Shown here in pieces: positions 1 to 64,000 of a stretch of DNA of 64,000 nt. The stretch covers positions 1-64,000 of the forward strand of contig JACQZP010000011.1 of the NCBI GenBank assembly GCA_016213825.1, written 5' to 3'. This DNA is from Acetobacterium woodii. GTDB lineage: Bacteria > Bacillota > Clostridia > Eubacteriales > Eubacteriaceae. Made by a program: the position numbers and the translations under genes. The stretch's first letter is position 1; the number at the start of each line of letters is the position of its first letter. Under the pieces are notes generated by a model, which saw nothing but the letters and a program-made list of their open reading frames with translations, was not told the DNA's origin and ran no database searches.

Positions 1-136
1 AACGTGCTTTTTCCCAAAAATTTCCCAACTCACGGTTATCTTGGAATAAAAGCCCCGCTTCAATCCTTTTTTAAAACCGCATAACAGCGCCGATTCTGGT
101 ACGGTTTGGAATCATATAAAAGCGCTTTTCCAATCC

Positions 137-565
137 ATGAGTCCTGAACCATTCGTGACGACCATTACAACAAAAAAACCAAACATCAAAGTGGCAGTGG
201 ACATGTCAAAAGCCTGGGAAGAAGCAAATAACGGTTCCCAATTACAAATGACAGCACTGGTTGTTAATAAAGAATGGGCTGAGGCCAATCCTAAAGTGTT
301 GGATAAATTTTTAAAATCCTATGAAGCATCGATTAATGCCGTCAATGATAATCCCGCCGAAGGTGCAAAAAATATTGTTGCAGCAGGAATTATGACAGAT
401 GCAGCGTTGGCAGAAAAAGCGATTCCCAACTGCAATATCGTATTTATTCCAGTCAAAGACGCGCAAAAATCCTTAAATGAGTACTATACCATCTTAGCGG
501 GATTTGAACCAAAAGCTGTTGGAGGAAAAGTTCCGGGTGAAGATTTCTACGTTCTTGGAAAATAG
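137..565 (+). pseudogene. ABC transporter substrate-binding protein, 3' part only
   Basis: The 142 readable residues match the C-terminal lobe of SsuA/TauA/ThiY-like periplasmic-binding proteins: an MSPEPFVTT stretch at the hinge, then KPNIKVAVDM and an alpha-helical tail. Family members are about 300-340 residues with a lipoprotein signal, so the N-terminal half is missing. The same frame upstream is closed by stops at 47-49, 74-76 and 119-121, and bases 1-136 show no recognisable binding-protein sequence in any frame. It directly precedes and overlaps the permease gene, so it belonged to this importer. Either it is a truncated remnant or the region upstream carries a rearrangement; the functional binding protein may be elsewhere. 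Family call is good; the ligand is unknown. Confidence 0.65.
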
Positions 566-1337
566 TCAGCAGAGTCGAATCAAAAAAGTGTTAGGCAAAA
601 TAGGAGTGGCCTTTTTCTGGGTGCTCCTTTGGGCTTTGGCAGCTCGCTGGGTAAATAGTCCCCTGGTATTGCCATCACCACTCAAAACCCTGGAAGGTGT
701 AGTCACCCTTGCAGGGGATTTTGAGTTTTTTGTAAGTATTGGGGTGACTTTGCTACGAGTCTTTGGCGGCGTTTTTATTTCGGTCGCTCTAGGTTTGGTT
801 CTTGGTTTGGCAGGTGGACTCAATAAGCCTTTCTATGAGATTATGAATCCGTTTGTTAGCACCATTAAGTCGTTACCAGTGGTATCTGTGATTATTTTGA
901 TTAATCTATGGATTGCGTCGGGACTGGTTCCCCTGGTCGTGACCTTTCTGATTTGTTTTCCGGTGACATGGACAAATGTCGTGCAAGGGGTGAGATCCAC
1001 TGATAAAAAACTTTTGCAGATGGCTAAAATTTATAATGTGGAACAGTCGAAAATTATCAGCGATATCTATTTACCATCGGTAAAACCCTATGCGGTGTCC
1101 GCACTGATGAACGCCATTGGTTTAGGATGGAAGGTCACGGTAACAGCAGAGGTATTAGCGAATGCCCTCCCATCCATTGGGATGAATCTTTACTATGCAA
1201 AAATATATCTGGAAACCGATTTGCTCTTTTCCTGGACATTGATCATTGTGATTTGTAGTCTTGTCATTGAAAAGATTACACTTTATATGATTGCCAGAAA
1301 TAATCGGAAGGGGGATGGTCAATGTCCGTTATCATAA
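537..1337 (+). CDS. ABC transporter permease (nitrate/sulfonate/taurine-like family)
   Basis: A 266-residue inner-membrane permease of the SsuC/TauC/ThiX type. Hydrophobic segments lie near residues 20-40, 75-100, 110-150 and 230-250, and the EAA-like loop is around residues 160-190 (KIYNVEQSKIISDIYLPSV). The longest frame opens with TTG at 504, but GTG at 537 is preceded by GGAGGAAA at 521-528 at normal spacing, so 537 is preferred. It overlaps the end of the binding-protein remnant by 29 bases and the ATPase gene by 16, typical of translational coupling. Substrate is not readable from sequence; candidates are sulfonates, nitrate-like anions or pyrimidine precursors. Confidence 0.85.
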   Translation: MKISTFLENSQQSRIKKVLGKIGVAFFWVLLWALAARWVNSPLVLPSPLKTLEGVVTLAGDFEFFVSIGVTLLRVFGGVFISVALGLVLGLAGGLNKPFYEIMNPFVSTIKSLPVVSVIILINLWIASGLVPLVVTFLICFPVTWTNVVQGVRSTDKKLLQMAKIYNVEQSKIISDIYLPSVKPYAVSALMNAIGLGWKVTVTAEVLANALPSIGMNLYYAKIYLETDLLFSWTLIIVICSLVIEKITLYMIARNNRKGDGQCPLS

Positions 1338-1957
1338 GTAAGCTTTACAAAAAATATGGGGACGAAATTATTTTTGAAGATTTTAATCTGGTCTTTGAAA
1401 AAAATAAGATCTCCGGGATTCTCGGACCATCCGGCGCTGGAAAAACCACCCTGCTCAATCTGTGCAGCGGTCTTGAAAAACCTGACAGCGGAACGATTGA
1501 GGGGATTAATCCCCAATCGATTTCTTATATTTTTCAGGAACCCCGGCTGTTACCCTGGCGGACGGTCAGAGAGAATCTACGTTTGTTATTCAAAGAAAAA
1601 TCAATCCGAAAAGCCGGCGCTCATGAAAGCGACATTGATGGCATGCTGAAATTGGTCGGATTGGGATCTGTTGGCGACCTTTATCCTCAGGAGTTGAGCG
1701 GTGGTATGCGCCAACGGGTTGCCATTGCCCGGGCTTTTTTGTATCCATCCGAGTTGCTGTTAATGGATGAACCCTTTAGCAGTTTGGATTATTCACTGAA
1801 AAACCGGTTGATCGAAGATTTTTTAAAAATTTGGGAGCAGGATAAACGGACCGTTATTTTTGTCAGCCATAATGAAGATGAAATCAGGCAATTAGCTCAG
1901 GTGATTTTTACCTTTTCAGATAAACCGGTTCAGATTCTTAAAAAGGAAACCCTGTAA
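1322..1957 (+). CDS. ABC transporter ATP-binding protein
   Basis: A 211-residue ATPase that energises the preceding permease. Walker A GPSGAGKTT is at about residues 35-43, the Q-loop is in IFQEPRLLPWR, the signature LSGGMRQR is near 124 and Walker B LLLMDEPFSS near 143, followed by the H-loop VSHNEDE. The RLLPWRTVREN segment is typical of the SsuB/TauB/NrtD group. It is slightly shorter than the usual 240-260 residues, ending soon after the H-loop. The gene overlaps the permease end, and the operon appears to end here since the next gene has its own leader of 120 bases. Confidence 0.88.
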   Translation: MSVIISKLYKKYGDEIIFEDFNLVFEKNKISGILGPSGAGKTTLLNLCSGLEKPDSGTIEGINPQSISYIFQEPRLLPWRTVRENLRLLFKEKSIRKAGAHESDIDGMLKLVGLGSVGDLYPQELSGGMRQRVAIARAFLYPSELLLMDEPFSSLDYSLKNRLIEDFLKIWEQDKRTVIFVSHNEDEIRQLAQVIFTFSDKPVQILKKETL

Positions 1958-2077
1958 CAATTCTTTTAACGAAAATTGTAAAGGCTTACTTGATGAAAAT
2001 CTCTTTTTCTTGTGATAGACTAGTTAATAGTTTTAAGAAGATAAAGAAATTAATAAAACAACAGAAATGGAGACACC

Positions 2078-2908
2078 GTGGAGATAAAATTAATTGCCTT
2101 GGACATGGATGGGACCACTCTTCAAAAGGATTACCAGTCGATCTCAGAACGAACCCGGACTGTGTTGGAAGAAGCGATTGCCAAAGGCATCCATGTGGTG
2201 CCGTCAACCGGTCGTATATTAGGACAATTGCCCGAATCCATTGTCAGTATTCCGGGAATAAATTATGCAGTTACTTCAAATGGTGCTGCAGTAACCAATT
2301 TAAACACCTGTGAAGTGATCAGTAGTAATTATCTGGGGGCTGGCAGTGTCCAAAAGATCATTAAAACCTTGACCCGTCGAAATTTATTTTGCGAAGTTTA
2401 TTATCAGGGCCAATCTTATAGTGAACTTCGTTATTTTGAAAAGATTGGCGAAAAAAATGGGATGCCAGAGGATCTGATTGCTTTTATTCGAAGCAAGGTC
2501 AAAGATGTTGATAATGTCTTTGATTTTACGATGGAACACGCCTCGGAAATTGAAAAAATTAACATTCCCTTACTCAGTGACAAAAACCATCGGGTATTAT
2601 GGCAGAAATTTTCCCAAATTCATGGAGTAACCCTGACAAAAGCCATTTCCAGCAATATTGAAGTCAATCATCGATCGGCCAATAAGGGCGCCGGGCTAAA
2701 ACAACTTTGCCGGATCTTGAATTTGGAGCCAGGCAACGTAATGGCCATTGGTGACAGTGACAACGATATGCGAATGCTGGAGTTTGCCGGTCTTGCCATC
2801 GCCATGGGAAATGCCCCAGATGAGGTTAAAGCTGTCGCCAACCATGTCACTTTGCCCTTTTATGAAGATGGTGTGGCTCACGCCATTGAAAAATTTGTGT
2901 TATCATAG
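2078..2908 (+). CDS. Cof-type HAD-superfamily hydrolase
   Basis: A 276-residue HAD IIB phosphatase. The nucleophile motif is DMDGTTL at residues 8-14, a motif-II serine/threonine is in PSTGR, a Lys lies in the NKGAGLKQL segment and motif IV is GDSDNDMRMLEFAG near residue 225. These are the hallmarks of the Cof/YidA group of cytosolic sugar-phosphate or nucleotide phosphatases. The start is GTG at 2078 with ATGGAGAC upstream as a weak ribosome site. It is followed closely by ridA and they may be cotranscribed. The natural substrate cannot be read from sequence. Confidence 0.88.
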   Translation: MEIKLIALDMDGTTLQKDYQSISERTRTVLEEAIAKGIHVVPSTGRILGQLPESIVSIPGINYAVTSNGAAVTNLNTCEVISSNYLGAGSVQKIIKTLTRRNLFCEVYYQGQSYSELRYFEKIGEKNGMPEDLIAFIRSKVKDVDNVFDFTMEHASEIEKINIPLLSDKNHRVLWQKFSQIHGVTLTKAISSNIEVNHRSANKGAGLKQLCRILNLEPGNVMAIGDSDNDMRMLEFAGLAIAMGNAPDEVKAVANHVTLPFYEDGVAHAIEKFVLS

Positions 2909-2943
2909 AAAAAAGATTAAAAATAAATATCAAGGAGGAAGAA

Positions 2944-3327
2944 ATGAATAAACAAGCGATTATTGCAGACAAGGCACCTGCGGCAGTAGGACCTTATTCA
3001 CATGCTTATTTAGCAGGTGAAACCCTTTATGTGTCCGGTCAGTTGGGTCTGATCCCCGAAACCGGTGAATTAGAGCAGGGGGTAATTGAACAGGCCAAAA
3101 GAGGTTTAGATAATCTGAATGCCATTTTGGAATACGCTGGTTTTACCCGAAAAGATATTGTCAAAACCACTATTTTTCTGGCCGACATGTCAGACTTTGC
3201 CAACGTAAATGGCATCTATGCTGAATTTTTTGCAGATCAGGCAGAGTATCCCGCCCGTTCTTGTGTGGAGGTAGCAGCGTTGCCAAAAGCTGCTCTGTTC
3301 GAAATAGAAGCCGTTGCAGTTAAATAA
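2944..3327 (+). CDS. ridA: RidA family reactive intermediate (enamine/imine) deaminase
   Basis: A 127-residue protein that matches the RidA/YjgF family over its full length. It opens with KAPAAVGPYSHA and has YVSGQLG at residues 29-35, and the C-terminal signature region contains PARSCVEVAALPK, whose Arg is the conserved substrate-carboxylate contact (RidA Arg105 equivalent). RidA trimers hydrolyse reactive 2-aminoacrylate made by PLP enzymes. A strong AAGGAGGA site precedes ATG 2944. A hairpin follows the stop. The neighbouring YheO-type regulator is a common partner of RidA genes in Firmicutes. Confidence 0.92.
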   Translation: MNKQAIIADKAPAAVGPYSHAYLAGETLYVSGQLGLIPETGELEQGVIEQAKRGLDNLNAILEYAGFTRKDIVKTTIFLADMSDFANVNGIYAEFFADQAEYPARSCVEVAALPKAALFEIEAVAVK

Positions 3328-3360
3328 TTACACACAAACAAAATAGTGTTCACAAAGAAG

Positions 3361-3404
3361 TGCCCATGGTCACGCCATTTGGTAAGTGATCATGGGCATT
3401 TTCG
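3361..3404 (+). terminator. Probable terminator after ridA
   Basis: TGCCCATGGTCAC (3361-3373) pairs with GTGATCATGGGCA (3386-3398) with one mismatch, then a short T-rich stretch. The T-run is weak, so efficiency may be moderate. Confidence 0.6.
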
Positions 3405-3436
3405 TGACAATTTATATATAAAAGTGAGGAAAATTA

Positions 3437-4081
3437 GTGAATAAAAAGCTGGAGACCTATGTTACACTGGTCGATTTTATAGCAGAATTTATGGGAGAAA
3501 ACACAGAAGTCGTCCTCCATGACATGACGGATTGGCATCATTCGGTGGTAGCCATTCGTAATGGACATATCAGCGGACGAAAGGTTGGCGATCCCATTAC
3601 CGAAATAAACTTAAAGATTATCAGAAGTGAAATCCATAAAAAAGTACCATTTATGAATAATGACCCGGAGAAATTTAAGAAAAAAGAGACAATCAAATCA
3701 GCGTCATGGTTTATTAAAGATGAAAATCAAGCTTTAATCGGGATGATTTGTATCAATTCGGATAACCATGAGCTGATTGCGGCCAGAGACCTCTTAAATA
3801 AAATGATTACGCCGCCAATTGTTGAAAAAGATGTAAAAGAAAAGGGGCCAGAAAAAATCAACATTGATGTTAAAGAATTGGTTGATAATAACCTGAACCA
3901 CATTTCTCAGGATTTATTAAAAAAATTAAAACTCCTTTCAAAAGAAGAAAAGGTAGAACTGGTGGGAAAATTGGACGAAATGGGAACCTTCTCGGTAAAA
4001 GGAACGATTTGGTATCTCGCCAATTGTCTGGGAGTGTCAGTACCAACGCTTTATCGCTATATTTCTCTAACAAAGAAATAA
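3437..4081 (+). CDS. YheO-like PAS domain transcriptional regulator with C-terminal HTH
   Basis: A 214-residue cytosolic regulator. Residues 1-115 resemble the YheO-like PAS-type sensor (GENTEVVLHDMTDWHHSVVAIRNGHISGR, written here in family terms, with the SASWFIKDENQALIGMIC strand pair). Residues 165-214 form a helix-turn-helix that ends KGTIWYLANCLGVSVPTLYRYI, typical of the HTH_22 group. GTG at 3437 follows GTGAGGAAAA. It lies downstream of ridA but after a hairpin, so it may be separately transcribed. Target genes and ligand are unknown. Confidence 0.82.
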   Translation: MNKKLETYVTLVDFIAEFMGENTEVVLHDMTDWHHSVVAIRNGHISGRKVGDPITEINLKIIRSEIHKKVPFMNNDPEKFKKKETIKSASWFIKDENQALIGMICINSDNHELIAARDLLNKMITPPIVEKDVKEKGPEKINIDVKELVDNNLNHISQDLLKKLKLLSKEEKVELVGKLDEMGTFSVKGTIWYLANCLGVSVPTLYRYISLTKK

Positions 4082-4208
4082 AATCGCAAGATGATCAATT
4101 TAGATTTTGTATGTACAACCGATTAACAATTAGCAGGATAACTAAAACGTTAAAAAGATTAAGGTTATACTTAACTTAAATAAAAATAAATTAATTTTCA
4201 TTTAATCG

Positions 4209-4237
4209 TTTACTTTTTGTCCGAAAGGTGTTATATT
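4209..4237 (+). promoter_or_regulatory. Candidate sigma-A promoter overlapping a Fur-box-like element
   Basis: TTTACT (4209-4214), a 17-base spacer and TATATT (4232-4237). Immediately downstream, TGATAACAATAATTCTCATT resembles iron-responsive operators such as those of Fur. The only transcript it could make before the hairpin at 4275-4310 is about 65 bases long. Confidence 0.4.
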
Positions 4238-4274
4238 GATAACAATAATTCTCATTTTCACAATAATTTCCAGG

Positions 4275-4310
4275 AAAACCTCAGGCGTTGCTTGAGGTTT
4301 TTTCCTTTTT
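4275..4310 (+). terminator. Rho-independent terminator
   Basis: AAACCTCAG pairs with TTGAGGTTT across a short loop, followed by a T-rich tract (TTTTTTCCTTTTT). It lies 190 bases after the YheO-type regulator gene, so it could end that transcript or a short RNA that starts near 4244. Confidence 0.75.
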
Positions 4311-4470
4311 GAAAATTAAATCAACCACAATAAGAGTCTTAAAGAAATCTTGTTTGGGCTTATCTCCAAGTGATGGAATTTACAAATCTTAAAAAATAGC
4401 ATATAATATTCATGAAGAGAATAATAAGTCTATTAAAATTACGTAAATATGATAGAAAAAGGGGTGCAAT

Positions 4471-5181
4471 ATGACAAGTCAGTTAGATAAAGATAATCTG
4501 CCTGAGCATATAGCCATAATCATGGACGGAAATGGCCGTTGGGCGAAAGCAAAAAATCGTCCGCGTTTATTTGGTCACAATGCCGGCATGAAAACACTGA
4601 AGAAAATCGTCCGGGCATCGTCAGATGCGGGCATAAAAATAGTAACAATGTATGCTTTCTCCACCGAAAACTGGAAACGGAGCCAGGATGAAGTTGATGG
4701 CTTAATGAATATTGCAGTTGAATATTTTCATAAAGAAGTTGGTGAATTGCATGAAAACAATGTCAAAATCAATGTCATTGGTAATCTGGAAAGACTTAGC
4801 AAAAAAGTCAGAGAGTCAGCTGTAAAAGCGATGAACACAACTGCTGCAAACACCGGGCTTATTTTGAACATCGCTCTGAATTATGGTGGCAGAGATGAGC
4901 TTATTCATGCTGTAAAAGATCTTATTGGCCAGGGAATAACAGCGGAAGAAATAACCGAACAACACATCAGTGATCATCTTTATACGAAAGGTCAGCCAGA
5001 TCCGGATTTGTTAATTCGCACTGGTGGCGAAAGTCGGCTCAGTAATTTTATGTTGTGGCAGATGGCATACACTGAATTTATGTTTACAGACATCTTTTGG
5101 CCGGATTTTGAAGTGGCAGTCTACTACGAGATGATCCATGATTATCAGAAAAGGAATCGGCGCTATGGATCGGCCGAATAG
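4471..5181 (+). CDS. uppS: Undecaprenyl diphosphate synthase
   Basis: A 236-residue cis-prenyltransferase making the C55 carrier lipid for cell-wall synthesis from FPP and IPP. The pyrophosphate-binding motif MDGNGRWA is at residues 18-25, followed by GHNAGM, the YAFSTENW signature near 68-75, and the C-terminal RTGGESRLSNFMLWQMAYTE segment (family RTSGE.RLSNF). It is the first gene of a run uppS-cdsA-rseP-ispG-polC that is classic in Firmicutes. ATG at 4471 has AAAAGGGGTG upstream. The 3' end overlaps cdsA. Confidence 0.96.
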   Translation: MTSQLDKDNLPEHIAIIMDGNGRWAKAKNRPRLFGHNAGMKTLKKIVRASSDAGIKIVTMYAFSTENWKRSQDEVDGLMNIAVEYFHKEVGELHENNVKINVIGNLERLSKKVRESAVKAMNTTAANTGLILNIALNYGGRDELIHAVKDLIGQGITAEEITEQHISDHLYTKGQPDPDLLIRTGGESRLSNFMLWQMAYTEFMFTDIFWPDFEVAVYYEMIHDYQKRNRRYGSAE

Positions 5182-6049
5182 TACTCTGGAAAGTAGAAGA
5201 GCTGAAAGAGCCAGAGCTGAAAGCCGGCGGGCTGAAAAAAGCTCGATGAAAACCCGTATTTGGACGGGAGTTATTGGTCTGCCATTACTGATTTTCATTT
5301 TATACTCCGGTGGCTTTATTCTGGTCATCGGTGTTTCGCTATTGGCGATTGCCGGTGTTTTAGAGTATACCAGTGCTGTTAATCGGCTTATCCGTCCTAA
5401 AATAAATATTTTTTTGATGGTCTTTCTGGCTGGGGTATTGATGCTTACCATCAAATTGGATTATTATTTTCTGATGCCCGTTTTATTGCTGGAGTTTATT
5501 GCCATTTTCTGCTATGAAATTTTATCGGGAAATGTTGGTATTCAGCGAGGTAGCGCGACCTTGATGGGATTAATTTACGTGCCGGTGATGTTTGGTCATC
5601 TCTTTTTATTTGAAACGGTCAATAAAGGGGTCTACTATATGTGGATGATTTTTGTGATTGCCTTTACGACGGATACGGCCGCATATTTTGTTGGGAAATC
5701 CATTGGCAATCGAAAAATCGCACCGCTAATTAGCCCTAAAAAAACGATAGCTGGTTCAATCGGTGGCGTAGTTGTTGCGGCTTTGTGCACCATTCTTTAT
5801 GGCACCATACTGAGCTCTTACTTTAACTTTGTTTTACCCTGGTATTTATACCTGATTGTTGGCATTTTTGGAAGCATTGCGGGACAATGCGGGGATTTAA
5901 TGGCGTCCATGATTAAGCGGAAGGCCAAAATAAAAGATTATGGAAGTATTTTACCCGGTCATGGAGGGATATTGGATCGATTTGACAGTATCCTGTTTAT
6001 TATCCCGCTAATTTATATCTTTGCCAAATTAACCATTGGCATCGCGTAG
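5165..6049 (+). CDS. cdsA: Phosphatidate cytidylyltransferase
   Basis: A 294-residue integral membrane enzyme that makes CDP-diacylglycerol from phosphatidate and CTP. Several membrane helices follow residue 28, and the C-terminal CTP-transferase signature is seen as GSIAGQCGDLMASMIKRKAKIKDYGSILPGHGG in pieces (SxxxQxGDLxxSxxKRxxxxKDxGxxxPGHGGxxDRxDS). ATG 5165 is chosen over the longer frame at 5138 because AAAGGAAT precedes it; it overlaps uppS by 17 bases. Odd feature: the first 25 residues are an Arg/Ala/Glu repeat encoded by short near-repeats at about 5196-5240. Confidence 0.93.
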   Translation: MDRPNSTLESRRAERARAESRRAEKSSMKTRIWTGVIGLPLLIFILYSGGFILVIGVSLLAIAGVLEYTSAVNRLIRPKINIFLMVFLAGVLMLTIKLDYYFLMPVLLLEFIAIFCYEILSGNVGIQRGSATLMGLIYVPVMFGHLFLFETVNKGVYYMWMIFVIAFTTDTAAYFVGKSIGNRKIAPLISPKKTIAGSIGGVVVAALCTILYGTILSSYFNFVLPWYLYLIVGIFGSIAGQCGDLMASMIKRKAKIKDYGSILPGHGGILDRFDSILFIIPLIYIFAKLTIGIA

Positions 6050-6057
6050 GTGAAAAT

Positions 6058-6852
6058 TTGAATCTAGTTACCATACTCATCACACTGCTCATATTATGTG
6101 TCTTAGTCATTGTTCATGAACTGGGTCATTTTATGGTTGCAAAAAAAACAGGTATTTTTGTCGAAGAATTTGCCATTGGAATGGGGCCAAAACTGTTTGG
6201 CCATCAGGGAAAAGAAACCCTGTTTACCATTCGTGCCTTTCCCGTCGGGGGATTTTGTAAAATGCGGGGCGAAGAACCGGAATTTGACGAAGAGGGCAAC
6301 CTTATTCCCAAAGATCCCGGCACTCCCATCGACCCCAGAAGTTACGAAGCAAAAAGTCGGGGGCAAAAACTGCTGGTTTTAGTGGCCGGCTCGGCAATGA
6401 ATATTATTTTTGCCATCTTTTGTTTGATTGTCGTGGCCTTATTTACTGGTCATACTAATATTTTTGATGCCATTGGAACCGCCTTTTTTAACACTTGGCG
6501 ATTTTCCGGTTTGATTTTTCAGTCCTTCGGGATGTTGTTTACCGGTCAAGTGGGACTTGATCAGTTGGCCGGACCCATTGGAATGGTATCGATGGTTGAT
6601 ACCTTTTTACAGAGTGGTCTAATTATTTTATTAGCATTTACAGCGATGTTAAGTGTTAATCTGGGAATTATTAACCTCTTTCCATTGCCAGCATTGGATG
6701 GTGGACGTATTTTTATTATTTTAGTTGAAATGATCGTTCGCCGTAAGCTGAGTCCGGAATGGGAAATGAAGATCAACTATTTTGGATTTATCGCCTTGAT
6801 TGGATTGGCAATACTGATTGCTTTTAACGATGTCATGCGATTGGCCGCTTAG
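6058..6852 (+). CDS. rseP: RseP/RasP-like site-2 metalloprotease, PDZ-less short form
   Basis: A 264-residue intramembrane zinc protease. The zinc motif HELGH is at residues 20-24 in the first membrane helix, and the second active-site motif NLFPLPALDGGR is near residues 209-220. RseP/RasP proteins normally run 340-430 residues and carry one or two PDZ domains between these motifs. Here the chain passes from the second membrane segment (ending about residue 135) straight to the post-PDZ part IFDAIGTAFFNTW, so the PDZ region is absent. The start is TTG 6058 after TAGGTGAAAA, nine bases after cdsA. Substrates (anti-sigma factors, signal-peptide remnants) are not evident nearby. Confidence 0.9.
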   Translation: MNLVTILITLLILCVLVIVHELGHFMVAKKTGIFVEEFAIGMGPKLFGHQGKETLFTIRAFPVGGFCKMRGEEPEFDEEGNLIPKDPGTPIDPRSYEAKSRGQKLLVLVAGSAMNIIFAIFCLIVVALFTGHTNIFDAIGTAFFNTWRFSGLIFQSFGMLFTGQVGLDQLAGPIGMVSMVDTFLQSGLIILLAFTAMLSVNLGIINLFPLPALDGGRIFIILVEMIVRRKLSPEWEMKINYFGFIALIGLAILIAFNDVMRLAA

Positions 6853-6861
6853 GAGAAGCAT

Positions 6862-7926
6862 GTGAAAAATCGAAAAGAAACTCGGGTTGTAAATATTGGT
6901 CCCCTTGCAATTGGTGGCACGCACCCGATTGCCATTCAGTCTATGACCAACACCGATACCAGAAATGTCGCAGCAACAGTGGATCAGATTAATGGTCTGG
7001 CAGCGGCCGGCTGTGAGATTATCCGGGTAGCCGTTCCCGATGAAATCGCAGCTAACGCCATCGCCGGTATCAGACGTGAAATAACGATCCCGCTGGTGGC
7101 GGATATTCATTTTGATTACAGGTTGGCACTGATAGCCATGGAAAATGGCGTCGATAAACTGCGGATCAACCCCGGTAATATTGGCTCAGAAAAAGGAATC
7201 CGGGAAATTGTGGCGATGGCCAACGAACGGGGAATTCCGATTCGGATTGGCGTAAATGCCGGCTCCCTGGAAAAAGAAATTCTGGCAAAAAACGATGGTC
7301 AGGTAACTCCCGAAGGAATGGTGGAATCGGCAGAAACGCACATTCATCTGCTGGAGGAAGCTGGTTTTGATAATATGGTGGTTTCCATGAAGGCTTCAGA
7401 TGTGCGTTTTACCATTGAATCCTATGAACAATTTTCCGAAAAATATGATTATCCGCTTCATTTGGGGATTACCGAGGCTGGAATACTGCGAAGTTCAGCG
7501 GTTAAATCAGCCATGGGCATAGGTTACTTGCTCCTGAATGGATTAGGGGATACCCTCCGGGTATCAATTACCGGAGACCCTTTGGAAGAAATTGATGTTG
7601 CTCGCGATATTCTGCGTGGTATCGGTTTATATGAGGGAAGACGTCCCCGAGTCGAAGTCATTTCCTGTCCCACCTGTGGTCGAACCGAAATTGATCTGAT
7701 TGGTATTGCTCAGGAAATTGATGCACAACTGAGATTTGTCGAAAAAGACATTAAGGTAGCGGTAATGGGATGTATTGTTAATGGGCCCGGCGAAGGTAAG
7801 GCCGCCGATATTGGCATTGCCGGAGGGAAAAACAAGGCAGTTTTATTTAAAAAGGGTGAGATTATCAGAAGCATAGCAGAGGATGAAATCATCGCTGTGT
7901 TAATGGCAGAAATAGAAAAAATGTGA
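6862..7926 (+). CDS. ispG: 4-hydroxy-3-methylbut-2-enyl diphosphate synthase (flavodoxin/ferredoxin)
   Basis: A 354-residue enzyme of the MEP isoprenoid pathway. It reductively converts MEcPP to HMBPP with a 4Fe-4S cluster. The N-terminal TIM-barrel part shows IQSMTNTDTRN and LVADIHFDY; the C-terminal cluster ligands are in SCPTCGR (about residues 267-270) and MGCIVNGPGEG (about residue 302). The GTG start at 6862 follows AGGAGA. It sits 10 bases after rseP and 11 before polC, so it is part of the same operon. Confidence 0.96.
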   Translation: MKNRKETRVVNIGPLAIGGTHPIAIQSMTNTDTRNVAATVDQINGLAAAGCEIIRVAVPDEIAANAIAGIRREITIPLVADIHFDYRLALIAMENGVDKLRINPGNIGSEKGIREIVAMANERGIPIRIGVNAGSLEKEILAKNDGQVTPEGMVESAETHIHLLEEAGFDNMVVSMKASDVRFTIESYEQFSEKYDYPLHLGITEAGILRSSAVKSAMGIGYLLLNGLGDTLRVSITGDPLEEIDVARDILRGIGLYEGRRPRVEVISCPTCGRTEIDLIGIAQEIDAQLRFVEKDIKVAVMGCIVNGPGEGKAADIGIAGGKNKAVLFKKGEIIRSIAEDEIIAVLMAEIEKM

Positions 7927-7936
7927 GGCGAGATCT

Positions 7937-10900
7937 TTGAGTATTTTAACCCGACGACAAGAACGATATCAAAAAATAATAACGGACTATCATCTGATAA
8001 CGGATAGTATAAAAATCAATTCCAGTAAAGGGGAATTGATTTTTAAATTTTCCAGTCCTAAAAAACAAGCAGATACAGAATTTATCAATACCGAATTACG
8101 AGAAATTTTCGACTATGCTCAGGCGCTTCAAATTGAGGTTGCTCCCTTAAAATATGAAAATGGCGAGCATCTGCTGTCAACTGATGGCAAGGGCGTCAGC
8201 CAGCTCTTGATTGGCATTAATCAGAAAATCACCAATATCTTGCTGATCAACACCCTGATTGCTGAAGGCAATACCTTTTATGTCAGAGGACGGTCCACCG
8301 GAGAACTGGATGGCGAAGCCCTGGCTATTTTTTCCAGCCGTTTCAAACGGTTAATTGCTGAGCATTACGGTCTGGAAGCTGAATTGGTGGTGCGTTTTAC
8401 CGATGAAGATTCGGTGGCGGAAAAAAGTCAGCAGGATCTGGAAAAACGACTGGCTAACATTAAACCCGTTGTTTCAACTGCCAGTTCAAGTTCCACCGGT
8501 GCTGCTAAATTACCCAAAGCCGAAAAACCCGGAGATGTGGTCTCCGGGAAGAAAATAACCAAGCCCTATGATCTGCTTAAGAATGTTGATTTCAGTATTA
8601 ACGGTGAATCAGAAGGTAAAAGTCTGGTTATCAAAGGCTGGGCATTTGGCGTGAATACCCGGGCACTGAAAAACAATAAAACCCTACTCACTTTTAATAT
8701 CACTGACAATACCAACAGCATTACCTGTAAGATCTTCACCGACAAGGAAGAAGTGATTGAAGGAATTAAAGAAGGGTGTTGGTATTTGGTTGAAGGCAAG
8801 ATCAATTATGATGAGTATTCCCAGGAAATGATGTTTTATCCCCGAAACATCAACATTTCCAAAGAAACCATTCGAACTGATGACGCACCAGTAAAACGGG
8901 TGGAGCTTCATATGCACAGCCAGTTCAGTTCGATGGATGCGGTCAGCAAAGTTGAGAAAATAATGAAGCAGGCATCAGATTTTCAACATGATATCATCGG
9001 GATCACCGATCATGGGGTTTTGCAGGCCTATCCAGAAATGATGGAATTGGGCAGAAAGAAAAAAATTAAGGTGCTTTATGGCGTCGAAGGCTACCTGGTT
9101 GAAGACCAGCTGAATATGGTTTTTGGCAATCAGGATCAGGGCTTTTGTGGCGAATTTACTTTTTTTGATCTGGAAACCACTGGCCTGGTCCCCGGAAACC
9201 ATAAAATCATTGAAATTGCCGCAGTTAAAATTAAAAACAAGCAGATTATTGACAGCTTTACGACGCTGGTGAATCCCCATTGTGAGATCCCTCCTTTTAT
9301 TACCAATCTGACCAATATCACCAATCAAATGGTCGCAGACGGTGCTGAAGAGCGAGACGCCATTGAAGAATTTCTGGCGTTTTCAGGTGATAATATTTTA
9401 GTTGCTCATAACGCGTCATTTGATATGAGCTTTTTAAATAAGGCCTTGTCGGATCATCACATCCAACGGGAAAGCACAGCAGTGGATACCCTGGCTATGT
9501 CCCGATGTCTGTTAACCCAAATTTCCAAGCATACCCTTAAGAAGCTATGCTCGCATTTTAAAATCGAGATTCAAAATCATCACCGGGCGCTTGATGATGC
9601 GTCAGCTTCAGCGAAGGTATTTGTGAAGCTCCTCGATCTGGCAGAGAAAAAGGGCTGTACCTCGATTCAAACCCTTAACACGCTTTCCAGTCGGGAACGA
9701 AGCATCCGGATCAATGCCACTAACCATATTATTATCTATGCCAAAAATCAGGCGGGGATCAAAGATCTATATCGATTGGTCTCCGAGTCTCACTTGAATT
9801 ACTTTTATAAAAAACCTCGGATCCCCAAGTCACTGTTGGCCGAAAACCGGGAAAATCTGCTGCTGGGTTCGGCCTGTGAAGCCGGTGAATTGTTTTCAGC
9901 CATGGTGCATAATAAATCCCAGGAGGAGATCCAGCAGATCGCCAGCTTTTACGACTATCTGGAAGTTCAGCCTTTGGGCAATAACCAATATCTGATTGAT
10001 AATAACAGTGTCCCGGATCAGGAAGCCCTAAAGACGCTGAACAAACGGATTATTGATCTGGGAAAAAGTTTAAACAAACCCGTGGTAGCCACCGGCGATG
10101 TCCACTTTGTCAATAAGGAAGATTCACTTTACCGTGAAATCTTATTTACCGGCCAGGGCTATAAGGATGCCGGAAAGCAACCGCCGCTGTACTATCGCAC
10201 CACTCAGGAAATGTTGGATGAGTTCGACTATCTGGATGAGGAAACGGCTCGGGAGGTTGTCATTGACAATCCTCGGAAAATCGGCGAAATGATTGAAGAG
10301 GTATTGCCGATTCCGGATGGCACCTATCCGCCGGTGATTGAAGGTTCGGATGATGAAATTCGCGAAATGGTGGAAGAACGGGCTAAAGAGCTCTTTGGCC
10401 AGCCGTTGCCGGAAATCGTCGAAAAAAGAATCAAAAAAGAATTGGATTCGATTATTGGGAATGGCTATTCAGTGCTCTATCTGATCGCTCAAAAACTGGT
10501 ATATCATTCCATGGAAGATGGCTATCTGGTCGGTTCTCGGGGATCAGTAGGTTCGTCCTTTGTGGCCACCCTCTGTGGCATTACCGAGGTTAATCCGCTG
10601 GCACCCCACTATCGTTGTCCGAACTGCAAACATTCGGAATTTTTCAACAGTACCGAGGTTGGTGTCGGACCGGACTTAAAAGATGCCAACTGTCCCCATT
10701 GTAATACTAAGCTGGACAAGGATGGCTTTGATATCCCCTTTGAAACCTTCCTGGGGTTTGAAGGCGATAAAGAGCCAGATATCGACCTTAACTTCTCCGG
10801 CGAAAACCAGGCTGAAGCCCACCGTTATACCGAGGTGCTCTTTGGTAAAGGCAAAGTTTTCCGGGCCGGAACTATTTCGACCATTGCTGAAAAAACAGCC

Positions 10901-12196
10901 TTTGGTTTTGTCAAAAACTATTATGATGAAAAAGAAATCAAAGCCACCCGGGCCGAATTGGAGCGGGTGATTCAGTGCTGTGCCGGGGTTAAAAAAACTA
11001 CCGGCCAGCATCCCGGCGGGATTATGGTCGTGCCAACTTATAAGGATATTTATGATTTCTGCCCGGTTCAGCGCCCGGCAGACGATACCGAAAGCGACAC
11101 CGTTACCACTCATTTTGCTTATGAATCCATCAGTGGCCGATTGCTGAAACTTGATATTCTGGGACATGATGATCCCACCATGTTAAAAATGCTCAAGGAT
11201 TTTACCGATATCGATCCCGTCGGAATTCCTTTGGACGATGAAAAAACCATGAGTCTGTTTACCTCTACCAAAGCCCTTGATTTTAAAGACAGTGATTTTG
11301 AATCACCATTAGGAGTTTGCGGGATTCCCGAGTTTGGTACCAGCTTTGTTCGGGAAATGCTGCTGGATACCAAACCGACCGCATTTTCTGATCTGATCCG
11401 GATTTCCGGACTTTCTCATGGAACCGATGTATGGCTCAACAACGCCCAGGATCTGATCCGGGATAAGAAGGCCACCATCAAAGAAGCGATCTGTACCCGG
11501 GATGATATTATGATTTATTTGATTTACGCCGGGCTGGAAGCCAAAACTGCTTTTACCATTATGGAAGCGGTTCGAAAAGGCAAAGGCCTCAAACCCGAAT
11601 GGGAAGAGGACATGCGTAAGAATAAGGTGCCGGAATGGTACATCGACTCCTGTAAAAAGATTAAATACATGTTTCCTAAGGCCCATGCGGCGGCTTATGT
11701 TACCATGGCATTTCGAATTGCCTGGTATAAGGTCTATTACCCGCTGGCTTATTATGCCACCTATTTTTCAGTTCGAGCCAGTGAGTTTGATGCGCAACTC
11801 ATCAGCCAGGGCAAGGGTGCGGTGGTGCAACGGATGAATCAGATCAAAGATCTGGGCACTAAAGCTTCCAACAAAGAGAAATCCTTACTGACGGTACTGG
11901 AAATCGCCCATGAAATGATGTGCCGTGGCTACACCTTTAAAAATGTGGATGTGTATGAATCTAATTTCAGCCAATTCCGGATTATTGGCGATGCCTTGCT
12001 ACCACCTTTAAATGCCTTGGAAGGAATTGGAGATAAGGCCGCCCAGCGAATTTTTGAAGAGGCCCAGATTCGCCCTTATATGTCTCGAGAGGATTTACAG
12101 GCGCGGACAAAGATCAGTAAATCGGTGATCGAAACGTTGGAGAAACAAGGCTGTTTAAACCAGTTACCGGCATCGAATCAGATTGCGTTTTTTTAA
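7937..12196 (+). CDS. polC: DNA polymerase III alpha subunit, PolC type
   Basis: At 1419 residues this is the full-length Gram-positive replicative polymerase. In order: N-terminal domain, OB-fold (about 210-300), PHP domain part opening with ELHMHSQFSSMD near 325, inserted DnaQ-like 3'-5' exonuclease with FFDLETTGL near 410 and the matching HNASFDMSFL and HHRALDDA motifs, the second PHP part, a zinc-binding CPNC/CPHC element near 893-920, and the polymerase palm and fingers (EPDIDLNFSG near 948, GQHPGG near 1025). The TTG start at 7937 lies 10 bases after ispG. The operon probably ends here. No intein or frameshift was seen. Confidence 0.97.
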   Translation: MSILTRRQERYQKIITDYHLITDSIKINSSKGELIFKFSSPKKQADTEFINTELREIFDYAQALQIEVAPLKYENGEHLLSTDGKGVSQLLIGINQKITNILLINTLIAEGNTFYVRGRSTGELDGEALAIFSSRFKRLIAEHYGLEAELVVRFTDEDSVAEKSQQDLEKRLANIKPVVSTASSSSTGAAKLPKAEKPGDVVSGKKITKPYDLLKNVDFSINGESEGKSLVIKGWAFGVNTRALKNNKTLLTFNITDNTNSITCKIFTDKEEVIEGIKEGCWYLVEGKINYDEYSQEMMFYPRNINISKETIRTDDAPVKRVELHMHSQFSSMDAVSKVEKIMKQASDFQHDIIGITDHGVLQAYPEMMELGRKKKIKVLYGVEGYLVEDQLNMVFGNQDQGFCGEFTFFDLETTGLVPGNHKIIEIAAVKIKNKQIIDSFTTLVNPHCEIPPFITNLTNITNQMVADGAEERDAIEEFLAFSGDNILVAHNASFDMSFLNKALSDHHIQRESTAVDTLAMSRCLLTQISKHTLKKLCSHFKIEIQNHHRALDDASASAKVFVKLLDLAEKKGCTSIQTLNTLSSRERSIRINATNHIIIYAKNQAGIKDLYRLVSESHLNYFYKKPRIPKSLLAENRENLLLGSACEAGELFSAMVHNKSQEEIQQIASFYDYLEVQPLGNNQYLIDNNSVPDQEALKTLNKRIIDLGKSLNKPVVATGDVHFVNKEDSLYREILFTGQGYKDAGKQPPLYYRTTQEMLDEFDYLDEETAREVVIDNPRKIGEMIEEVLPIPDGTYPPVIEGSDDEIREMVEERAKELFGQPLPEIVEKRIKKELDSIIGNGYSVLYLIAQKLVYHSMEDGYLVGSRGSVGSSFVATLCGITEVNPLAPHYRCPNCKHSEFFNSTEVGVGPDLKDANCPHCNTKLDKDGFDIPFETFLGFEGDKEPDIDLNFSGENQAEAHRYTEVLFGKGKVFRAGTISTIAEKTAFGFVKNYYDEKEIKATRAELERVIQCCAGVKKTTGQHPGGIMVVPTYKDIYDFCPVQRPADDTESDTVTTHFAYESISGRLLKLDILGHDDPTMLKMLKDFTDIDPVGIPLDDEKTMSLFTSTKALDFKDSDFESPLGVCGIPEFGTSFVREMLLDTKPTAFSDLIRISGLSHGTDVWLNNAQDLIRDKKATIKEAICTRDDIMIYLIYAGLEAKTAFTIMEAVRKGKGLKPEWEEDMRKNKVPEWYIDSCKKIKYMFPKAHAAAYVTMAFRIAWYKVYYPLAYYATYFSVRASEFDAQLISQGKGAVVQRMNQIKDLGTKASNKEKSLLTVLEIAHEMMCRGYTFKNVDVYESNFSQFRIIGDALLPPLNALEGIGDKAAQRIFEEAQIRPYMSREDLQARTKISKSVIETLEKQGCLNQLPASNQIAFF

Positions 12197-12298
12197 TATT
12201 TAAGAAAATGTCAACATTGTTAATTGACTGGGCATAAATAATCAAATAATATCTGTTAAAGAATTATTTTGTGGTAGAATATACGCAATAAATGATAA

Positions 12299-12982
12299 AT
12301 GAGAGTGAGGCGAAAATGCTTGGGAAACTATAAAGCTGGACTGGAAACAAAGCATAAAATATATGTAACGGCTAAACAATTATTTTATGAATATGGATTT
12401 ATTAAAACAACCTTGGCTGAAATTGCTAAAGAATCAGATACCAATAAAGCCATGGTGGCCTATTATTTTAAAAACAAAAACAATTTGGCACTGGAAATAT
12501 ATAATGAATATATGGTTGCCAATAAAGTCAGAACCCAAAATTCCATCAATGAAAAATTTCCTGGTTGCAATGTTGTTTTAAAAACAGCAATAGAATACCG
12601 AGTTCAAAATCGCAATTGCCGATTGAATCGACATCTGAATCAGTTTTATCACGAACTGTGTGATACAAATATATTGATGAAAAACGAAAGTGCTTCGGTC
12701 GGTTTTGTTGAAAATATCAATCGTTCTTATAAACTTGGACTTGATCGACTAGAGATAAAGGCACTGGCGCTTGCAAATATTGCTGTTGTTCATGGACTCC
12801 ACGTTTCACGAGATGATGGTTATTTAGATTGCAGTAGCGAATATCTGGCTGAGTTGGAAATTCGTTTGCTTTTCCAAAGTTTGCGTTTTGAAAATGATTT
12901 TATTGATCAATGTATTGAAGAGTCTCGGGAAATGATTGATGAAATAGAAGTTAAAGTTGAGAAGAACTTTATCGTGAGATAA
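12299..12982 (+). CDS. TetR/AcrR family transcriptional regulator
   Basis: About 227 residues; the N-terminal HTH is typical (ATAKQLFYEYGFIKTTLAEIAKESDTNKAMVAYYFKNKNNLALEIY in family terms, residues 25-70). The C-terminal ligand domain has no recognisable signature. The start is uncertain: ATG 12299 and GTG 12305 both lack a strong ribosome site. It heads the methylated-compound module and the repeated ACTAAACACGGTTA elements in the 14473-14803 promoter region are plausible operators for it. The inducer is unknown. Confidence 0.85.
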   Translation: MRVRRKCLGNYKAGLETKHKIYVTAKQLFYEYGFIKTTLAEIAKESDTNKAMVAYYFKNKNNLALEIYNEYMVANKVRTQNSINEKFPGCNVVLKTAIEYRVQNRNCRLNRHLNQFYHELCDTNILMKNESASVGFVENINRSYKLGLDRLEIKALALANIAVVHGLHVSRDDGYLDCSSEYLAELEIRLLFQSLRFENDFIDQCIEESREMIDEIEVKVEKNFIVR

Positions 12983-13024
12983 TAGATGCGATCGATTCAA
13001 AAACCATATAATAAATAATTTTAT

Positions 13025-13078
13025 AAGGCCAATACTATTGCTGAATGACAGTTATAAATAGTATTGGCCTTATATTAT
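13025..13078. terminator. Bidirectional terminator between tetR-like and uroD-like genes
   Basis: AAGGCCAATACTATT (13025-13039) and AATAGTATTGGCCTT (13057-13071) form a perfect 15-bp stem. It sits between convergent genes with T-rich DNA to the right and A-rich DNA to the left. Confidence 0.85.
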
Positions 13079-13098
13079 TTAGTTGATCTTTGTCTAGT

Positions 13099-14472
13099 CT
13101 AGCACATCATCATCAGCATATTGAAGAGCATGTCCTCATATTGCTGCATTTTTTGACCAATTATATCATTAAGATCAGGTCTTGGAGGTGGGTTAAGTTT
13201 TTCATACTCCTCATAAGGCGTATAATATTTACTTTTAAACGCAGGAATATTTTTAAGGACAGGTTCAATGGTAGCCTCTTTGGGTTGCGTCCAAACTTTG
13301 TCACCAGCATTATGATAGCTTCCATTATCCCGAACATACTCCAGAACTGCCAAATAGTTTTCGGGATTGATGGTATTAAGCGAATAAGGACTCTTATCAA
13401 AGGTAAACCAATAATTGCCACCAGGTGCCAGAATATCGATTAGCTCTTTAGCTTTGTCAATACATTCCTCTTTTGTAGCGGTTTTCAAGTAGGTGATCGG
13501 ATAGAAACCGGAGATGATATGTTTTTTACCAAGCTTCTCTTTTACCACTTTTGGATCGCCGTACTCAAAATAAAAACGAGTACCCTGAGGCATTTCGTAG
13601 AGATAATCCAGATAGCGCATCCAGTTATCTTCACAGAAAATGAGACAAGGCTGGCCTTTTTCAGCTAAACCGTGAACAAGCTTATAGAAGGTCGGCCAGT
13701 AGTATTTTTCGAAATCTTTGGTTCTTAAATAGGTTGCCATATGTAGCGCAATAAAATTGGATCCCAATGGGGATATTTTCGTCGGAGTTCCTTTTTTTAT
13801 GGATAAGGGAAGAATCGCTTCACAGGCTTCAAGAATTTTTTCAGGGCAACGCTTGATATCCATGGTGATGCCCTTGAATCCTCTTGGAAAATCGGCTAAA
13901 AAATCAAAAGGAGTTGTTACACCGGTGCTTGAACCTGGAGGTGGAACAAAAAATCCATATTCATTGATTAACTCCTGATCAATTTCAGCATAAAACTCAA
14001 TATACTCATAATAAGCCTTCATTGCTTTCGCCAGAATCATAGATCGATGAACCGGGTCGGTGTCTAAAGCTGGATAGAGTCGGGGGAAAATCTTTTCCAT
14101 TAGACAATCATAGGGATTTTTTATCAATTCATCATAATCTTCCGGCAACATGCCGGATATTTCCGGATGTTGAATAATCCCATTGGAACCCATCATAAAA
14201 CCGATCGATTTTAGGATGTGGAAGTGAGCCGGATAACGAGAAAAATTTGCTGGATAAGCATCGCTACAAGTAATCTCAAGCGCTTTTTTGTAAATCTCTT
14301 TTACGCCTTCCCGGCTCCACTGTGTTCTTCCCAAATCTTTGCCAGAATATTCAATCATACATTCCAACGGAAGCGCCGTATTAATGGGGATTCGTTTAGG
14401 AATCGTACCAGTGTATAAATCCGTGAACAACTGAGTTCTTTCATCTTGTAATTTTTTCACACAATCATTCAT
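13099..14472 (-). CDS. Uroporphyrinogen decarboxylase (UroD)-fold protein, methyltransferase-like
   Basis: A 457-residue protein of the UroD/MtaA/CmuA barrel superfamily, members of which often move methyl groups between corrinoid proteins and coenzyme M or tetrahydrofolate. Seen: an N-terminal RIPINTALPLECMIEYSG region, a PPPGSSTGV turn near 195 and a C-terminal LAPGGNYWFTFDKSPYS segment equivalent to the family GGxxL stretch. A clear HxC zinc-binding pair as in MtaA/MtbA is not visible, so a classic zinc-dependent thiol transfer is doubtful. AAAGGAGC precedes the ATG on the minus strand. It is divergent from the MFS gene and lies beside an MttB/corrinoid system, which suggests a role in demethylation of a methylated substrate. 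Confidence 0.75.
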   Translation of the reverse strand: MNDCVKKLQDERTQLFTDLYTGTIPKRIPINTALPLECMIEYSGKDLGRTQWSREGVKEIYKKALEITCSDAYPANFSRYPAHFHILKSIGFMMGSNGIIQHPEISGMLPEDYDELIKNPYDCLMEKIFPRLYPALDTDPVHRSMILAKAMKAYYEYIEFYAEIDQELINEYGFFVPPPGSSTGVTTPFDFLADFPRGFKGITMDIKRCPEKILEACEAILPLSIKKGTPTKISPLGSNFIALHMATYLRTKDFEKYYWPTFYKLVHGLAEKGQPCLIFCEDNWMRYLDYLYEMPQGTRFYFEYGDPKVVKEKLGKKHIISGFYPITYLKTATKEECIDKAKELIDILAPGGNYWFTFDKSPYSLNTINPENYLAVLEYVRDNGSYHNAGDKVWTQPKEATIEPVLKNIPAFKSKYYTPYEEYEKLNPPPRPDLNDIIGQKMQQYEDMLFNMLMMMC

Positions 14473-14803
14473 TTTCGCTCCTTTATTCTCAAATATTACA
14501 TCGATAATTCTAAAAAAACATAAATACTAAACACGGTTAAATTAATTAAATTATAGTTTGCCGGAAGACAAATGTCAACGTTTAAATTAATTATATAAAT
14601 GAATTTACGAATTAATACAAAGTTTAGTAATCAAAATAGCTGTTTTGCAGAAGATGATGGATAAAATATCTGATAATTACAAATAAAAAGTAGTGACAAT
14701 TATAAATAATAATGATAATATTAATAAAACTAAACACGGTTATATTTCAATACGGTTATATCAAATATTCAAAAATCAATCCAATAATTTTAAGGAGAAA
14801 AAA
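14473..14803. promoter_or_regulatory. Divergent promoter region with a repeated operator-like element
   Basis: This very AT-rich 331-base region separates the divergent UroD-like and MFS genes. The 14-base sequence ACTAAACACGGTTA occurs twice, at 14526-14539 and 14729-14742, and a shorter CGGTTATA relic lies at 14753. One copy lies near each gene, as expected of a shared operator, with the TetR-type regulator at 12299 the obvious candidate to bind. The ribosome site AAGGAG of the MFS gene is at 14792. Confidence 0.6.
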
Positions 14804-16003
14804 ATGAGCGAACAAAAGAATAGTAATGTGTGGGTTCAAATAGCATCCTTATCAGTTGCTTTACTGCTGTACACAACCAGTATGACAACCCCGGCCTTGG
14901 CAGAGATTGCCAAGGCATTTCCGGAAGCCGCCCCGGAGACGATTAAACTGATATCCACAATTCCTTCACTGATGATGGTGTTTTTTGCATTGATATCGGG
15001 TAAATTGACTCAGTATATAAGCATCAAGAAAATCATAACAATTGCGATGGTTCTCATTTTCATTGGTGGTATTCCTTCGGCGTTTGTCGGAAATCTTCAA
15101 TTCATGATCATCATGCGGTTTGTTTTTGGCGCAGGTTATGGCCTCGTCTTCCCAATGGCATCTGCTGTTATTACCGATCTATTTACTGGTCAACAGGCGA
15201 ATAAGTTGATGGGTTTTAAAAGTGCAGTCGGTGCAGCCGCAGGGATGGTATTCCAAATGATGGGTGGTATACTGGCAGCATATAATTGGCGTTTTTCATT
15301 CCTTGGATTCATTTTGGTGATTCCAATTGCCCTGATTATCTGGTTTAAGCTTCCAGATACTGGTGTTAAAAAGCCAGAAAAAGTTGATGCTTCTGGAGTA
15401 AAAGAAAAGAAACTGACAACGATGACATATGTTTTAGCATTGGTATGTGCTTTGTTAAACATAGTCCAATTTTGTTTTATGACAAATCTGGCAATGGTAA
15501 TGAAAGCGGATAGTATTGGGAATGCAGCCCAATCCGCAACAGTACTAAGTGTTTTTACCGCCGCTGCGTTTGTTGTGGGTTTACTCTACGGAAATATTTC
15601 AAAAATATTAAAACAATTCAGTGCATCTATTGGCGCTTTGTTTGTTGGTTTATCCTTTGTCGTATTGATTTTGGCAAATAGCATGGCAACCCTCATAATC
15701 GGAGCCATTATATTTGGTATTGGTTTTGGAATGTTCAATCCAGCAATTGTAATAGCAGTGGCCAAAAGTGCAACAAAGCCGAAATATGCTGCGGTTGCAA
15801 TTTCAATCTATGTCAGTGGGACTGGGATTGGACAATTTCTATCACCCTATGTATTAAAGCTTTTAAGAGAAACATTTAACTTAACTGCTTCACGAGCAGA
15901 TTGGCAGATTGCAGCTGTCACATTAATCTTCGGCAGTGTTATCTCGGTAGTATTGGTAGCTTTAAGTTTGAAAAACGCCAAAGAAATCACTCAAGAAGCT
16001 TAA
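14804..16003 (+). CDS. MFS transporter
   Basis: A 399-residue, roughly 12-helix carrier of the major facilitator superfamily. The helix-2/3 loop has SGKLTQYISIKKI, a variant of motif A, and the helix-4 region has MRFVFGAGYGLVFP. The frame is open from 14693, but ATG 14804 with AAGGAG eight bases upstream is the natural start; the extra 37 codons are AT-rich and unlike protein. Divergent to the UroD-like gene and controlled with it by position. The substrate is not known; uptake of the compound handled by the downstream MttB system, or export, are both possible. Confidence 0.87.
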   Translation: MSEQKNSNVWVQIASLSVALLLYTTSMTTPALAEIAKAFPEAAPETIKLISTIPSLMMVFFALISGKLTQYISIKKIITIAMVLIFIGGIPSAFVGNLQFMIIMRFVFGAGYGLVFPMASAVITDLFTGQQANKLMGFKSAVGAAAGMVFQMMGGILAAYNWRFSFLGFILVIPIALIIWFKLPDTGVKKPEKVDASGVKEKKLTTMTYVLALVCALLNIVQFCFMTNLAMVMKADSIGNAAQSATVLSVFTAAAFVVGLLYGNISKILKQFSASIGALFVGLSFVVLILANSMATLIIGAIIFGIGFGMFNPAIVIAVAKSATKPKYAAVAISIYVSGTGIGQFLSPYVLKLLRETFNLTASRADWQIAAVTLIFGSVISVVLVALSLKNAKEITQEA

Positions 16004-16087
16004 TTTGAGATAGCTTACATGATAAATAAAAAAATCTGATCGTTTTGTGAATAACAGTGTTTTATTTTATTGAATCAATACTATTTT

Positions 16088-16120
16088 TACCTCGGAAATC
16101 AATTCCGGGGTATTTTTTTT
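16088..16120 (+). terminator. Terminator after the MFS gene
   Basis: TACCTCGGAA and TTCCGGGGTA form a 10-bp stem with one G-T pair and a five-base loop, followed by eight T. It separates the MFS gene from the gene at 16289, which needs its own promoter in 16121-16288. Confidence 0.85.
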
Positions 16121-16288
16121 GACTCTATTTATAAAAATTCAACGCAGTATTTTCTGAGAATAGAAAATATTATGAATTAATAACAAGATATTACCATTGT
16201 TAACAAGAAATTTGATTTTATTCATGGCAACACTTGCTATATACTGTACGAAAGTAGTCGATTACAATAATAAAAGGGGGAGCATAAA

Positions 16289-17509
16289 ATGAAAATGGAT
16301 ACGTCAAAAATGTTGGAGTTTAAACCAACAAGTTCGGAACAACTTTATCTGATGTATACACAGATAAAGCAAATTCGAATTGGTATTACGAGTCTCCAGG
16401 AGGATTTAGACAAAATATTTTTAAGAGATCGTGTTGTTGAAGTGATTGAAACCGAATATGATTTAGGAAAAGTAAATCAGGTACTTGAAATTTTTGGTGG
16501 ATATGTCAATCGGAGTTTTGGCATTCGATCAGAAAAAGACGGAAAGGTTGAGGAGTATTTTGTCAGAAAATATAAAAGTGGCGTGCAGGAAAAAGAAATT
16601 GAATTTGAGCATTTACTGATCACCTTTGCTAAAGAACATGGTTTAGATATCGCCGCGGGAATTATTCCAGCTGCTGATGGCAGAGGATATATCAGGATCG
16701 AAAACCCCATCCTCAACGATGAAGATGAAAATGTTGAATATTATGCCGTTTATGAATATTTAAGTGGAGAAGATAAATACACCTGGCTAACACCTTATTG
16801 CACCGATAAAGAGTTTGCCAGTATGGCCGAAGTCATGGCTACCTTCCACAATGCCGCCAGAGATTTTGATCCGATGGGACTCGAACGAGTTGAACTTAAA
16901 ATATTAGATTTTGTGGAAACGTTGCCAAAAATATTCACTGATTATGCTGGGGCAGACTACGATAATATTTATCATGAATTTTTCAATAAAAAATTGGCTG
17001 CAATTATCGATGTTATCAAGAAAAATAAAATTCCCAAAGCGGTTGCAGAAAAAATGCCATACAACCCAACCCATAATGATTATCATCCCGGTAATGTTAA
17101 ATTCCAGGACGAACAAGTGGTGGGAATTTTCGATTTTGACTGGTCCAAAATAGAACTGAGGCTCTTTGACGTTTGTTTGGGAATGATCTACTCCTGTTGC
17201 TTCTGGGAAGACAAGGAAGAAGATAAGATGCGATTGGATAAATGTGAGATCTTCTTAAATGCCTATGAACAGAAAATGCATACACTCAAAGGCTTAACCG
17301 GTTTTACAGCTGAAGAAAAAGCTTCTATGAAAAATATGCTGGCTTTTGCCAATGTATATCTGATTAACTGGTGTGTCGACGCCTACTATAACGATATGGA
17401 TGAACTCAATGATTATGAATACCTTGCTTATTTGAAACATCAGATTAAGTTAATGGATTGGATCGAAGCGAATGAAGATGCGATTCAGGAAATGGTCAAT
17501 AAACTATAG
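16289..17509 (+). CDS. Phosphotransferase (APH/choline kinase-like) family protein
   Basis: A 406-residue kinase-like-fold protein. The catalytic loop HNDYHPGNVKF is near residue 261 and the DFG-like metal motif IFDFDWSK near 279, as in aminoglycoside phosphotransferase, choline kinase and homoserine kinase relatives. An N-terminal 60-residue extension precedes the kinase N-lobe, which contains GGYVNRSFGIR and YFVRKY (ATP-binding Lys). AAGGGGGAG precedes ATG 16289. It is followed by a DMT carrier and MttB methyltransferase genes, so phosphorylation of a small amino-alcohol or methylated amine is plausible, but the substrate is inferred only from context. Confidence 0.8.
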   Translation: MKMDTSKMLEFKPTSSEQLYLMYTQIKQIRIGITSLQEDLDKIFLRDRVVEVIETEYDLGKVNQVLEIFGGYVNRSFGIRSEKDGKVEEYFVRKYKSGVQEKEIEFEHLLITFAKEHGLDIAAGIIPAADGRGYIRIENPILNDEDENVEYYAVYEYLSGEDKYTWLTPYCTDKEFASMAEVMATFHNAARDFDPMGLERVELKILDFVETLPKIFTDYAGADYDNIYHEFFNKKLAAIIDVIKKNKIPKAVAEKMPYNPTHNDYHPGNVKFQDEQVVGIFDFDWSKIELRLFDVCLGMIYSCCFWEDKEEDKMRLDKCEIFLNAYEQKMHTLKGLTGFTAEEKASMKNMLAFANVYLINWCVDAYYNDMDELNDYEYLAYLKHQIKLMDWIEANEDAIQEMVNKL

Positions 17510-17558
17510 ATTATCGAATTCATACAAATAAGTTAAAAAATTTGAAAGGTGGATTTTT

Positions 17559-18551
17559 ATGAACACTACGGAACGACTGGAAAAACAAGAATTACGCCAT
17601 GCGAAATCGGGTTTAGGCTTTGGGGTCGTATCGGGGATGACTTGGGGATTGAGTGGAGTAATCATGAGTATTGCTTTCGGAATGGCCCCATTTACCGAAG
17701 GGGCTAGTCTTCTAGTTGCACCGCTTGTCGGCGCGGCATTGCATGATGGCTTTGCAGGATTTTGGGTTTTCCTTTTTAATTTATTCAATGGTAAATGGCG
17801 GGAATATGGCCGTAGTCTCCGTACCAAACCGGGTATGATGGTGTGTTTAGCGGCAATGTTCGGTGGACCGATCGGAATGTCTGGTTATATGTTGGGAATC
17901 ACCCTGGCTGGGCCATCCTATGCACTCGCCATAACGGCAATATATCCAGCAATTGGGGCGATATTATCAGTTATTTTTCTAAAAGAAAAGATTGGTGTTA
18001 GAACCTGGATTGGTATTTTACTTTCAATTATGGGTGTTGCAATTGTCAGCTGGGTTCCACCTGCTGCTGAATCTTTCCCATATTTCTACGCTGGTATTGC
18101 GCTGGCTTTCTTAGCAGCGATTGGCTGGGGAACAGAAGGCGTTATCTCAGGATTTGGGATGGACATGGTTGATCCAGAAGTTGCGGTGGGAATTCGTGAA
18201 GCGACTTCATTCGTTGTTTATTTAGTGGCAGTTATTCCATTATTGCTTGGCGTAGTTGGATATCAAATGTTCTTTGGCGCCTTTACAACAGCAAGTATTG
18301 GGGTTATCGCCATGGCCGCACTTTTAGGCGGTGGGTCTTATATCTGTTGGTATACAGCGATCAATAAAACAGGTGCTTCCCGAGCGATGGCACTAAATAT
18401 TACCTATGCTTTATGGTCAGTATTCTTTAGCTGGTTATTACTTGGAACCCAAATCACTCCGACTCTTATCATTGGCGGTCTCACTATTGTTGCTGGAGCT
18501 GTTTTGGTTGGAGCGAATCCGAAAGAATTGATCAACTTAAGAAAAGTCTAA
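17559..18551 (+). CDS. DMT superfamily (EamA) transporter
   Basis: A 330-residue membrane protein with ten hydrophobic helices arranged as two EamA repeats; the first repeat is around 20-170 (LGFGVVSGMTWGLSGV at its start) and the second around 180-320 (LAFLAAIGWGTEGVISG). AAAGGTGG lies upstream of ATG 17559. Located between the kinase-like gene and the MttB module, it is a candidate importer of the methylated substrate. Direction and substrate cannot be read from the sequence. Confidence 0.85.
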   Translation: MNTTERLEKQELRHAKSGLGFGVVSGMTWGLSGVIMSIAFGMAPFTEGASLLVAPLVGAALHDGFAGFWVFLFNLFNGKWREYGRSLRTKPGMMVCLAAMFGGPIGMSGYMLGITLAGPSYALAITAIYPAIGAILSVIFLKEKIGVRTWIGILLSIMGVAIVSWVPPAAESFPYFYAGIALAFLAAIGWGTEGVISGFGMDMVDPEVAVGIREATSFVVYLVAVIPLLLGVVGYQMFFGAFTTASIGVIAMAALLGGGSYICWYTAINKTGASRAMALNITYALWSVFFSWLLLGTQITPTLIIGGLTIVAGAVLVGANPKELINLRKV

Positions 18552-18593
18552 TAAAAAATACGATATAACAATATAACTATGGAGGTATAAAAG

Positions 18594-18878
18594 ATGGCAG
18601 TTTTGCTACCCCTACGCTTTAGAATTTTACATCTGATGTCGACAAAAGAAACAGGCGTAACATCGGCAGAGATCATGCAGGAACTTGGCAGTGATTACGG
18701 AAAAGAGAAGCAATTTAAGAAAAAAGCGATGGAAGGTCATTTGATTTCTATGCGAGCTTTAGGACTAATTGAAGTTGAAACAGTAAATATCGATGAGAAA
18801 GACGAACTCATTACCAGTTATAAGATTTCTGAGTTTGGAACCGGCCGATTAAAATACTTACCGCAGGCATATAAATAA
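18594..18878 (+). CDS. Small winged-helix-like protein of unknown function
   Basis: A 94-residue cytosolic protein. Residues 5-60 look like a winged helix (LRFRILHLMSTKETGVTSAEIMQEL then a basic segment and LISMRALGLIEVE wing), resembling small MarR/ArsR-like or plasmid replication-type HTH proteins. TGGAGG precedes ATG 18594. It lies between transporter and mttB-like genes, immediately before a palindromic intergenic element, so a local regulatory role is possible. I do not recognise a named family. Confidence 0.65.
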   Translation: MAVLLPLRFRILHLMSTKETGVTSAEIMQELGSDYGKEKQFKKKAMEGHLISMRALGLIEVETVNIDEKDELITSYKISEFGTGRLKYLPQAYK

Positions 18879-18889
18879 ATAATTAATAG

Positions 18890-18955
18890 AGGTATTGCGA
18901 AATGCCAAAATAGTATGGCCTGAGAGCCAAGATAATGGCACTTTCGCAATTACCT
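18890..18955. repeat. Imperfect palindrome between the small HTH gene and the mttB-like gene
   Basis: AGGTATTGCGAAATGCCA (18890-18907) pairs with TGGCACTTTCGCAATTACCT (18936-18955) with small bulges; inside, TGGC-CTGAGA-GCCA (18915-18928) makes a second hairpin. There is no T-run, so it is not a standard terminator. It could be an RNA stability or operator element for the methyltransferase genes. Confidence 0.65.
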
Positions 18956-18986
18956 AAATAATAAAACCACATTGGAGGAATTATCA

Positions 18987-20420
18987 ATGAAATTTATGGA
19001 CTATTTTACAGAAGCAGAAGTGACACGGATTCACGAAGCATCATTGGACATTTTACAAAACACTGGCTTAAGTGTTAGAAATGAAAAAGCCCGAGAAATT
19101 TTTAAAAAAGCTGGTTGTTCGGTTGATGAGACAACCCATCTTGTCAAAATTCCCGGGAAACTGGTCGAAGAATGTCGGAAATCCTATGTACCTGAATACA
19201 CATTCACAGCTCAGGATCCCAAGTTTGATATCGTCTTACCAGATAACCGACCGGTTGTGATTACGGGAAGCTCAGCTCCCAATATCATTGACCCCAAAAC
19301 CGGCGAAGATCGCCGGGCAACCTCATCAGACATCGCCAATATTGCTAATCTCATCAACGAGTTGGATGGCTTTGATGTGTTCTCCATTTCTACCCTGGCG
19401 CAAGATGCGCCAAAAGGTCAAATCAGTGTTTCACGCTTCTATCCAGCGCTTAAAAATTGCAAAAAACCGGTTCGTAGCAATACGCCAACCATTAAAGATC
19501 TTGAAGATGTTCTGGAACTGGGAGCGTTGATTGCTGGCGGTAAAGAAGCATATAAAGAAAGACCATTTATTAACCACCACTATTGTCCCGTCGTTTCACC
19601 GTTGACAATGGACGTGGATTCGACTGATGCTGTCATTTATCTGACCGAAAAAGGATTGCCAGTTTATGGCACCATCGTTCCCAATGCCGGCATGACATCA
19701 CCAATGACCATGACCGGTACCCTTGTTCTAGGCAATGCTGAATTTTTAGCACTGTCAACATTAATTCAGTTGATCCGACCAGGCGCACCGATGATCTATG
19801 CAGTGCTGTCAACCGTAGCAGATTTACGAACTGGAAACTACGCTCCCGGTGCCGTTGAAACCGGAATGCTGCAAATGGCTCATTCGCAAATGGCCAGATT
19901 CTATGGTGTGCCTTCAGGTGGATATATTGGCTTAACTAATTCACAGATCAATGATGCCCAATGCGGATATGAAACAGGTATTAATACTACCGGTGCACTT
20001 TTAGCCGGATCTGATATGTTTAATATGGGTGGCTTATTAGGAAGCCTGATGGCCTTTGACTATTCCAAAGCGGTTATTGACAATGAAATCGCCTTAATGC
20101 TCAAACGGATGAAACGGGGGATGGAATTCAGCGAAGAAAACCTCTGTCTGGATCTTATCCATGAAGTTGGACCGGGGGGAACCTATCTGGATCTCAAACA
20201 TACCCAGAAAAACATGCGCAAAATGGCCTTCTATCCGAAAGTCGCCACCCGAGATATGCGTAAAAAATGGGAAGCAACCCGATCTACAGCAGAAGAACGA
20301 GCATTCGAACAAGTTAATAAAATCTTTGAAAACTCCGTTCAAAAAACATTCCCAGCAGAAATTGATGAAAAAATTAGAAGTAACTTCCCTGGCCTGGTAA
20401 AGGGCGACATGGTTTGGTAG
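18987..20420 (+). CDS. MttB-family (non-pyrrolysine) methylamine:corrinoid methyltransferase
   Basis: A 477-residue protein matching trimethylamine methyltransferase MttB-like enzymes along its whole length: SLDILQNTGLSVRNEKAREIFKKAG at the start, VITGSSAPNIID near 90, and the barrel segments VVSPLTMDVDSTD and PGAPMIYAVLSTV. No in-frame TAG interrupts it, so it belongs to the group that includes MtgB (glycine betaine), MtpB and MtcB rather than Pyl-dependent MttB. It would demethylate a quaternary or tertiary amine onto the corrinoid protein encoded next. ATG 18987 follows TTGGAGGA. Substrate unknown. Confidence 0.92.
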   Translation: MKFMDYFTEAEVTRIHEASLDILQNTGLSVRNEKAREIFKKAGCSVDETTHLVKIPGKLVEECRKSYVPEYTFTAQDPKFDIVLPDNRPVVITGSSAPNIIDPKTGEDRRATSSDIANIANLINELDGFDVFSISTLAQDAPKGQISVSRFYPALKNCKKPVRSNTPTIKDLEDVLELGALIAGGKEAYKERPFINHHYCPVVSPLTMDVDSTDAVIYLTEKGLPVYGTIVPNAGMTSPMTMTGTLVLGNAEFLALSTLIQLIRPGAPMIYAVLSTVADLRTGNYAPGAVETGMLQMAHSQMARFYGVPSGGYIGLTNSQINDAQCGYETGINTTGALLAGSDMFNMGGLLGSLMAFDYSKAVIDNEIALMLKRMKRGMEFSEENLCLDLIHEVGPGGTYLDLKHTQKNMRKMAFYPKVATRDMRKKWEATRSTAEERAFEQVNKIFENSVQKTFPAEIDEKIRSNFPGLVKGDMVW

Positions 20421-20497
20421 AACAAATAAATTTTATGATTAAAAGATAAAAGATTACAAGATAACTGATTATAAGATAAATTAAGGAGAATTAAAAA

Positions 20498-21121
20498 ATG
20501 AGTACACAAGCAATTTATGATGCAATTATGGAATTTGAAGATGATGATGTTGTTGAAGCGGTAAAAGAAGCCATCGAAGCTGGTGTGGATCCGCAGGTCA
20601 TTCTGAATGAAGGACTTATCGGCGCCATGGATGAAGTCGGCCGACTTTTTTCCATCGGTGATTTATATGTACCGGAAATGCTGATGGCAGCCAACGCTAT
20701 GAAAGCCGGAATGAAAGTTATTAAACCCTATCTTAAAGGTGATGATGGCGGAAAAGGACTGGTAGTTATCGGCACTGTCGAAGGCGATCTTCACGATATT
20801 GGCAAAAATCTCGTTTCGATGATGATGGAAAGTGCTGGCTTTGAGGTTATTGACCTTGGCATCGACGTGCCGGCAAATAAATTTATTGAAACTGCCAAAG
20901 CCAACAATGCCGGAATTATTTGTTTATCAGCTTTGTTAACAACCACGATGACAACCATGGCAGAAACCGTTGATGCCATCAAAAAGTCCGGTTTAAACGT
21001 AAAAACCATGGTCGGCGGCGCACCAGTAACAGAAGAATTTGCTAAAGAAATTGGAGCCGATGGTTTTGCAGAAGACGCAGGTGAAGCTGTTGTATTTGCA
21101 AGAAATCTGATGGCTTCATAA
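20498..21121 (+). CDS. Corrinoid (methyltransferase) protein, MtbC/MtqC-like
   Basis: A 207-residue B12 carrier. The N-terminal four-helix cap (residues 1-85) is followed by the Rossmann B12 domain with the base-off signature GDLHDIGKNLV near residue 94-104, where His binds cobalt, then SALLTTTM and VGGAPV near 150-175. It shuttles the methyl group from the upstream MttB-like enzyme to the downstream tetrahydrofolate methyltransferase. AAGGAG precedes ATG 20498. Confidence 0.95.
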   Translation: MSTQAIYDAIMEFEDDDVVEAVKEAIEAGVDPQVILNEGLIGAMDEVGRLFSIGDLYVPEMLMAANAMKAGMKVIKPYLKGDDGGKGLVVIGTVEGDLHDIGKNLVSMMMESAGFEVIDLGIDVPANKFIETAKANNAGIICLSALLTTTMTTMAETVDAIKKSGLNVKTMVGGAPVTEEFAKEIGADGFAEDAGEAVVFARNLMAS

Positions 21122-21133
21122 TAGGGGAACAAT

Positions 21134-21931
21134 ATGATCATTGTAGGAGAATTAATTAACGCCAGCCGAAAATCGGTTGGCGAGGCCATTAAGCAAGGTG
21201 ATAGTGATTTTATTAAAAAGCTGGCCATCGACCAAACCGAAGCCGGAGCTACCTATATTGATGTAAATGCAGGTATTTTTGTGGGCAAAGAAGGGGAATA
21301 CATGGAGTGGCTGATCAAAAACATCAAAGAAGTCACAAAGCTTCCCATTTCCATTGACAGTCCCGATCCCACCGTGATTGAACGGGGAATTGCACTCAAT
21401 GGGGATGATGCCATGATTAATTCCATTTCGCTGGAGCAGAAACGATTGGACACCATCTTGCCACTGATTGCCGGCACTGATCTAAAAATTGTCGCATTGT
21501 GCATGGATGATGAAAAAATGCCTGAAACTAAAGAAGATCGCTTAAAAATAGCCGATATTCTTATCAATAAGCTGGTTCAAAAAGGTGTTAAAATCGAAAA
21601 TATTTATGTCGATCCATTAGTTCAGCCCATCTCAACCGATATCACCTATGGAAAAGGTTTCATTGATACGGTGGAAGCCATTATGGAAAACTATCAAGGC
21701 ATTCATACGATTTGCGGTTTGTCTAATATTTCCTTTGGATTACCAGAACGAAAATTTTTAAATCGAAATTTTGCCGTAATGGCCATTTCAAAAGGTCTGG
21801 ATTCACTTTTAATTGATCCATTAGATAAAAAAATGATGTCTAATATTTGTGCTGCAGAGACCTTAATTGGCCGGGATAATTTTAATGTTCAATATTTAAA
21901 AGCGTTCCGAAAGAAAAAACTGGAAGTTTAA
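21134..21931 (+). CDS. Methyltetrahydrofolate:corrinoid methyltransferase (MtrH/MtqA-like)
   Basis: A 265-residue pterin-binding TIM barrel. Motifs: GELINASRKSV at the start, YIDVNAG near 38-44, ISIDSPDP near 73-80, and IHTICGLSNISFGLPER near 193. It would pass the methyl group to tetrahydrofolate and so into the Wood-Ljungdahl pathway. It lies 12 bases after the corrinoid-protein gene and ends the module before a strong terminator. Corresponds in role to MtqA/MtvA-like partners known in acetogens. Confidence 0.93.
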   Translation: MIIVGELINASRKSVGEAIKQGDSDFIKKLAIDQTEAGATYIDVNAGIFVGKEGEYMEWLIKNIKEVTKLPISIDSPDPTVIERGIALNGDDAMINSISLEQKRLDTILPLIAGTDLKIVALCMDDEKMPETKEDRLKIADILINKLVQKGVKIENIYVDPLVQPISTDITYGKGFIDTVEAIMENYQGIHTICGLSNISFGLPERKFLNRNFAVMAISKGLDSLLIDPLDKKMMSNICAAETLIGRDNFNVQYLKAFRKKKLEV

Positions 21932-21947
21932 AACCCAAATAAAACAG

Positions 21948-21990
21948 GCCTCTTTGTTTACTTAATACGATTAAACAAAGAGGCTTTTTA
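21948..21990 (+). terminator. Terminator of the methyltransferase module
   Basis: GCCTCTTTGTTTA (21948-21960) pairs perfectly with TAAACAAAGAGGC (21972-21984), followed by five T. This separates the methyltransferase operon from the eut locus. Confidence 0.93.
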
Positions 21991-22028
21991 TTAAAAAGTA
22001 AAGTGACTGTTTTTTTAAATAAAGGTGG

Positions 22029-22057
22029 TTGACAGAAACTGATAAATCTGCGATAAT
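22029..22057 (+). promoter_or_regulatory. Sigma-A promoter of the first eut block
   Basis: TTGACA (22029-22034), 17-base spacer, GATAAT (22052-22057). Transcription would start near 22064, just ahead of the EutV-type antiterminator at 22078. The promoter looks strong and unregulated, consistent with control by antitermination. Confidence 0.8.
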
Positions 22058-22077
22058 GAATCCATAATTTAATATGA

Positions 22078-22162
22078 CAAATGCAACGGAGTATTTGTGT
22101 AAAAGCGACGAAGCTTCCATGTGATTATCCTTTAATGAGGGTAATGACATGGAAGTTTTTTG
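22078..22162 (+). promoter_or_regulatory. ANTAR (EutV) dual-hairpin antiterminator overlapping a terminator
   Basis: Hairpin 1 is CAAATGC with loop AACGGA and GTATTTG (22078-22097). Hairpin 2 is AAGC, loop GACGAA, GCTT (22103-22116). Both six-base loops have G at position 4, as in known EutV sites. The 3' strand of hairpin 2 overlaps the terminator stem CTTCCATGT (22114-22122) / ACATGGAAG (22147-22155) with T-run, so binding of phosphorylated EutV to the hairpins would block termination and switch on the downstream shell genes. Confidence 0.85.
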
Positions 22163-22197
22163 TTTTTTTAAATGTAAAGGATTGCAAAAGGTGAAGT

Positions 22198-22500
22198 ATG
22201 GACATTGAAATCATTAAATCTCCTTCTGAAGGTGTTGTGAAAATGCTGAAGAGCCGGACGGTCGCAAAAGATTTTCTGGGGAACGAGGCATTTGATACAG
22301 TCGGCCTGGTCCAGGGAAAATTGATTGAAATGATTGTGGCGACTGATCTTGCTGAAAAATCAGCTGATGTGGAGGTTGTTGAGATTAAAGGGGTATGTCC
22401 GCAGCATTTCACTATGATCGCTGTGCTGGGTGATGTTGCCTCAGTCGGTGAAGCTTTGAAAATCATATCAAATCAGTTCAACGAAAGAGGTGAGCATTAA
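22198..22500 (+). CDS. GrpU-like BMC shell protein with a possible pore Fe-S site
   Basis: A 100-residue single BMC-domain protein, divergent from EutM/PduA. The segment EIKGVCPQHFTMIAV near residues 62-76 contains GVCPQ, matching the G-x-C-P-Q motif of GrpU-type hexamers, in which a cysteine at the pore binds an iron-sulfur cluster. The helix GDVASVGEALKII near 79-91 is the usual BMC 'GDVxAV' element. First gene after the antiterminator and immediately before eutN and the PduS-like gene. Electron transfer across the shell is a plausible role; the GrpU assignment is by motif. Confidence 0.8.
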   Translation: MDIEIIKSPSEGVVKMLKSRTVAKDFLGNEAFDTVGLVQGKLIEMIVATDLAEKSADVEVVEIKGVCPQHFTMIAVLGDVASVGEALKIISNQFNERGEH

Positions 22501-22791
22501 ATGCAGATAGGACGCGTTGTCGACAGCATCTGGTGTACCAGAAAAGAAGATGAGTTAAGAGGCTTGAAATTCCTGAAGGTGAAAATTTTAAATCGTGAAA
22601 GAGAAACAGATAATTCCGAAATAGTTGTTGCTACCGATTTAATCGGAGCCGGAATTGGTGAATTGGTCTTGATCACTAATGGCAGCTCGGCCAGGAGAAC
22701 CGAAGGTTTAGAAAATGCACCGGTGGATTGCATTATTATCGGTATTATCGATGCCAAAAATGAAGCTGAGGAGGGTCTGAATGAATTCTGA
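22501..22791 (+). CDS. eutN: EutN/CcmL/PduN-type microcompartment vertex protein
   Basis: A 96-residue BMV protein forming pentamers that cap shell vertices. It opens with MQIGRVVDSIWCTRK, has LKFLKVKIL at residues 22-30, VVATDLIGAGIGELVLITNGSSAR at 42-65 and the terminal VDCIIIGIID strand. It directly abuts the stop of the preceding BMC gene and overlaps the next start, showing tight coupling. Confidence 0.92.
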   Translation: MQIGRVVDSIWCTRKEDELRGLKFLKVKILNRERETDNSEIVVATDLIGAGIGELVLITNGSSARRTEGLENAPVDCIIIGIIDAKNEAEEGLNEF

Positions 22792-24106
22792 ATTTATCAA
22801 TCGTATCATCGAAGCCGGTGTCGTCGGAGCCGGCGGAGCCGGTTTTCCGACCCATGTAAAATTAGGCGCCCAGGCTGAATATGTTATCGTCAATGCAGCT
22901 GAGTGCGAACCTTTAATCCGGGTGGACCAAGAATTATTAGTGCACTTCACAAACGATTTTCTGGAAGGGTTAACCAGGATAATACAGGAAACAGGCGCAG
23001 TCAAAGGGTTTATAGCCATTAAGGAAAAACATCAGGATGTCATTAAGCGATTAAATGAAGTGATTGGGAACGATCAAAGTATCGAAGTTTTCCCACTTAA
23101 GGATTTTTACCCAGCGGGAGATGAACAGATAACCGTCTATGAGGTCTTAAAGAGAGCCGTTCCCAGAGGTGGGATCCCGTTAAATGTCGGGTGTATCGTC
23201 TGTAATGTGGAAACTGTCTTAAATGTAAATCGTGCCAGTCAAGGGAAACCGGTAACCACTACCTTTGTAACAATTACCGGGGAAGTCAATGCGCCGGCGA
23301 CATATTGCTTGCCGATTGGGATGAGTTACCGAAAAGCGCTGGAACTATGCGGCGTGGATACTTTGGATGGGAAAGTTGGCATTGATGGCGGACCGATGAT
23401 GGGGAAGCTGATAATCGATTTTGATGCACCCATTACTAAAACAACGAAGGCGATTATTTTATTAGATATCGATTCTTTGCTGATCCGAGAAAAAACAAAA
23501 ACGATGGAACAGGTTTTAAAACAGTCACGGATCGCCTGCATCCAATGTCAGAAATGCACGGATTTATGTCCCCGCGATTTACTTGGTCACCATGTCAAAC
23601 CTCATATCGTGATGCGGATTGCCAACTATGGATTGTCAGATTTTTCCGGAATGAAAACAGCCCTTGGCTGTTCGGAATGTGGAGCCTGCGAATTATACGC
23701 CTGTCCCAATGGTTTATCGCCACGAAGAGTCAATATCATGATCAAACAGGAAATGGCAAAAGCAGGTGTCAAGATTGACAAAAATGCTGAAATTAGACCG
23801 CCATCTGAGATGATCGATTATCGTAAGATTCCGGTAAAACGACTGATTGAACGAATTGGATTAAAAAAATATGATGTCAAAGCACCGCTCGAGAAATTTG
23901 AGCAGCATTTAGAGAAAGTTGTGATTCCGCTTAAACAACATCTTGGTGCACCGGCAATAGCTATTGTCGAAAACGGAATGACGGTCAGTGCCGGGACACT
24001 GATTGGAAAAATAGAGAATGGAAGTTTGGGAGCAAATGTTCATGCCAGTATTACTGGCGTAATTAAAGCGGTCACCAAAGAATCCATCACAATTGAAGCT
24101 CAGTAA
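22781..24106 (+). CDS. pduS: PduS-like corrinoid reductase / RnfC-type flavo-iron-sulfur protein
   Basis: A 441-residue RnfC-family protein. The N-terminal glycine-rich flavin site GVVGAGGAGFPTHVK is near residues 13-27, an SLBB-type segment near 160-240, two 4Fe-4S motifs (CIQCQKCTDLCP near 250 and CSECGACELYACP near 296) and a C-terminal barrel-sandwich hybrid domain. PduS reduces cobalamin inside propanediol compartments. Its place beside PduT-like and GrpU-like shell genes suggests electrons pass through the shell to reactivate B12 for EutBC. The start overlaps eutN by 11 bases. Confidence 0.9.
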   Translation: MNSEFINRIIEAGVVGAGGAGFPTHVKLGAQAEYVIVNAAECEPLIRVDQELLVHFTNDFLEGLTRIIQETGAVKGFIAIKEKHQDVIKRLNEVIGNDQSIEVFPLKDFYPAGDEQITVYEVLKRAVPRGGIPLNVGCIVCNVETVLNVNRASQGKPVTTTFVTITGEVNAPATYCLPIGMSYRKALELCGVDTLDGKVGIDGGPMMGKLIIDFDAPITKTTKAIILLDIDSLLIREKTKTMEQVLKQSRIACIQCQKCTDLCPRDLLGHHVKPHIVMRIANYGLSDFSGMKTALGCSECGACELYACPNGLSPRRVNIMIKQEMAKAGVKIDKNAEIRPPSEMIDYRKIPVKRLIERIGLKKYDVKAPLEKFEQHLEKVVIPLKQHLGAPAIAIVENGMTVSAGTLIGKIENGSLGANVHASITGVIKAVTKESITIEAQ

Positions 24107-24117
24107 AGGAGGGAAAC

Positions 24118-24666
24118 ATGATAAATGCAATTGGTTTTGTAGAACTGAATAGCATCGCAAAAGGTATGGAGGTTGCCGATCAAATGTTAAAAACGGCCAA
24201 TGTTCAATTAATGTTATCAACCGCAACGTGTCCGGGAAAATATATTACTCTGATTTATGGCGATGTGGGGTCGGTGGAAAATTCAATCAAAGCAGGAAAA
24301 GCGATGGGTAAGGAGTTTGTTATTGATGATTTAATGATCGCCAATGTTGATGAACAGATTTTTTTAGCCATGACCGGTTCAACATCGATTGAGAAGATTG
24401 GGGCAATCGGTGTGATTGAAAGCCTGGCAATGGCTTCATTGATTGTCGCAGCCGATAATTGTACAAAAGCATCAGGCGTTCAGCTGATCGAATTGAGATT
24501 GGGTTCTGGAATCGGCGGCAAATCCTATGTCGTCATGACCGGCGATGTTTCAGAAGTCAACGCATCAATGGAAGCCGGGATCGAAAGCATCAAAGAAAGT
24601 GGCAATCTGGTGTATTACGCCGTTATTCCGGCGCCGCACAAGAACTTTAAAAGCATTTTATTGTAA
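24118..24666 (+). CDS. pduT: PduT-like tandem BMC (trimeric) shell protein
   Basis: A 182-residue protein with two BMC domains (about 1-90 and 95-182). IGFVELNSIAKGMEVAD at the start and the STATCPGKY cysteine near residue 38 match PduT, whose equivalent Cys helps bind a 4Fe-4S cluster at the trimer axis. The second domain shows GAIGVIESLAMAS and GSGIGGKSYVVMTGDVSEV. Encoded right after the PduS-like gene with AAGGAGGG upstream. PduS and PduT bind each other in the Pdu system, so an electron conduit is likely. Confidence 0.92.
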   Translation: MINAIGFVELNSIAKGMEVADQMLKTANVQLMLSTATCPGKYITLIYGDVGSVENSIKAGKAMGKEFVIDDLMIANVDEQIFLAMTGSTSIEKIGAIGVIESLAMASLIVAADNCTKASGVQLIELRLGSGIGGKSYVVMTGDVSEVNASMEAGIESIKESGNLVYYAVIPAPHKNFKSILL

Positions 24667-24714
24667 GACGTTATTATAAAATCGTAAAAACTAAAATAAT
24701 AAGGGGGAATATCA

Positions 24715-25209
24715 ATGGATAAAGCGAATGAAGAGAAGACTGGAGTCATGGATATGGATATTTCGGAAGAATTAATCACCCGGATTGTGAACGAAGTGTT
24801 GGGATCGCTGACAACTGATAAAAAAATTCAAAAGGCTGCTGAGCCTGATCGAGTCAGACTGATCAGGGGCAACAGTGTTGTTTATGAAACCTTTGATACG
24901 GGCAATCCTAATGATAAGGTCACCTTTAAAGAAATATTGACAATTGAAGAAAGTCCCAATATGGCAACTGGTTTTTTGAAAATCGAAAAGTCATCTTTTG
25001 ATTGGTATCTGGGTTATGATGAATTGGACTATATAATAGAAGGAACTTTAGAGGTGACATACAACGGAAAAAAATACAGTGGTCATGCTGGCGATGTGAT
25101 GTTTATCCCAAAAGAAACACCGGTTACATTTAGTTCGCCAGATCATTGTACATTTTTCTTTGCGGCTTACCCTGCCAATTGGCAGGATTTATGTGAAGAA
25201 AAGAAATAA
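24715..25209 (+). CDS. eutQ: EutQ-like cupin protein
   Basis: A 164-residue protein. Residues 14-35 form an amphipathic helix (DISEELITRIVNEVLGSL) resembling cargo-encapsulation peptides. The cupin core is at about 85-155 (FDWYLGYDELDYIIEGTLEVTYNGK, then HAGDVMFIPKETPVTF). E. coli EutQ is larger with a similar C-terminal cupin, and acetate-kinase activity has been reported for that family; this is not established here. Start ATG 24715 follows AAGGGGGAA. An alternative internal start (ATG 24748 or later) is possible but would remove part of the leader. Confidence 0.85.
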   Translation: MDKANEEKTGVMDMDISEELITRIVNEVLGSLTTDKKIQKAAEPDRVRLIRGNSVVYETFDTGNPNDKVTFKEILTIEESPNMATGFLKIEKSSFDWYLGYDELDYIIEGTLEVTYNGKKYSGHAGDVMFIPKETPVTFSSPDHCTFFFAAYPANWQDLCEEKK

Positions 25210-25272
25210 AACGACAGCAAGTAAACATTCACAGAAGAAAATTGGCAAGAAAAAAATTTTAGGAGGAAAAAA

Positions 25273-25557
25273 ATGAGCGCTACAGAAGCATTGGGAATGA
25301 TTGAGACTAAAGGGTTGGTCGGTGCCATTGAAGCAGCGGATGCGATGGTTAAAGCAGCAAATGTAAAGCTAGTTGGAAAAGAGCAAATTGGCAGTGGTTT
25401 AGTAACTGTCATGGTTAGAGGTGATGTGGGCGCAGTAAAAGCAGCAACCGATGCCGGCGCAGCGGCAGCCTCACGCGTTGGCATGCTGATATCGGTGCAC
25501 GTTATTGCCCGACCACATGAAGATGTCAACATGATTTTACCGGCAGAAATGGATTAA
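25273..25557 (+). CDS. eutM: EutM/PduA-type hexameric shell protein (copy 1)
   Basis: A 94-residue canonical BMC-H protein: [20 protein letters not shown] at the start, [27 protein letters not shown] in the middle, [10 protein letters not shown] at the end. Pore loop IGSG. About 80 percent identical by eye to the second copy at 35998. TAGGAGGA precedes ATG. Last gene of the first shell block; a separate promoter starts the next block at 25749. Confidence 0.96.
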
Positions 25558-25748
25558 TTCAAAACACTAATTCACAACATCGCGTAAGGATTAATTATTT
25601 TTCTGATTTTGTTAGCTGTTTTGCACAAATGCATGTTAAAAAGTGTACAAGCATAACCGGAATAATAATTAACCTTGATGCTGATGTTAAGCTTATTTAA
25701 TACCAAAGCCGATAACTTCGTAAAAAGAAAGAATTAAAGGTTAAAGTG

Positions 25749-25777
25749 TTGACAAACAAATGATTATTTAATATGAT
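25749..25777 (+). promoter_or_regulatory. Sigma-A promoter for eutS-eutP-eutV-eutW
   Basis: TTGACA (25749-25754), 17-base spacer, TATGAT (25772-25777). No antiterminator hairpins follow, so the sensor-regulator genes appear to be expressed constitutively, ahead of induction. It lies in the 263-base gap after eutM. Confidence 0.8.
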
Positions 25778-25820
25778 TGTTTCGTAAGTTGACGCTCTAA
25801 CTGACAAGGAGAATTCAACA

Positions 25821-26165
25821 ATGAATGAAGATGTCAAAAGAGTAATCCAGGAATATGTTCCTGGCAAGCAAGTTACCTTAGCGCACATTATTGTGAATCC
25901 TGATAATAGTATTTATAAAAAATTAGGATTAGAGGATAATCGTAATTCGATTGGAATCTTAACAATCACACCCAGTGAAGCGGCGATTATTGCAGCGGAT
26001 GTGGCGGTGAAATCCGGAGACGTTGAAATCGGTTACGTCGATCGTTTTAATGGTTCGCTGGTAATTGAAGGTGATGTCGCATCAGTGGAAGCATCAATCA
26101 GTGAAGTTTTGCAGACCTTATCAATGTTACAGGGAATGTCAATACCAACAGTTACCCGGTCGTAG
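25821..26165 (+). CDS. eutS: EutS-type microcompartment shell protein
   Basis: A 114-residue circularly permuted BMC-H protein. It starts with the EutS/PduU signature ([20 protein letters not shown], residues 7-26), followed by [40 protein letters not shown] in segments, and ends [10 protein letters not shown]. Bent hexamers of EutS are thought to introduce curvature. ACAAGGAGAA precedes ATG. It shares a promoter with eutP and eutVW. Confidence 0.95.
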
Positions 26166-26173
26166 GTTGAGCA

Positions 26174-26608
26174 ATGAAAAAAGTGATGTTTATTGGGGCC
26201 TCAGGCAGTGGTAAGACAACCCTTTACCAAAGATTGGAATACTGTAATATTGATTATGATAAAACTCAGGTTGTCGAATTTCATCAGAATGTCATTGATA
26301 CCCCAGGTGAATATCTGGAGAATCGCGGCTATTATTCCGCTCTGCATGTCACCTCCATTGAAGCTGACGTTGTTGCTCTGGTTATGGATTGTAAAAGCAG
26401 ACGCAATGTATTTCCACCAGGGTTTGCCAGAATGTTTACCAAACAGATCATTGGTATTGTGACAAAAACGGACTTAATCGACGACGGCGAAACGGATGAT
26501 TATGCAGAAGATGCATTGAAGCAATCTGGGGTAAACGAAATATTTAGAATTTCATCACTAAAAAATCAAAATATCGAGGAGTTGCGAAAATTTCTTGAGT
26601 GGAGTTGA
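26174..26608 (+). CDS. eutP: EutP/PduV-type small GTPase-like protein
   Basis: A 144-residue P-loop protein. Walker A/G1 GASGSGKTT is at residues 8-16, the switch-II-like DTPGEYLEN near 40-48 and the base-specificity TKTDLID near 97-103 (NKxD variant). EutP/PduV proteins associate with microcompartments; PduV has been linked to organelle movement. It lies eight bases after eutS. Biochemical function in this locus is not certain. Confidence 0.92.
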   Translation: MKKVMFIGASGSGKTTLYQRLEYCNIDYDKTQVVEFHQNVIDTPGEYLENRGYYSALHVTSIEADVVALVMDCKSRRNVFPPGFARMFTKQIIGIVTKTDLIDDGETDDYAEDALKQSGVNEIFRISSLKNQNIEELRKFLEWS

Positions 26609-26616
26609 GGTTAGGT

Positions 26617-27192
26617 ATGAGAATTATCATTGTAGAAGATGAACCAGTAACACGCATGGATATAAAGTGTATCTTGGAAGATGCTGGATTTGAAGTTCTT
26701 GGTGAAGGTAAGGATGGTTTTGATGCCATCAATTTATGCAAAACATATCAACCGGATATGGTCCTGATGGATATCAATATGCCTAATTTGGATGGAATCA
26801 GCGCCGCCCGGATCATTCGCAGGGATGAACTGAGCAAATGTGTGGTTTTGTTGACGGCTTATTCGGATGATGTATTTATTGAAGGCGCTAAAAATGTTGG
26901 CGTGTTTGGTTACATCGTCAAACCCATCGATGAGAAAGGCCTGATACCGGCACTGAAAATTGCCTACGCGAAAGCTCTGGAGACAAAGGATACTGAATTC
27001 AAACTCGATGAAGTGACCAAACGATTGGAAGAACGTAAAATAATTGAAAAAGCCAAAGGCTTTTTAATGCAAAGTGAGGGTCTGGACGAAAACACAGCTT
27101 ATCAAAAAATGAGATCTCTCAGTATGGAAAAAAGCTGTTCATTGCGGGTTATTAGCGAAATGTTGCTGTTAAAAGCAAATAAAGGCGAATAA
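26617..27192 (+). CDS. eutV: EutV: ANTAR-domain antitermination response regulator
   Basis: A 191-residue regulator. The receiver domain (1-120) has the acidic pair EDEP at 6-9, phospho-acceptor Asp in VLMDINMPN near 54, and Lys in VKPID near 104. The C-terminal ANTAR domain (about 130-188) shows RKIIEKAKGFLMQ and SLRVISEMLLL. EutV binds dual-hairpin RNA leaders and prevents termination when phosphorylated by EutW. ATG 26617 is preferred over a longer frame at 26599 because of the GAGGTTAGG ribosome site. Its targets are visible at 22078, 28672 and 28826. Confidence 0.95.
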   Translation: MRIIIVEDEPVTRMDIKCILEDAGFEVLGEGKDGFDAINLCKTYQPDMVLMDINMPNLDGISAARIIRRDELSKCVVLLTAYSDDVFIEGAKNVGVFGYIVKPIDEKGLIPALKIAYAKALETKDTEFKLDEVTKRLEERKIIEKAKGFLMQSEGLDENTAYQKMRSLSMEKSCSLRVISEMLLLKANKGE

Positions 27193-27193
27193 A

Positions 27194-28672
27194 ATGATTT
27201 ACACCTGTGACCAGAATTTTATAATTGAAAAATGTAAAGAGTACACCCTGTTAAATAATGATGAAATCGAAACAATTATCGATGTGGCCAAGATTCTTCC
27301 TTATTTTAATGAGGGATTTGATGGTGAGACCTTTATTGATATCAAGGTACATGATGCTGATCTAGCCGTTGTGGTGGCAGAATCCTATAAAAAAAGACAA
27401 TCGATTTATGTGGATTCCTATCTGGGGGATATTATCTACCGGGAGAACGAACCAGCGGTGTTTCGATCCTTTGATCTAGGTGTGACTTCCAAAGAAATAA
27501 TCGGTGTCAGTTTTGACCGAAATGAGAATAAAATTTGGACCAAGCAAACCGTTGTACCGATCAAGCATATGGACAATGTTGTGGCAACCTTAATACTCGA
27601 AAAAGTGTTGGATTTGAATTCAGATGAAAAACCGGTTGTTAAGTTGGAGCCAATGCCAGACAATGATAAAATTGATGCGGTTTGGGGATCAATTTTTGGA
27701 ATCAACAGCGACAATGAAGAACTGCAATTACGAGAAGGTATTTTAATATTCGATGTAACCGGTCATTTGCGATATTATAATCAACGGGCCGTTAAATTGT
27801 ATCAGGAGCTGGGCTATAAATCCATTCAAAATCAGCATTTTGACAATCTAAACTATTCACCAAAGAATTTTGATGAGATCATCTCACAAATCCAGGGAAC
27901 CTTCGATAATGATGATCACAGCCACGTTATTATTGAAAAATGTTACGATGGTAAGGTGACGATTGGTTCGAAATTTTACCGGATTCATATCATCCTGCGC
28001 ATCAAAAAAAATGTTGACGTGATTGTATTTATTGATGATATCACTGAAATGAGAAAATATGAAAATGAGGTAAATAACTACTTGGTCAGCTCTCATGAAA
28101 TACACCATCGGATCAAAAATAATCTTCAAACGGTGGCTTCTTTACTAAGGCTTCAAAGTCGGAGCTCTAAAGACCCCGCAGTTAAAAACATCTTAAGTGA
28201 CAGCATTAATCGGATCATGAGTATCGCGGTAACCCACGAACTTCTGGAAAAAAAATCAAACGATCTGGTTTCAGTCAAGGAAGTGCTTGACAAAATAAAA
28301 TACAATATGATGTCTTTTGGCGTAACGGATAATGAAAAAATTGAGATAACGGTTAAAGGAACTGACTTTTTCATCGACAGTGAAAAATCAACAGTTGTGG
28401 CATTGGTTGTCAACGAATTGATTCAAAATTCGCTTAAATATGCATTCCCAAATGGCGAAGCAGGGCGGATTGAAGTGACCACTGCCAGCGATGGAAAAAT
28501 AAAAATGATTGAAGTCAAGGATAATGGAGTGGGCTATAACCCGGGTCAGATAAAAACAAACAGTTTAGGATTATCCATTGTAAAATCATATGTCTATGAA
28601 AAGCTGGTCGGTAAATTAATCATTGAAACTGGAAATGAAGGGACCACGACTTCATTCGCATTTAAACTATGA
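27194..28672 (+). CDS. eutW: EutW: ethanolamine sensor histidine kinase
   Basis: A 492-residue kinase with no clear membrane span. The N-terminal sensor (1-160) and a PAS-like domain (about 180-290) precede a HisKA_2 dimerisation/phosphotransfer region with SSHEIHHRIKNNLQ near 300-313, where the second His is the likely acceptor, and the HATPase domain (VVNELIQNSLKYAFP near 408, KDNGVGYNPGQ near 450). It is one base after eutV. EutW proteins sense ethanolamine and phosphorylate EutV. Its stop codon touches the first hairpin of the next antiterminator. Confidence 0.94.
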   Translation: MIYTCDQNFIIEKCKEYTLLNNDEIETIIDVAKILPYFNEGFDGETFIDIKVHDADLAVVVAESYKKRQSIYVDSYLGDIIYRENEPAVFRSFDLGVTSKEIIGVSFDRNENKIWTKQTVVPIKHMDNVVATLILEKVLDLNSDEKPVVKLEPMPDNDKIDAVWGSIFGINSDNEELQLREGILIFDVTGHLRYYNQRAVKLYQELGYKSIQNQHFDNLNYSPKNFDEIISQIQGTFDNDDHSHVIIEKCYDGKVTIGSKFYRIHIILRIKKNVDVIVFIDDITEMRKYENEVNNYLVSSHEIHHRIKNNLQTVASLLRLQSRSSKDPAVKNILSDSINRIMSIAVTHELLEKKSNDLVSVKEVLDKIKYNMMSFGVTDNEKIEITVKGTDFFIDSEKSTVVALVVNELIQNSLKYAFPNGEAGRIEVTTASDGKIKMIEVKDNGVGYNPGQIKTNSLGLSIVKSYVYEKLVGKLIIETGNEGTTTSFAFKL

Positions 28673-28757
28673 ATTGCAACGAGGCAATTTGATAAGCGAC
28701 GTAGCTTAAGGTTTAAATATCTATTTTGAGATATTTAAACTTTAAGCTATTTTTTTA
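28672..28757 (+). promoter_or_regulatory. ANTAR antiterminator/terminator, first tandem copy before eutA
   Basis: Hairpin 1 AATTGC, loop AACGAG, GCAATT (28672-28689). Hairpin 2 TAAGC, loop GACGTA, GCTTA (28693-28708). The competing terminator has 20-base arms at 28703-28722 and 28729-28748, then a T-run. This is the longest of the three terminators and begins at the eutW stop codon, so it should stop read-through from the eutS-W promoter unless EutV is active. Confidence 0.9.
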
Positions 28758-29025
28758 AATGCAGGGTTTAAATTTGCAAGAAAAAATAAAAAACTGAGAA
28801 CCAAGAATTTAAAAAGTTAATAGCTCATTGCAACGAGGTAATGAAAAAAGCGACGCAGCTTGAAAGTTAGATATCAAACAGTTGATATTTATATTTTAAG
28901 TAGCGTCTTTTTTTAATCACAATTGATTAAATCTACCATTGTGATGATAAGCAAATAACGGCAATCAGAATAGACAATTAAGTTATGGAATTACAAATTT
29001 AGATTGAAACCAGAGGTAGAAAATT
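28758..29025. other. Rest of the eutW-eutA intergenic region
   Basis: The eutW-eutA gap (28673-29025, 353 bases) is taken up by the two antiterminators; the remaining 28758-28825 and 28915-29025 are AT-rich without a coding frame. CCAGAGGT at about 29011 is the eutA ribosome site. Confidence 0.6.
28826..28914 (+). promoter_or_regulatory. ANTAR antiterminator/terminator, second tandem copy before eutA
   Basis: Hairpin 1 CATTGC, loop AACGAG, GTAATG (28826-28843). Hairpin 2 AAGC, loop GACGCA, GCTT (28848-28861). The terminator stem runs from GACGC (28852) to GCGTC (28903-28907) with an interior TTGATAT/ATATCAA core, then seven T. Together with the copy at 28672 this gives two serial gates before eutA. 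Confidence 0.88.
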
Positions 29026-30465
29026 ATGGAAAATTTCAAACGACAGGAGATTCTAAGTGTCGGAATCGATATTGGGACATCCACGACTCAGCTGGTATTT
29101 ACAAAGATTCTGCTTGAAAATATGGCATCGAGTTTTAACATTGCTCGCATTGAAATTATCGGGAAACGAATCATTTACCGCAGTGAAATTTATTTTACAC
29201 CCTTAACATCTGATGATCGCATTGACATGAATGAAGTCATGAAAATAATCGATAAGGAGTTTGCCAAAGCCGAGATCGAAAAAAAAGACATCAATATCGG
29301 TGCCGTGATTATCACCGGTGAAACTGCTCGTCGAGCAAATGCCAGTGAGGTATTGCATAAACTCAGCGGTTATGCCGGAGATTTTGTGGTGGCAACCGCA
29401 GGACCGGTTTTAGAAAGTATTATTTCCGGTAAAGGCGCAGGTTCAGATAAAATTTCAAAAGAACACAGTACCACCGTGGCAAATATCGATATCGGTGGCG
29501 GAACCTCAAATGTAGTGGTTTTTGATCATGGGTCAACTACCAGCACGGGATGTCTGGACATTGGCGGGCGGTTAGTCAAAATGGATGGCCAGGGAAAAAT
29601 AATCTATATCAATGAAAAATTAAAACAGATTATTGAACACGAAAAGCTAGGGATCGAATTGGGTCAACAGGTTGATGAAAAGAGTTTGACAAAACTGGCA
29701 AAAATAATGGTGCACCAGCTGGAAATGGTTGTGGGAATCAGACCCAAAGACCACTATTACAAAATGATGCTGACCATTGAGGACATGGAAATAAAGAAGC
29801 CGATCCAATATATCACATTTTCTGGTGGAGTAGCGGATATCATCTATCACTATGATGAAAACGAAGATGTTTATAAATATCAGGATATGGGAATTATTTT
29901 GGGCCGAGAGATCCGACAATCGGAATTGTTTACTAAATTACATGTGCTGGATGCCGAAGAAACCATTCGCGCCACCGTTGTTGGGGCCGGTTCACACACC
30001 ACTGACATCAGCGGCAGCACTGTATCCTACGACAAATCGGTATTACCGATAAAAAATATTCCGGTGGTCCGAATCCCCTTTACTGATAAAAATAATATCA
30101 ACGAAATTGCCCAAGAGGTATCAAAGCGAATTGAATGGTTCAAATTGGAAAATGAATTTCAACAAGTTGCCATTGCTTTTCAAGGAATCAACTCACCGTC
30201 ATTCAGACAAATTGAAACATGTGCCGAAGAATTGGTCAAAGGGCTTAAGGAAATAATCAAACATGATTATCCAATCATCATTATCTCGGAAGAGGATATC
30301 GCAAAAGTTCTGGGACAGACAATCAAACGAATCATGAATAATAACCATCCGGTGATTTGCATTGACAGTGTTATCGTCAGTGACGGTGATTACATCGACA
30401 TCGGAAATCCCATTGCCGGGGGAATGGTCCTACCGGTTGTGGTCAAAACCCTGATTTTCAAATGA
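29026..30465 (+). CDS. eutA: EutA: reactivating factor for ethanolamine ammonia-lyase
   Basis: A 479-residue ASKHA-fold (actin/Hsp70-like) ATPase. Phosphate-1 motif [14 protein letters not shown] is at residues 12-25, phosphate-2 like [16 protein letters not shown] near 152-167, and a DIGGRLV segment follows. EutA removes damaged cobalamin from EutBC in an ATP-dependent way. First gene after the two tandem antiterminators and before eutBC, as in other Firmicutes. Confidence 0.95.
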
Positions 30466-30858
30466 GGTTCTGGTTTCCCAGAAGCTAAATGTTCATTAAG
30501 TATGAAAATACTATGAAATAAATTTTTAACATCGGTTTGGCCAATGGATTAACTGTTCAAAGCATGGATTATTAAATTTTAATCTGAGAATGAAGACAAA
30601 AACTAACGTAGTACCGACAATTGTTACATCGTGTTGTGTGCCTCAAGGCGAACACGGCGATAGCCTGTACGAATTGTGCGCATAGGGTCTGCCCTTTGGG
30701 TACAACTGATTAACAATTGGTCGGTACGGGAGTTTGTCAACAACCTGAGGTTTATAACCCCCTAATAATCGGCGCTTTGATCAGTTAATCAGGAAGCTGA
30801 ACTAAAGAAAATATTGATTGTTATAAGAATGATGGTCAAAAAAATAAGGAGTGAAAGT
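30466..30858. other. 393-base eutA-eutB intergenic region
   Basis: No credible protein gene. It contains the strongly folded element at 30611-30727. Otherwise AT-rich. AAGGAG at 30847 is the eutB ribosome site. It is unusually long for adjacent genes of a coupled operon. Confidence 0.6.
30611..30727. repeat. Long branched inverted-repeat element (candidate structured RNA or MITE-like repeat)
   Basis: GTACCGACAATTGTTA (30611-30626) pairs with TAACAATTGGTCGGTAC (30711-30727), 16 bp with one bulged G. Inside are further hairpins: ATCGTGTT with AACACGGCGAT enclosing GCCT-CA-AGGC (about 30628-30661), and TTGTGC with GTACAA enclosing GGG-TCT-CCC-like pairing (about 30674-30705). No known riboswitch core was matched. 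Interior stretches resemble the element at 53185. Confidence 0.7.
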
Positions 30859-32226
30859 ATGAAACTAAAAACCGTATTGTTTGGAAAAACCTATCAGTTC
30901 AAAAATGTTAATGAAGTTCAGGCAAAAGCGAGCGAGCAGAAGTCTGGTGATCAACTGGCTGGGTTGGCAGCAGGGTCAACTGAAGAACGAGCTGCTGCAA
31001 AAATTGTCTTGGCAGACATGCTATTGTCAGACCTTCGGAATAATCCCGCGGTTCCTTATGAACTTGATGATGTTACCCGGGTTATTCAGGATCAGGTAAA
31101 TGAAGCTATTTATCGAGAAATAAAAAACTGGACAGTTGGAGATTTGCGCGATTTCATGATGCTGTACTCATCCACTGGTCCGATTATTCAACGAATTGCA
31201 ACAGGGTTAACCTCAGAAATGATTGCCGCCGTCACCAAAATTATGTCAAATATGGATCTAATTTATGTGGCTAAGAAAATTGATAATGTAGCAACCTGTG
31301 TAACAACCATCGGCCAGCGGGGAATAGCCGCCAATCGGGCGCTGCCAAATCATCAGACCGATGATATCGACGGTATCTTTGCCGAACTCTATGAAGCCCT
31401 TGCTTATGGGGTCGGCGATGCGATGCTAGGACTCAATCCGGTTCAGGATACCGTCGAATCAACCTCATTCCTGCTCCATAAATTATATGATTTTAGAATG
31501 AAATGGGAAATACCTACCCAAAACTGCGTTCTTTCTCATATCACCACGCAGATGGCAGCCCTTCAAAAAGGTGCACCCTTGGATATGATTTTCCAATCTA
31601 TTGCCGGAACTCAAAAAGCAAATGAGTCCTTCGGTGTCACCACTACCATGTTAGATGATGCCTATGATCTTGGTAAACGCGAATGTGTTTCCGGCGGTCG
31701 AAACATCATGTATTTTGAAACCGGAGAAGGATCAGAACTTTCAGCTGACGCCCATCTCGGGGTTGATATGCTGACTCTGGAAGCCAGGACCTATGGCTAC
31801 GCCAGACGGTATGATCCATTCTATGTTATGTCAGTGGTCGGATTTATCGGACCTGAGTATATTTATGATTCCGTTCAGCAACTTCGGGCCGGTCTGGAAG
31901 AACATTTCATGGGAACGTTATCATTATTCCCGATGGGGGTGGATGTTTGTTATACCAATCACATGCCCGCCAGCCAGAATGATTCTGAGAATCTTGCTTT
32001 GCTCCTGGCTCACGCTGGTATGCCAGCCTTCGTAACGGCACCAATGGGTGATGACATTATGCTGAACTATCAATTATTGGGAAATCATGATTGGCAAACA
32101 CTACTGGAGTTGTCGGGGCTGAAACGCGTGCCGGAATTTGAAAAATGGTTACAGAAAATGGAAATTCTTGACGAATACGGCATGTTTACCGCAAAAGCCG
32201 GCGATGCATCAATTTTCCTAAAATAA
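30859..32226 (+). CDS. eutB: Ethanolamine ammonia-lyase, large (catalytic) subunit
   Basis: A 455-residue TIM-barrel subunit that splits ethanolamine into acetaldehyde and ammonia with adenosylcobalamin. Characteristic stretches: LADMLLSDLRNNPAVPYE near 65-80, IGQRGIAANRALPNHQTDDIDGI near 155, GLNPVQDTVES near 193-203 and the SGGRNIMYFETGEGSELSA region near 280. ATG 30859 after AAGGAG is chosen over the longer frame from 30814. Length is normal (E. coli 453). Confidence 0.97.
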   Translation: MKLKTVLFGKTYQFKNVNEVQAKASEQKSGDQLAGLAAGSTEERAAAKIVLADMLLSDLRNNPAVPYELDDVTRVIQDQVNEAIYREIKNWTVGDLRDFMMLYSSTGPIIQRIATGLTSEMIAAVTKIMSNMDLIYVAKKIDNVATCVTTIGQRGIAANRALPNHQTDDIDGIFAELYEALAYGVGDAMLGLNPVQDTVESTSFLLHKLYDFRMKWEIPTQNCVLSHITTQMAALQKGAPLDMIFQSIAGTQKANESFGVTTTMLDDAYDLGKRECVSGGRNIMYFETGEGSELSADAHLGVDMLTLEARTYGYARRYDPFYVMSVVGFIGPEYIYDSVQQLRAGLEEHFMGTLSLFPMGVDVCYTNHMPASQNDSENLALLLAHAGMPAFVTAPMGDDIMLNYQLLGNHDWQTLLELSGLKRVPEFEKWLQKMEILDEYGMFTAKAGDASIFLK

Positions 32227-32246
32227 ATAAGAAGGGGTGAAATAAT

Positions 32247-33149
32247 ATGATAAATGAAGCTACTTTGAAAGAGTCAATTCGTGACATTATTAAAAATGTT
32301 ATCCAGGAAGAATTAAGCGGAGTTGGAACCGGTGCGGTTAAGAGCCAATCAAAAGGATCAACAAGTGAGCATAGCGACGATAATGGTTTTGTTGACGATG
32401 TTACCCAGGCCACCATGAAAGAAACCTTTTATATTCCTGATCCATATGACCGGGAAGGCTATATGAAAATGAAAGAATTTACCTCTGGTCGGTTGGGAAT
32501 CTGGCGAGCCGGACCAAGACCCTTAACCAAAGCTTACTTAAGATTTTTAGCTGATCATTCCGCTGCTCAAAATGCCGTGTGGTCAGACGTTGATAGTGAG
32601 CTGGTAAAAGAATTGGGATTTATTCCGCTTACCACCATTGCGGTCGATAAGGCTGAATACATTAAAAATCCCAACACCGGGAAAAAACTGACCGATGAAG
32701 CCATTGAAACCGTCAAGAAAAATACTGTCAAGAATCTGAATGTGCAAATTGTTTTTGCCGATGGGCTTAGCTCACGAGCGATTGAGAAAAATGCCGCCGA
32801 TTTTTTACCAGCCTTTGAGCAGGGTTTAAAATCACTGGGTTTAAGCTTCTCAACGCCATTCTTTGTCACCAATGGCCGGGTTGCAATTGGTGACGAAATC
32901 GGCCAAATTACCGAGGCTGATGTTGTGGCAGTCTTCTGCGGCGAAAGACCGGGCCTGAACTCCACCGGTTCCATGGGCGCCTATATTACCTATAAACCCA
33001 CAATGGGTATGGAAGAGGCCAGAAGAACGGTCATTTCAAACATTCATGAACAGGGAACTGCACCGGTTGAAGCAGGTGCGCAAATCGCTGAACTTTGTCA
33101 AACAATGATCAAGCATAAAATGTCTGGTGTTGACTTAAAATTAATTTAA
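32247..33149 (+). CDS. eutC: Ethanolamine ammonia-lyase, small (B12-binding) subunit
   Basis: A 300-residue partner of EutB that holds the lower face of adenosylcobalamin. Residues 1-22 (MINEATLKESIRDIIKNVI and on) form an amphipathic helix typical of EutC compartment targeting. The core opens near 75 with TSGRLGIWRAGPRPLTKAYL in family terms and ends with FCGERPGLNSTGSMGAYITY near 232. AAGGGGTG precedes ATG; 20 bases after eutB. Confidence 0.96.
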   Translation: MINEATLKESIRDIIKNVIQEELSGVGTGAVKSQSKGSTSEHSDDNGFVDDVTQATMKETFYIPDPYDREGYMKMKEFTSGRLGIWRAGPRPLTKAYLRFLADHSAAQNAVWSDVDSELVKELGFIPLTTIAVDKAEYIKNPNTGKKLTDEAIETVKKNTVKNLNVQIVFADGLSSRAIEKNAADFLPAFEQGLKSLGLSFSTPFFVTNGRVAIGDEIGQITEADVVAVFCGERPGLNSTGSMGAYITYKPTMGMEEARRTVISNIHEQGTAPVEAGAQIAELCQTMIKHKMSGVDLKLI

Positions 33150-33169
33150 ATCGTTAGGAGGATAAACGA

Positions 33170-33826
33170 GTGATCGGAGAAATTATACGCGCTAATGTTG
33201 TTTGTATGAATATGATTCCAAACGTCAGTGACGATTTAGCCAAAGCCCTTAATCTCAAGCCCCACCAGAGAAGTCTAGGCCTTATAACTGGTTCCATTGA
33301 TGATGTGACCTTTATCGCCCTCGATGAAGCCACAAAAGCCGCTGATGTCGAAGTTATTTACGGAGAATGCTTATTCTCGGCATTTGTCGGAATTTTCACT
33401 TCATTTGCCGGAGAAGCTATTGGTATCCTGGCCGGAGAAAACCCGGCGGAGGTCAAAAGCGGGCTTGAAGCCTGCGCCCATTATATCGAGAACGGCGCTT
33501 ATTTTGTCAATGGCAATGATAAAGGGGAATCCATCTATTTGTCCCATTGTATATCCAGTACCGGCAGTTATTTATCTGAAACAGCAGAAATCCCGGCTGG
33601 CATGCCACTGGCCTATTGTATTGCGCCCCCAATTGAAGCCATCTATGGTATTGACGCAGCTCTGAAAGCCGCCGATGTCAAGATCTGCAAAACCTTTTTA
33701 CCGCCGACCGCCACATCAAACTTTGCCGGAGCATTGATGACCGGGTCGCAATCGGCTTGTCAATCTGCCTGTGATGCCTTTGCCCAGGCAGTCCAGTATA
33801 TTGCTAATAATCCAATTGTGATATAA
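33170..33826 (+). CDS. eutL: EutL-type tandem BMC (trimeric) shell protein
   Basis: A 218-residue protein of two circularly permuted BMC domains. RANVVCMNMIPNVSDDLAKAL and EATKAADVEVIYGE are in the first domain; GESIYLSHCISSTGSYLS and EAIYGIDAALKAADV in the second. EutL trimers can gate a large central pore in the shell. The start is GTG 33170 after TTAGGAGGAT. Ends two bases before the next BMC gene. Confidence 0.95.
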   Translation: MIGEIIRANVVCMNMIPNVSDDLAKALNLKPHQRSLGLITGSIDDVTFIALDEATKAADVEVIYGECLFSAFVGIFTSFAGEAIGILAGENPAEVKSGLEACAHYIENGAYFVNGNDKGESIYLSHCISSTGSYLSETAEIPAGMPLAYCIAPPIEAIYGIDAALKAADVKICKTFLPPTATSNFAGALMTGSQSACQSACDAFAQAVQYIANNPIVI

Positions 33827-33828
33827 AA

Positions 33829-34464
33829 ATGATTTCCGTCGGGATAATCGATACGCTTGGTTTTGTCGGAGCGGTGAATGCCCTGGATACCTGTCTTAAA
33901 ACCGCGGCGGTACAATTTGTTCGGTTTGAGAAAATGTCCGGTGGGATTGTGTCCATTGTCATTAAAGGGGATGTTGGGGCTGTTACGGCGAGTGTTATGG
34001 CGGGGAGTGAGGCGGCAGCAGCAGTTGGAGAATTACGCAATCATACCATTATTGCTAGGCTGGATGATCAAAGCGCGATGCTGCTGAATAAATCGGTTGA
34101 GTGTCGCGATCAAGATCCGGGCAGCGATTCAGCAGCAAAAACAGATTCAGCAGTCGCGCTTACTCAGCTGGAAAGCTACGAGCGGTCTAAAAAAAATCTG
34201 GTGCCCGTTTTACCCCCAACTGATCAGGACGCAATAACAAGCTCCGAACAAGTGGATCAGAAAGAGACTAAAGAAGAAAACGTGATCTATTCAAAAGAAA
34301 AACTAAATCTGATGACGGTTTCACAATTAAGAAAGCTGGCGAGAGAATTGAGCATCAAAGGAATCAGCAGAGAAAAAATCAAAAGATCCCGCAAAGTTGA
34401 TCTGATTGTGAGTATTTTAGCTGAATTAAACGAATCAACTGAATTAAAAGAAGAGGAGGAATAA
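33829..34464 (+). CDS. eutK: EutK-like BMC protein with a C-terminal Rho_N/SAP-like domain
   Basis: A 211-residue protein. Residues 1-85 are a single BMC domain (IDTLGFVGAVNALDTCLKTA, GDVGAVTASVMAGSEAAAAVGEL). An acidic-polar linker (about 90-150) joins it to a basic C-terminal motif (about 150-200; LNLMTVSQLRKLARELSIKG and KIKRSRKVDLIVSILAEL) that looks like a Rho_N/SAP-type helix-extended-helix nucleic-acid binder. Enteric EutK instead has a winged helix at its C terminus. The role may be anchoring RNA or DNA or recruiting cargo. Placed between eutL and eutE. Confidence 0.82.
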   Translation: MISVGIIDTLGFVGAVNALDTCLKTAAVQFVRFEKMSGGIVSIVIKGDVGAVTASVMAGSEAAAAVGELRNHTIIARLDDQSAMLLNKSVECRDQDPGSDSAAKTDSAVALTQLESYERSKKNLVPVLPPTDQDAITSSEQVDQKETKEENVIYSKEKLNLMTVSQLRKLARELSIKGISREKIKRSRKVDLIVSILAELNESTELKEEEE

Positions 34465-34467
34465 AAA

Positions 34468-35976
34468 GTGCAGCTAGCAGATAAAGACCTGATCTCAATA
34501 CAAGAAACCCGTTTATTGCTGCAAAATGCAAAAAAAGCCCAAGTGGAACTAGCCCAAATGAGTCAATGTCAAATAGATACGATTTGTGAAGCCATCAAAG
34601 ATGCCGCTATGGCAAATCTGGAGCGACTTGCCAAAATGGCAAATGAAGAGACCGGATTTGGGATTACCGAAGATAAGGTAATAAAAAATTATTTCGCATC
34701 ACAAGTAGTCTATGAAAGCATCAAAGACATGAAGACAGTGGGGATTGTCAGTACGGATGAAGTGAAAAAAATCTTTGAAGTCGCCGTACCGGTTGGGGTT
34801 GTAGCCGGTCTAATTCCATCAACAAATCCCACATCAACCGTTATATATAAAGCACTGATAGCCATAAAAGCCGGCAATGCAATTGTTTTTTCACCCCATC
34901 CGACGGCCAAAAACTGTATTATTGAGACCGTAAACGTGCTAAAAAATGCGGCTGTGGCCGCAGGCATGCCGGAAGACTGTATTGGTTGTGCAACTGAAAT
35001 TACTTTAGAAGGCACCGCCGAGCTGTTGAAAAATAAAGATACCAGTTTGATTTTGGCAACCGGTGGTGAAGCAATGGTGAAGGCCGCCTACTCATCTGGC
35101 AATCCCGCCATTGGTGTAGGTCCGGGGAACGGCCCGGCGTTTATTGAAAAAAGCGCCGATATTCCTTTGGCGATTAAACAGATCATTGACTCAAAAACCT
35201 TTGACAATGGCGTCATCTGTGCCTCTGAACAATCCATCATTGTTGAAAGAGAATCGGAAGCTGCGGTTATCAAGGAATTAAAAAAACAGGGCTGCCATAT
35301 CTTGTCTCAAGATGAAAAAAAGCAGCTGGAGACAATCATGATGACCCCAAAGATGACCATGAACCCAAGGATTGTCGGAAAAACTGCAATCTGCATTGCC
35401 GAAATGGCGGGTATCAGTGTACCCCGAAACACCAGAATTTTGATTGGTTTGGAAAATCGGGTTGGCCATGACATTCCCTTTTCACGAGAAAAACTTTGCC
35501 CGATCCTGGCTTTCTATATTGAAGATGACTGGCTGAAAGCCTGCGAGCGATCGGTTGAAATTTTAACGAAAGAGGGGGTGGGTCATACCATGATCATCCA
35601 TTCCCAGGATGAGGCGATTATCAAAGAATTCGCTTTAAAAAAACCAGTCAGCCGCTTATTGGTGAATACTCCGGGAGCGCTAGGCGGCGTCGGCGGAACA
35701 ACAAACCTGATCCCCGCCTTTACTCTGGGGTGTGGGGCTGTCGGTGGCAGTATTACGTCGGATAATATTTCCCCATTGAACTTAATCAATTTACGGCGGG
35801 TGGCCTACGGTGTTGTGGAATTGGACGAAATACGCAAGAACGTCGAGCGTGAAAGCAAGGTCCAGCCAGCTAAAACAATTTGTAAAGAAGTGGAACTTGA
35901 TCAAGCCGTTGAGGATAAACTCGACCGGGTGACCGATATAATTTTTGAAAAACTAAGAAATCAATTAAATATTTAA
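34468..35976 (+). CDS. eutE: EutE: CoA-acylating acetaldehyde dehydrogenase
   Basis: A 502-residue enzyme making acetyl-CoA from acetaldehyde with NAD+. The catalytic Cys is in FDNGVICASEQS near residue 251, the NAD site shows PVGVVAGLIPSTNPTSTVIYKAL near 106, and ATGGEAMVKAAYSSGNPAIGVGPGN lies near 190. Unlike enteric EutE there is no N-terminal targeting extension. Instead the C-terminal tail (about 470-502, with AVEDKLDRVTDIIFEKLRNQ) forms an amphipathic helix that could serve as the encapsulation peptide. GTG start after GAGGAGGAAT. Confidence 0.95.
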   Translation: MQLADKDLISIQETRLLLQNAKKAQVELAQMSQCQIDTICEAIKDAAMANLERLAKMANEETGFGITEDKVIKNYFASQVVYESIKDMKTVGIVSTDEVKKIFEVAVPVGVVAGLIPSTNPTSTVIYKALIAIKAGNAIVFSPHPTAKNCIIETVNVLKNAAVAAGMPEDCIGCATEITLEGTAELLKNKDTSLILATGGEAMVKAAYSSGNPAIGVGPGNGPAFIEKSADIPLAIKQIIDSKTFDNGVICASEQSIIVERESEAAVIKELKKQGCHILSQDEKKQLETIMMTPKMTMNPRIVGKTAICIAEMAGISVPRNTRILIGLENRVGHDIPFSREKLCPILAFYIEDDWLKACERSVEILTKEGVGHTMIIHSQDEAIIKEFALKKPVSRLLVNTPGALGGVGGTTNLIPAFTLGCGAVGGSITSDNISPLNLINLRRVAYGVVELDEIRKNVERESKVQPAKTICKEVELDQAVEDKLDRVTDIIFEKLRNQLNI

Positions 35977-35997
35977 TTTTACTTGGAGGTAAATAAA

Positions 35998-36282
35998 ATG
36001 GCAAATACAAATGCATTAGGAATGATTGAAACACGTGGTTTGGTAGCAGCAATTGAAGCAGCAGATGCAATGGTAAAAGCGGCAAATGTTACATTAATCG
36101 GAAAAGAACAAATTGGCAGTGGTCTGGTAACGGTCATGGTCAGAGGCGATGTCGGCGCAGTAAAAGCGGCCACCGATGCCGGTGCTGCCGCCGCCGAAAG
36201 AGTCGGCGATCTGGTTTCAGTCCATGTGATTCCACGACCCCATGCCGATGTTAACGAGATGCTGCCACAGGAAAAAAATTAG
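35998..36282 (+). CDS. eutM: EutM/PduA-type hexameric shell protein (copy 2)
   Basis: A 94-residue BMC-H protein nearly the same as the copy at 25273: [25 protein letters not shown] pore loop, [13 protein letters not shown]. The longer frame from 35983 runs through the GGAGGT ribosome site, so ATG 35998 is the start. Differences from copy 1 are mostly at the N terminus and in the C-terminal tail. A palindromic element follows before eutT. Confidence 0.96.
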
Positions 36283-36304
36283 CATTTTCAGATTAAATAG
36301 AAAC

Positions 36305-36408
36305 TAAACGAAAGTGATGCCAGACAGCTGGAGTTCATCGGCATGAGGGTAATTAATATCCATTTGACGCCGTCTCAAGTGGTGCTAAATCAGCATCACT
36401 TTCGTTTA
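36305..36408. repeat. Branched inverted-repeat element between eutM and eutT
   Basis: TAAACGAAAGTGATGC (36305-36320) pairs perfectly with GCATCACTTTCGTTTA (36393-36408), a 16-bp closing stem. Interior hairpins include CCAG-ACAG-CTGG (about 36320-36331) and GGGTA-ATTAA-TATCC (about 36347-36361). No T-run follows, so it is not a normal terminator. Candidate processing or regulatory RNA structure within the eut transcript. Confidence 0.75.
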
Positions 36409-36425
36409 ATTAAGGAAGTGAACCA

Positions 36426-37187
36426 ATGAATTTAATTACCGAAGATGGATTAAAAAAAATCATAAAAACCGGGCAATCGATTAAAAATAATGAATTGAGA
36501 CTTCCCCAAAACTCAATGCTAACCCCTTCGGCAAAATCGCTGCTGGCGGATCATAAATTAAAACTGATCTTGATTGATGAAACCGAAGCGCCACCTAAAA
36601 CAAATGTTATGGAAACTGCATCTGAGATGGCAGCAAAAAAAACGGGTAAGTTCATTCTCGAAACAGGCGGTTACTTAGACGATAAACCTGAATATATGAC
36701 TCAGGTTTACGGTAACCTGTTAGTGAATAAGGATCATAAACGCATCAAACTCAGAGGTGAAATCGATCTCTTAATGGGCGAAATTATGAAAGTGCAGATT
36801 CGCGCCAAAGCCCTGGAACGCAATTCTCTGGTTACAGATTTACAAGAGGTGTTTAACTATATTGGAGAATTATCACGTTCTGAAATTCTAAATGAGGCAT
36901 TAAGCACCAGCACCATTCTGGGCTTTAATGAACAGGAAATCAGAGCGATGTCTCATAATCCTAAAAAATATTTTAATCATGAACACTTATTCAACATTAC
37001 CTATGAACTGGGTGAGATTCCGATTTTGTTAAACTCACTTCGCGCATTGATCAGAAAAACCGAAGTGGCCTGTTATGAAGCCTTTAAACAGGCCGATGGC
37101 ACGGTTGCCAGAGGCGATTTGATGCAGGGTTATAACCGCTTATCATCAGTTATGTATATTATGATTTTTAGGCATTTGGGTTATTAA
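36426..37187 (+). CDS. eutT: EutT-like ATP:cob(I)alamin adenosyltransferase
   Basis: A 253-residue protein that would make adenosylcobalamin for EutBC. It opens with a EutT-like MNLITEDGLKKII and contains TPSAKSLLADHKLKL near 33-47, KRIKLRGEIDLLMGEI near 100-115 and the C-terminal PKKYFNHEHLFNITYELGEIP region near 180. The Cys-Cys-x-x-Cys metal motif of enteric EutT is absent; the only cysteine is in EVACYEAF. AAGGAAGTG precedes ATG. Family call is good by context and length; metal dependence probably differs from the enteric type. Confidence 0.85.
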   Translation: MNLITEDGLKKIIKTGQSIKNNELRLPQNSMLTPSAKSLLADHKLKLILIDETEAPPKTNVMETASEMAAKKTGKFILETGGYLDDKPEYMTQVYGNLLVNKDHKRIKLRGEIDLLMGEIMKVQIRAKALERNSLVTDLQEVFNYIGELSRSEILNEALSTSTILGFNEQEIRAMSHNPKKYFNHEHLFNITYELGEIPILLNSLRALIRKTEVACYEAFKQADGTVARGDLMQGYNRLSSVMYIMIFRHLGY

Positions 37188-37203
37188 GCAGGAAAGGAAC
37201 AAA

Positions 37204-37842
37204 ATGAGTGATCAATTGGAGAAAATTGTTGATGTTATTTATCAAAAAATTTGCGCTAAATTAAAAGGAATGGGCTACATTGAAATTGAAGCATCGGGAC
37301 GTCATGTGCACTTATCAAGAAAGGTGATTGATGAACTGTTTGGAAAAGGCTATCAGTTGACGAACATCAGATCACTGTCACAGCCAGGTCAATTTGTGTC
37401 AGCTGAGCGGGTAACCCTGATTGGCCCCAAAGGACAGCTTTCAAACGTGGTGGTTTTGGGTCCGGAACGAGCGCATTCACAAATTGAAGTGTCAAAGACT
37501 GATGCCAAAATCCTGGGCGTTAATGCACCAATTCAGGAAAGTGGCAAAATACAAGGCACATCGCCGATTGAAATCAGTGCAAACGGAAATAAAGTTCAGC
37601 TGAACCAAGGTGTTTTGGTGGCAGAAAGGCACATTCATATGTCATTGGCAGACGCAGAGCGCTTAGCCTTAAAAGATGGTGATCGGGTGGATGTTGAAGT
37701 GAGTAGCGACCGACCGGTAATTTTCAAGAAAGTGAATCTCAGAGTGTCGGATCAGTATGATACCTATATGCATATCGATTATGACGAGGCAAATGCCTGT
37801 AATCTTACCAATAAAACATTTGGTTTGATCATAAAAAAATAA
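37204..37842 (+). CDS. pduL: PduL-type phosphotransacetylase
   Basis: A 212-residue enzyme that turns acetyl-CoA and phosphate into acetyl phosphate and recycles CoA inside the compartment. The N-terminal helix (about 3-21, LEKIVDVIYQKICAKL) is the encapsulation peptide known for PduL. Two beta-barrel domains each carry histidine metal ligands: SGRHVHLSRKVID near 30 and VAERHIHMSLADAERL near 142. It replaces the unrelated EutD. AGGAAAGG precedes ATG 37204. Confidence 0.94.
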   Translation: MSDQLEKIVDVIYQKICAKLKGMGYIEIEASGRHVHLSRKVIDELFGKGYQLTNIRSLSQPGQFVSAERVTLIGPKGQLSNVVVLGPERAHSQIEVSKTDAKILGVNAPIQESGKIQGTSPIEISANGNKVQLNQGVLVAERHIHMSLADAERLALKDGDRVDVEVSSDRPVIFKKVNLRVSDQYDTYMHIDYDEANACNLTNKTFGLIIKK

Positions 37843-37864
37843 TAGCAAATTTAAAAAAAGGAGT

Positions 37865-38557
37865 ATGGAAATGGATCTGGAACTGATAATCGACGAAGTA
37901 TTCAAACGCATTATGGATAAAACCGAACAAAATGAAATGGCAACAGTAGCGATTCCCAATAAAATGTTTCTTCAATCCGATGGTAATTTACTGTCAATTG
38001 CCGGATATGAAACGACATTATTAGATACAGTCAAGGATCAAAACCAGTTGCAGAGATACGAATTTCTGGTCATCACCAAGCTTTCAATTGATGAGATGGC
38101 AGCTTCGGTTAGCGGATTATCGATTAACGAAAAAACCAGGGTGTTGCGGCAATTCTTATTGACTGGTAAAACTGTGTATGTCATTGAAGATGGTCTTGAA
38201 CATCGGGCTTATAAAGCAATTGCAAATCCGGTATTTTATAACATTTTTAAAGATCAGGAAACGAAATTAATCCAATACGGGTTGCGAATCATGAGTGCAG
38301 TAGCCTTAGAGAGTACACTTATTGCTGGGGAAAAAACGGTAACACCAGAAATTTTAAAAAAAGAGACGTTAGAAAACGCAAAAGTTAGTGTTTCTTCAAC
38401 GGGTATCCAATACAGCACCGAGAAAAAATTGGTCAGCCATGAATTGGCAAAGCAGCTTGCCGTGGAAGCCAAGATCGTGTTAAAAACCGGAACTTTAATT
38501 ACGCCATATGCTAAAGATGTGTTTAGAGAAAGTAATACCAACATTACGTTTATTTAA
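37865..38557 (+). CDS. Conserved eut-operon protein of unknown function, probable lumen cargo
   Basis: A 230-residue protein with no enzyme signature that I can name. Residues 1-20 (MEMDLELIIDEVFKRIMDK) form an amphipathic helix like the PduL and EutC leaders, so it is probably encapsulated. The central part VIEDGLEHRAYKAI is mildly flavoprotein-like. The C-terminal part carries KTGTLITPYAKDVFRESN, the same TPxAKxxxx pattern seen in EutT. Similar proteins follow the phosphotransacylase gene in Firmicutes eut operons. AAAGGAG precedes the first ATG (37868/37871 region gives near-equal starts). Confidence 0.7.
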   Translation: MEMDLELIIDEVFKRIMDKTEQNEMATVAIPNKMFLQSDGNLLSIAGYETTLLDTVKDQNQLQRYEFLVITKLSIDEMAASVSGLSINEKTRVLRQFLLTGKTVYVIEDGLEHRAYKAIANPVFYNIFKDQETKLIQYGLRIMSAVALESTLIAGEKTVTPEILKKETLENAKVSVSSTGIQYSTEKKLVSHELAKQLAVEAKIVLKTGTLITPYAKDVFRESNTNITFI

Positions 38558-38593
38558 GCGATAAGAATATATAGCAACATTGAAAGGGATAAA

Positions 38594-39991
38594 ATGAATT
38601 CAAATAAAATCAGTTGGAAGCAAGGTCTGGTTATTGCTTTAGGGGTGCCGATGCTGATCCTCCCCAATATTGGGTATTTCGCTGGCTACGTCGGCGTATT
38701 TTCAATTATTGTCTGGATTCTTTCAATCGGCCAGGGATTTCTCCAAAACATTGCCTATGGTGACTTTGCCTTGATGTATCCAGAAGCTCGGGGGCTGCCT
38801 GGTTATGTGCAGGCAATTTTTAGCGGAAAAGATAAGAGTGATTATGACACGAACAAATTTATCGGCGGCTTCAGTGCCTGGGGTTATTGGTTGGCCTGGA
38901 ATCCGGTGCTGGCAATATTTTCACTGTTGATTGGAACCTATTTACATGGAATGATTCCTGCTCTTAGTGGTTTTTCAGAAAAAACAATATCGCTGGTGGC
39001 TGGTGCAGTTATTTTTACTGTCTTGATTGTGATTAACAGAAAAGGCTTATCCGGAGGTGCAAAAGCCGGTAACGTTCTGGCAGTGGTTGCGTTAATACCC
39101 CTTATTGTTTTATCGGTAGCACCAATTGTAATGGGACAATTTCAATTAAGTAATATCACAAATATAAGTTTATTTCCTGAAACCTGGACTTGGGATGCCA
39201 CCCATATATTGATCCTTTTAGGAATATTAGCGATGGCTCAATGGAGTGCTTGTGCCTGGGAAACCGCCGCAGTTTATGCTCCAGATTACGAAAATCCCAA
39301 AAAAGATTTGCCCAAAGCGCTATTTTCCTGCGGATTAATTTGTCTTGTCACGTTTGTGCTGGTTCAAACTGCATGTGTTGGAACACTCGGGATTCAGGGT
39401 ATTCTGGAAGAACCATATTCACCGATGCTGTTAATGGCGAAAATTTCGTTTGGCAATGCCGGTGCAATCACTGCGTTGGTTATGCTGATGGCTTCAATGA
39501 TCTTGATCATTCAAACCGCTTTGCTCGGATCAGCTCAAGCCATGCAGTCAATGGCAATAGAAGGTAATCTGCCAAAGATACTTGAGGAAACGAATAACTA
39601 TGGAACACCTGTTAAAGCGATGATCTCTGTTGCGGTATTTAATTTAGCATTGATTTTCATTGGAACCCCTTCCGCAATTGTCGCAGGATCAGCGATGGGA
39701 TATGTCATCGCAAATGGAATCACCTTGTTTGCCTATTTCAAAGCTAAAGGAAATCAAAAAATACTGGCCCCGAAATGGTGGAAATATATCGGACTTGGGT
39801 GTTGTATCCTGAATATTCCATTATATCTGGCAGGGATTTTTTATATCAATAAATTGGACTATGGATTAGCACCGGCGCTGATTGGAATTGTGGTACTTTT
39901 CCTATTTGTTCCGTTTTGGTTTTATGCTAAAAAAGAGAATCAAAATGCGACTACGATAGAATGTCAAAATGTTGAACTAGAAATAGATTAA
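38594..39991 (+). CDS. APC-superfamily permease, probable ethanolamine importer
   Basis: A 465-residue, about 12-helix amino acid/polyamine/organocation carrier. The helix-1 break region LGVPMLILPNIGYFAGYVG and the helix-6 region QWSACAWETAAVYAPDYENPKKDLPKAL fit the APC fold. The classical carrier EutH is not seen in the locus, so this protein most likely imports ethanolamine, as APC-type Eat proteins do elsewhere. AAAGGG precedes ATG 38594. Last gene of the main eut transcript; a 357-base non-coding gap follows. Confidence 0.85.
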   Translation: MNSNKISWKQGLVIALGVPMLILPNIGYFAGYVGVFSIIVWILSIGQGFLQNIAYGDFALMYPEARGLPGYVQAIFSGKDKSDYDTNKFIGGFSAWGYWLAWNPVLAIFSLLIGTYLHGMIPALSGFSEKTISLVAGAVIFTVLIVINRKGLSGGAKAGNVLAVVALIPLIVLSVAPIVMGQFQLSNITNISLFPETWTWDATHILILLGILAMAQWSACAWETAAVYAPDYENPKKDLPKALFSCGLICLVTFVLVQTACVGTLGIQGILEEPYSPMLLMAKISFGNAGAITALVMLMASMILIIQTALLGSAQAMQSMAIEGNLPKILEETNNYGTPVKAMISVAVFNLALIFIGTPSAIVAGSAMGYVIANGITLFAYFKAKGNQKILAPKWWKYIGLGCCILNIPLYLAGIFYINKLDYGLAPALIGIVVLFLFVPFWFYAKKENQNATTIECQNVELEID

Positions 39992-40348
39992 TGCGCTAGC
40001 ACTAAACAAATTATAACTTTGTTATGAAATGTTAAATCGCTATATTGCAGAAGATAGATAATAATGAAGTGATTAAGAATCCAATATGAGCAGCTCCGCA
40101 AGAATGAGCTTAAAGCTGAAAAGATAGTTATTGAAATCTAAAGGTGCAAAGGTTAAACTAAACAGGTATTCTCTTTTCAGAAAAAGTTTATAGGAGTAAA
40201 GATCGATAAAAAACTGGAGCTGTTCTAGTTTTCGAAAATTACAACTGGTATTGTGTAATCGATTAATTAAATATCGGACAAGTTACTGAGCAATTGTTGA
40301 ATGATATCGTTTGAAAAATGTGAAATTTCACGCAGATATGAGGGTGTG
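39992..40348. other. 357-base intergenic region, nothing recognised
   Basis: AT-rich and without a plausible frame, terminator with T-run, or EutV-type hairpins. AGGAGT at about 40193 is not followed by an open frame. A short GAGGGTG site is just upstream of the next gene. Confidence 0.5.
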
Positions 40349-41641
40349 ATGAGTAAAATTGAAAATTTTGAGAATATCGAGCACAAAGAGACTCTGCTAA
40401 AGATCATTAATGCATTTGAAGGCGCAACAGAATTCAATGCCGTCATTTTAGACGTAGATGGAAAACAGATCATCCCAAGCGATTGCAGCAATTGCGTCAG
40501 TTTTTGCGAGATTGTTCAGAAATCACATGGCGGCAAAACAAAATGTCAAATCAGCTATAAGAATGCCGGACTTCAGGCATTAAAATATGCTGAACCCTAC
40601 ATTTTTATGTGCCATGCTGGCATCCTTGCCTTTGCAGCGCCTCTGATGATTGATGAAAAATACGCCGGCATTATTATCTGCAGAAACATCTTAATGTGGG
40701 AGCCAGATGACTTTTTTTATGAAGAATTGCGAGAAAAAAACAAGAATTTGGATATCGATGCTTTAGAAAAAAGCGTATCCAAATTAAAAATTGTGAGTTC
40801 AAATAAGGTTCATGCGGCAGCTTCGCTATTATATTTGGTGGCGAATCAAGTCATTAACAGTGATAATGAATCAAAGAAGCATAAAAAAGAAATTATGTAT
40901 CATCAGTCAGTATTGAATCAGGAAATAAAAGAAAAAAAGCGGCTTCATCAAGAATTGCTAAATTCCAATGAAAAGATGTATGGGCAGTATAAACTTCAAA
41001 AAGAAAAAGAGCTACTGGGTAAGATTGCTATACTCGACAGAGATGGCGCTTATCAGGCCCTTTTGGGATGTATGTCTGACATTATGGAAAAATATATTAC
41101 CCGGTTGGACTTATTTAAAACCGTGGTTCTGGAGTTAATGATCATCATTTCGAGAACCGTCGTTGAAACCGGTGCGGAGATGTCGGAGGTTATTTTACTT
41201 AACACCAAAGTTATTAATGAAATTTATAATCTGGACAATGCTGCCGAAATCAGCAGTTGGGTTTGCATCATTCTTAATAAATATCTGGATTTGCTTGAAG
41301 GGAAACAAACCTCGATTAAAACGAAACAGATTGTGGATTCAGCAACAGAATACATTCGCGCTAATGTCAGGAAAAATATCACCCTGCTGGATGTGGCTGA
41401 GGCCGTTTTCGTTAGTCAGTATTATCTTAGTCATGTCTTTAGAGAAGTATTGGAATGCACAGTGATTGAGTATATAACAAGAGTGAAAATGGAAACCGCA
41501 AAAAAACTATTACATAACCCTAAAAACAGCGTGGCAGATGTTTCGGAAAAGCTGGGTTTTGGAGATACCAGCTATTTCAGCAAGGTATTCAAGAAAAACG
41601 AGGGAATAACTCCAACACAGTTTCGAAAAAGATTGCTTTAA
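40349..41641 (+). CDS. PocR-sensory-domain AraC-family transcriptional regulator
   Basis: About 430 residues. The N-terminal PocR domain (about 10-170) contains CSNCVSFCEIVQKSHGGKTKC, typical of PocR sensors of small diols or related compounds. A coiled-coil/linker region (about 190-310) follows, then an AraC HTH (about 330-430; LDVAEAVFVSQYYLSHVFRE and DTSYFSKVFKKNEGITPTQFRKR). ATG 40349 is favoured by GAGGGTG upstream; the frame also opens at 40301. It lies between the eut permease and an orphan corrinoid-protein gene with 18 bases between them. It probably controls local B12-linked genes; the ligand is unknown. Confidence 0.9.
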   Translation: MSKIENFENIEHKETLLKIINAFEGATEFNAVILDVDGKQIIPSDCSNCVSFCEIVQKSHGGKTKCQISYKNAGLQALKYAEPYIFMCHAGILAFAAPLMIDEKYAGIIICRNILMWEPDDFFYEELREKNKNLDIDALEKSVSKLKIVSSNKVHAAASLLYLVANQVINSDNESKKHKKEIMYHQSVLNQEIKEKKRLHQELLNSNEKMYGQYKLQKEKELLGKIAILDRDGAYQALLGCMSDIMEKYITRLDLFKTVVLELMIIISRTVVETGAEMSEVILLNTKVINEIYNLDNAAEISSWVCIILNKYLDLLEGKQTSIKTKQIVDSATEYIRANVRKNITLLDVAEAVFVSQYYLSHVFREVLECTVIEYITRVKMETAKKLLHNPKNSVADVSEKLGFGDTSYFSKVFKKNEGITPTQFRKRLL

Positions 41642-41659
41642 AATAAGGAAGTATTTAAT

Positions 41660-42310
41660 ATGTTTGAAGAAATTAAAGAATCTATTTACAACGGTAATGT
41701 TCCCCGGACTCAGGAATTAATTAAGGAATATTCATTAAGAAGAGTTCCCACAAAAAAGATTATTGAAGAAGCAATTATCCCATCAATTGAAGAAGTCGGT
41801 AAAAAATTTCAAACTGAAGATTTTTTTATTACCGATGTCTTATTATCTGCTAGGGCAGCGAATGCCGCCTTACGAGCGATCGAAAAACAGGACCGAATTG
41901 ATGGAAAGTCCATTACCAAAGGTCGAACGCGTGTGGTTATTGGCACTGTTTATGGCGATATCCACAATATTGGAAAAACAATGCTCAGCTTATTACTGGA
42001 AGCGAATAATTATGAGGTTATTGACTTGGGCGTAGATGTGACGGGTGAGAAATTTGTCAAATCAATCACAAAGTATAAGCCTGATTTTGTGATGCTCAGT
42101 GCTTTATTGATGACGACAATGAGTGAAATGCGAACTGTAATCGATTTGATTCGAGGACAGCATTCGATCGATTTTCCCCAAACAAAAATAATGGTGGGAG
42201 GTGGGCCGGTTACTGCCGAATTCGCGAAAGAAATTGGGGCTGACGGTTATGCTGATGATGCATATAGTGCAATTGAGTGGGTTAAGGAAATTATTGAAAA
42301 TAGCAAATAA
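41660..42310 (+). CDS. Orphan corrinoid (methyltransferase) protein
   Basis: A 216-residue B12-binding protein related to the one at 20498. The cap domain (1-90) precedes GTVYGDIHNIGKTMLSLLL near 95-113 with the cobalt-binding His, SALLMTTM near 146 and VGGGPVTAEFAKEIGADGYADDA near 178. No methyltransferase or activating-protein gene adjoins it. It may serve a methyltransferase coded elsewhere, or act as a B12-binding sensor coupled with the PocR-AraC regulator just upstream. Confidence 0.9.
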   Translation: MFEEIKESIYNGNVPRTQELIKEYSLRRVPTKKIIEEAIIPSIEEVGKKFQTEDFFITDVLLSARAANAALRAIEKQDRIDGKSITKGRTRVVIGTVYGDIHNIGKTMLSLLLEANNYEVIDLGVDVTGEKFVKSITKYKPDFVMLSALLMTTMSEMRTVIDLIRGQHSIDFPQTKIMVGGGPVTAEFAKEIGADGYADDAYSAIEWVKEIIENSK

Positions 42311-42421
42311 ATATTTCATGATCCGTGCAGCTTTTTTGATCCATAAATTGAGATAACCTTTTTTTAAAAAGAGGGGAATGTCTTTTGATGATATCCATAA
42401 AAACACCCCTTTAAATCCGGA

Positions 42422-43573
42422 TTATTTAATTGCGATTGCAATTTGTCGTGCCCATTTATCGACTGACAAAATATCATCAAGGGTGGGAGTGGATATCACA
42501 TCATGCTTTTCCATCACCATCCTGTTAATCCGGGGAATATCACAAAAGTGGATTTCTTTGTTTAAAAACCGGGCGACGGAAACCTCATTGGCGGCATTGA
42601 GCACACACGACATGGTACCACTAGCTTCAAGAGCGTCATATGCCAGTTGCAGACAGGGAAAGGAAATGAGATCGGGCTCTTCAAAGGTCAGCTCTCGAAT
42701 CCGATTAAAATCCAATGCTTGACGGTTATTGGCAATCCGATCGGGATAGAAAAAGGCGATCTGAATCGGCAACGCCATATCTGGCATCCCCATTTGAGCC
42801 ATGGTCGAGTGATCAATAAATTCAACCATGGAGTGGATAATGCTCTGGGGATGAACCACCACATCAATCTGATCCTGACGCAGATTAAAAAGCCATTTGG
42901 CTTCAATAACTTCCAAACCTTTGTTCATCAAGGTAGCTGAATCAATGGTGATCTTTTTTCCCATGGACCAGTTGGGGTGCTTGAGAGCCTGCTCCAGAGT
43001 AACGGACTGAAGCTGTTCCAGATTTCGTCCTCGAAAAGGTCCACCAGAAGCCGTAATAATAATCCGTTCTATTTCTTTATGTTTATTCCCCATCAGGCAC
43101 TGGAAAATGGCACAGTGTTCGCTGTCCACCGGCAGCAACGAGACCCCATTTGACGCTGCCGCATCCATTACAATTTTTCCACCAGCAACCAGGGTTTCTT
43201 TATTAGCCAGAGCAATGTCGATCCCCTGGTTGATAGCCGCCAGAGTTGGCTGCAAACCAATCATCCCAGAAACAGCAGTAAGAAGAAGATCATTTTTCGA
43301 TATCGTTGCAACTGCAATAAGACCCTCCAAGCCAGTGACGACTTCAACCAGAGATCCCCTAGTTTTCAGACGTTTCTCAAGCGTCAGGGCGGCATTGCCA
43401 TCCATGACACAAACAATTTCAGGGGAATATTTTTCGATTTGTTTTTCCAGTAAATCAATGCTGGTATTGGTTGTTAAACCGACAATATTCAGTGCATCTC
43501 TGCTTTCAGAAACCACTTCCAGAGCCTGGGTTCCAATGGAACCAGTAGATCCGAGGATGCTGATATTTTTCAT
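42422..43573 (-). CDS. dxr: 1-deoxy-D-xylulose-5-phosphate reductoisomerase
   Basis: A 383-residue NADPH-dependent enzyme of the MEP pathway, second step. NADPH loop GSTGSIGTQALEVV is at residues 7-20, ALANKETLVAGG near 117-128, the metal and substrate region LPVDSEHCAIFQCL near 144-157 and ASGGPFRG near 172. In most relatives it lies between cdsA and rseP; here it stands alone on the minus strand, 37 kb from that operon. Start ATG at 43573 (minus) follows TGAGGTAAT. Confidence 0.96.
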   Translation of the reverse strand: MKNISILGSTGSIGTQALEVVSESRDALNIVGLTTNTSIDLLEKQIEKYSPEIVCVMDGNAALTLEKRLKTRGSLVEVVTGLEGLIAVATISKNDLLLTAVSGMIGLQPTLAAINQGIDIALANKETLVAGGKIVMDAAASNGVSLLPVDSEHCAIFQCLMGNKHKEIERIIITASGGPFRGRNLEQLQSVTLEQALKHPNWSMGKKITIDSATLMNKGLEVIEAKWLFNLRQDQIDVVVHPQSIIHSMVEFIDHSTMAQMGMPDMALPIQIAFFYPDRIANNRQALDFNRIRELTFEEPDLISFPCLQLAYDALEASGTMSCVLNAANEVSVARFLNKEIHFCDIPRINRMVMEKHDVISTPTLDDILSVDKWARQIAIAIK

Positions 43574-43808
43574 ATATTACCTCATTACAATGGATTTATT
43601 TTTGGGCTTTATCTAAAAATCATACCTTACAATTCTTAAGAAAAAGAGATAAATTGAAAAAAACCGTTTATTATTTATTGTGTCCGGTTTATTCCATGTC
43701 ACCAAGTGGTAATTTCAATAATGTATCTCAAACAAGTGAAAATTTCCATTTATTCAGCCATTTCTTTGACATATAATCATGTAAACGAATAAATTTGGAG
43801 GTGTTCTT

Positions 43809-44957
43809 ATGGCAAGAACCTATTATTTTCCACCAGTAGTAATTATGGAACCCGGTGCAATTGAATTGATTGCTCCTGAGATCAAACGTATGAACGTGAA
43901 AAAAGCTTTAGTTGTATCCGATAAAGTACTTGTCGAAGCAGGTATTGTTCAAGACGTACTCAATGTATTAGATGGGGCAAAAGTTCCATATGCTTTATTT
44001 ACAGATGTTAAACCCAACCCAACCGTCACCAATGTAAATGCCGGTTTGCAGGTGTTACAAGACAATGAATGTGATTTTGTCGTCAGCATTGGTGGTGGAT
44101 CACCACAGGACACTGCTAAGGGGATCGCAATTCTGGCAACCAATCCAGGTGACCTTCGGGATTACGAAGGAGTCGGAAAAACTGCTAATAAATCACTGCC
44201 GATCGTGGCAATTAATACGACCGCCGGAACTGCCAGTGAAGCAACAATTAATTATGTTATTACCGATGAAGATCGTAAACTGAAAATGGTTATCGTTGAT
44301 CCAAACTGTCTGGCTACCGTAGCGGTCAATGATCCGGTGTTAATGCTTAAAATGCCAAAATCATTAACTGCCGCAACCGGAATGGATGCTCTTACCCATG
44401 CGATTGAAGGCTATACCACTGCCGGAGCTTCCCGATTTACCGATCTCTTTAATCTGGAAGCAATCAAAGCTATTTCCGGTAGCTTAAGACAAGCGGTTGA
44501 AGACGGTGATGATCTTGATGCCAGAGATGCGATGGCATATGGTCAGTTTGTTACCGGAATGGGCTTCTCAAATGGCGGTTTGGGAATTGTCCACTCCATG
44601 GCTCATCAGCTAGGTGGTTTCTATGATCTTCCTCATGGTGTATGCAATGCTATTTTATTACCCTATGTAGTGGCATTTAATGCAGATGCCGTTGGCGATC
44701 GCTTAAAAGATGTCGTTCAAGCAATGGGAGTTGATACCAGTCGTCGCGAACCAAAAGAAATTAATATTATGGCTATTGACGCCATTAAAAAATTATCTAA
44801 AGATGTAGGGATTCCTTCAGGACTCAAAGAAATCGGCGTTAAAGAGGCTGATTTTGGTGAGTTGGCAGATTTAGCCCTGGCTGATATTTGTACCGGCGGA
44901 AACCCGAAATGTCCAACCAAGGAAGATGTCATTGCCATTTATAAAGCTGCATTTTAA
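43809..44957 (+). CDS. Iron-containing alcohol dehydrogenase (group III)
   Basis: A 382-residue NAD(P)-dependent dehydrogenase. Nucleotide loop SIGGGSPQDTAKG is near 95-107; iron ligands lie in MDALTHAIEGY near 196-206, HSMAHQLGGFYDLPHG near 260-275. Similar enzymes include DhaT, ethanol dehydrogenases and lactaldehyde reductases. TGGAGGTG precedes ATG 43809. It is not in the eut operon but lies near, and could oxidise or form ethanol from acetaldehyde; the substrate is not certain. Own terminator downstream. Confidence 0.92.
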   Translation: MARTYYFPPVVIMEPGAIELIAPEIKRMNVKKALVVSDKVLVEAGIVQDVLNVLDGAKVPYALFTDVKPNPTVTNVNAGLQVLQDNECDFVVSIGGGSPQDTAKGIAILATNPGDLRDYEGVGKTANKSLPIVAINTTAGTASEATINYVITDEDRKLKMVIVDPNCLATVAVNDPVLMLKMPKSLTAATGMDALTHAIEGYTTAGASRFTDLFNLEAIKAISGSLRQAVEDGDDLDARDAMAYGQFVTGMGFSNGGLGIVHSMAHQLGGFYDLPHGVCNAILLPYVVAFNADAVGDRLKDVVQAMGVDTSRREPKEINIMAIDAIKKLSKDVGIPSGLKEIGVKEADFGELADLALADICTGGNPKCPTKEDVIAIYKAAF

Positions 44958-44984
44958 GCACTTTAAAAAAATAGTACTATAAAA

Positions 44985-45027
44985 AAACAAAAGGCACTTT
45001 ACATTGTGAAGTGTCTTTTGTTTTTGT
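44985..45027 (+). terminator. Terminator after the iron alcohol dehydrogenase gene
   Basis: AAACAAAAGGCACTT pairs with AAGTGTCTTTTGTTT around an eight- to nine-base loop, then T-rich DNA. Confidence 0.85.
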
Positions 45028-45170
45028 TGAATTTAATAAGTACCGAAAAAATGTATTCATTAAGCAATTGATTTACGACCTATTTTATCTGAAACATCGA
45101 ATTTATCAATGTTTTAGACAAAATATTTTTAAAATATTTTATTGTTCCTGTTTTAATTAAGACATTCTTA

Positions 45171-45179
45171 TGATATAAT
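45171..45179 (+). promoter_or_regulatory. Extended -10 promoter for the first M23 hydrolase gene
   Basis: TGATATAAT is an extended -10 element; the -35 region (TTTTAA about 45151) is poor. The transcript would begin about 70 bases before ATG 45261. The rest of the 303-base gap (44958-45260) is the terminator above and AT-rich DNA. Confidence 0.5.
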
Positions 45180-45260
45180 ACAACCGTTACAAAAATAATA
45201 AAAATTAACACAAAAGTAACAACTCGACAGGGGCACACGTGAGTGTGGGAAAGGGGAAAA

Positions 45261-46502
45261 ATGAAAAAACAGAAAATTGTATCAGGTATCATTACTGGTT
45301 CCTTGGTTTTAGCATTTTTAACAGCACCCGTCAATGCGGCTTCGTTAAGTGAGCAATTGGCACAAAGTAATGCTCGACAAGCGGCAGCAAAATATCAAGT
45401 TGACATGACTCAAAATACCATCAATGGGATTGAAGATGAAATTGGCAAAGTAAATGAAGAGGTCAATCGGATCAATGGGGTGATCGGTTCAATCAATGCG
45501 GATATTTCAACCATTGAGGCAAATATAGCAAAAAAACAGGAAGAACTGAAAATAGCTGAGGCAAAAAAACTGGAACAGGAAGAATCCATGAGTGATCGGG
45601 TCCGAACCATGTATATGTATGGTAATGGCAGTATAATGGAATTCTTGTTTTCAGCTTCGGATTTCTCAGATTTTATAACAAAATTGGATATGTCCCGATA
45701 CATTATTGCGGCGGACAAAGACTCTTTGAATGCGCTTGAAGAAACGAAAAAAGTGATTGATGAAAAGAAACAGAGCATTGAGTCAGATCGACTTAAAACG
45801 GTTGAGAAAAAAACAGAACAGGAAGTTGTTTTAACTCAACAGGAACAGGTATTAGCTCAAAAAGATCAGCTATTAGCTCAAAACCAGGCAGCACTAAACG
45901 AATATAAAGCCATTGAAGAAGCTGAAGCAGCCACTTCATCCAATATTGAAGGTCAACTACAGGCTTATTATGAACAACAACGCGCCGCAGCCGAGCAGGC
46001 AGCAGCTGGTCAAAATAGCGGCACCACCGGTTCGCCTGATGGCACTGCAAACAGTGGCGGCGATACGTCTAACACGGGCGGTGGCGACACCTCTGGGGGT
46101 GGTTCTACGGCACCACCAATTTATTCGAGCAGTTATGTTTGGCCATGTGGCGGCGAAATTACCAGTGAATTTGGTTGGCGAATCCATCCAATTTGGGGTG
46201 ATTCCCGATTTCACGCCGGAGTCGATATTGGCGCATCCTCAGGGACACCAGTCGCTTGTGCCGGTAATGGTACTGTTATTTCAGCTGGTTGGAATGGCGG
46301 TTATGGAAATTGCGTCATCGTCGATATTGGAAATGGATTATCGGCAGTGTACGCCCATTTAAGTGCGATCAATGTATCATCAGGGGAAACTGTCAGTGCG
46401 GGTCAGACCGTTGGTGCAGTTGGCAGTACTGGCGACTCTACCGGAGCTCATCTTCATTATGAAGTACGCTTGTATGGAACACCAGTCAGCCCATATATTT
46501 AA
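45261..46502 (+). CDS. Secreted coiled-coil M23 peptidoglycan endopeptidase (copy 1)
   Basis: A 413-residue exported protein. Signal peptide at 1-26 (IVSGIITGSLVLAFLTAPVNA). Long coiled coil at about 30-245 (AEEIG-rich heptads, TIEANIAKKQEELKIAE). A Gly/Ser/Thr linker at about 250-290, then the LytM/M23 domain with zinc motifs HAGVDIG near 320 and HLH in GAHLHYEV near 393. The architecture matches EnvC/PcsB-like hydrolases switched on by FtsEX, whose genes lie downstream. ATG 45261 after AAAGGGG is preferred over 45243. Confidence 0.92.
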   Translation: MKKQKIVSGIITGSLVLAFLTAPVNAASLSEQLAQSNARQAAAKYQVDMTQNTINGIEDEIGKVNEEVNRINGVIGSINADISTIEANIAKKQEELKIAEAKKLEQEESMSDRVRTMYMYGNGSIMEFLFSASDFSDFITKLDMSRYIIAADKDSLNALEETKKVIDEKKQSIESDRLKTVEKKTEQEVVLTQQEQVLAQKDQLLAQNQAALNEYKAIEEAEAATSSNIEGQLQAYYEQQRAAAEQAAAGQNSGTTGSPDGTANSGGDTSNTGGGDTSGGGSTAPPIYSSSYVWPCGGEITSEFGWRIHPIWGDSRFHAGVDIGASSGTPVACAGNGTVISAGWNGGYGNCVIVDIGNGLSAVYAHLSAINVSSGETVSAGQTVGAVGSTGDSTGAHLHYEVRLYGTPVSPYI

Positions 46503-46916
46503 GTATAAGTTAAATCGAATGCAGATTAAAACTGGAATAAGTTAGAGAAAAGATTAGTAGAGAAAGCAATCTTTTCTCTATTATTTTGCCTTAAAATATA
46601 AAACAATTTAGACGGATCATTTTTGCTTAATATTTAATATAATTATTTTGGATGAATCAGGATACATTTGTTACAAAAAATTTATTTTTTTAATGAAATT
46701 AATTGAAAAGTATGCTAAAATAAATTCAGCATTAAACAAGGGCGTGCTTTGACAGCCAAAAAGCTGGTCGAAATGAGAAGTCTTTTACATTCTTGATTAA
46801 ATAAAATTAAAGTAATCTTAATTTATCACAAACATTTAAGAAGAAAATAGGATAGTACATGTTAAAATGCCCTGTCAAAGCAATCAGAATGTAAATTATT
46901 TAGGAGTGGTTAAGAT
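46503..46916. other. 414-base leader before ftsE
   Basis: No coding frame. It contains a terminator (46544-46586) and a possible structured leader closed by GCTTTGACAG (46746-46755) with CTGTCAAAGC (46872-46881), within which CAGC-CAAAAA-GCTG forms a small hairpin. TTAGGAGTGG at about 46902 is the ftsE ribosome site. Confidence 0.6.
46544..46586 (+). terminator. Terminator after M23 copy 1
   Basis: AGAGAAAAGATT (46544-46555) and AATCTTTTCTCT (46568-46579) form a 12-bp stem, followed by ATTATTTT. Confidence 0.8.
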
Positions 46917-47606
46917 ATGATAGAATTTAAAAATGTAACTAAAGGTTACGAAAAAAACAAGAGTGAAGCACTTAAAAATGTTAGCCTCTTTATTGACAAG
47001 GGTGAGTTTGTCTTCCTTGTTGGCCGAAGCGGGGCGGGGAAATCGACATTTATTAAGCTTCTCTTAAGAGAGATAGAAGCGACCGAAGGTTCGGTTTTTA
47101 TTAATAACTTTAATGTGTCAAAACTTTCTAAAAAGGAAATACCTTTTCTGCGACGAAAAATGGGAATCGTTTTTCAGGACTTTCGTCTGTTGGAAAACAA
47201 AAGTGTTTATGAAAATGTGGCCTACGCCATGGAGATTATCGGCAAATCGGAAAAACAGATCCGTAAACGGGTACCATTGGCACTGGATATGGTTGGATTA
47301 TCCCATCGGATGAACCATTATCCTCACGAGTTATCGGGGGGAGAGCAACAGCGAGTTGTTATTGCTCGAGCGATTATTAATAATCCATCAATATTAATCT
47401 GTGATGAACCAACCGGGAATCTTGATCCCGAAACATCATACGAAATTATCAGTATATTAGAAGAAATCAACCGCAGAGGAACAACCATTGTTGTGGTAAC
47501 TCATGACCGTGAAATTGTTGATACCATGAAAAAGCGTGTATTGACATTGGAAGATGGTGTGCTTAAAGTAGATGATGCGACAGGCAGGTACGGATATGAA
47601 GTTTAG
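46917..47606 (+). CDS. ftsE: Cell division ATP-binding protein FtsE
   Basis: A 229-residue ABC ATPase. Walker A GRSGAGKST at residues 36-44, GIVFQDFRLLENKSVYENVAYAME with the Q-loop near 82-105, signature LSGGEQQR near 139-146, Walker B ILICDEPTGNLDP near 158-170. FtsE drives conformational change of FtsX to activate peptidoglycan hydrolases at division or elongation sites. Overlaps ftsX by 11 bases. Confidence 0.97.
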   Translation: MIEFKNVTKGYEKNKSEALKNVSLFIDKGEFVFLVGRSGAGKSTFIKLLLREIEATEGSVFINNFNVSKLSKKEIPFLRRKMGIVFQDFRLLENKSVYENVAYAMEIIGKSEKQIRKRVPLALDMVGLSHRMNHYPHELSGGEQQRVVIARAIINNPSILICDEPTGNLDPETSYEIISILEEINRRGTTIVVVTHDREIVDTMKKRVLTLEDGVLKVDDATGRYGYEV

Positions 47607-48513
47607 TTCCATTAAAACAATGCCAAAAAATGTCATTCGAGATACCATGAAGAGCATTGAGCGAAATAATTTAATGAGTATCGCCTCAGTGTTGTCGGTA
47701 ATTGCCGCCTTAATTATCTTGGGTATTTTCCTGATTTTGACAATTAATGTTCAAGAAGTTACCAAAGATGTCGAATCAAAATTGGAATTGAAAATATTTC
47801 TCCAGGAGAATTTTACGGATACCCAAAAAGAAACTATTCAACAGGCCCTTGAAAAAAGCGACCTGATTGAAAATGTTACGTTTGAAAGTTCAGCGGAAGC
47901 TTTGGATAACTTTAAGTCGAGTCTGGAGGATTATGCGCCGCTCCTAAATGGTTATAATTCGGAAAATAATCCGATGCCGGCATCTTTTATTGTCCGCGTG
48001 ACGGATCCTAAAGATATGGAAGATGTTCAAACACTGGCAATGTCATTTAAAGACCAAGGCGTGGAATATGTTCGCTATGGTCAGGAATATGTAGAAGCAT
48101 TGGTGAGTTTTAATAAATTCACAAATACCTTGAGCATTGTGGTATTGGCTGTGTTATCAATGATTTCCATCTTTATTATTTACAATACCATCAAACTAAC
48201 GGTTTTTGCCCGGCGACGGGAAATTGGAATTATGAAATATGTTGGAGCCACCAACGCCTATATACGGGCACCTTTCATACTGGAAGGGACCTTGTTGGGT
48301 TTAATCGGAGCCATTGTGGCATTCCTGATTATCCGCATTACCTACTATTATATTTTAGGATTGGTTGGCGGGAATCTGTTTTTGCCGGTGGATGCCAGTT
48401 TGGCGTCACCCAATGCAGTGATGGGACAACTGATATTTTTCTTCCTAATTTATGGAGGATTCATCGGAGCGATTGGTAGTGTGTTTGCGATTCGCAAATT
48501 CTTGGATGTATAA
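47596..48513 (+). CDS. ftsX: Cell division membrane protein FtsX
   Basis: A 305-residue permease-like protein. Four membrane helices at about 28-50, 175-200, 225-250 and 275-300 enclose an extracellular domain (55-170) that contacts hydrolases. KNVIRDTMKSIERNN at the start and EIGIMKYVGATNAYIRAPFILEG near 215-238 are family signatures. ATG 47596 overlaps the end of ftsE and fits AGGTA spacing; the frame extends upstream to 47572. Confidence 0.95.
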   Translation: MKFSSIKTMPKNVIRDTMKSIERNNLMSIASVLSVIAALIILGIFLILTINVQEVTKDVESKLELKIFLQENFTDTQKETIQQALEKSDLIENVTFESSAEALDNFKSSLEDYAPLLNGYNSENNPMPASFIVRVTDPKDMEDVQTLAMSFKDQGVEYVRYGQEYVEALVSFNKFTNTLSIVVLAVLSMISIFIIYNTIKLTVFARRREIGIMKYVGATNAYIRAPFILEGTLLGLIGAIVAFLIIRITYYYILGLVGGNLFLPVDASLASPNAVMGQLIFFFLIYGGFIGAIGSVFAIRKFLDV

Positions 48514-48548
48514 TAATTATAATTGGTCTAAAACAGGAGGATTGTCGA

Positions 48549-49703
48549 ATGGCAAGAAAAAGAATTATCTCAAGCTTCATCGGTGTGATTATTACATTGG
48601 GTCTGGTAATATCCCCAGTTAACGCAGCATCGCTGACAGAACAGCTACAGGAAAGTAATCAGAAACAGGCAGCAGCTCAATATCAAATTGATATGACCCA
48701 AAACACTATTGCAGGCATTCAGACAGAAATTGCCAAGGCGAATGAAGAAATGGAGCGAATCAATGGCGTCATCGCTTCGATTAATACCGAAATTGCAGCG
48801 TTGGAAGTCAATATCGCAAAAACTCAGGAAGAGTTGAATGTTGCTGAAGCAAAAAGAAAAGAGCAGGAAGATGCCATGAATGAACGGGTCCGTACCATGT
48901 ATATGTACGGAAACGGTAGTATGCTTGAATTCTTGTTTACATCGAGTGATTTTGCTGATTTTGTAACAAAAGTAGATATGTCTCGTTATATTATTGAATC
49001 AGATAAGGAATCGCTGGATGCCTTGGCTGAAACGAAACGAGTCATTGATGAAAAGAAGGCCAGTATTGAAGCGGATCGTCTGAAAACAGTCAGTAAAAAA
49101 ACCGAGCAGGAGACATCTTTAGCGCAACAGCAGGAAATTAAAGCTCAAAAGGATAGCTTAGTTGCCCAAAATCAGGCAATCATTGCTGAAGCTCAAGCAA
49201 CTTTGAATGCTGAAACAGCGGCTGCCTCAGATCTTCGATCTCAGATTGCTGCTCAGGTAGCAGCACAAAATGCTGCTAACGCGGCCAGTGGTGGTTCATC
49301 AACTGGTGGATCCACGACGTTTGTACCATCTGGTACCTATACGTGGCCATGTGCTGGTGAAATCACCAGTTACTTTGGACCACGGACAGACCCATACACC
49401 GGATATCACGAAGGGGTAGATATTGGTGCTTCAACCGGAACGCCGGTTATGGCGATGGGAAATGCCCAGGTTTTATCAGCAGGTTGGAATGGTGGTTATG
49501 GTAATTGTGTTGTGCTCTCGTTAGGAAATGGCATGCAGGCTTATTATGGTCACTTAAGTGAAATTGATGTATCGGCTGGTCAAACCGTGAATCAGGGTGA
49601 TATTGTTGGTTTAGTCGGTTCAACCGGAAATTCAACAGGACCTCATTTACATTTTGGTATTATTTCTGGCGGAGACTTTGTTGATCCTTTTGGAATATTT
49701 TAA
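48549..49703 (+). CDS. Secreted coiled-coil M23 peptidoglycan endopeptidase (copy 2)
   Basis: A 384-residue paralogue of the protein at 45261. Signal peptide 1-27 ending VNAAS, coiled coil about 30-235, Ala/Ser/Gly linker about 240-265, M23 domain with HEGVDIG near 289 and GPHLHFGI near 367. The first 180 residues are very similar between the copies (for example TMYMYGNGSMLEFLF against the copy 1 version). Start ATG 48549 follows ACAGGAGGA, 35 bases after ftsX, so this copy is in the ftsEX operon and is probably its direct effector. Confidence 0.93.
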   Translation: MARKRIISSFIGVIITLGLVISPVNAASLTEQLQESNQKQAAAQYQIDMTQNTIAGIQTEIAKANEEMERINGVIASINTEIAALEVNIAKTQEELNVAEAKRKEQEDAMNERVRTMYMYGNGSMLEFLFTSSDFADFVTKVDMSRYIIESDKESLDALAETKRVIDEKKASIEADRLKTVSKKTEQETSLAQQQEIKAQKDSLVAQNQAIIAEAQATLNAETAAASDLRSQIAAQVAAQNAANAASGGSSTGGSTTFVPSGTYTWPCAGEITSYFGPRTDPYTGYHEGVDIGASTGTPVMAMGNAQVLSAGWNGGYGNCVVLSLGNGMQAYYGHLSEIDVSAGQTVNQGDIVGLVGSTGNSTGPHLHFGIISGGDFVDPFGIF

Positions 49704-49730
49704 GGGTTTAATCGTACAATAAGTATCAAA

Positions 49731-49775
49731 GAACAGGAGAAAAGAATCATGATTCTTTTCTCCTGTTCTATTTTT
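49731..49775 (+). terminator. Terminator of the ftsEX operon
   Basis: A 38-base perfect palindrome (GAACAGGAGAAAAGAATCA and its complement, 49731-49768) is followed by ATTTTT. It would form a 17- to 19-bp hairpin. Confidence 0.9.
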
Positions 49776-49813
49776 CGGAATAAATTATAATAAGGTTAGG
49801 ATTAGGTGAGACA

Positions 49814-51013
49814 ATGGAAAATAAATCAAAAAGAACCAAAATCATCATACTTGTAGTGGTATTGATCATCACGAATATTATCACCTTTACAGTAGCAACA
49901 ACCGGTAACTTTCTGATGGGAAATAAGTTGATTGTCAATGTTGACAGTCGTGAGACTGCCGATGGCATAAAAAAATTATTGGCACTGAAGAATCAGATTG
50001 GCATCGAGTATTATAAAGATGTGGATAATACAACGCTGATCGATGGTGCCATTAAAGGGATGTTTGATAGTCTGGGTGATCCGTACAGTACTTATTTTAC
50101 CACTGATGAATTTAAAAAATATATGGAATCTGCTACTGGTGTTTACGAAGGCATTGGTGTAGTAGTGACCGAAGATGATCAGGGCTATACCACGGTAATT
50201 GCGCCGCAGAAAGGCACGCCAGCAGAAGCCGCCGGGATTAAAACGGGCGACAAGATTATCAAAGTGGATGGTGAAGATGTCAGCACCATCGGATCGGATG
50301 CAGTGGTTGCAAAAGTGAAAGGCCCGGCAGACTCCACGGTGAATATTACCATTGCCCGGGGCGAAGAAGTCATCGAAATGCAGCTTGTTCGTAAAACGAT
50401 TGAAGCGAAAACCGTTGAATCCCGGGTGATTAGCGATAAAGGTTATATCCAAATTAGTGAGTTTGCGGATAACACCGCTGTTGATTTTGAGAACCAGCTT
50501 AATGAATTATTGGCTCAAAACATTACCGGTCTGGTCATCGATTTGCGCAGTAATCCCGGTGGTGGGGTAAAACAAGCGGTGGAAATTGCCGATCGAATTC
50601 TGGGAGACACGATGGTTGTCTATACAGTTGATAAAAATGGCAATAAAACGGAATATAAGTCAGATGGTACCGAACAGCTAAACATACCCATGGTTGCACT
50701 TGTGGACGGTGGATCAGCCAGCTCAGCAGAAATTTTAGCTGGTGCGCTTCAAGATACTGGCGCTGCCCAACTGGTGGGAACAAAGACATTTGGTAAGGGT
50801 ATCGTTCAGGAAATTATCAGTCTCACCGATGGTGGTGGGTTTAAGGTAACCAATTCCGAATATTTTACGCCCAATGGCAATAATATTCATGGCAAGGGAC
50901 TGCAGCCGAATATCGTTATTGATGCCACCGATTTTATGAAGAACAATCTCTTCACCGATGAAGAAGATGTCCAGCTCCAAAAAGCATTGCAGGTACTTAA
51001 TGGTACCAACTAG
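49814..51013 (+). CDS. ctpA: C-terminal processing peptidase, S41 family
   Basis: A 399-residue protease anchored by one N-terminal helix (11-35, IIILVVVLIITNIITF). N-terminal helical part with SLGDPYSTYFT near 76-86, PDZ domain at about 95-180 (GIGVVV, GTPAEAAGIKTGDKIIKVDGEDV), catalytic core with DLRSNPGG near 244-251, the nucleophile Ser in GGSASSAEILAGALQD near 299 and Lys in GTKTFGKG near 320. It acts outside the membrane on protein C termini. Start ATG 49814 follows AGGTGAG. Confidence 0.95.
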   Translation: MENKSKRTKIIILVVVLIITNIITFTVATTGNFLMGNKLIVNVDSRETADGIKKLLALKNQIGIEYYKDVDNTTLIDGAIKGMFDSLGDPYSTYFTTDEFKKYMESATGVYEGIGVVVTEDDQGYTTVIAPQKGTPAEAAGIKTGDKIIKVDGEDVSTIGSDAVVAKVKGPADSTVNITIARGEEVIEMQLVRKTIEAKTVESRVISDKGYIQISEFADNTAVDFENQLNELLAQNITGLVIDLRSNPGGGVKQAVEIADRILGDTMVVYTVDKNGNKTEYKSDGTEQLNIPMVALVDGGSASSAEILAGALQDTGAAQLVGTKTFGKGIVQEIISLTDGGGFKVTNSEYFTPNGNNIHGKGLQPNIVIDATDFMKNNLFTDEEDVQLQKALQVLNGTN

Positions 51014-51023
51014 AAATTATACT

Positions 51024-51052
51024 GAGCATACCTTTTGGTGTGCTCTTTTCAT
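51024..51052 (+). terminator. Terminator after ctpA
   Basis: GAGCATACC and GGTGTGCTC form a nine-base stem with a TTTT loop, then TTTTC. Stem has one G-T pair. Confidence 0.75.
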
Positions 51053-51131
51053 TTATTGGGGAAAGATTAAGAATTTATTAAATTAGAGGGATTATCATTT
51101 GCCATTAAAAAAAAGCTATGATAGAATAATA

Positions 51132-51143
51132 GAACGAATGTTC
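51132..51143 (+). promoter_or_regulatory. lexA box: LexA (SOS) box upstream of uvrB
   Basis: GAACGAATGTTC matches the Gram-positive consensus CGAACRNRYGTTYC (a perfect GAAC/GTTC inverted repeat with four-base spacer). It lies 24 bases before ATG 51167, over or just after the promoter, so uvrB-uvrA would be DNA-damage inducible. Confidence 0.85.
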
Positions 51144-51166
51144 ATAGAATGAAGTGGAGGGTGCTG

Positions 51167-53143
51167 ATGAAAGAAATGAAGCATGCATTTAAAGTTGTAT
51201 CAGAATATGAACCCAAGGGCGATCAGGGACCGGCCATCGAAAAAATCGCAAAAGGGATTAATGATGGGCTGAAATATCAAACCTTACTGGGGGTAACCGG
51301 GTCTGGGAAAACCTATACCATGGCTAAGGTCATTGAGACTGTGCAAAAACCAACTCTGGTAATTGCACACAATAAAACCCTGGCGGCCCAGTTGACCAAT
51401 GAATTCCGAAGTTTTTTTCCCAACAACGCGGTAGAGTATTTTGTCAGCTATTACGATTACTACCAACCAGAGGCCTATGTGCCCCATTCAGATCTTTTTA
51501 TTGAAAAAGACTCATCCATCAATGACGAGATCGATAAATTAAGGCATTCCGCCACTGCATCATTATTTGAAAGACGCGATGTCATTGTGGTTGCCAGTGT
51601 GTCCTGTATCTATGGTCTGGGAAGTCCCTTTGATTATGAAAATATGATGCTTTCGCTTCGTCCGGGAATGGAAAAAGATCGGGATGCGATTATCCGAAAA
51701 CTGGTGGAAATTCAATATACCCGGAATGATATTGCTTTTGAGCGAAATAATTTCCGGGTCAGAGGGGACATTCTGGAGATCTTTCCGGCGGCTTCGTCAG
51801 ACAAAGCCATTCGTCTGGAATTCTTCGGGGATGAAATTGAGCGGATCACCGAGATTAATACATTAACCGGTGAAATTTATGGTGAACTCAACCATGTTTC
51901 GATCTTCCCGGCCTCCCACCATACCACAACTCCCGAAAATCTGGAGCGGGCGATTGCGGGCATCCAGGAAGAACTGCGACAGCGCTATGATGAATATACT
52001 CAAAATAATCGGCTGGTGGAAGCGCAGCGGATTTTGCAGCGGACGAATTACGACATCGAAATGCTCCGGGAGATGGGCTATTGCAACGGGATTGAGAACT
52101 ATACCCGTTATATCAATGGATTGCCGCCTGGGTCGCCACCTTACACCTTGATTGATTATTTTCCCAAAGATTTTTTAATCATCGCCGACGAATCCCATGT
52201 CTCTATTCCTCAGATTGGCGGGATGTTTGCCGGTGATAAGGCTCGCAAGAGTAATCTGGTGGATTATGGCTTCCGGCTGCCATCAGCCTATGATAACCGA
52301 CCCCTGAATTTTCAGGAATTCGAAAGCAAGATTAATCAGATCGTCTTCACCACCGCAACCCCCAGTAAATACGAAAAAGAACACAGTCAGAATACGGTTG
52401 AGCTGATCATTCGCCCCACCGGTCTGATTGATCCGGAGATAACGGTACGCCCAGTAACTGGTCAGATTGATGACCTCTTGGGCGAAATTAAATTGACCAC
52501 CGGTAAAGGAAATCGGGTATTGGTCACCACCTTAACAAAAAAAATGGCGGAGGATCTTACCGATTACCTGAAGGAAAATGGGATTGCGGTGAATTATCTT
52601 CATTCGGATGTGGATACCATCGAGCGGATGAAAATTCTTCGGGATTTGCGTCTGGGGACCTTTGATGTGCTGGTGGGCATCAACCTGCTGCGGGAAGGTC
52701 TTGACCTGCCAGAGGTCGGCTTAGTAGCGATTTTGGATGCTGACAAGGAGGGGTTCCTGCGTTCAGAAACCTCATTGATTCAAACCGTCGGCCGGGCCGC
52801 CCGTAATTTGGAAGGCCACGTAATTATGTATGCCGATAAGATCACCCCGTCAATGGATCGCGCCATCAGTGAAACCAATCGTCGTCGTGGGATTCAAACG
52901 GCTTATAACGAGGCGCATAATATTACCCCCAGCTCGGTTAAGAAGGATATCCGCTCCATTATTGAGGCCACCAAAGTGGCTGAAGAGCCGGAAACCTATG
53001 ATATTGGGAATGAAGCAGTCGATATTGATGTGAAAATCAAAGAACTGGAAGTCGACATGATGGCGGCGGCTGAGGCGCTGGAATTTGAACGGGCTGCCAA
53101 GCTGCGTGACGAAATACATCATCTGAAACATTATCGAAGATAA
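51167..53143 (+). CDS. uvrB: Excinuclease ABC subunit B
   Basis: A 658-residue DNA-damage helicase-like protein of nucleotide excision repair. Walker [11 protein letters not shown] is near residues 38-47, the beta-hairpin [12 protein letters not shown] near 88-99, DESHVSIPQ near 338, and motif [11 protein letters not shown] near 538. The C-terminal UvrC-binding coiled coil ([27 protein letters not shown]) is at 620-650. ATG 51167 after GTGGAGGGTG is chosen; the frame opens at 51149. Confidence 0.97.
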
Positions 53144-53184
53144 GTGATAAAATAATAATAGAGAAACTGCCGTGAGCTTTACGA

Positions 53185-53274
53185 TCAGTTTCGCACGAAA
53201 CAATTTTTACACTGTACGGCGGACAGTCTTAGGACTGTTCGCCTACACGTTACAAAATTGTTTGTGGAAACTGA
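53185..53274. repeat. Long imperfect hairpin element between uvrB and uvrA
   Basis: Arm 1 is 53185-53228 and arm 2 is 53233-53274 around a TTAG loop. Read against each other the arms match at about 38 of 44 positions with three single-base bulges (TCAGTTTC against GAAACTGA at the ends, GGACAGTC against GACTGTTC at the loop). No T-run. Part of a longer frame is open through it, but uvrA begins at 53346. Some blocks resemble the element at 30611. Confidence 0.75.
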
Positions 53275-53345
53275 ACGCAAAGCAATCATTGTTCGATGAT
53301 GGGGAGTTTCATAATTATATGGAAGTGATAAATATAAGGAGCAAC

Positions 53346-56153
53346 ATGAAATACATAGAAATAAAAGGTGCCAAAGAGCATAACTTAAAAAATATTGATT
53401 TAAAAATACCCCGGGATCAGCTGGTGGTTTTTACCGGACTCAGCGGATCGGGAAAATCATCGTTGGCGTTTGACACCATCTACGCTGAAGGGCAGCGTCG
53501 TTATATGGAATCCCTTTCTTCATACGCACGACAGTTTTTGGGCCAGTCGCAGAAACCAAATGTGGAAAGCATCGATGGTTTGTCCCCGGCTATTTCCATT
53601 GACCAGAAAACCACCAACCGCAATCCCCGCTCGACAGTTGGAACGGTAACCGAAATCTACGATTATTTACGCTTACTTTATGCGCGAATCGGGATTCCTC
53701 ATTGTCCCAAATGCGGAAAGGTAGTAGCGTCCCAGTCGGTCGATCAGATTGTTGATGCAATCCTCGCCCTACCGCCAAAGACGAAGTTTCAAATACTGGC
53801 TCCGGTGATCCGAAAAGAAAAGGGGCAGCATAAGAAAATCCTTGATCATATCAAAAAAGAAGGCTTTGTCCGGATTGTCGTGGACGGCGAACCGATGGAG
53901 GTGTCGGACGAAATCAATCTGGATAAAAATAAAAAGCATACCATCGAAGTAGTGGTGGATCGTCTGGTTGCCAAAGATGACCTGGGCAAAAGACTGTCGG
54001 ACTCCTTAGAAACAGCGCTGAAACTTTCTGGTGGCTTGGTGATTTGTGATGTTATCGGTGGGGAACAGCTGCTTTTTAGTGAAAAACTGTCTTGTGCGGA
54101 TTGCGGAATTGCTATGGATACGCTGGAGCCCCGGACCTTTTCTTTCAATAATCCTTTTGGAATGTGTCCGGATTGTCATGGTCTGGGTTTTCACCAGGAA
54201 GTTGATCCGGATCTGCTGATCCCGGATAAGCGCTTGTCGATTGCAGACGGTGCTGTTAAATTTTTTGGCTTAAAAAGCGATTCTAAATACTATTATAATC
54301 TGATCAAAGCACTGGCCGAAAAACATCAGTTTTCGATTGAGACCCCACTTGAAGATGCCAGTCCGGAATTCATTGATGCGCTATTATATGGCAGTGACGA
54401 TGTTCTGGAAATTTCCTATGAGGGAAAATTCTCGGGTACCTATACCTCAACCTTTGAGGGGCTGATCAAAAATATGGAGCGTCGTTATATTGAAACCCCG
54501 TCAGACCGGATGCGCTCTTTGATCGAGCGGTATATGTCTGAAACACCCTGTCCAACTTGTCACGGTAAGCGGTTAAACCCAACCAGTCTGGCGGTGACCA
54601 TTCATGATAAAAACATCATCGAAATCACCGATATGTCCATTGGGAAATTGATTGAATTCTTTAAGACCCAGATCATGACCGAGCGGGAAATGATGATCGG
54701 CGAATCGATTTTCAAAGAAATCAATGCCCGTCTGAATTTCCTCAAAAACGTTGGCTTGGAATACCTGACCTTGTCACGAAATGCCGGGTCATTGTCCGGG
54801 GGGGAATCTCAACGAATTCGGTTAGCCACCCAGATTGGATCGGGTTTAGTGGGGGTATTATATGTGTTGGATGAACCCAGTATTGGCCTCCATCAACGGG
54901 ATAATCAAAAACTGCTGGAAACCTTGCGCCGATTAACAGATTTAGGGAATTCTCTGATTGTCGTTGAGCATGATGAAGAAACCATGCAGGCAGCCGATTA
55001 TATCGTTGATATTGGTCCCGGACCTGGCGTTCACGGTGGCCAGATTGTTGCCCAGGGAACGCTGGAAGAAATCATCGCAGTGCCGGAATCCATTACCGGT
55101 CAGTATTTTTGCGGGAAACGGTTTATCCCGATTCCGGAAACGCGTCGTAGCGGAAATGGTGAGACGATCAAAATCACCGGAGCCAGAGAAAATAATTTAA
55201 AAAATCTGGATGTGGCGTTTCCGCTGGGAAAATTCATCTGTGTTACTGGCGTTTCCGGCTCAGGCAAAAGCACCCTGATTAATGAAATTCTCTATAAAGG
55301 GATCTCTCAAAAACTTTACCGAAGCTTAAAGAAACCTGGAAAATATAATGATATTGAAGGTATTGAATTGATCGACAAGGTCATCGATATTGACCAATCG
55401 CCGATCGGGCGAACCCCCCGGTCCAACCCGGCCACCTATACTGGGGTGTTTGATCAGATTCGGGATTTATTTGCCAAAACACCGGAAGCCAAAGCAAGAG
55501 GCTACCAAAAAGGCCGGTTCAGTTTTAATGTCAAAGGCGGTCGTTGTGAAAAATGCAGCGGTGACGGCATCATCAAAATTGAAATGCATTTTCTGCCCGA
55601 TGTCTATGTACCCTGTGAGGTTTGCGGTGGTAGACGGTACAATCGGGAAACCCTGGAAGTAAAATATAAGGGAAAAAACATTGCCGACGTGCTGGAAATG
55701 ACAGTGGAAGAAGCGCTGGAATTTTTCAGCAATATTCCTAAAATCAATGAAAAGCTCCAAACCTTGAACGACGTCGGTTTAAGCTATGTGCGGCTGGGAC
55801 AGCCCTCAACCCAATTATCCGGAGGCGAAGCCCAGCGGATCAAGTTGGCAACGGAATTAAGCAAACGAAACACCGGCAAAACCCTATACATTCTGGATGA
55901 ACCCACCACTGGACTGCACATTGCCGATGTCCATCAACTCATTACCGTACTGCAACGCCTGGCTGACAGCGGTAGCACGGTGGTGGTCATTGAACACCAG
56001 CTGGATGTCATCAAGGTGGCCGACCATATCATCGACCTGGGTCCAGAAGGCGGCGACGGCGGCGGAACCATCATTGCCATGGGTACCCCGGAAGAAATCG
56101 CCAGCGTTCCGGAATCATACACCGGCCAGTATTTGAAAAAACTATTAAAATAA
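53346..56153 (+). CDS. uvrA: Excinuclease ABC subunit A
   Basis: A 935-residue damage-recognition ATPase with two ABC modules. Opens with [13 protein letters not shown] and Walker [15 protein letters not shown] near 31-44; signature [19 protein letters not shown] near 485-503; second Walker [14 protein letters not shown] near 635; zinc motifs CxxC near 120, 250, 275 and [11 protein letters not shown] with CEVCGGRRY near 735-765. ATG 53346 follows AAGGAGCAAC and gives normal length; the frame from 53172 is spurious upstream sequence. Cotranscribed with uvrB likely. Confidence 0.97.
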
Positions 56154-56159
56154 ATTATG

Positions 56160-56189
56160 AGAAAGCTGAGATTCAGCTTTCTTTTTTTA
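56160..56189 (+). terminator. Terminator after uvrA
   Basis: AGAAAGCTGA and TCAGCTTTCT form a 10-bp stem with a GAT loop, then seven T. Confidence 0.9.
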
Positions 56190-56235
56190 ATACATTTAAA
56201 TAAAGCTTAATACAAAAAAAGAATCAACAATGTAA

Positions 56236-56264
56236 TTGACAATGGTTTTCAATTAGAGTATAAT
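56236..56264 (+). promoter_or_regulatory. Promoter with Fur-like operator for feoAB
   Basis: TTGACA (56236-56241), 17-base spacer, TATAAT (56259-56264). The overlapping sequence TGACAATGGTTTTCA is close to the 7-1-7 Fur consensus TGATAATNATTATCA, so iron repression is expected for the ferrous uptake genes. Confidence 0.7.
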
Positions 56265-56331
56265 TAGGCTAACAAAAGAGTTATATGGATCTCACATATA
56301 AATTTTAATCATTTGGATAGAGGGTGTGCAT

Positions 56332-56556
56332 ATGTTTACATTAAAAGATTTACGACCGGGTCAAAAAGCCTGTGTAGGCTCAATCGCTGTTGAAGGCTTA
56401 ATGCGACGCAAACTGATGGATATGGGTGTAACACCAGGTGTGGAGATTCAAGTTAATAAAACTGCTCCCTTTGGGGATCCTATTGAGGTTCGATTAAGAG
56501 GATATTCACTCAGTCTCAGAAAAAAAGACGCAGAAAATATATTAATGGTTCAGTAA
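56332..56556 (+). CDS. feoA: FeoA family protein
   Basis: A 74-residue SH3-like cytosolic protein that supports ferrous iron uptake through FeoB. LKDLRPGQKACVGSI near the start, RKLMDMGVTPGVEIQV in the middle and DPIEVRLRGYSLSLRKKDAENI at the end match the family. ATG 56332 after AGAGGGTG is preferred to GTG 56326. Confidence 0.94.
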   Translation: MFTLKDLRPGQKACVGSIAVEGLMRRKLMDMGVTPGVEIQVNKTAPFGDPIEVRLRGYSLSLRKKDAENILMVQ

Positions 56557-56565
56557 TCGACGTTA

Positions 56566-56594
56566 GAAACCACCGAAAGGTGGTTTCGTTGTTT
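56566..56594 (+). terminator. Hairpin between feoA and feoB
   Basis: GAAACCACC-GAAA-GGTGGTTTC (56566-56587) with a GNRA-like tetraloop, then a poor T-run (GTTGTTT). It may attenuate transcription or stabilise feoA mRNA rather than end it. Confidence 0.6.
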
Positions 56595-56648
56595 AAATAA
56601 TCACGAGAACGGCATTTTACTTGGCATAAATGGAAATGAGGAAACGAA

Positions 56649-58670
56649 ATGAATTATAAGGTAGCTTTGGTGGGAAATCCCAACTCGGGGAAGACCACAC
56701 TTTTTAATTGTCTCACCGGGAGTAATCTTTATGTGGGGAATTGGCCAGGCGTAACAGTCGAAAAAAAAGAGGGAAATCTTCGGGATACTGCTAAAAATAT
56801 TACATTGGTGGATCTTCCGGGAATTTACTCGTTGGCACCCTATTCCATGGATGAAATTGTCTCGCGAAATTTTCTGCTGGAAGAGCGTCCCGATCTGATC
56901 ATTAATATCATCGATGCCTCCAACATTGAACGGAATCTTTATTTGAGCACTCAACTGATGGAACTCAACTGTCCTATGGTTGGCGCCTTGAATATGATGG
57001 ATGTGGTCAAGAAAACCGGCGTCGAAATTGATGTACAGCGGATGGAAGAAATATTCGGCTATCCCTTTATCGAAATATCTGCGCAAAAGGAAACAGGTAT
57101 CGATGAGCTTATCAAACTAGTGGAAAAGATGGTCGAGTTAGATAAACTCAAAGAATTCCCGCAGATCTTTCCTCCCGAAATTATGAATCTCTTTACTGAA
57201 TTTGGATCTCTGGTAAAAAGCAAATATCCGGATGTATTGCCTGGCTATCCCGGACTTTTCCGGACCATTAAACTGATTGAAAAAGATGAAGAAGTCATGC
57301 TGAAGATTGATAAAAATACTGAATTGCTTGAAGCTATTTATGCAGTCAGAAAAAAAATTGAAGCGGTGACACATCACGATGTGGACAGCACCATTGCTGA
57401 TTATCGATATCGTTTTATCACGGAAGGCATCAGCAAGGCCACAAAAAAAACCAAAGAAAATATTCTGCAGTTTCAGGATAAACTGGATAAGGTGCTTATG
57501 AACCGCTTTGCCGCCTTGCCGATCTTCTTTTTCTTTATGTTTGTTATTTACTATGTATCGATCACTCTGGTAGGCGAAATTACCATTGGTGGCATTGAAT
57601 GGTTTATCAATGATGTGTTAATGATGGCGGTGGCAACTGGACTGGGCAGTTTGGGAGCAGCTGACTGGATCATTGCCTTGATTAATGACGGCGTCATTAC
57701 TGGTGTTGGTGCGGTGCTGACATTTGTGCCCCAGTTGGTGGTTTTGTTTATCTTTATCTCCATCTTGGAAGACAGTGGTTATATGGCGCGGGTGGCCTTT
57801 ATTATGGATCGGATTTTCAGACATTTTGGATTGTCCGGTAAGTCTTTTATCCCGATGGTAGTGGGGTTGGGCTGTTCAGTTCCCGGAATTATGGCAACTC
57901 GAACCCTGGAAAATGAGCGGGAACGTAAACTGACTGCTGTGTTGACCCCATTTATTTCCTGTGGTGCTAAGATGCCCATTTACGTATTGATGGCCTCCGT
58001 ATTTTTCACTAACTATCAGACGTTGCTGGTGTTTTCATTGTATCTGATTAGTTTGACAGTGGTCTTTGCCTCCGGATTTGTTCTTTCTAAAACCTGGTTT
58101 AAGGGCGCAGATTCGGGATACTTATTGGAGATTCCACCGCTGCGATTGCCAAAACTCAAAAATACATCGACCCAAGTTTGGCAACGGACCAAAGAATTTA
58201 TTGTCCGGGCGGGAACTATTATTTTTGCAGTATCAGTGGTGCTCTGGTTTTTACAAAGCTTTACGCCAGGTTTTCAAATGGTTCAATCTCCTGACGAAAG
58301 TATTCTGGCAACATTTGGAAAGATCATTGCTCCGGTTTTTGTGCCGCTGGGTTTCGGCAATTGGGTAGCATCTGTTGCCTTACTCACCGGAATAGCTGCA
58401 AAAGAAATGATCATCAGTACCATGAGTGTACTGTCCTCCGGTCAGGGTGGTAGTCTGACTGAAAACATCAGTCAAATTTTCACACCGGTGTCAGCCTACA
58501 GTTTTGTTATTTTTGTATTGTTGGCATCACCTTGTATGGCCGCTCTTGCCACCATGAAAAAAGAACTGGGAAACTGGCGGGATTTTCTGTTTGCCTTGGC
58601 GTATCAAATTGGTTTGGCCTATGCGATTGCATTCATCATCTATCAGGTTGGCAGTCGGATTTTTGGTTAA
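56649..58670 (+). CDS. feoB: FeoB ferrous iron transport protein
   Basis: A 673-residue GTPase-coupled membrane transporter. G1 GNPNSGKTT at residues 8-16, G2/G3 DLPGIYSL near 55-62, G4 GALNMMD near 115-121 (the common FeoB variant of NKxD). Around ten membrane helices follow residue 280. The helix region GLGCSVPGIMATR near 405 and SCGAKMPIYVL near 437 carry the conserved Cys residues linked to iron passage. AATGAGGAAAC precedes ATG. Confidence 0.96.
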   Translation: MNYKVALVGNPNSGKTTLFNCLTGSNLYVGNWPGVTVEKKEGNLRDTAKNITLVDLPGIYSLAPYSMDEIVSRNFLLEERPDLIINIIDASNIERNLYLSTQLMELNCPMVGALNMMDVVKKTGVEIDVQRMEEIFGYPFIEISAQKETGIDELIKLVEKMVELDKLKEFPQIFPPEIMNLFTEFGSLVKSKYPDVLPGYPGLFRTIKLIEKDEEVMLKIDKNTELLEAIYAVRKKIEAVTHHDVDSTIADYRYRFITEGISKATKKTKENILQFQDKLDKVLMNRFAALPIFFFFMFVIYYVSITLVGEITIGGIEWFINDVLMMAVATGLGSLGAADWIIALINDGVITGVGAVLTFVPQLVVLFIFISILEDSGYMARVAFIMDRIFRHFGLSGKSFIPMVVGLGCSVPGIMATRTLENERERKLTAVLTPFISCGAKMPIYVLMASVFFTNYQTLLVFSLYLISLTVVFASGFVLSKTWFKGADSGYLLEIPPLRLPKLKNTSTQVWQRTKEFIVRAGTIIFAVSVVLWFLQSFTPGFQMVQSPDESILATFGKIIAPVFVPLGFGNWVASVALLTGIAAKEMIISTMSVLSSGQGGSLTENISQIFTPVSAYSFVIFVLLASPCMAALATMKKELGNWRDFLFALAYQIGLAYAIAFIIYQVGSRIFG

Positions 58671-58706
58671 GATTAAGCGTATTAGCGCAGAAGAAAGAAG
58701 GACTCA

Positions 58707-58883
58707 ATGATTACCTGGATTTTAGCAGCATTAATTTTAGGTGCGGCGGGATATATTATCTTTAAGAAAGTCAAGAAAATGAAATCGGGAGATTTTTCCT
58801 GTGAAGGCTGTAAAGGCGGTGATGGCTGCCCGGGCTGCCATGTTAAAATTGAACCCCCAAAAGAAGACGATAAAAGAAACTGA
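58707..58883 (+). CDS. FeoB-associated Cys-rich membrane protein
   Basis: A 58-residue protein. One N-terminal membrane helix (2-20, ITWILAALILGAAGYIIF) is followed by a basic stretch (KKVKKMK) and a Cys cluster CEGCKGGDGCPGC at about residues 33-45. This is the layout of the small companion proteins next to feoB in Firmicutes. ATG 58707 follows AAGAAGGAC; 37 bases after feoB. Role in iron handling is not established. Confidence 0.88.
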   Translation: MITWILAALILGAAGYIIFKKVKKMKSGDFSCEGCKGGDGCPGCHVKIEPPKEDDKRN

Positions 58884-58903
58884 GAAAAAGGAAATTAAAG
58901 ACA

Positions 58904-58940
58904 AAAACAGCCACCAGCAATTAGCTGGTGGCTGTTTTAA
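58904..58940. terminator. Bidirectional terminator between the Feo genes and cspA
   Basis: AAAACAGCCACCAGC (58904-58918) pairs with GCTGGTGGCTGTTTT (58924-58938), a perfect 15-bp stem with T-runs on both sides of the convergent genes. Confidence 0.93.
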
Positions 58941-58952
58941 AATACTATTTAA

Positions 58953-59153
58953 TTATGCGATAAAAACGTTAGTAGCTTGTAAGCCACGATCAGTTTTTTC
59001 TGTATCAAAAGTTACGCGTTGTCCTTCAACAAGGTTTTTACGTCCGTCAGCAATAATTGCAGAGAAATGTACAAATACATCTTCGCCGCCATCTACTGAA
59101 ATAAAACCAAATCCTTTTTCCTCATTAAACCATTTTACTGTACCATTATTCAT
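58953..59153 (-). CDS. cspA: Cold shock protein, CspA family
   Basis: A 66-residue single cold-shock domain RNA chaperone. [22 protein letters not shown] opens it, with RNP1 KGFGFISV and RNP2 VFVHFSAI, and [21 protein letters not shown] at the end. Full length for the family. Ribosome site GGAGGTACC lies right before the start. The long leader 59154-59330 carries an inverted repeat (see next). Confidence 0.96.
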
Positions 59154-59205
59154 TTTAGGTACCTCCTAAATATTATTTGTAAATCGTGATGCAAAAACAA
59201 AAAAC

Positions 59206-59257
59206 ACATATTTTTGCAAATCATTTAAACCGTAAAAATGACTTGCAAAAATATGTG
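59206..59257 (-). promoter_or_regulatory. Inverted repeat in the cspA 5' leader
   Basis: CACATATTTTTGCAAATCATTT (given in family orientation; arms 59206-59226 and 59236-59257) pair with one mismatch and a loop of about ten bases. In the minus-strand transcript the hairpin lies 50 bases before the start codon, where it could act as a temperature-responsive mRNA structure as in other csp leaders. Confidence 0.5.
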
Positions 59258-59477
59258 AAATCAATAAATACACTCTAATTCATTTATAAGTATATACCGA
59301 TTTAGGTCTAATGTCAATTTATTTCATTAACACATTACTTTATTTAAGAAAACTTGGATAATGATAAACTCAAATTATTTGTATCTAAAATCAGATCGGA
59401 CTGAAAAGATGGCATAAACCACTTGAGCCATCTCAACGTTGGTGGTGAGATGGCTCAAAAAAAGCTGAACTCAAGAT

Positions 59478-59726
59478 TTATGTGGTACAATAGCTATTAA
59501 AGTCAATGGACTCATATTTTTGTTTCAAAAGCTCTTTGGCTTCCTTTAAGACTTCCTTTTCTGAAATTGGAAGTCTTATCTCACGTATTTCAATAATTTT
59601 AAAGGGATCGTCCTTAATCGATTTTGTCAGAGTAAATCCACCATAAATTTTCGGAACAATCTTTACTTCGAAATTACCGAAAGAAATCAGGGTATTGTGG
59701 CCATCGACGGTTATTTTTTCAAACAT
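59478..59726 (-). CDS. Hypothetical protein, 82 residues
   Basis: Unknown. N-terminal beta-rich part (residues 1-35, FEKITVDGHNTLISFGNFEV) and C-terminal helical, Lys/Glu-rich part (EKEVLKEAKELLKQKYES). GGAAGTGTTACC on the minus strand precedes the ATG. No neighbours in the same direction besides cspA. Not a recognised family. Confidence 0.6.
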   Translation of the reverse strand: MFEKITVDGHNTLISFGNFEVKIVPKIYGGFTLTKSIKDDPFKIIEIREIRLPISEKEVLKEAKELLKQKYESIDFNSYCTT

Positions 59727-59843
59727 GGTAACACTTCCTTTCTTTATGATATTCTGATGTTTAAAAAAGTATTATTATTATACCAAAATTAGGTAGCGAA
59801 TAAACAAAAAAATCCAAAAAAATATTTATTTAAGGTTATTTAT

Positions 59844-61673
59844 ATGTATGATAAAGAAAAATTAAAAGATTTACCGCAAAGCCCTGGGGTTTACATTATG
59901 AAGAATGACAATGATGAAATTATTTACGTTGGTAAAGCCATTAACCTTCGCAATCGGGTGCGGCAATATTTTCATTCGGCCAGTCAGCTCTCCTCGAAAA
60001 CAGGCGCTTTGGTATCCCATATCGAAACCATTGAAACCATTGTCACCGATTCGGAAATGGAAGCCCTGATTCTAGAATGTAATCTGATTAAGACCCATCA
60101 TCCCCGCTATAATATTCTGCTGAAGGATGATAAAAGCTATCCCTGGATTCGCTTGACCGTTAATGAAGAATATCCTCGAATTTTGATGACTCGGGAGTAT
60201 AAAAAAGACGGCGGAAAATACTTTGGACCGTTTACCAGTTCATTTGCGGTAAAAAATACCATCGAGGCGATTCTTAAAATTTATCCCTTGAAAACCTGTA
60301 ATCGTCAAGTTGAGTATGGCAAAAAGAACGGACGACCGTGTTTGAATTATCATATTGGCCAATGTCAGGCACCTTGTCAGGGTAATGTGTCAAAAGTGAA
60401 GTACGCCCGGGATATCCAGTCAATTTTGGATATTTTAAACGGACGGCATCCGGACTTAATCAAAAATCTTAAAGAGAAAATGACCACAGCCGCTTTGAAC
60501 CAGAATTATGAAGAAGCAGCAAAATATCGGGATCAAATTTCCGGCATTGAGCATATTATTGAAAAACAGAAAATTAGTTCCAGTACCAAACAGGATCAGG
60601 ATTTTATTGGTATTGCACAACAGGAAGACTTGGGCTGTGTTCAGGTTTTCCATGTTCGAGATGGAAAATTGATGGGTCGAGATCACTTCTTTTTAGAAGA
60701 ACTTGGTGATGTAAGTCCCAAAGAAGTGCTGGAGAGTTTTGTTAAACAATATTATTCTAGCTGCGGATTTATCCCGAAAGAAATTATTCTCAAAGAAACC
60801 CTGGAAGACAAGAATGTCATCGAAGCGTGGTTAAACAACCTGGCTGGTAAAAAAATCGAGGTGTTATCGCCCCAGCGAGGGCAAAAAATAAGAATGCTGG
60901 AAATGGTGGGGGAAAATGCAGACCTGGCCTTAAAACAGCACCTACTTGAGAGACGCGAAAAAGAGATTCGCTCCAAGAGCCGATTGGATGGACTGCAGGA
61001 ATTATTGGGGATGGATAAACGGCCATCCCGAATTGAAGCATATGATATTTCCAATATTAGTGGAACCAATAACGTCGGCGGAATGGTCGTGTTTGATGAT
61101 GGTAAATTGAATCGAAAAGCCTGTCGACGTTTTAAAATCAAATCGGTCGAGGGTCAAAATGATTATGCCAGTATGCAAGAAATGATCTTCAGACGAATGG
61201 AACGGGCAATGAAAACCCAGGAAGTCAATAATTTTTTACCGCTTCCCGAAATCATGATGATCGATGGTGGCGTTGGTCATGTAAATGCGGCTGAAAGCAT
61301 CGTTTCGCTTTATCCGGTAAATATTGAAGTCTGCGGGCTGGTAAAAGATGATCGCCACCGACTACGCGGCATTTTTCATCAGGGCATCGAATATCCGATC
61401 AAAAAAGCCACCCCACTGGGCGTCTTCCTTTTTGAAATCTCGGAAGAAGTTCATCGATATACCCTGGGATATCACCAGATTCTGAGAAAAAAAGAAATGC
61501 TGACCTCCCAATTGGAGGAGATCCCCGGGGTTGGTAAAAAACGTCGGGAAGCCCTAATGGCCCACTTTGGACAAGTGGACAAAATAAAAAAAGCCGAGTT
61601 GGCAGAATTAATGGCCGTTCCCGGGATGCAGGTGAAAACAGCCCAGGCCGTGTTCGATTATTTTCATCGATAA
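59844..61673 (+). CDS. uvrC: Excinuclease ABC subunit C
   Basis: A 609-residue dual nuclease. N-terminal GIY-YIG domain with PGVYIMKND and EIIYVGKAINLRNRV at about 13-35. UvrB-binding coiled coil at about 200-240 (LKEKMTTAALNQNYEEAAKYRDQI). The RNase H-like domain with AYDISNISGTNNVGGMVVFDDGK near 395 and HR motifs follows, and the tandem HhH (LEEIPGVGKKRREALMAHFG) ends the chain. Start ATG 59844. No LexA-type box seen upstream. Confidence 0.97.
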   Translation: MYDKEKLKDLPQSPGVYIMKNDNDEIIYVGKAINLRNRVRQYFHSASQLSSKTGALVSHIETIETIVTDSEMEALILECNLIKTHHPRYNILLKDDKSYPWIRLTVNEEYPRILMTREYKKDGGKYFGPFTSSFAVKNTIEAILKIYPLKTCNRQVEYGKKNGRPCLNYHIGQCQAPCQGNVSKVKYARDIQSILDILNGRHPDLIKNLKEKMTTAALNQNYEEAAKYRDQISGIEHIIEKQKISSSTKQDQDFIGIAQQEDLGCVQVFHVRDGKLMGRDHFFLEELGDVSPKEVLESFVKQYYSSCGFIPKEIILKETLEDKNVIEAWLNNLAGKKIEVLSPQRGQKIRMLEMVGENADLALKQHLLERREKEIRSKSRLDGLQELLGMDKRPSRIEAYDISNISGTNNVGGMVVFDDGKLNRKACRRFKIKSVEGQNDYASMQEMIFRRMERAMKTQEVNNFLPLPEIMMIDGGVGHVNAAESIVSLYPVNIEVCGLVKDDRHRLRGIFHQGIEYPIKKATPLGVFLFEISEEVHRYTLGYHQILRKKEMLTSQLEEIPGVGKKRREALMAHFGQVDKIKKAELAELMAVPGMQVKTAQAVFDYFHR

Positions 61674-61718
61674 GCCATTAAAACACTTTTATCAATAGAA
61701 ACTTTGAGGTAGAATAAC

Positions 61719-62732
61719 TTGAGTAAATTAATCAGTAGTAAATCAATGAAAAGAGATAAACGAAATATGAATGGTAAAGTAAATTTGGACGATTTCTGCA
61801 AAGAAATCAAGCTGGAAAAAATTTATTATCAGTCGGAAGAATTAAATTTGGCGAACAGTGGCATTAATCGCCCCGGTTTGCAACTACATGGTTATTATCA
61901 ACATTTTGATTCTAACCGGGTTCAAATGATTGGAAAGGTGGAAGTTGCCTATCTTTTGGATCTGGATCCGGAAGTAAGGAAACAGAAAATAGACGATTTC
62001 TTTTCCTATGAATTCCCCTGTTTTATTGTCTGTTGGGATCTGGAAGAAACCTATCTGTTTGAAGAAGCGGCCAAAAAATATGGACGAACCTTGTTAAAAA
62101 GCAAGGAACATACAACTTCTTTGTTTTATGATCTGGTTAATTATATTGATCAGCTGTCGGCACCGAGAATCAGTTTGCATGGAGTTTTGGTTGAGGTTTT
62201 TGGTGTTGGTGTGTTGATCACCGGACCAAGCGGGATCGGAAAAAGTGAAACAGCGTTAGAAATTGTTAAACGCGGTCATTGTCTGATTGCCGATGATGTG
62301 GTTGAAGTTAAACGAATTCGCGATGGACATTTAATGGGGACCGCTCCAGAACTATTGCAGCATTTTATGGAGATCCGGGGAATTGGCATTATTGATGTTA
62401 AAACCCTATATGGTGCCCGAGCCGTTAAAAAAGATGTGGAAATAGATATGGTAATTCGACTGGAAAATTGGGATGAGCGCTCTCCCTATGATCGACTGGG
62501 TTTGGACGAGCAGACTCTGGATATTTTGGGGATCGAAGTCCCGGAGGTGATGATTCCGGTTTCTGGTGGACGAAATCTGGCCTGCATCATTGAAACGGCT
62601 GCCATCAATAATCGAACGAAACAATATGGCTATCATTCAGCTCAGGTTTTTTGTGATCGGGTTGCTCATCAAAATGATCTGGAAGTACAGAAAAGAGAAT
62701 TAAAGAAAAAACAGGAAGAAGAAGGAAATTGA
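61719..62732 (+). CDS. hprK: HPr kinase/phosphorylase
   Basis: A 337-residue bifunctional enzyme acting on Ser46 of HPr in catabolite control. The N-terminal domain (about 20-145) is variable. The P-loop GPSGIGKSET is near 168, ADDVVEVKRI near 193, and the HPrK signature MEIRGIGIIDVKTLYGARAV near 217. TTG 61719 after TGAGGT gives a 17-residue extension compared with the usual start; ATG 61770 would be closer to the normal 310-320 length. Overlaps the next gene by four bases. Confidence 0.93.
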   Translation: MSKLISSKSMKRDKRNMNGKVNLDDFCKEIKLEKIYYQSEELNLANSGINRPGLQLHGYYQHFDSNRVQMIGKVEVAYLLDLDPEVRKQKIDDFFSYEFPCFIVCWDLEETYLFEEAAKKYGRTLLKSKEHTTSLFYDLVNYIDQLSAPRISLHGVLVEVFGVGVLITGPSGIGKSETALEIVKRGHCLIADDVVEVKRIRDGHLMGTAPELLQHFMEIRGIGIIDVKTLYGARAVKKDVEIDMVIRLENWDERSPYDRLGLDEQTLDILGIEVPEVMIPVSGGRNLACIIETAAINNRTKQYGYHSAQVFCDRVAHQNDLEVQKRELKKKQEEEGN

Positions 62733-63508
62733 AGAAAAAAATGAGAAATTATGTTTTAGATGCCCACACTCACACCATTGCCTGTGGTCATGCCTATAAT
62801 ACAGTACTGGAATTAATTGATGCTGCTGCCAAAAAAAATCTCGAGATGATTTGTATTACCGAACATGGCCCGGCGCTTCCGGGAGCACCAACCCCGTTAT
62901 TTTTTGCTAATTACAGGGTAATTCCAGGAAAAATTAACAATGTTAAATTACTCAAAGGCATTGAGAGTAATATTATGGATAGCGATGGCAATACCGACAT
63001 CCCCATGGATTTTATTAAATCGCTCGAAATCATTTCGGCATCACTGCACACGCCAACCTTTAAGCCCCAGACAAAATCAAAAAACACCAGTGCGGTACTA
63101 GGAGCCATAGCCAATCCCCATGTGGATTTTATTTGCCATTTGGGTAATCCGACCTACGAGTTGGACTACGAAGCGATTCTTCAGGATGCCAAAAAGACGA
63201 ATACACTGATCGAAATCAATAATGGCTCCTTTTTTATCAGAAAGGGTTCCAAACCGAACTGCGAATGGATTGCCAATCGCTGTAAAGAACTGGAGATTCC
63301 CGTTATTATTGGCAGTGATACCCATTTTGCATCTGATATTGGCGATTTTCCCTATGTGGATCAGGTTCTGGATGCCATCGATTTTCCGGATGAACTGATT
63401 ATCAACCTCGATTCCAATAGACTAATCACTTACCTGGAAAACAAAGGAAGGGTGCTATTTGCAGATCCCCGGGAATATGCCCAAGAATTGTTTTTGAAAA
63501 ATGACTAA
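62729..63508 (+). CDS. PHP-domain phosphoesterase (YcdX family)
   Basis: A 259-residue trinuclear metal phosphatase. Metal ligands are seen in DAHTHTIACGHAY near 11-23, CITEHGPALPGAP near 45, SLHTPTFKP near 107, HLGNPTYELDYE near 133 and GSDTHFASDIGDF near 195. YcdX-like proteins hydrolyse small phosphates such as PNP model compounds; substrate unknown. TTG start overlaps the hprK stop. Confidence 0.9.
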   Translation: MKKKMRNYVLDAHTHTIACGHAYNTVLELIDAAAKKNLEMICITEHGPALPGAPTPLFFANYRVIPGKINNVKLLKGIESNIMDSDGNTDIPMDFIKSLEIISASLHTPTFKPQTKSKNTSAVLGAIANPHVDFICHLGNPTYELDYEAILQDAKKTNTLIEINNGSFFIRKGSKPNCEWIANRCKELEIPVIIGSDTHFASDIGDFPYVDQVLDAIDFPDELIINLDSNRLITYLENKGRVLFADPREYAQELFLKND

Positions 63509-63556
63509 ACTGTGATAAAATAATATCTTGAAATCAAGTAGGAAAGGACATAAAGT

Positions 63557-64000
63557 ATGAATGTAAAAATCATCACCGATTCTGCCTGTGATATCCTGGA
63601 AACAGATCAACAACAATATGATATTGAGATAATGCCGGTTTATGTTGTAGAAAATGAAACGACCTATCGCGACGGTATTGATATATCTTCAGAACTGGTA
63701 TGTGAAAATATGCGTAAGGGTATACGCTATAAAACTTCCCAGATTCCCTATGGCGATTTTTACAAACGGTTTGAAGAATTGATCATGGAAAATCAGTCAT
63801 TTATTTATCTGGCTTTTTCCAGCGGTCTTTCCGGTACCTACCAGGCAGCAGCATTGGCGGAACGAGACTTGAAAGAGAAATATCCGTTGGCTGACTTTAA
63901 AGTCTTTGATACCAGGGCCGTGTGTTATGGACTGGGGCACATCGTTTACGGAGCAGCCCGGGCAGCGGCCAAGGGCGCGAGTATGGATGAACTGATAAAA
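63557..64000 (+). CDS. DegV family fatty-acid-binding protein, 5' part
   Basis: The first 148 codons of a DegV gene, cut by the window edge; the family is about 280-290 residues. KIITDSACDILET at residues 4-16 and FIYLAFSSGLSGTYQAA near 81-97 are the lipid-headgroup contact segments. FakB-like proteins of this family deliver fatty acids to FakA kinase. AGGAAAGG precedes ATG 63557. Confidence 0.93.
   Translation, partial: MNVKIITDSACDILETDQQQYDIEIMPVYVVENETTYRDGIDISSELVCENMRKGIRYKTSQIPYGDFYKRFEELIMENQSFIYLAFSSGLSGTYQAAALAERDLKEKYPLADFKVFDTRAVCYGLGHIVYGAARAAAKGASMDELIK

Follow-up and report, generated by a model that had tools for sequence, protein, structure and literature searches.

A Rho_N-like tail on an EutK-type microcompartment shell protein of Acetobacterium, a candidate nucleic-acid tether

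The Acetobacterium eut (ethanolamine) operon encodes, between eutL and eutE, a BMC-H shell protein whose shell domain is joined by a drifting linker to a tail of the Rho_N class by profile. The tail is conserved, carries invariant basic residues and occurs at more than one kind of compartment locus. We propose, with a probability of about 0.5, that it faces the cytosol and sets the position of the compartment by tethering it to nucleic acid, by analogy with what has been suggested for Salmonella EutK. Outside carboxysomes, the placement of catabolic microcompartments and their sharing at division are largely open questions, and a small domain with two invariant basic residues is directly testable.

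A BMC-H protein with a Rho_N-like tail lies between eutL and eutE

The window that we analysed comprises 64,000 nucleotides. The gene of interest runs on its forward strand from an ATG at 33829 to a stop codon ending at 34464 in the list of open reading frames. These are exactly the boundaries given by an earlier sequence-only reading, which had described a BMC domain, a flexible linker and a basic tail; all three parts were recovered. The gene, its neighbours and its parts are as follows.

33170 to 33826, + strand: eutL, upstream neighbour (NCBIfam NF011934, 298.5 bits, cut-off 198)
33829 to 34464, + strand: whole gene, EutK-type BMC-H shell protein with a Rho_N tail, 211 aa
33835 to 34059, + strand: BMC domain, residues 3-77 (Pfam PF00936, E 1e-19; pLDDT block means of 95-98 over residues 1-80)
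34093 to 34287, + strand: acidic linker, predicted disordered, residues 89-153, net charge -7 (pLDDT <50, charge, fast drift)
34291 to 34434, + strand: Rho_N-like domain, residues 155-202 (Pfam PF07498, structure models)
34330 to 34332, + strand: codon of R168, invariant in 49/49 tails
34369 to 34386, + strand: predicted extra short helix, residues 181-186, where the tail is ~5 residues longer than Rho
34393 to 34395, + strand: codon of K189, invariant in 49/49 tails
34429 to 34461, + strand: acidic C-terminal tip, residues 201-211, net charge -5 (charge count)
34468 to 35976, + strand: eutE-type acetaldehyde dehydrogenase, downstream neighbour (TIGR02518, 758.3 bits, cut-off 620.1)

Only 2 bases separate the tailed gene from eutL and 3 bases from eutE. 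EutB, EutL, the TIGR02518 acetaldehyde dehydrogenase (eutE), EutM and a phosphate propanoyltransferase at the EutD position score above their NCBIfam cut-offs in this operon, and EutT, TIGR02536 and a PduT-like protein at 24118 score below them; the names EutS, EutP, EutV, EutW, EutA, EutC and EutH were assigned by reading the list of open reading frames. The nearest named relatives of the window, in Acetobacterium, are 93, 70 and 67% identical. Two EutM-like genes, at 25273 and 35998, lie within the operon (window positions 22000-40000). The same genome holds two further EutL-like genes, L149 (G000:C10:469706, 208.5 bits) and L150 (G000:C8:60381, 207.9 bits), both below the EutL cut-off of 300; a tblastn search with 18 window proteins found no other eut genes in the 11 kb around each.

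The protein has a single BMC stretch, at residues 3-77, which scored 70.7 bits against a PF00936 cut-off of 24.5 and so belongs to the BMC-H class by score. Rho_N (PF07498) was matched at residues 159-202 with 28.9 bits (curated cut-off 24.9, E 1.1e-6), and with 34.1 bits when the tail was scanned by itself. SAP (PF02037) was a weak second on the tail, and membership of that family was rejected at 14.9 bits against a cut-off of 23.9. Residues 154-200 have a net charge of +7. The acidic tip that follows is absent from the sequence-only reading and speaks against a uniformly basic tail. A frameshift or chance fusion was rejected, since BMC domain and tail share one frame in 49 unique open reading frames.

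Structure models of the tail resemble the N-terminus of Rho

The full protein was modelled as a monomer by AlphaFold2 with 27 aligned relatives (mean pLDDT 74.6, pTM 0.45). The BMC domain was confident, the linker had a pLDDT below 50 at residues 93-126 and 128-151, and the tail was predicted to form helices at residues 156-161, 164-174, 181-186 and 189-210. Modelled alone with 20 relatives, the tail was again a predicted helical domain (mean pLDDT 81.4, pTM 0.59). Foldseek returned Rho N-termini as its best solved structures (best E 0.62, probability 0.98, TMq 0.71), with no match at E 0.001 or less. In VIA-align 2, 47 residues aligned with Rho at an rmsd of 2.0 and a Z of 7.5, which is below 8 and concerns a small helical domain. 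A TFIID entry followed at Z 6.8 and FAN1 at up to Z 5.5, both interspersed with the Rho entries or ranked lower. Of the 19 PDB rows listed with a Z of at least 5, 14 were Rho, three TFIID and two FAN1, all of them nucleic-acid machineries by title. Unrelated helical domains, such as the pyrin domain of MNDA, appeared at Z 3.7 and below. Sequence searches of the PDB gave nothing meaningful with the window tail alone (best E 0.13), and with a profile of the tails gave Ku70 first (E 0.027) and then Rho (0.043). Taken alone, the fold evidence from these models is weak, and a VIA Z is not by itself decisive for a small helical domain; it agrees with the sequence profile. The Rho_N/SAP-like fold called from sequence thus held up, with Rho_N as the family over its cut-off and Rho as the closest structure, if at a weak Foldseek E.

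By profile and by closest solved structures, the tail is alike to the N-terminal helical subdomain of Rho. It differs in its fusion to a BMC domain, in having neither OB nor ATPase domain and in an extra stretch of about five residues with a short helix: 44 tail residues span 39 Rho_N profile positions, with a five-residue gap relative to Rho 3l0o, and the stretch is ungapped across the 20 tails that make up our profile A2. In Rho itself, the chief contact with RNA is made by the adjacent OB domain, not by the N-terminal helical part.

The tail is constrained and the linker is not

The tail is kept in 10 aligned proteins, the window protein included. Selection was assessed on nine pairs drawn from nine of these ten proteins, all in the window's genus. 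In the linker, paired sequences were 32-85% identical, against 83-96% for the tail and 78-98% for the BMC part. Values of dN/dS were 0.05-0.47 in the tail and 0.03-0.24 in the BMC part over the nine pairs, and 0.22-0.76 in the linker over eight, one value being undefined. The exception was the pair of the window protein and L013, in which the tail (0.47) exceeded the linker (0.39) on few changes. Identity and dN/dS across the nine pairs show that the tail is constrained nearly like the shell domain and that the linker is not.

Among 49 unique tailed proteins, residues L167, R168 and K189 are invariant (49/49), and position 172 holds K or R in 47. Counting K, R, D and E only, the net charge of the tail is positive in 45, zero in three and negative in one of these proteins, and that of the linker is negative in 42, positive in five and zero in two. 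Linker length ranges from 31 to 133 residues over the tailed proteins.

Trees of the BMC domain placed the tailed proteins mostly outside the EutM cluster, with three inside (loci L167, L168 and L080). The first tree hinted that the tail had been fused to different BMC backbones several times over. This was not upheld: a single origin had an AU p of 0.49 in a test of 40 tailed and 28 tail-less rows with few columns and long branches, which omitted L130 (the same gene as L168, cut at the locus end) and named long tail-less rows. Both trees excluded nine of the 49 tailed rows, whose BMC envelope was short, and used tail-less rows sampled at random.

The tail is widespread in Firmicutes eut loci and occurs at a choline locus

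A single-locus oddity was rejected, as the tail is present in orthologues and in distant relatives. The full architecture was found, among 61 genomes of relatives, in nine of the same genus (the window's included) and in one of another family of the same order. A scan of genome contigs gave five loci, three of them orthologues, and a class search matched 83 genomes, in which tails were read at selected places. Profile A2, built from 20 tails, was then searched against 398 genomes of the phylum and matched in 37. There were 35 strong matches (E 1e-8 or better) in 31 genomes, 11 of them members of A2 itself and 24 not, and every one (35/35) had a BMC domain in the same open reading frame. Together with the conservation across ten aligned proteins, this argues that the tail is more than chance. 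Three of the seven weak matches were read, and these resemble Rho by eye (416-464 aa).

In a sample matching the 398-genome set in size and make-up, 29 genomes had EutL over the cut-off; 19 of these had a strong tail match and 10 had none. A BMC scan of those 10 found no long single-BMC frame in, for example, G406, G512, G601 and G349, and was limited by contig ends in some of the others. Fusobacterium makes eut compartments, and its authors report that they found no EutK homologue (PMC11796344).

Named carriers include Listeria monocytogenes (WP_009915074.1), in which the tailed gene is flanked by eutL and an acetaldehyde dehydrogenase gene, Enterococcus raffinosus (WP_222227280.1) and Acetoanaerobium noterae. 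Their tails lie outside A2 and score 46.7-48.8 bits against it. Among relatives, the Pfam Rho_N profile was found in 15 of 20 tails when E was allowed up to 1, in 15 of 27 proteins scanned at full length with E up to 0.01, and in none of a set of four with E up to 0.1. That last scan missed the proteins of Listeria, Enterococcus and L182, so either the family is under-annotated or its far members are beyond the reach of the Pfam profile. Two records with eut operons are labelled as plasmids, one of A. noterae (2.6 Mb, L190) and one of Listeria (407 kb, L188); they look like chromosomes or chromosome pieces.

At locus L075 the tailed gene lies near genes for CutC (1659.9 bits, cut-off 1050) and its activase (564.6 bits, cut-off 360), which suggests that the tail also serves a choline compartment. 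Gene order closely similar to that of L075 was seen at five of six other loci (all except L185), several with an unnamed open reading frame of 849-856 aa; the choline assignment is confirmed by CutC in L075, and these loci were grouped with it by gene order alone.

The tail differs from that of enteric EutK

Enteric EutK (E. coli, Salmonella, Klebsiella) combines a BMC domain with a winged-helix tail, EutK_C (PF16365), where the Acetobacterium protein has a Rho_N tail instead. This difference had been pointed out in the sequence-only reading and is borne out by the profiles. The NCBIfam model of enteric EutK, NF012010, scored 42 bits against a cut-off of 218 and matched only residues 3-89, the BMC part, and EutK_C had no match in the window protein at E up to 1. 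Nor did EutK_C exceed its cut-off in any of 30 genomes (29 EutL-bearing and the window's), with one weak match of 21.4 bits in G412; in the positive control it was matched in four named genomes including E. coli, in one of them over the cut-off. Enteric eutK is not known to be followed by eutE. In C. difficile, CD1916 (eutK) is a 702-bp gene between eutL and eutE, hence of the same slot and size class, a comparison made by table entry (PMC3483176).

The helix-turn-helix tail of enteric EutK has been termed mysterious (PMC5821096). Loss of eutK in Salmonella is described as leading to polar, more static compartments, and the authors proposed that the positively charged tail could bind nucleotides and suggested a ParB-like role for it (PMC12487888). 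That EutK may carry a tail of the nucleic-acid type is thus not a new idea; the Rho_N version, its spread and its presence at a choline locus were not found in the searched literature. That search, which covered few subscription papers and preprints, returned no microcompartment shell protein with Rho_N or SAP and no microcompartment paired with a Rho factor. Chance becomes less likely now that another tail, of a different fold but apparently similar in type, is seen in many Firmicutes eut loci and at a choline locus.

PduK of Salmonella and Klebsiella is likewise a BMC-H protein with a C-terminal extension. Loss of pduK in Salmonella is reported to give polar Pdu compartments, and the extension was placed on the concave side, facing outside (PMC9132943). 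It differs from the present tail, being described as an unstructured part followed by a small Cys-rich motif (PMC12058022). Long extensions of BMC-H proteins have already been catalogued, reaching up to 200 residues, mostly C-terminal and clustering on the BMC-H tree; the consulted parts of that catalogue name no Rho_N domain and no function (PMC8217296).

A proposed nucleic-acid tether for compartment positioning

On our preferred reading, the protein would be a minor component of the ethanolamine compartment shell. A hexamer would carry as many as six flexible leashes pointing outward into the cytosol, and at the end of each would sit a small domain, basic and of the Rho_N type. The tails would jointly hold nucleic acid in a non-specific manner, chiefly nucleoid DNA, and compartments would thus be spread along the cell and not gathered at the poles. 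A single tail may bind weakly, with avidity doing the work, and there would probably be many copies per compartment. Contact with RNA or DNA, at which the sequence-only reading had hinted, is plausible from the sequence, although a Rho_N fold is not proof of binding. We judge it probable that the tail binds nucleic acid; that the purpose of such binding is positioning we put at about even odds. The assumed hexamer is disputed for EutK-type proteins: one source considers hexamers of Klebsiella EutK unlikely by structure prediction and calls E. coli EutK monomeric (PMC12058022), whereas another calls EutK a hexamer (PMC12487888).

The granule-nucleoid adaptors PhaF, PhaM, PhaH and AlgP serve another organelle. 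No BMC domain is known in these proteins. They are alike to the proposed tether in their suggested working, with an organelle end and a DNA end; PhaM, PhaF and PhaH are described as holding PHB granules to the nucleoid, the DNA end binding non-specifically (PMC13052382). In the window protein the organelle-binding part of such an adaptor may be supplied by the BMC domain, taken as shell-binding. Given the precedents of EutK, PduK and the storage granules, the Firmicutes tail fits a pattern of a leash with a folded basic head. Should binding to nucleic acid be borne out, cationic-tailed BMC-H proteins would form a general class of organelle-nucleoid or organelle-mRNA adaptors. McdAB-like genes are said to occur near some eut operons (PMC13052382); among the matches listed for 30 genomes, none to the ParA-type ATPase family PF13614 lay within 20 kb of an EutL over the cut-off.

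Several points count against the tether: the holding of RNA chiefly by the OB domain of Rho and not by its N-terminal part, the acidic tip, the absence of the tail from some eut loci, the report of eut compartments in Fusobacterium with no EutK homologue, the dispute over hexamers, the weakness of the fold evidence taken alone, the McdAB-like genes near some eut operons, and the linkage to EutE described below.

The tailed gene is followed by an acetaldehyde dehydrogenase gene

Within 250 bases downstream of 53 unique tailed genes lies an EutE-type gene in 48 cases and EutM in three. The remaining two are L146, at a locus end, and L160, where none was called by the rule because the EutE-type open reading frame, with an early called start, overlaps too far. 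As a control, EutE directly followed 2 of 66 tail-less short BMC-H genes (unique, from the same loci, with room downstream). The upstream neighbour of the tailed gene varies: EutL in 24, EutM in 12, EutP in one, and none or another gene in 16. Counted from the other side, 76 EutE-type open reading frames with room upstream, cut copies of one gene being counted apart, were preceded by a tailed BMC gene (61), EutL (5), EutN (1), a BMC gene without Rho_N (4) or nothing named (5). The loci are related to one another and were selected by the presence of a tail or of EutL, so these figures describe linkage and not a measured probability. Both eut loci and L075, the choline locus confirmed by CutC, show this linkage. 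No other fact speaks as strongly for a function connected with the dehydrogenase or with how its mRNA is translated, and a pure positioning role does not predict the linkage.

Because of this linkage, the data also allow a protein partner, the case that the sequence-only reading had named as refuting its idea. The tail would then be a docking module for a cargo protein or another partner, most probably the adjacently encoded acetaldehyde dehydrogenase, and would recruit or organise it at the shell. The constancy of the downstream gene while the upstream neighbour changes, in both kinds of compartment locus, favours docking, but gene order may be inherited with the operon module, and two of the three invariant tail residues are basic. 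The C-terminus would moreover be expected to face outward, away from cargo, judging from PduK (PMC9132943), and a C-terminally elongated CmcE, with a shorter tail, is reported to have had no influence on the enzymes co-migrating with a GRM2 shell (PMC6971018). We regard docking as unlikely, if a serious contender.

The tail might instead bind RNA, holding eut mRNA or exerting post-transcriptional control beside the EutV antitermination system. Its nearest relative is the N-terminus of Rho, an RNA-handling factor, and plant RHON1, with a C-terminal Rho_N motif, is described as binding RNA and also a promoter (PMC11120748). Dual-hairpin RNA motifs are said to occur in Firmicutes eut loci with EutV (PMC5821096), but no RNA target was found here, a search of the entire 64 kb with Rfam at the gathering threshold having matched no RNA family. 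We consider such a role quite improbable.

A variant ties RNA binding to the gene order. While the shell grows, the tail would capture the polycistronic message of the eut or cut operon, or its polysomes, and the dehydrogenase, as the next cistron, would be made and packed there; a shell protein would thereby localise translation of its own operon, and the near-fixed order of tailed gene and dehydrogenase in different compartments would be a trace of that coupling. We see this as a long shot. Very improbable, too, is a tail that binds no specific ligand and, purely through its bulk or charge, influences how hexamers meet, how the shell curves or how large the compartment becomes: elongated BMC-H proteins of GRM2 reportedly went with larger particles, truncation having a similar effect (PMC6971018), but a folded domain with R168 and K189 invariant over 49 proteins, on a linker of such variable length, would be unexpected.

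Other C-terminal ends of BMC-H proteins

Apart from the Rho_N-like tails, several BMC-H proteins with other C-terminal ends were seen. G564 is one of the ten EutL-bearing genomes with no strong tail match; in its eut operon, the gene between eutL and eutE (L138:4030-4533) encodes a 167-aa BMC protein that has no Rho_N and bears an Arg-rich RSRRRK near its end. This may be a third type of basic tail, and we count it in favour of the tether. At L079:7502-8002 (G126), a BMC-H protein has a Cys-rich end resembling the PduK type. Two BMC-H proteins at other compartment loci (L081:7195-7671 and L086:9955-10389) have very basic tips, RRGRRKK and KRGRK, which we take to be reminiscent of AT-hooks.
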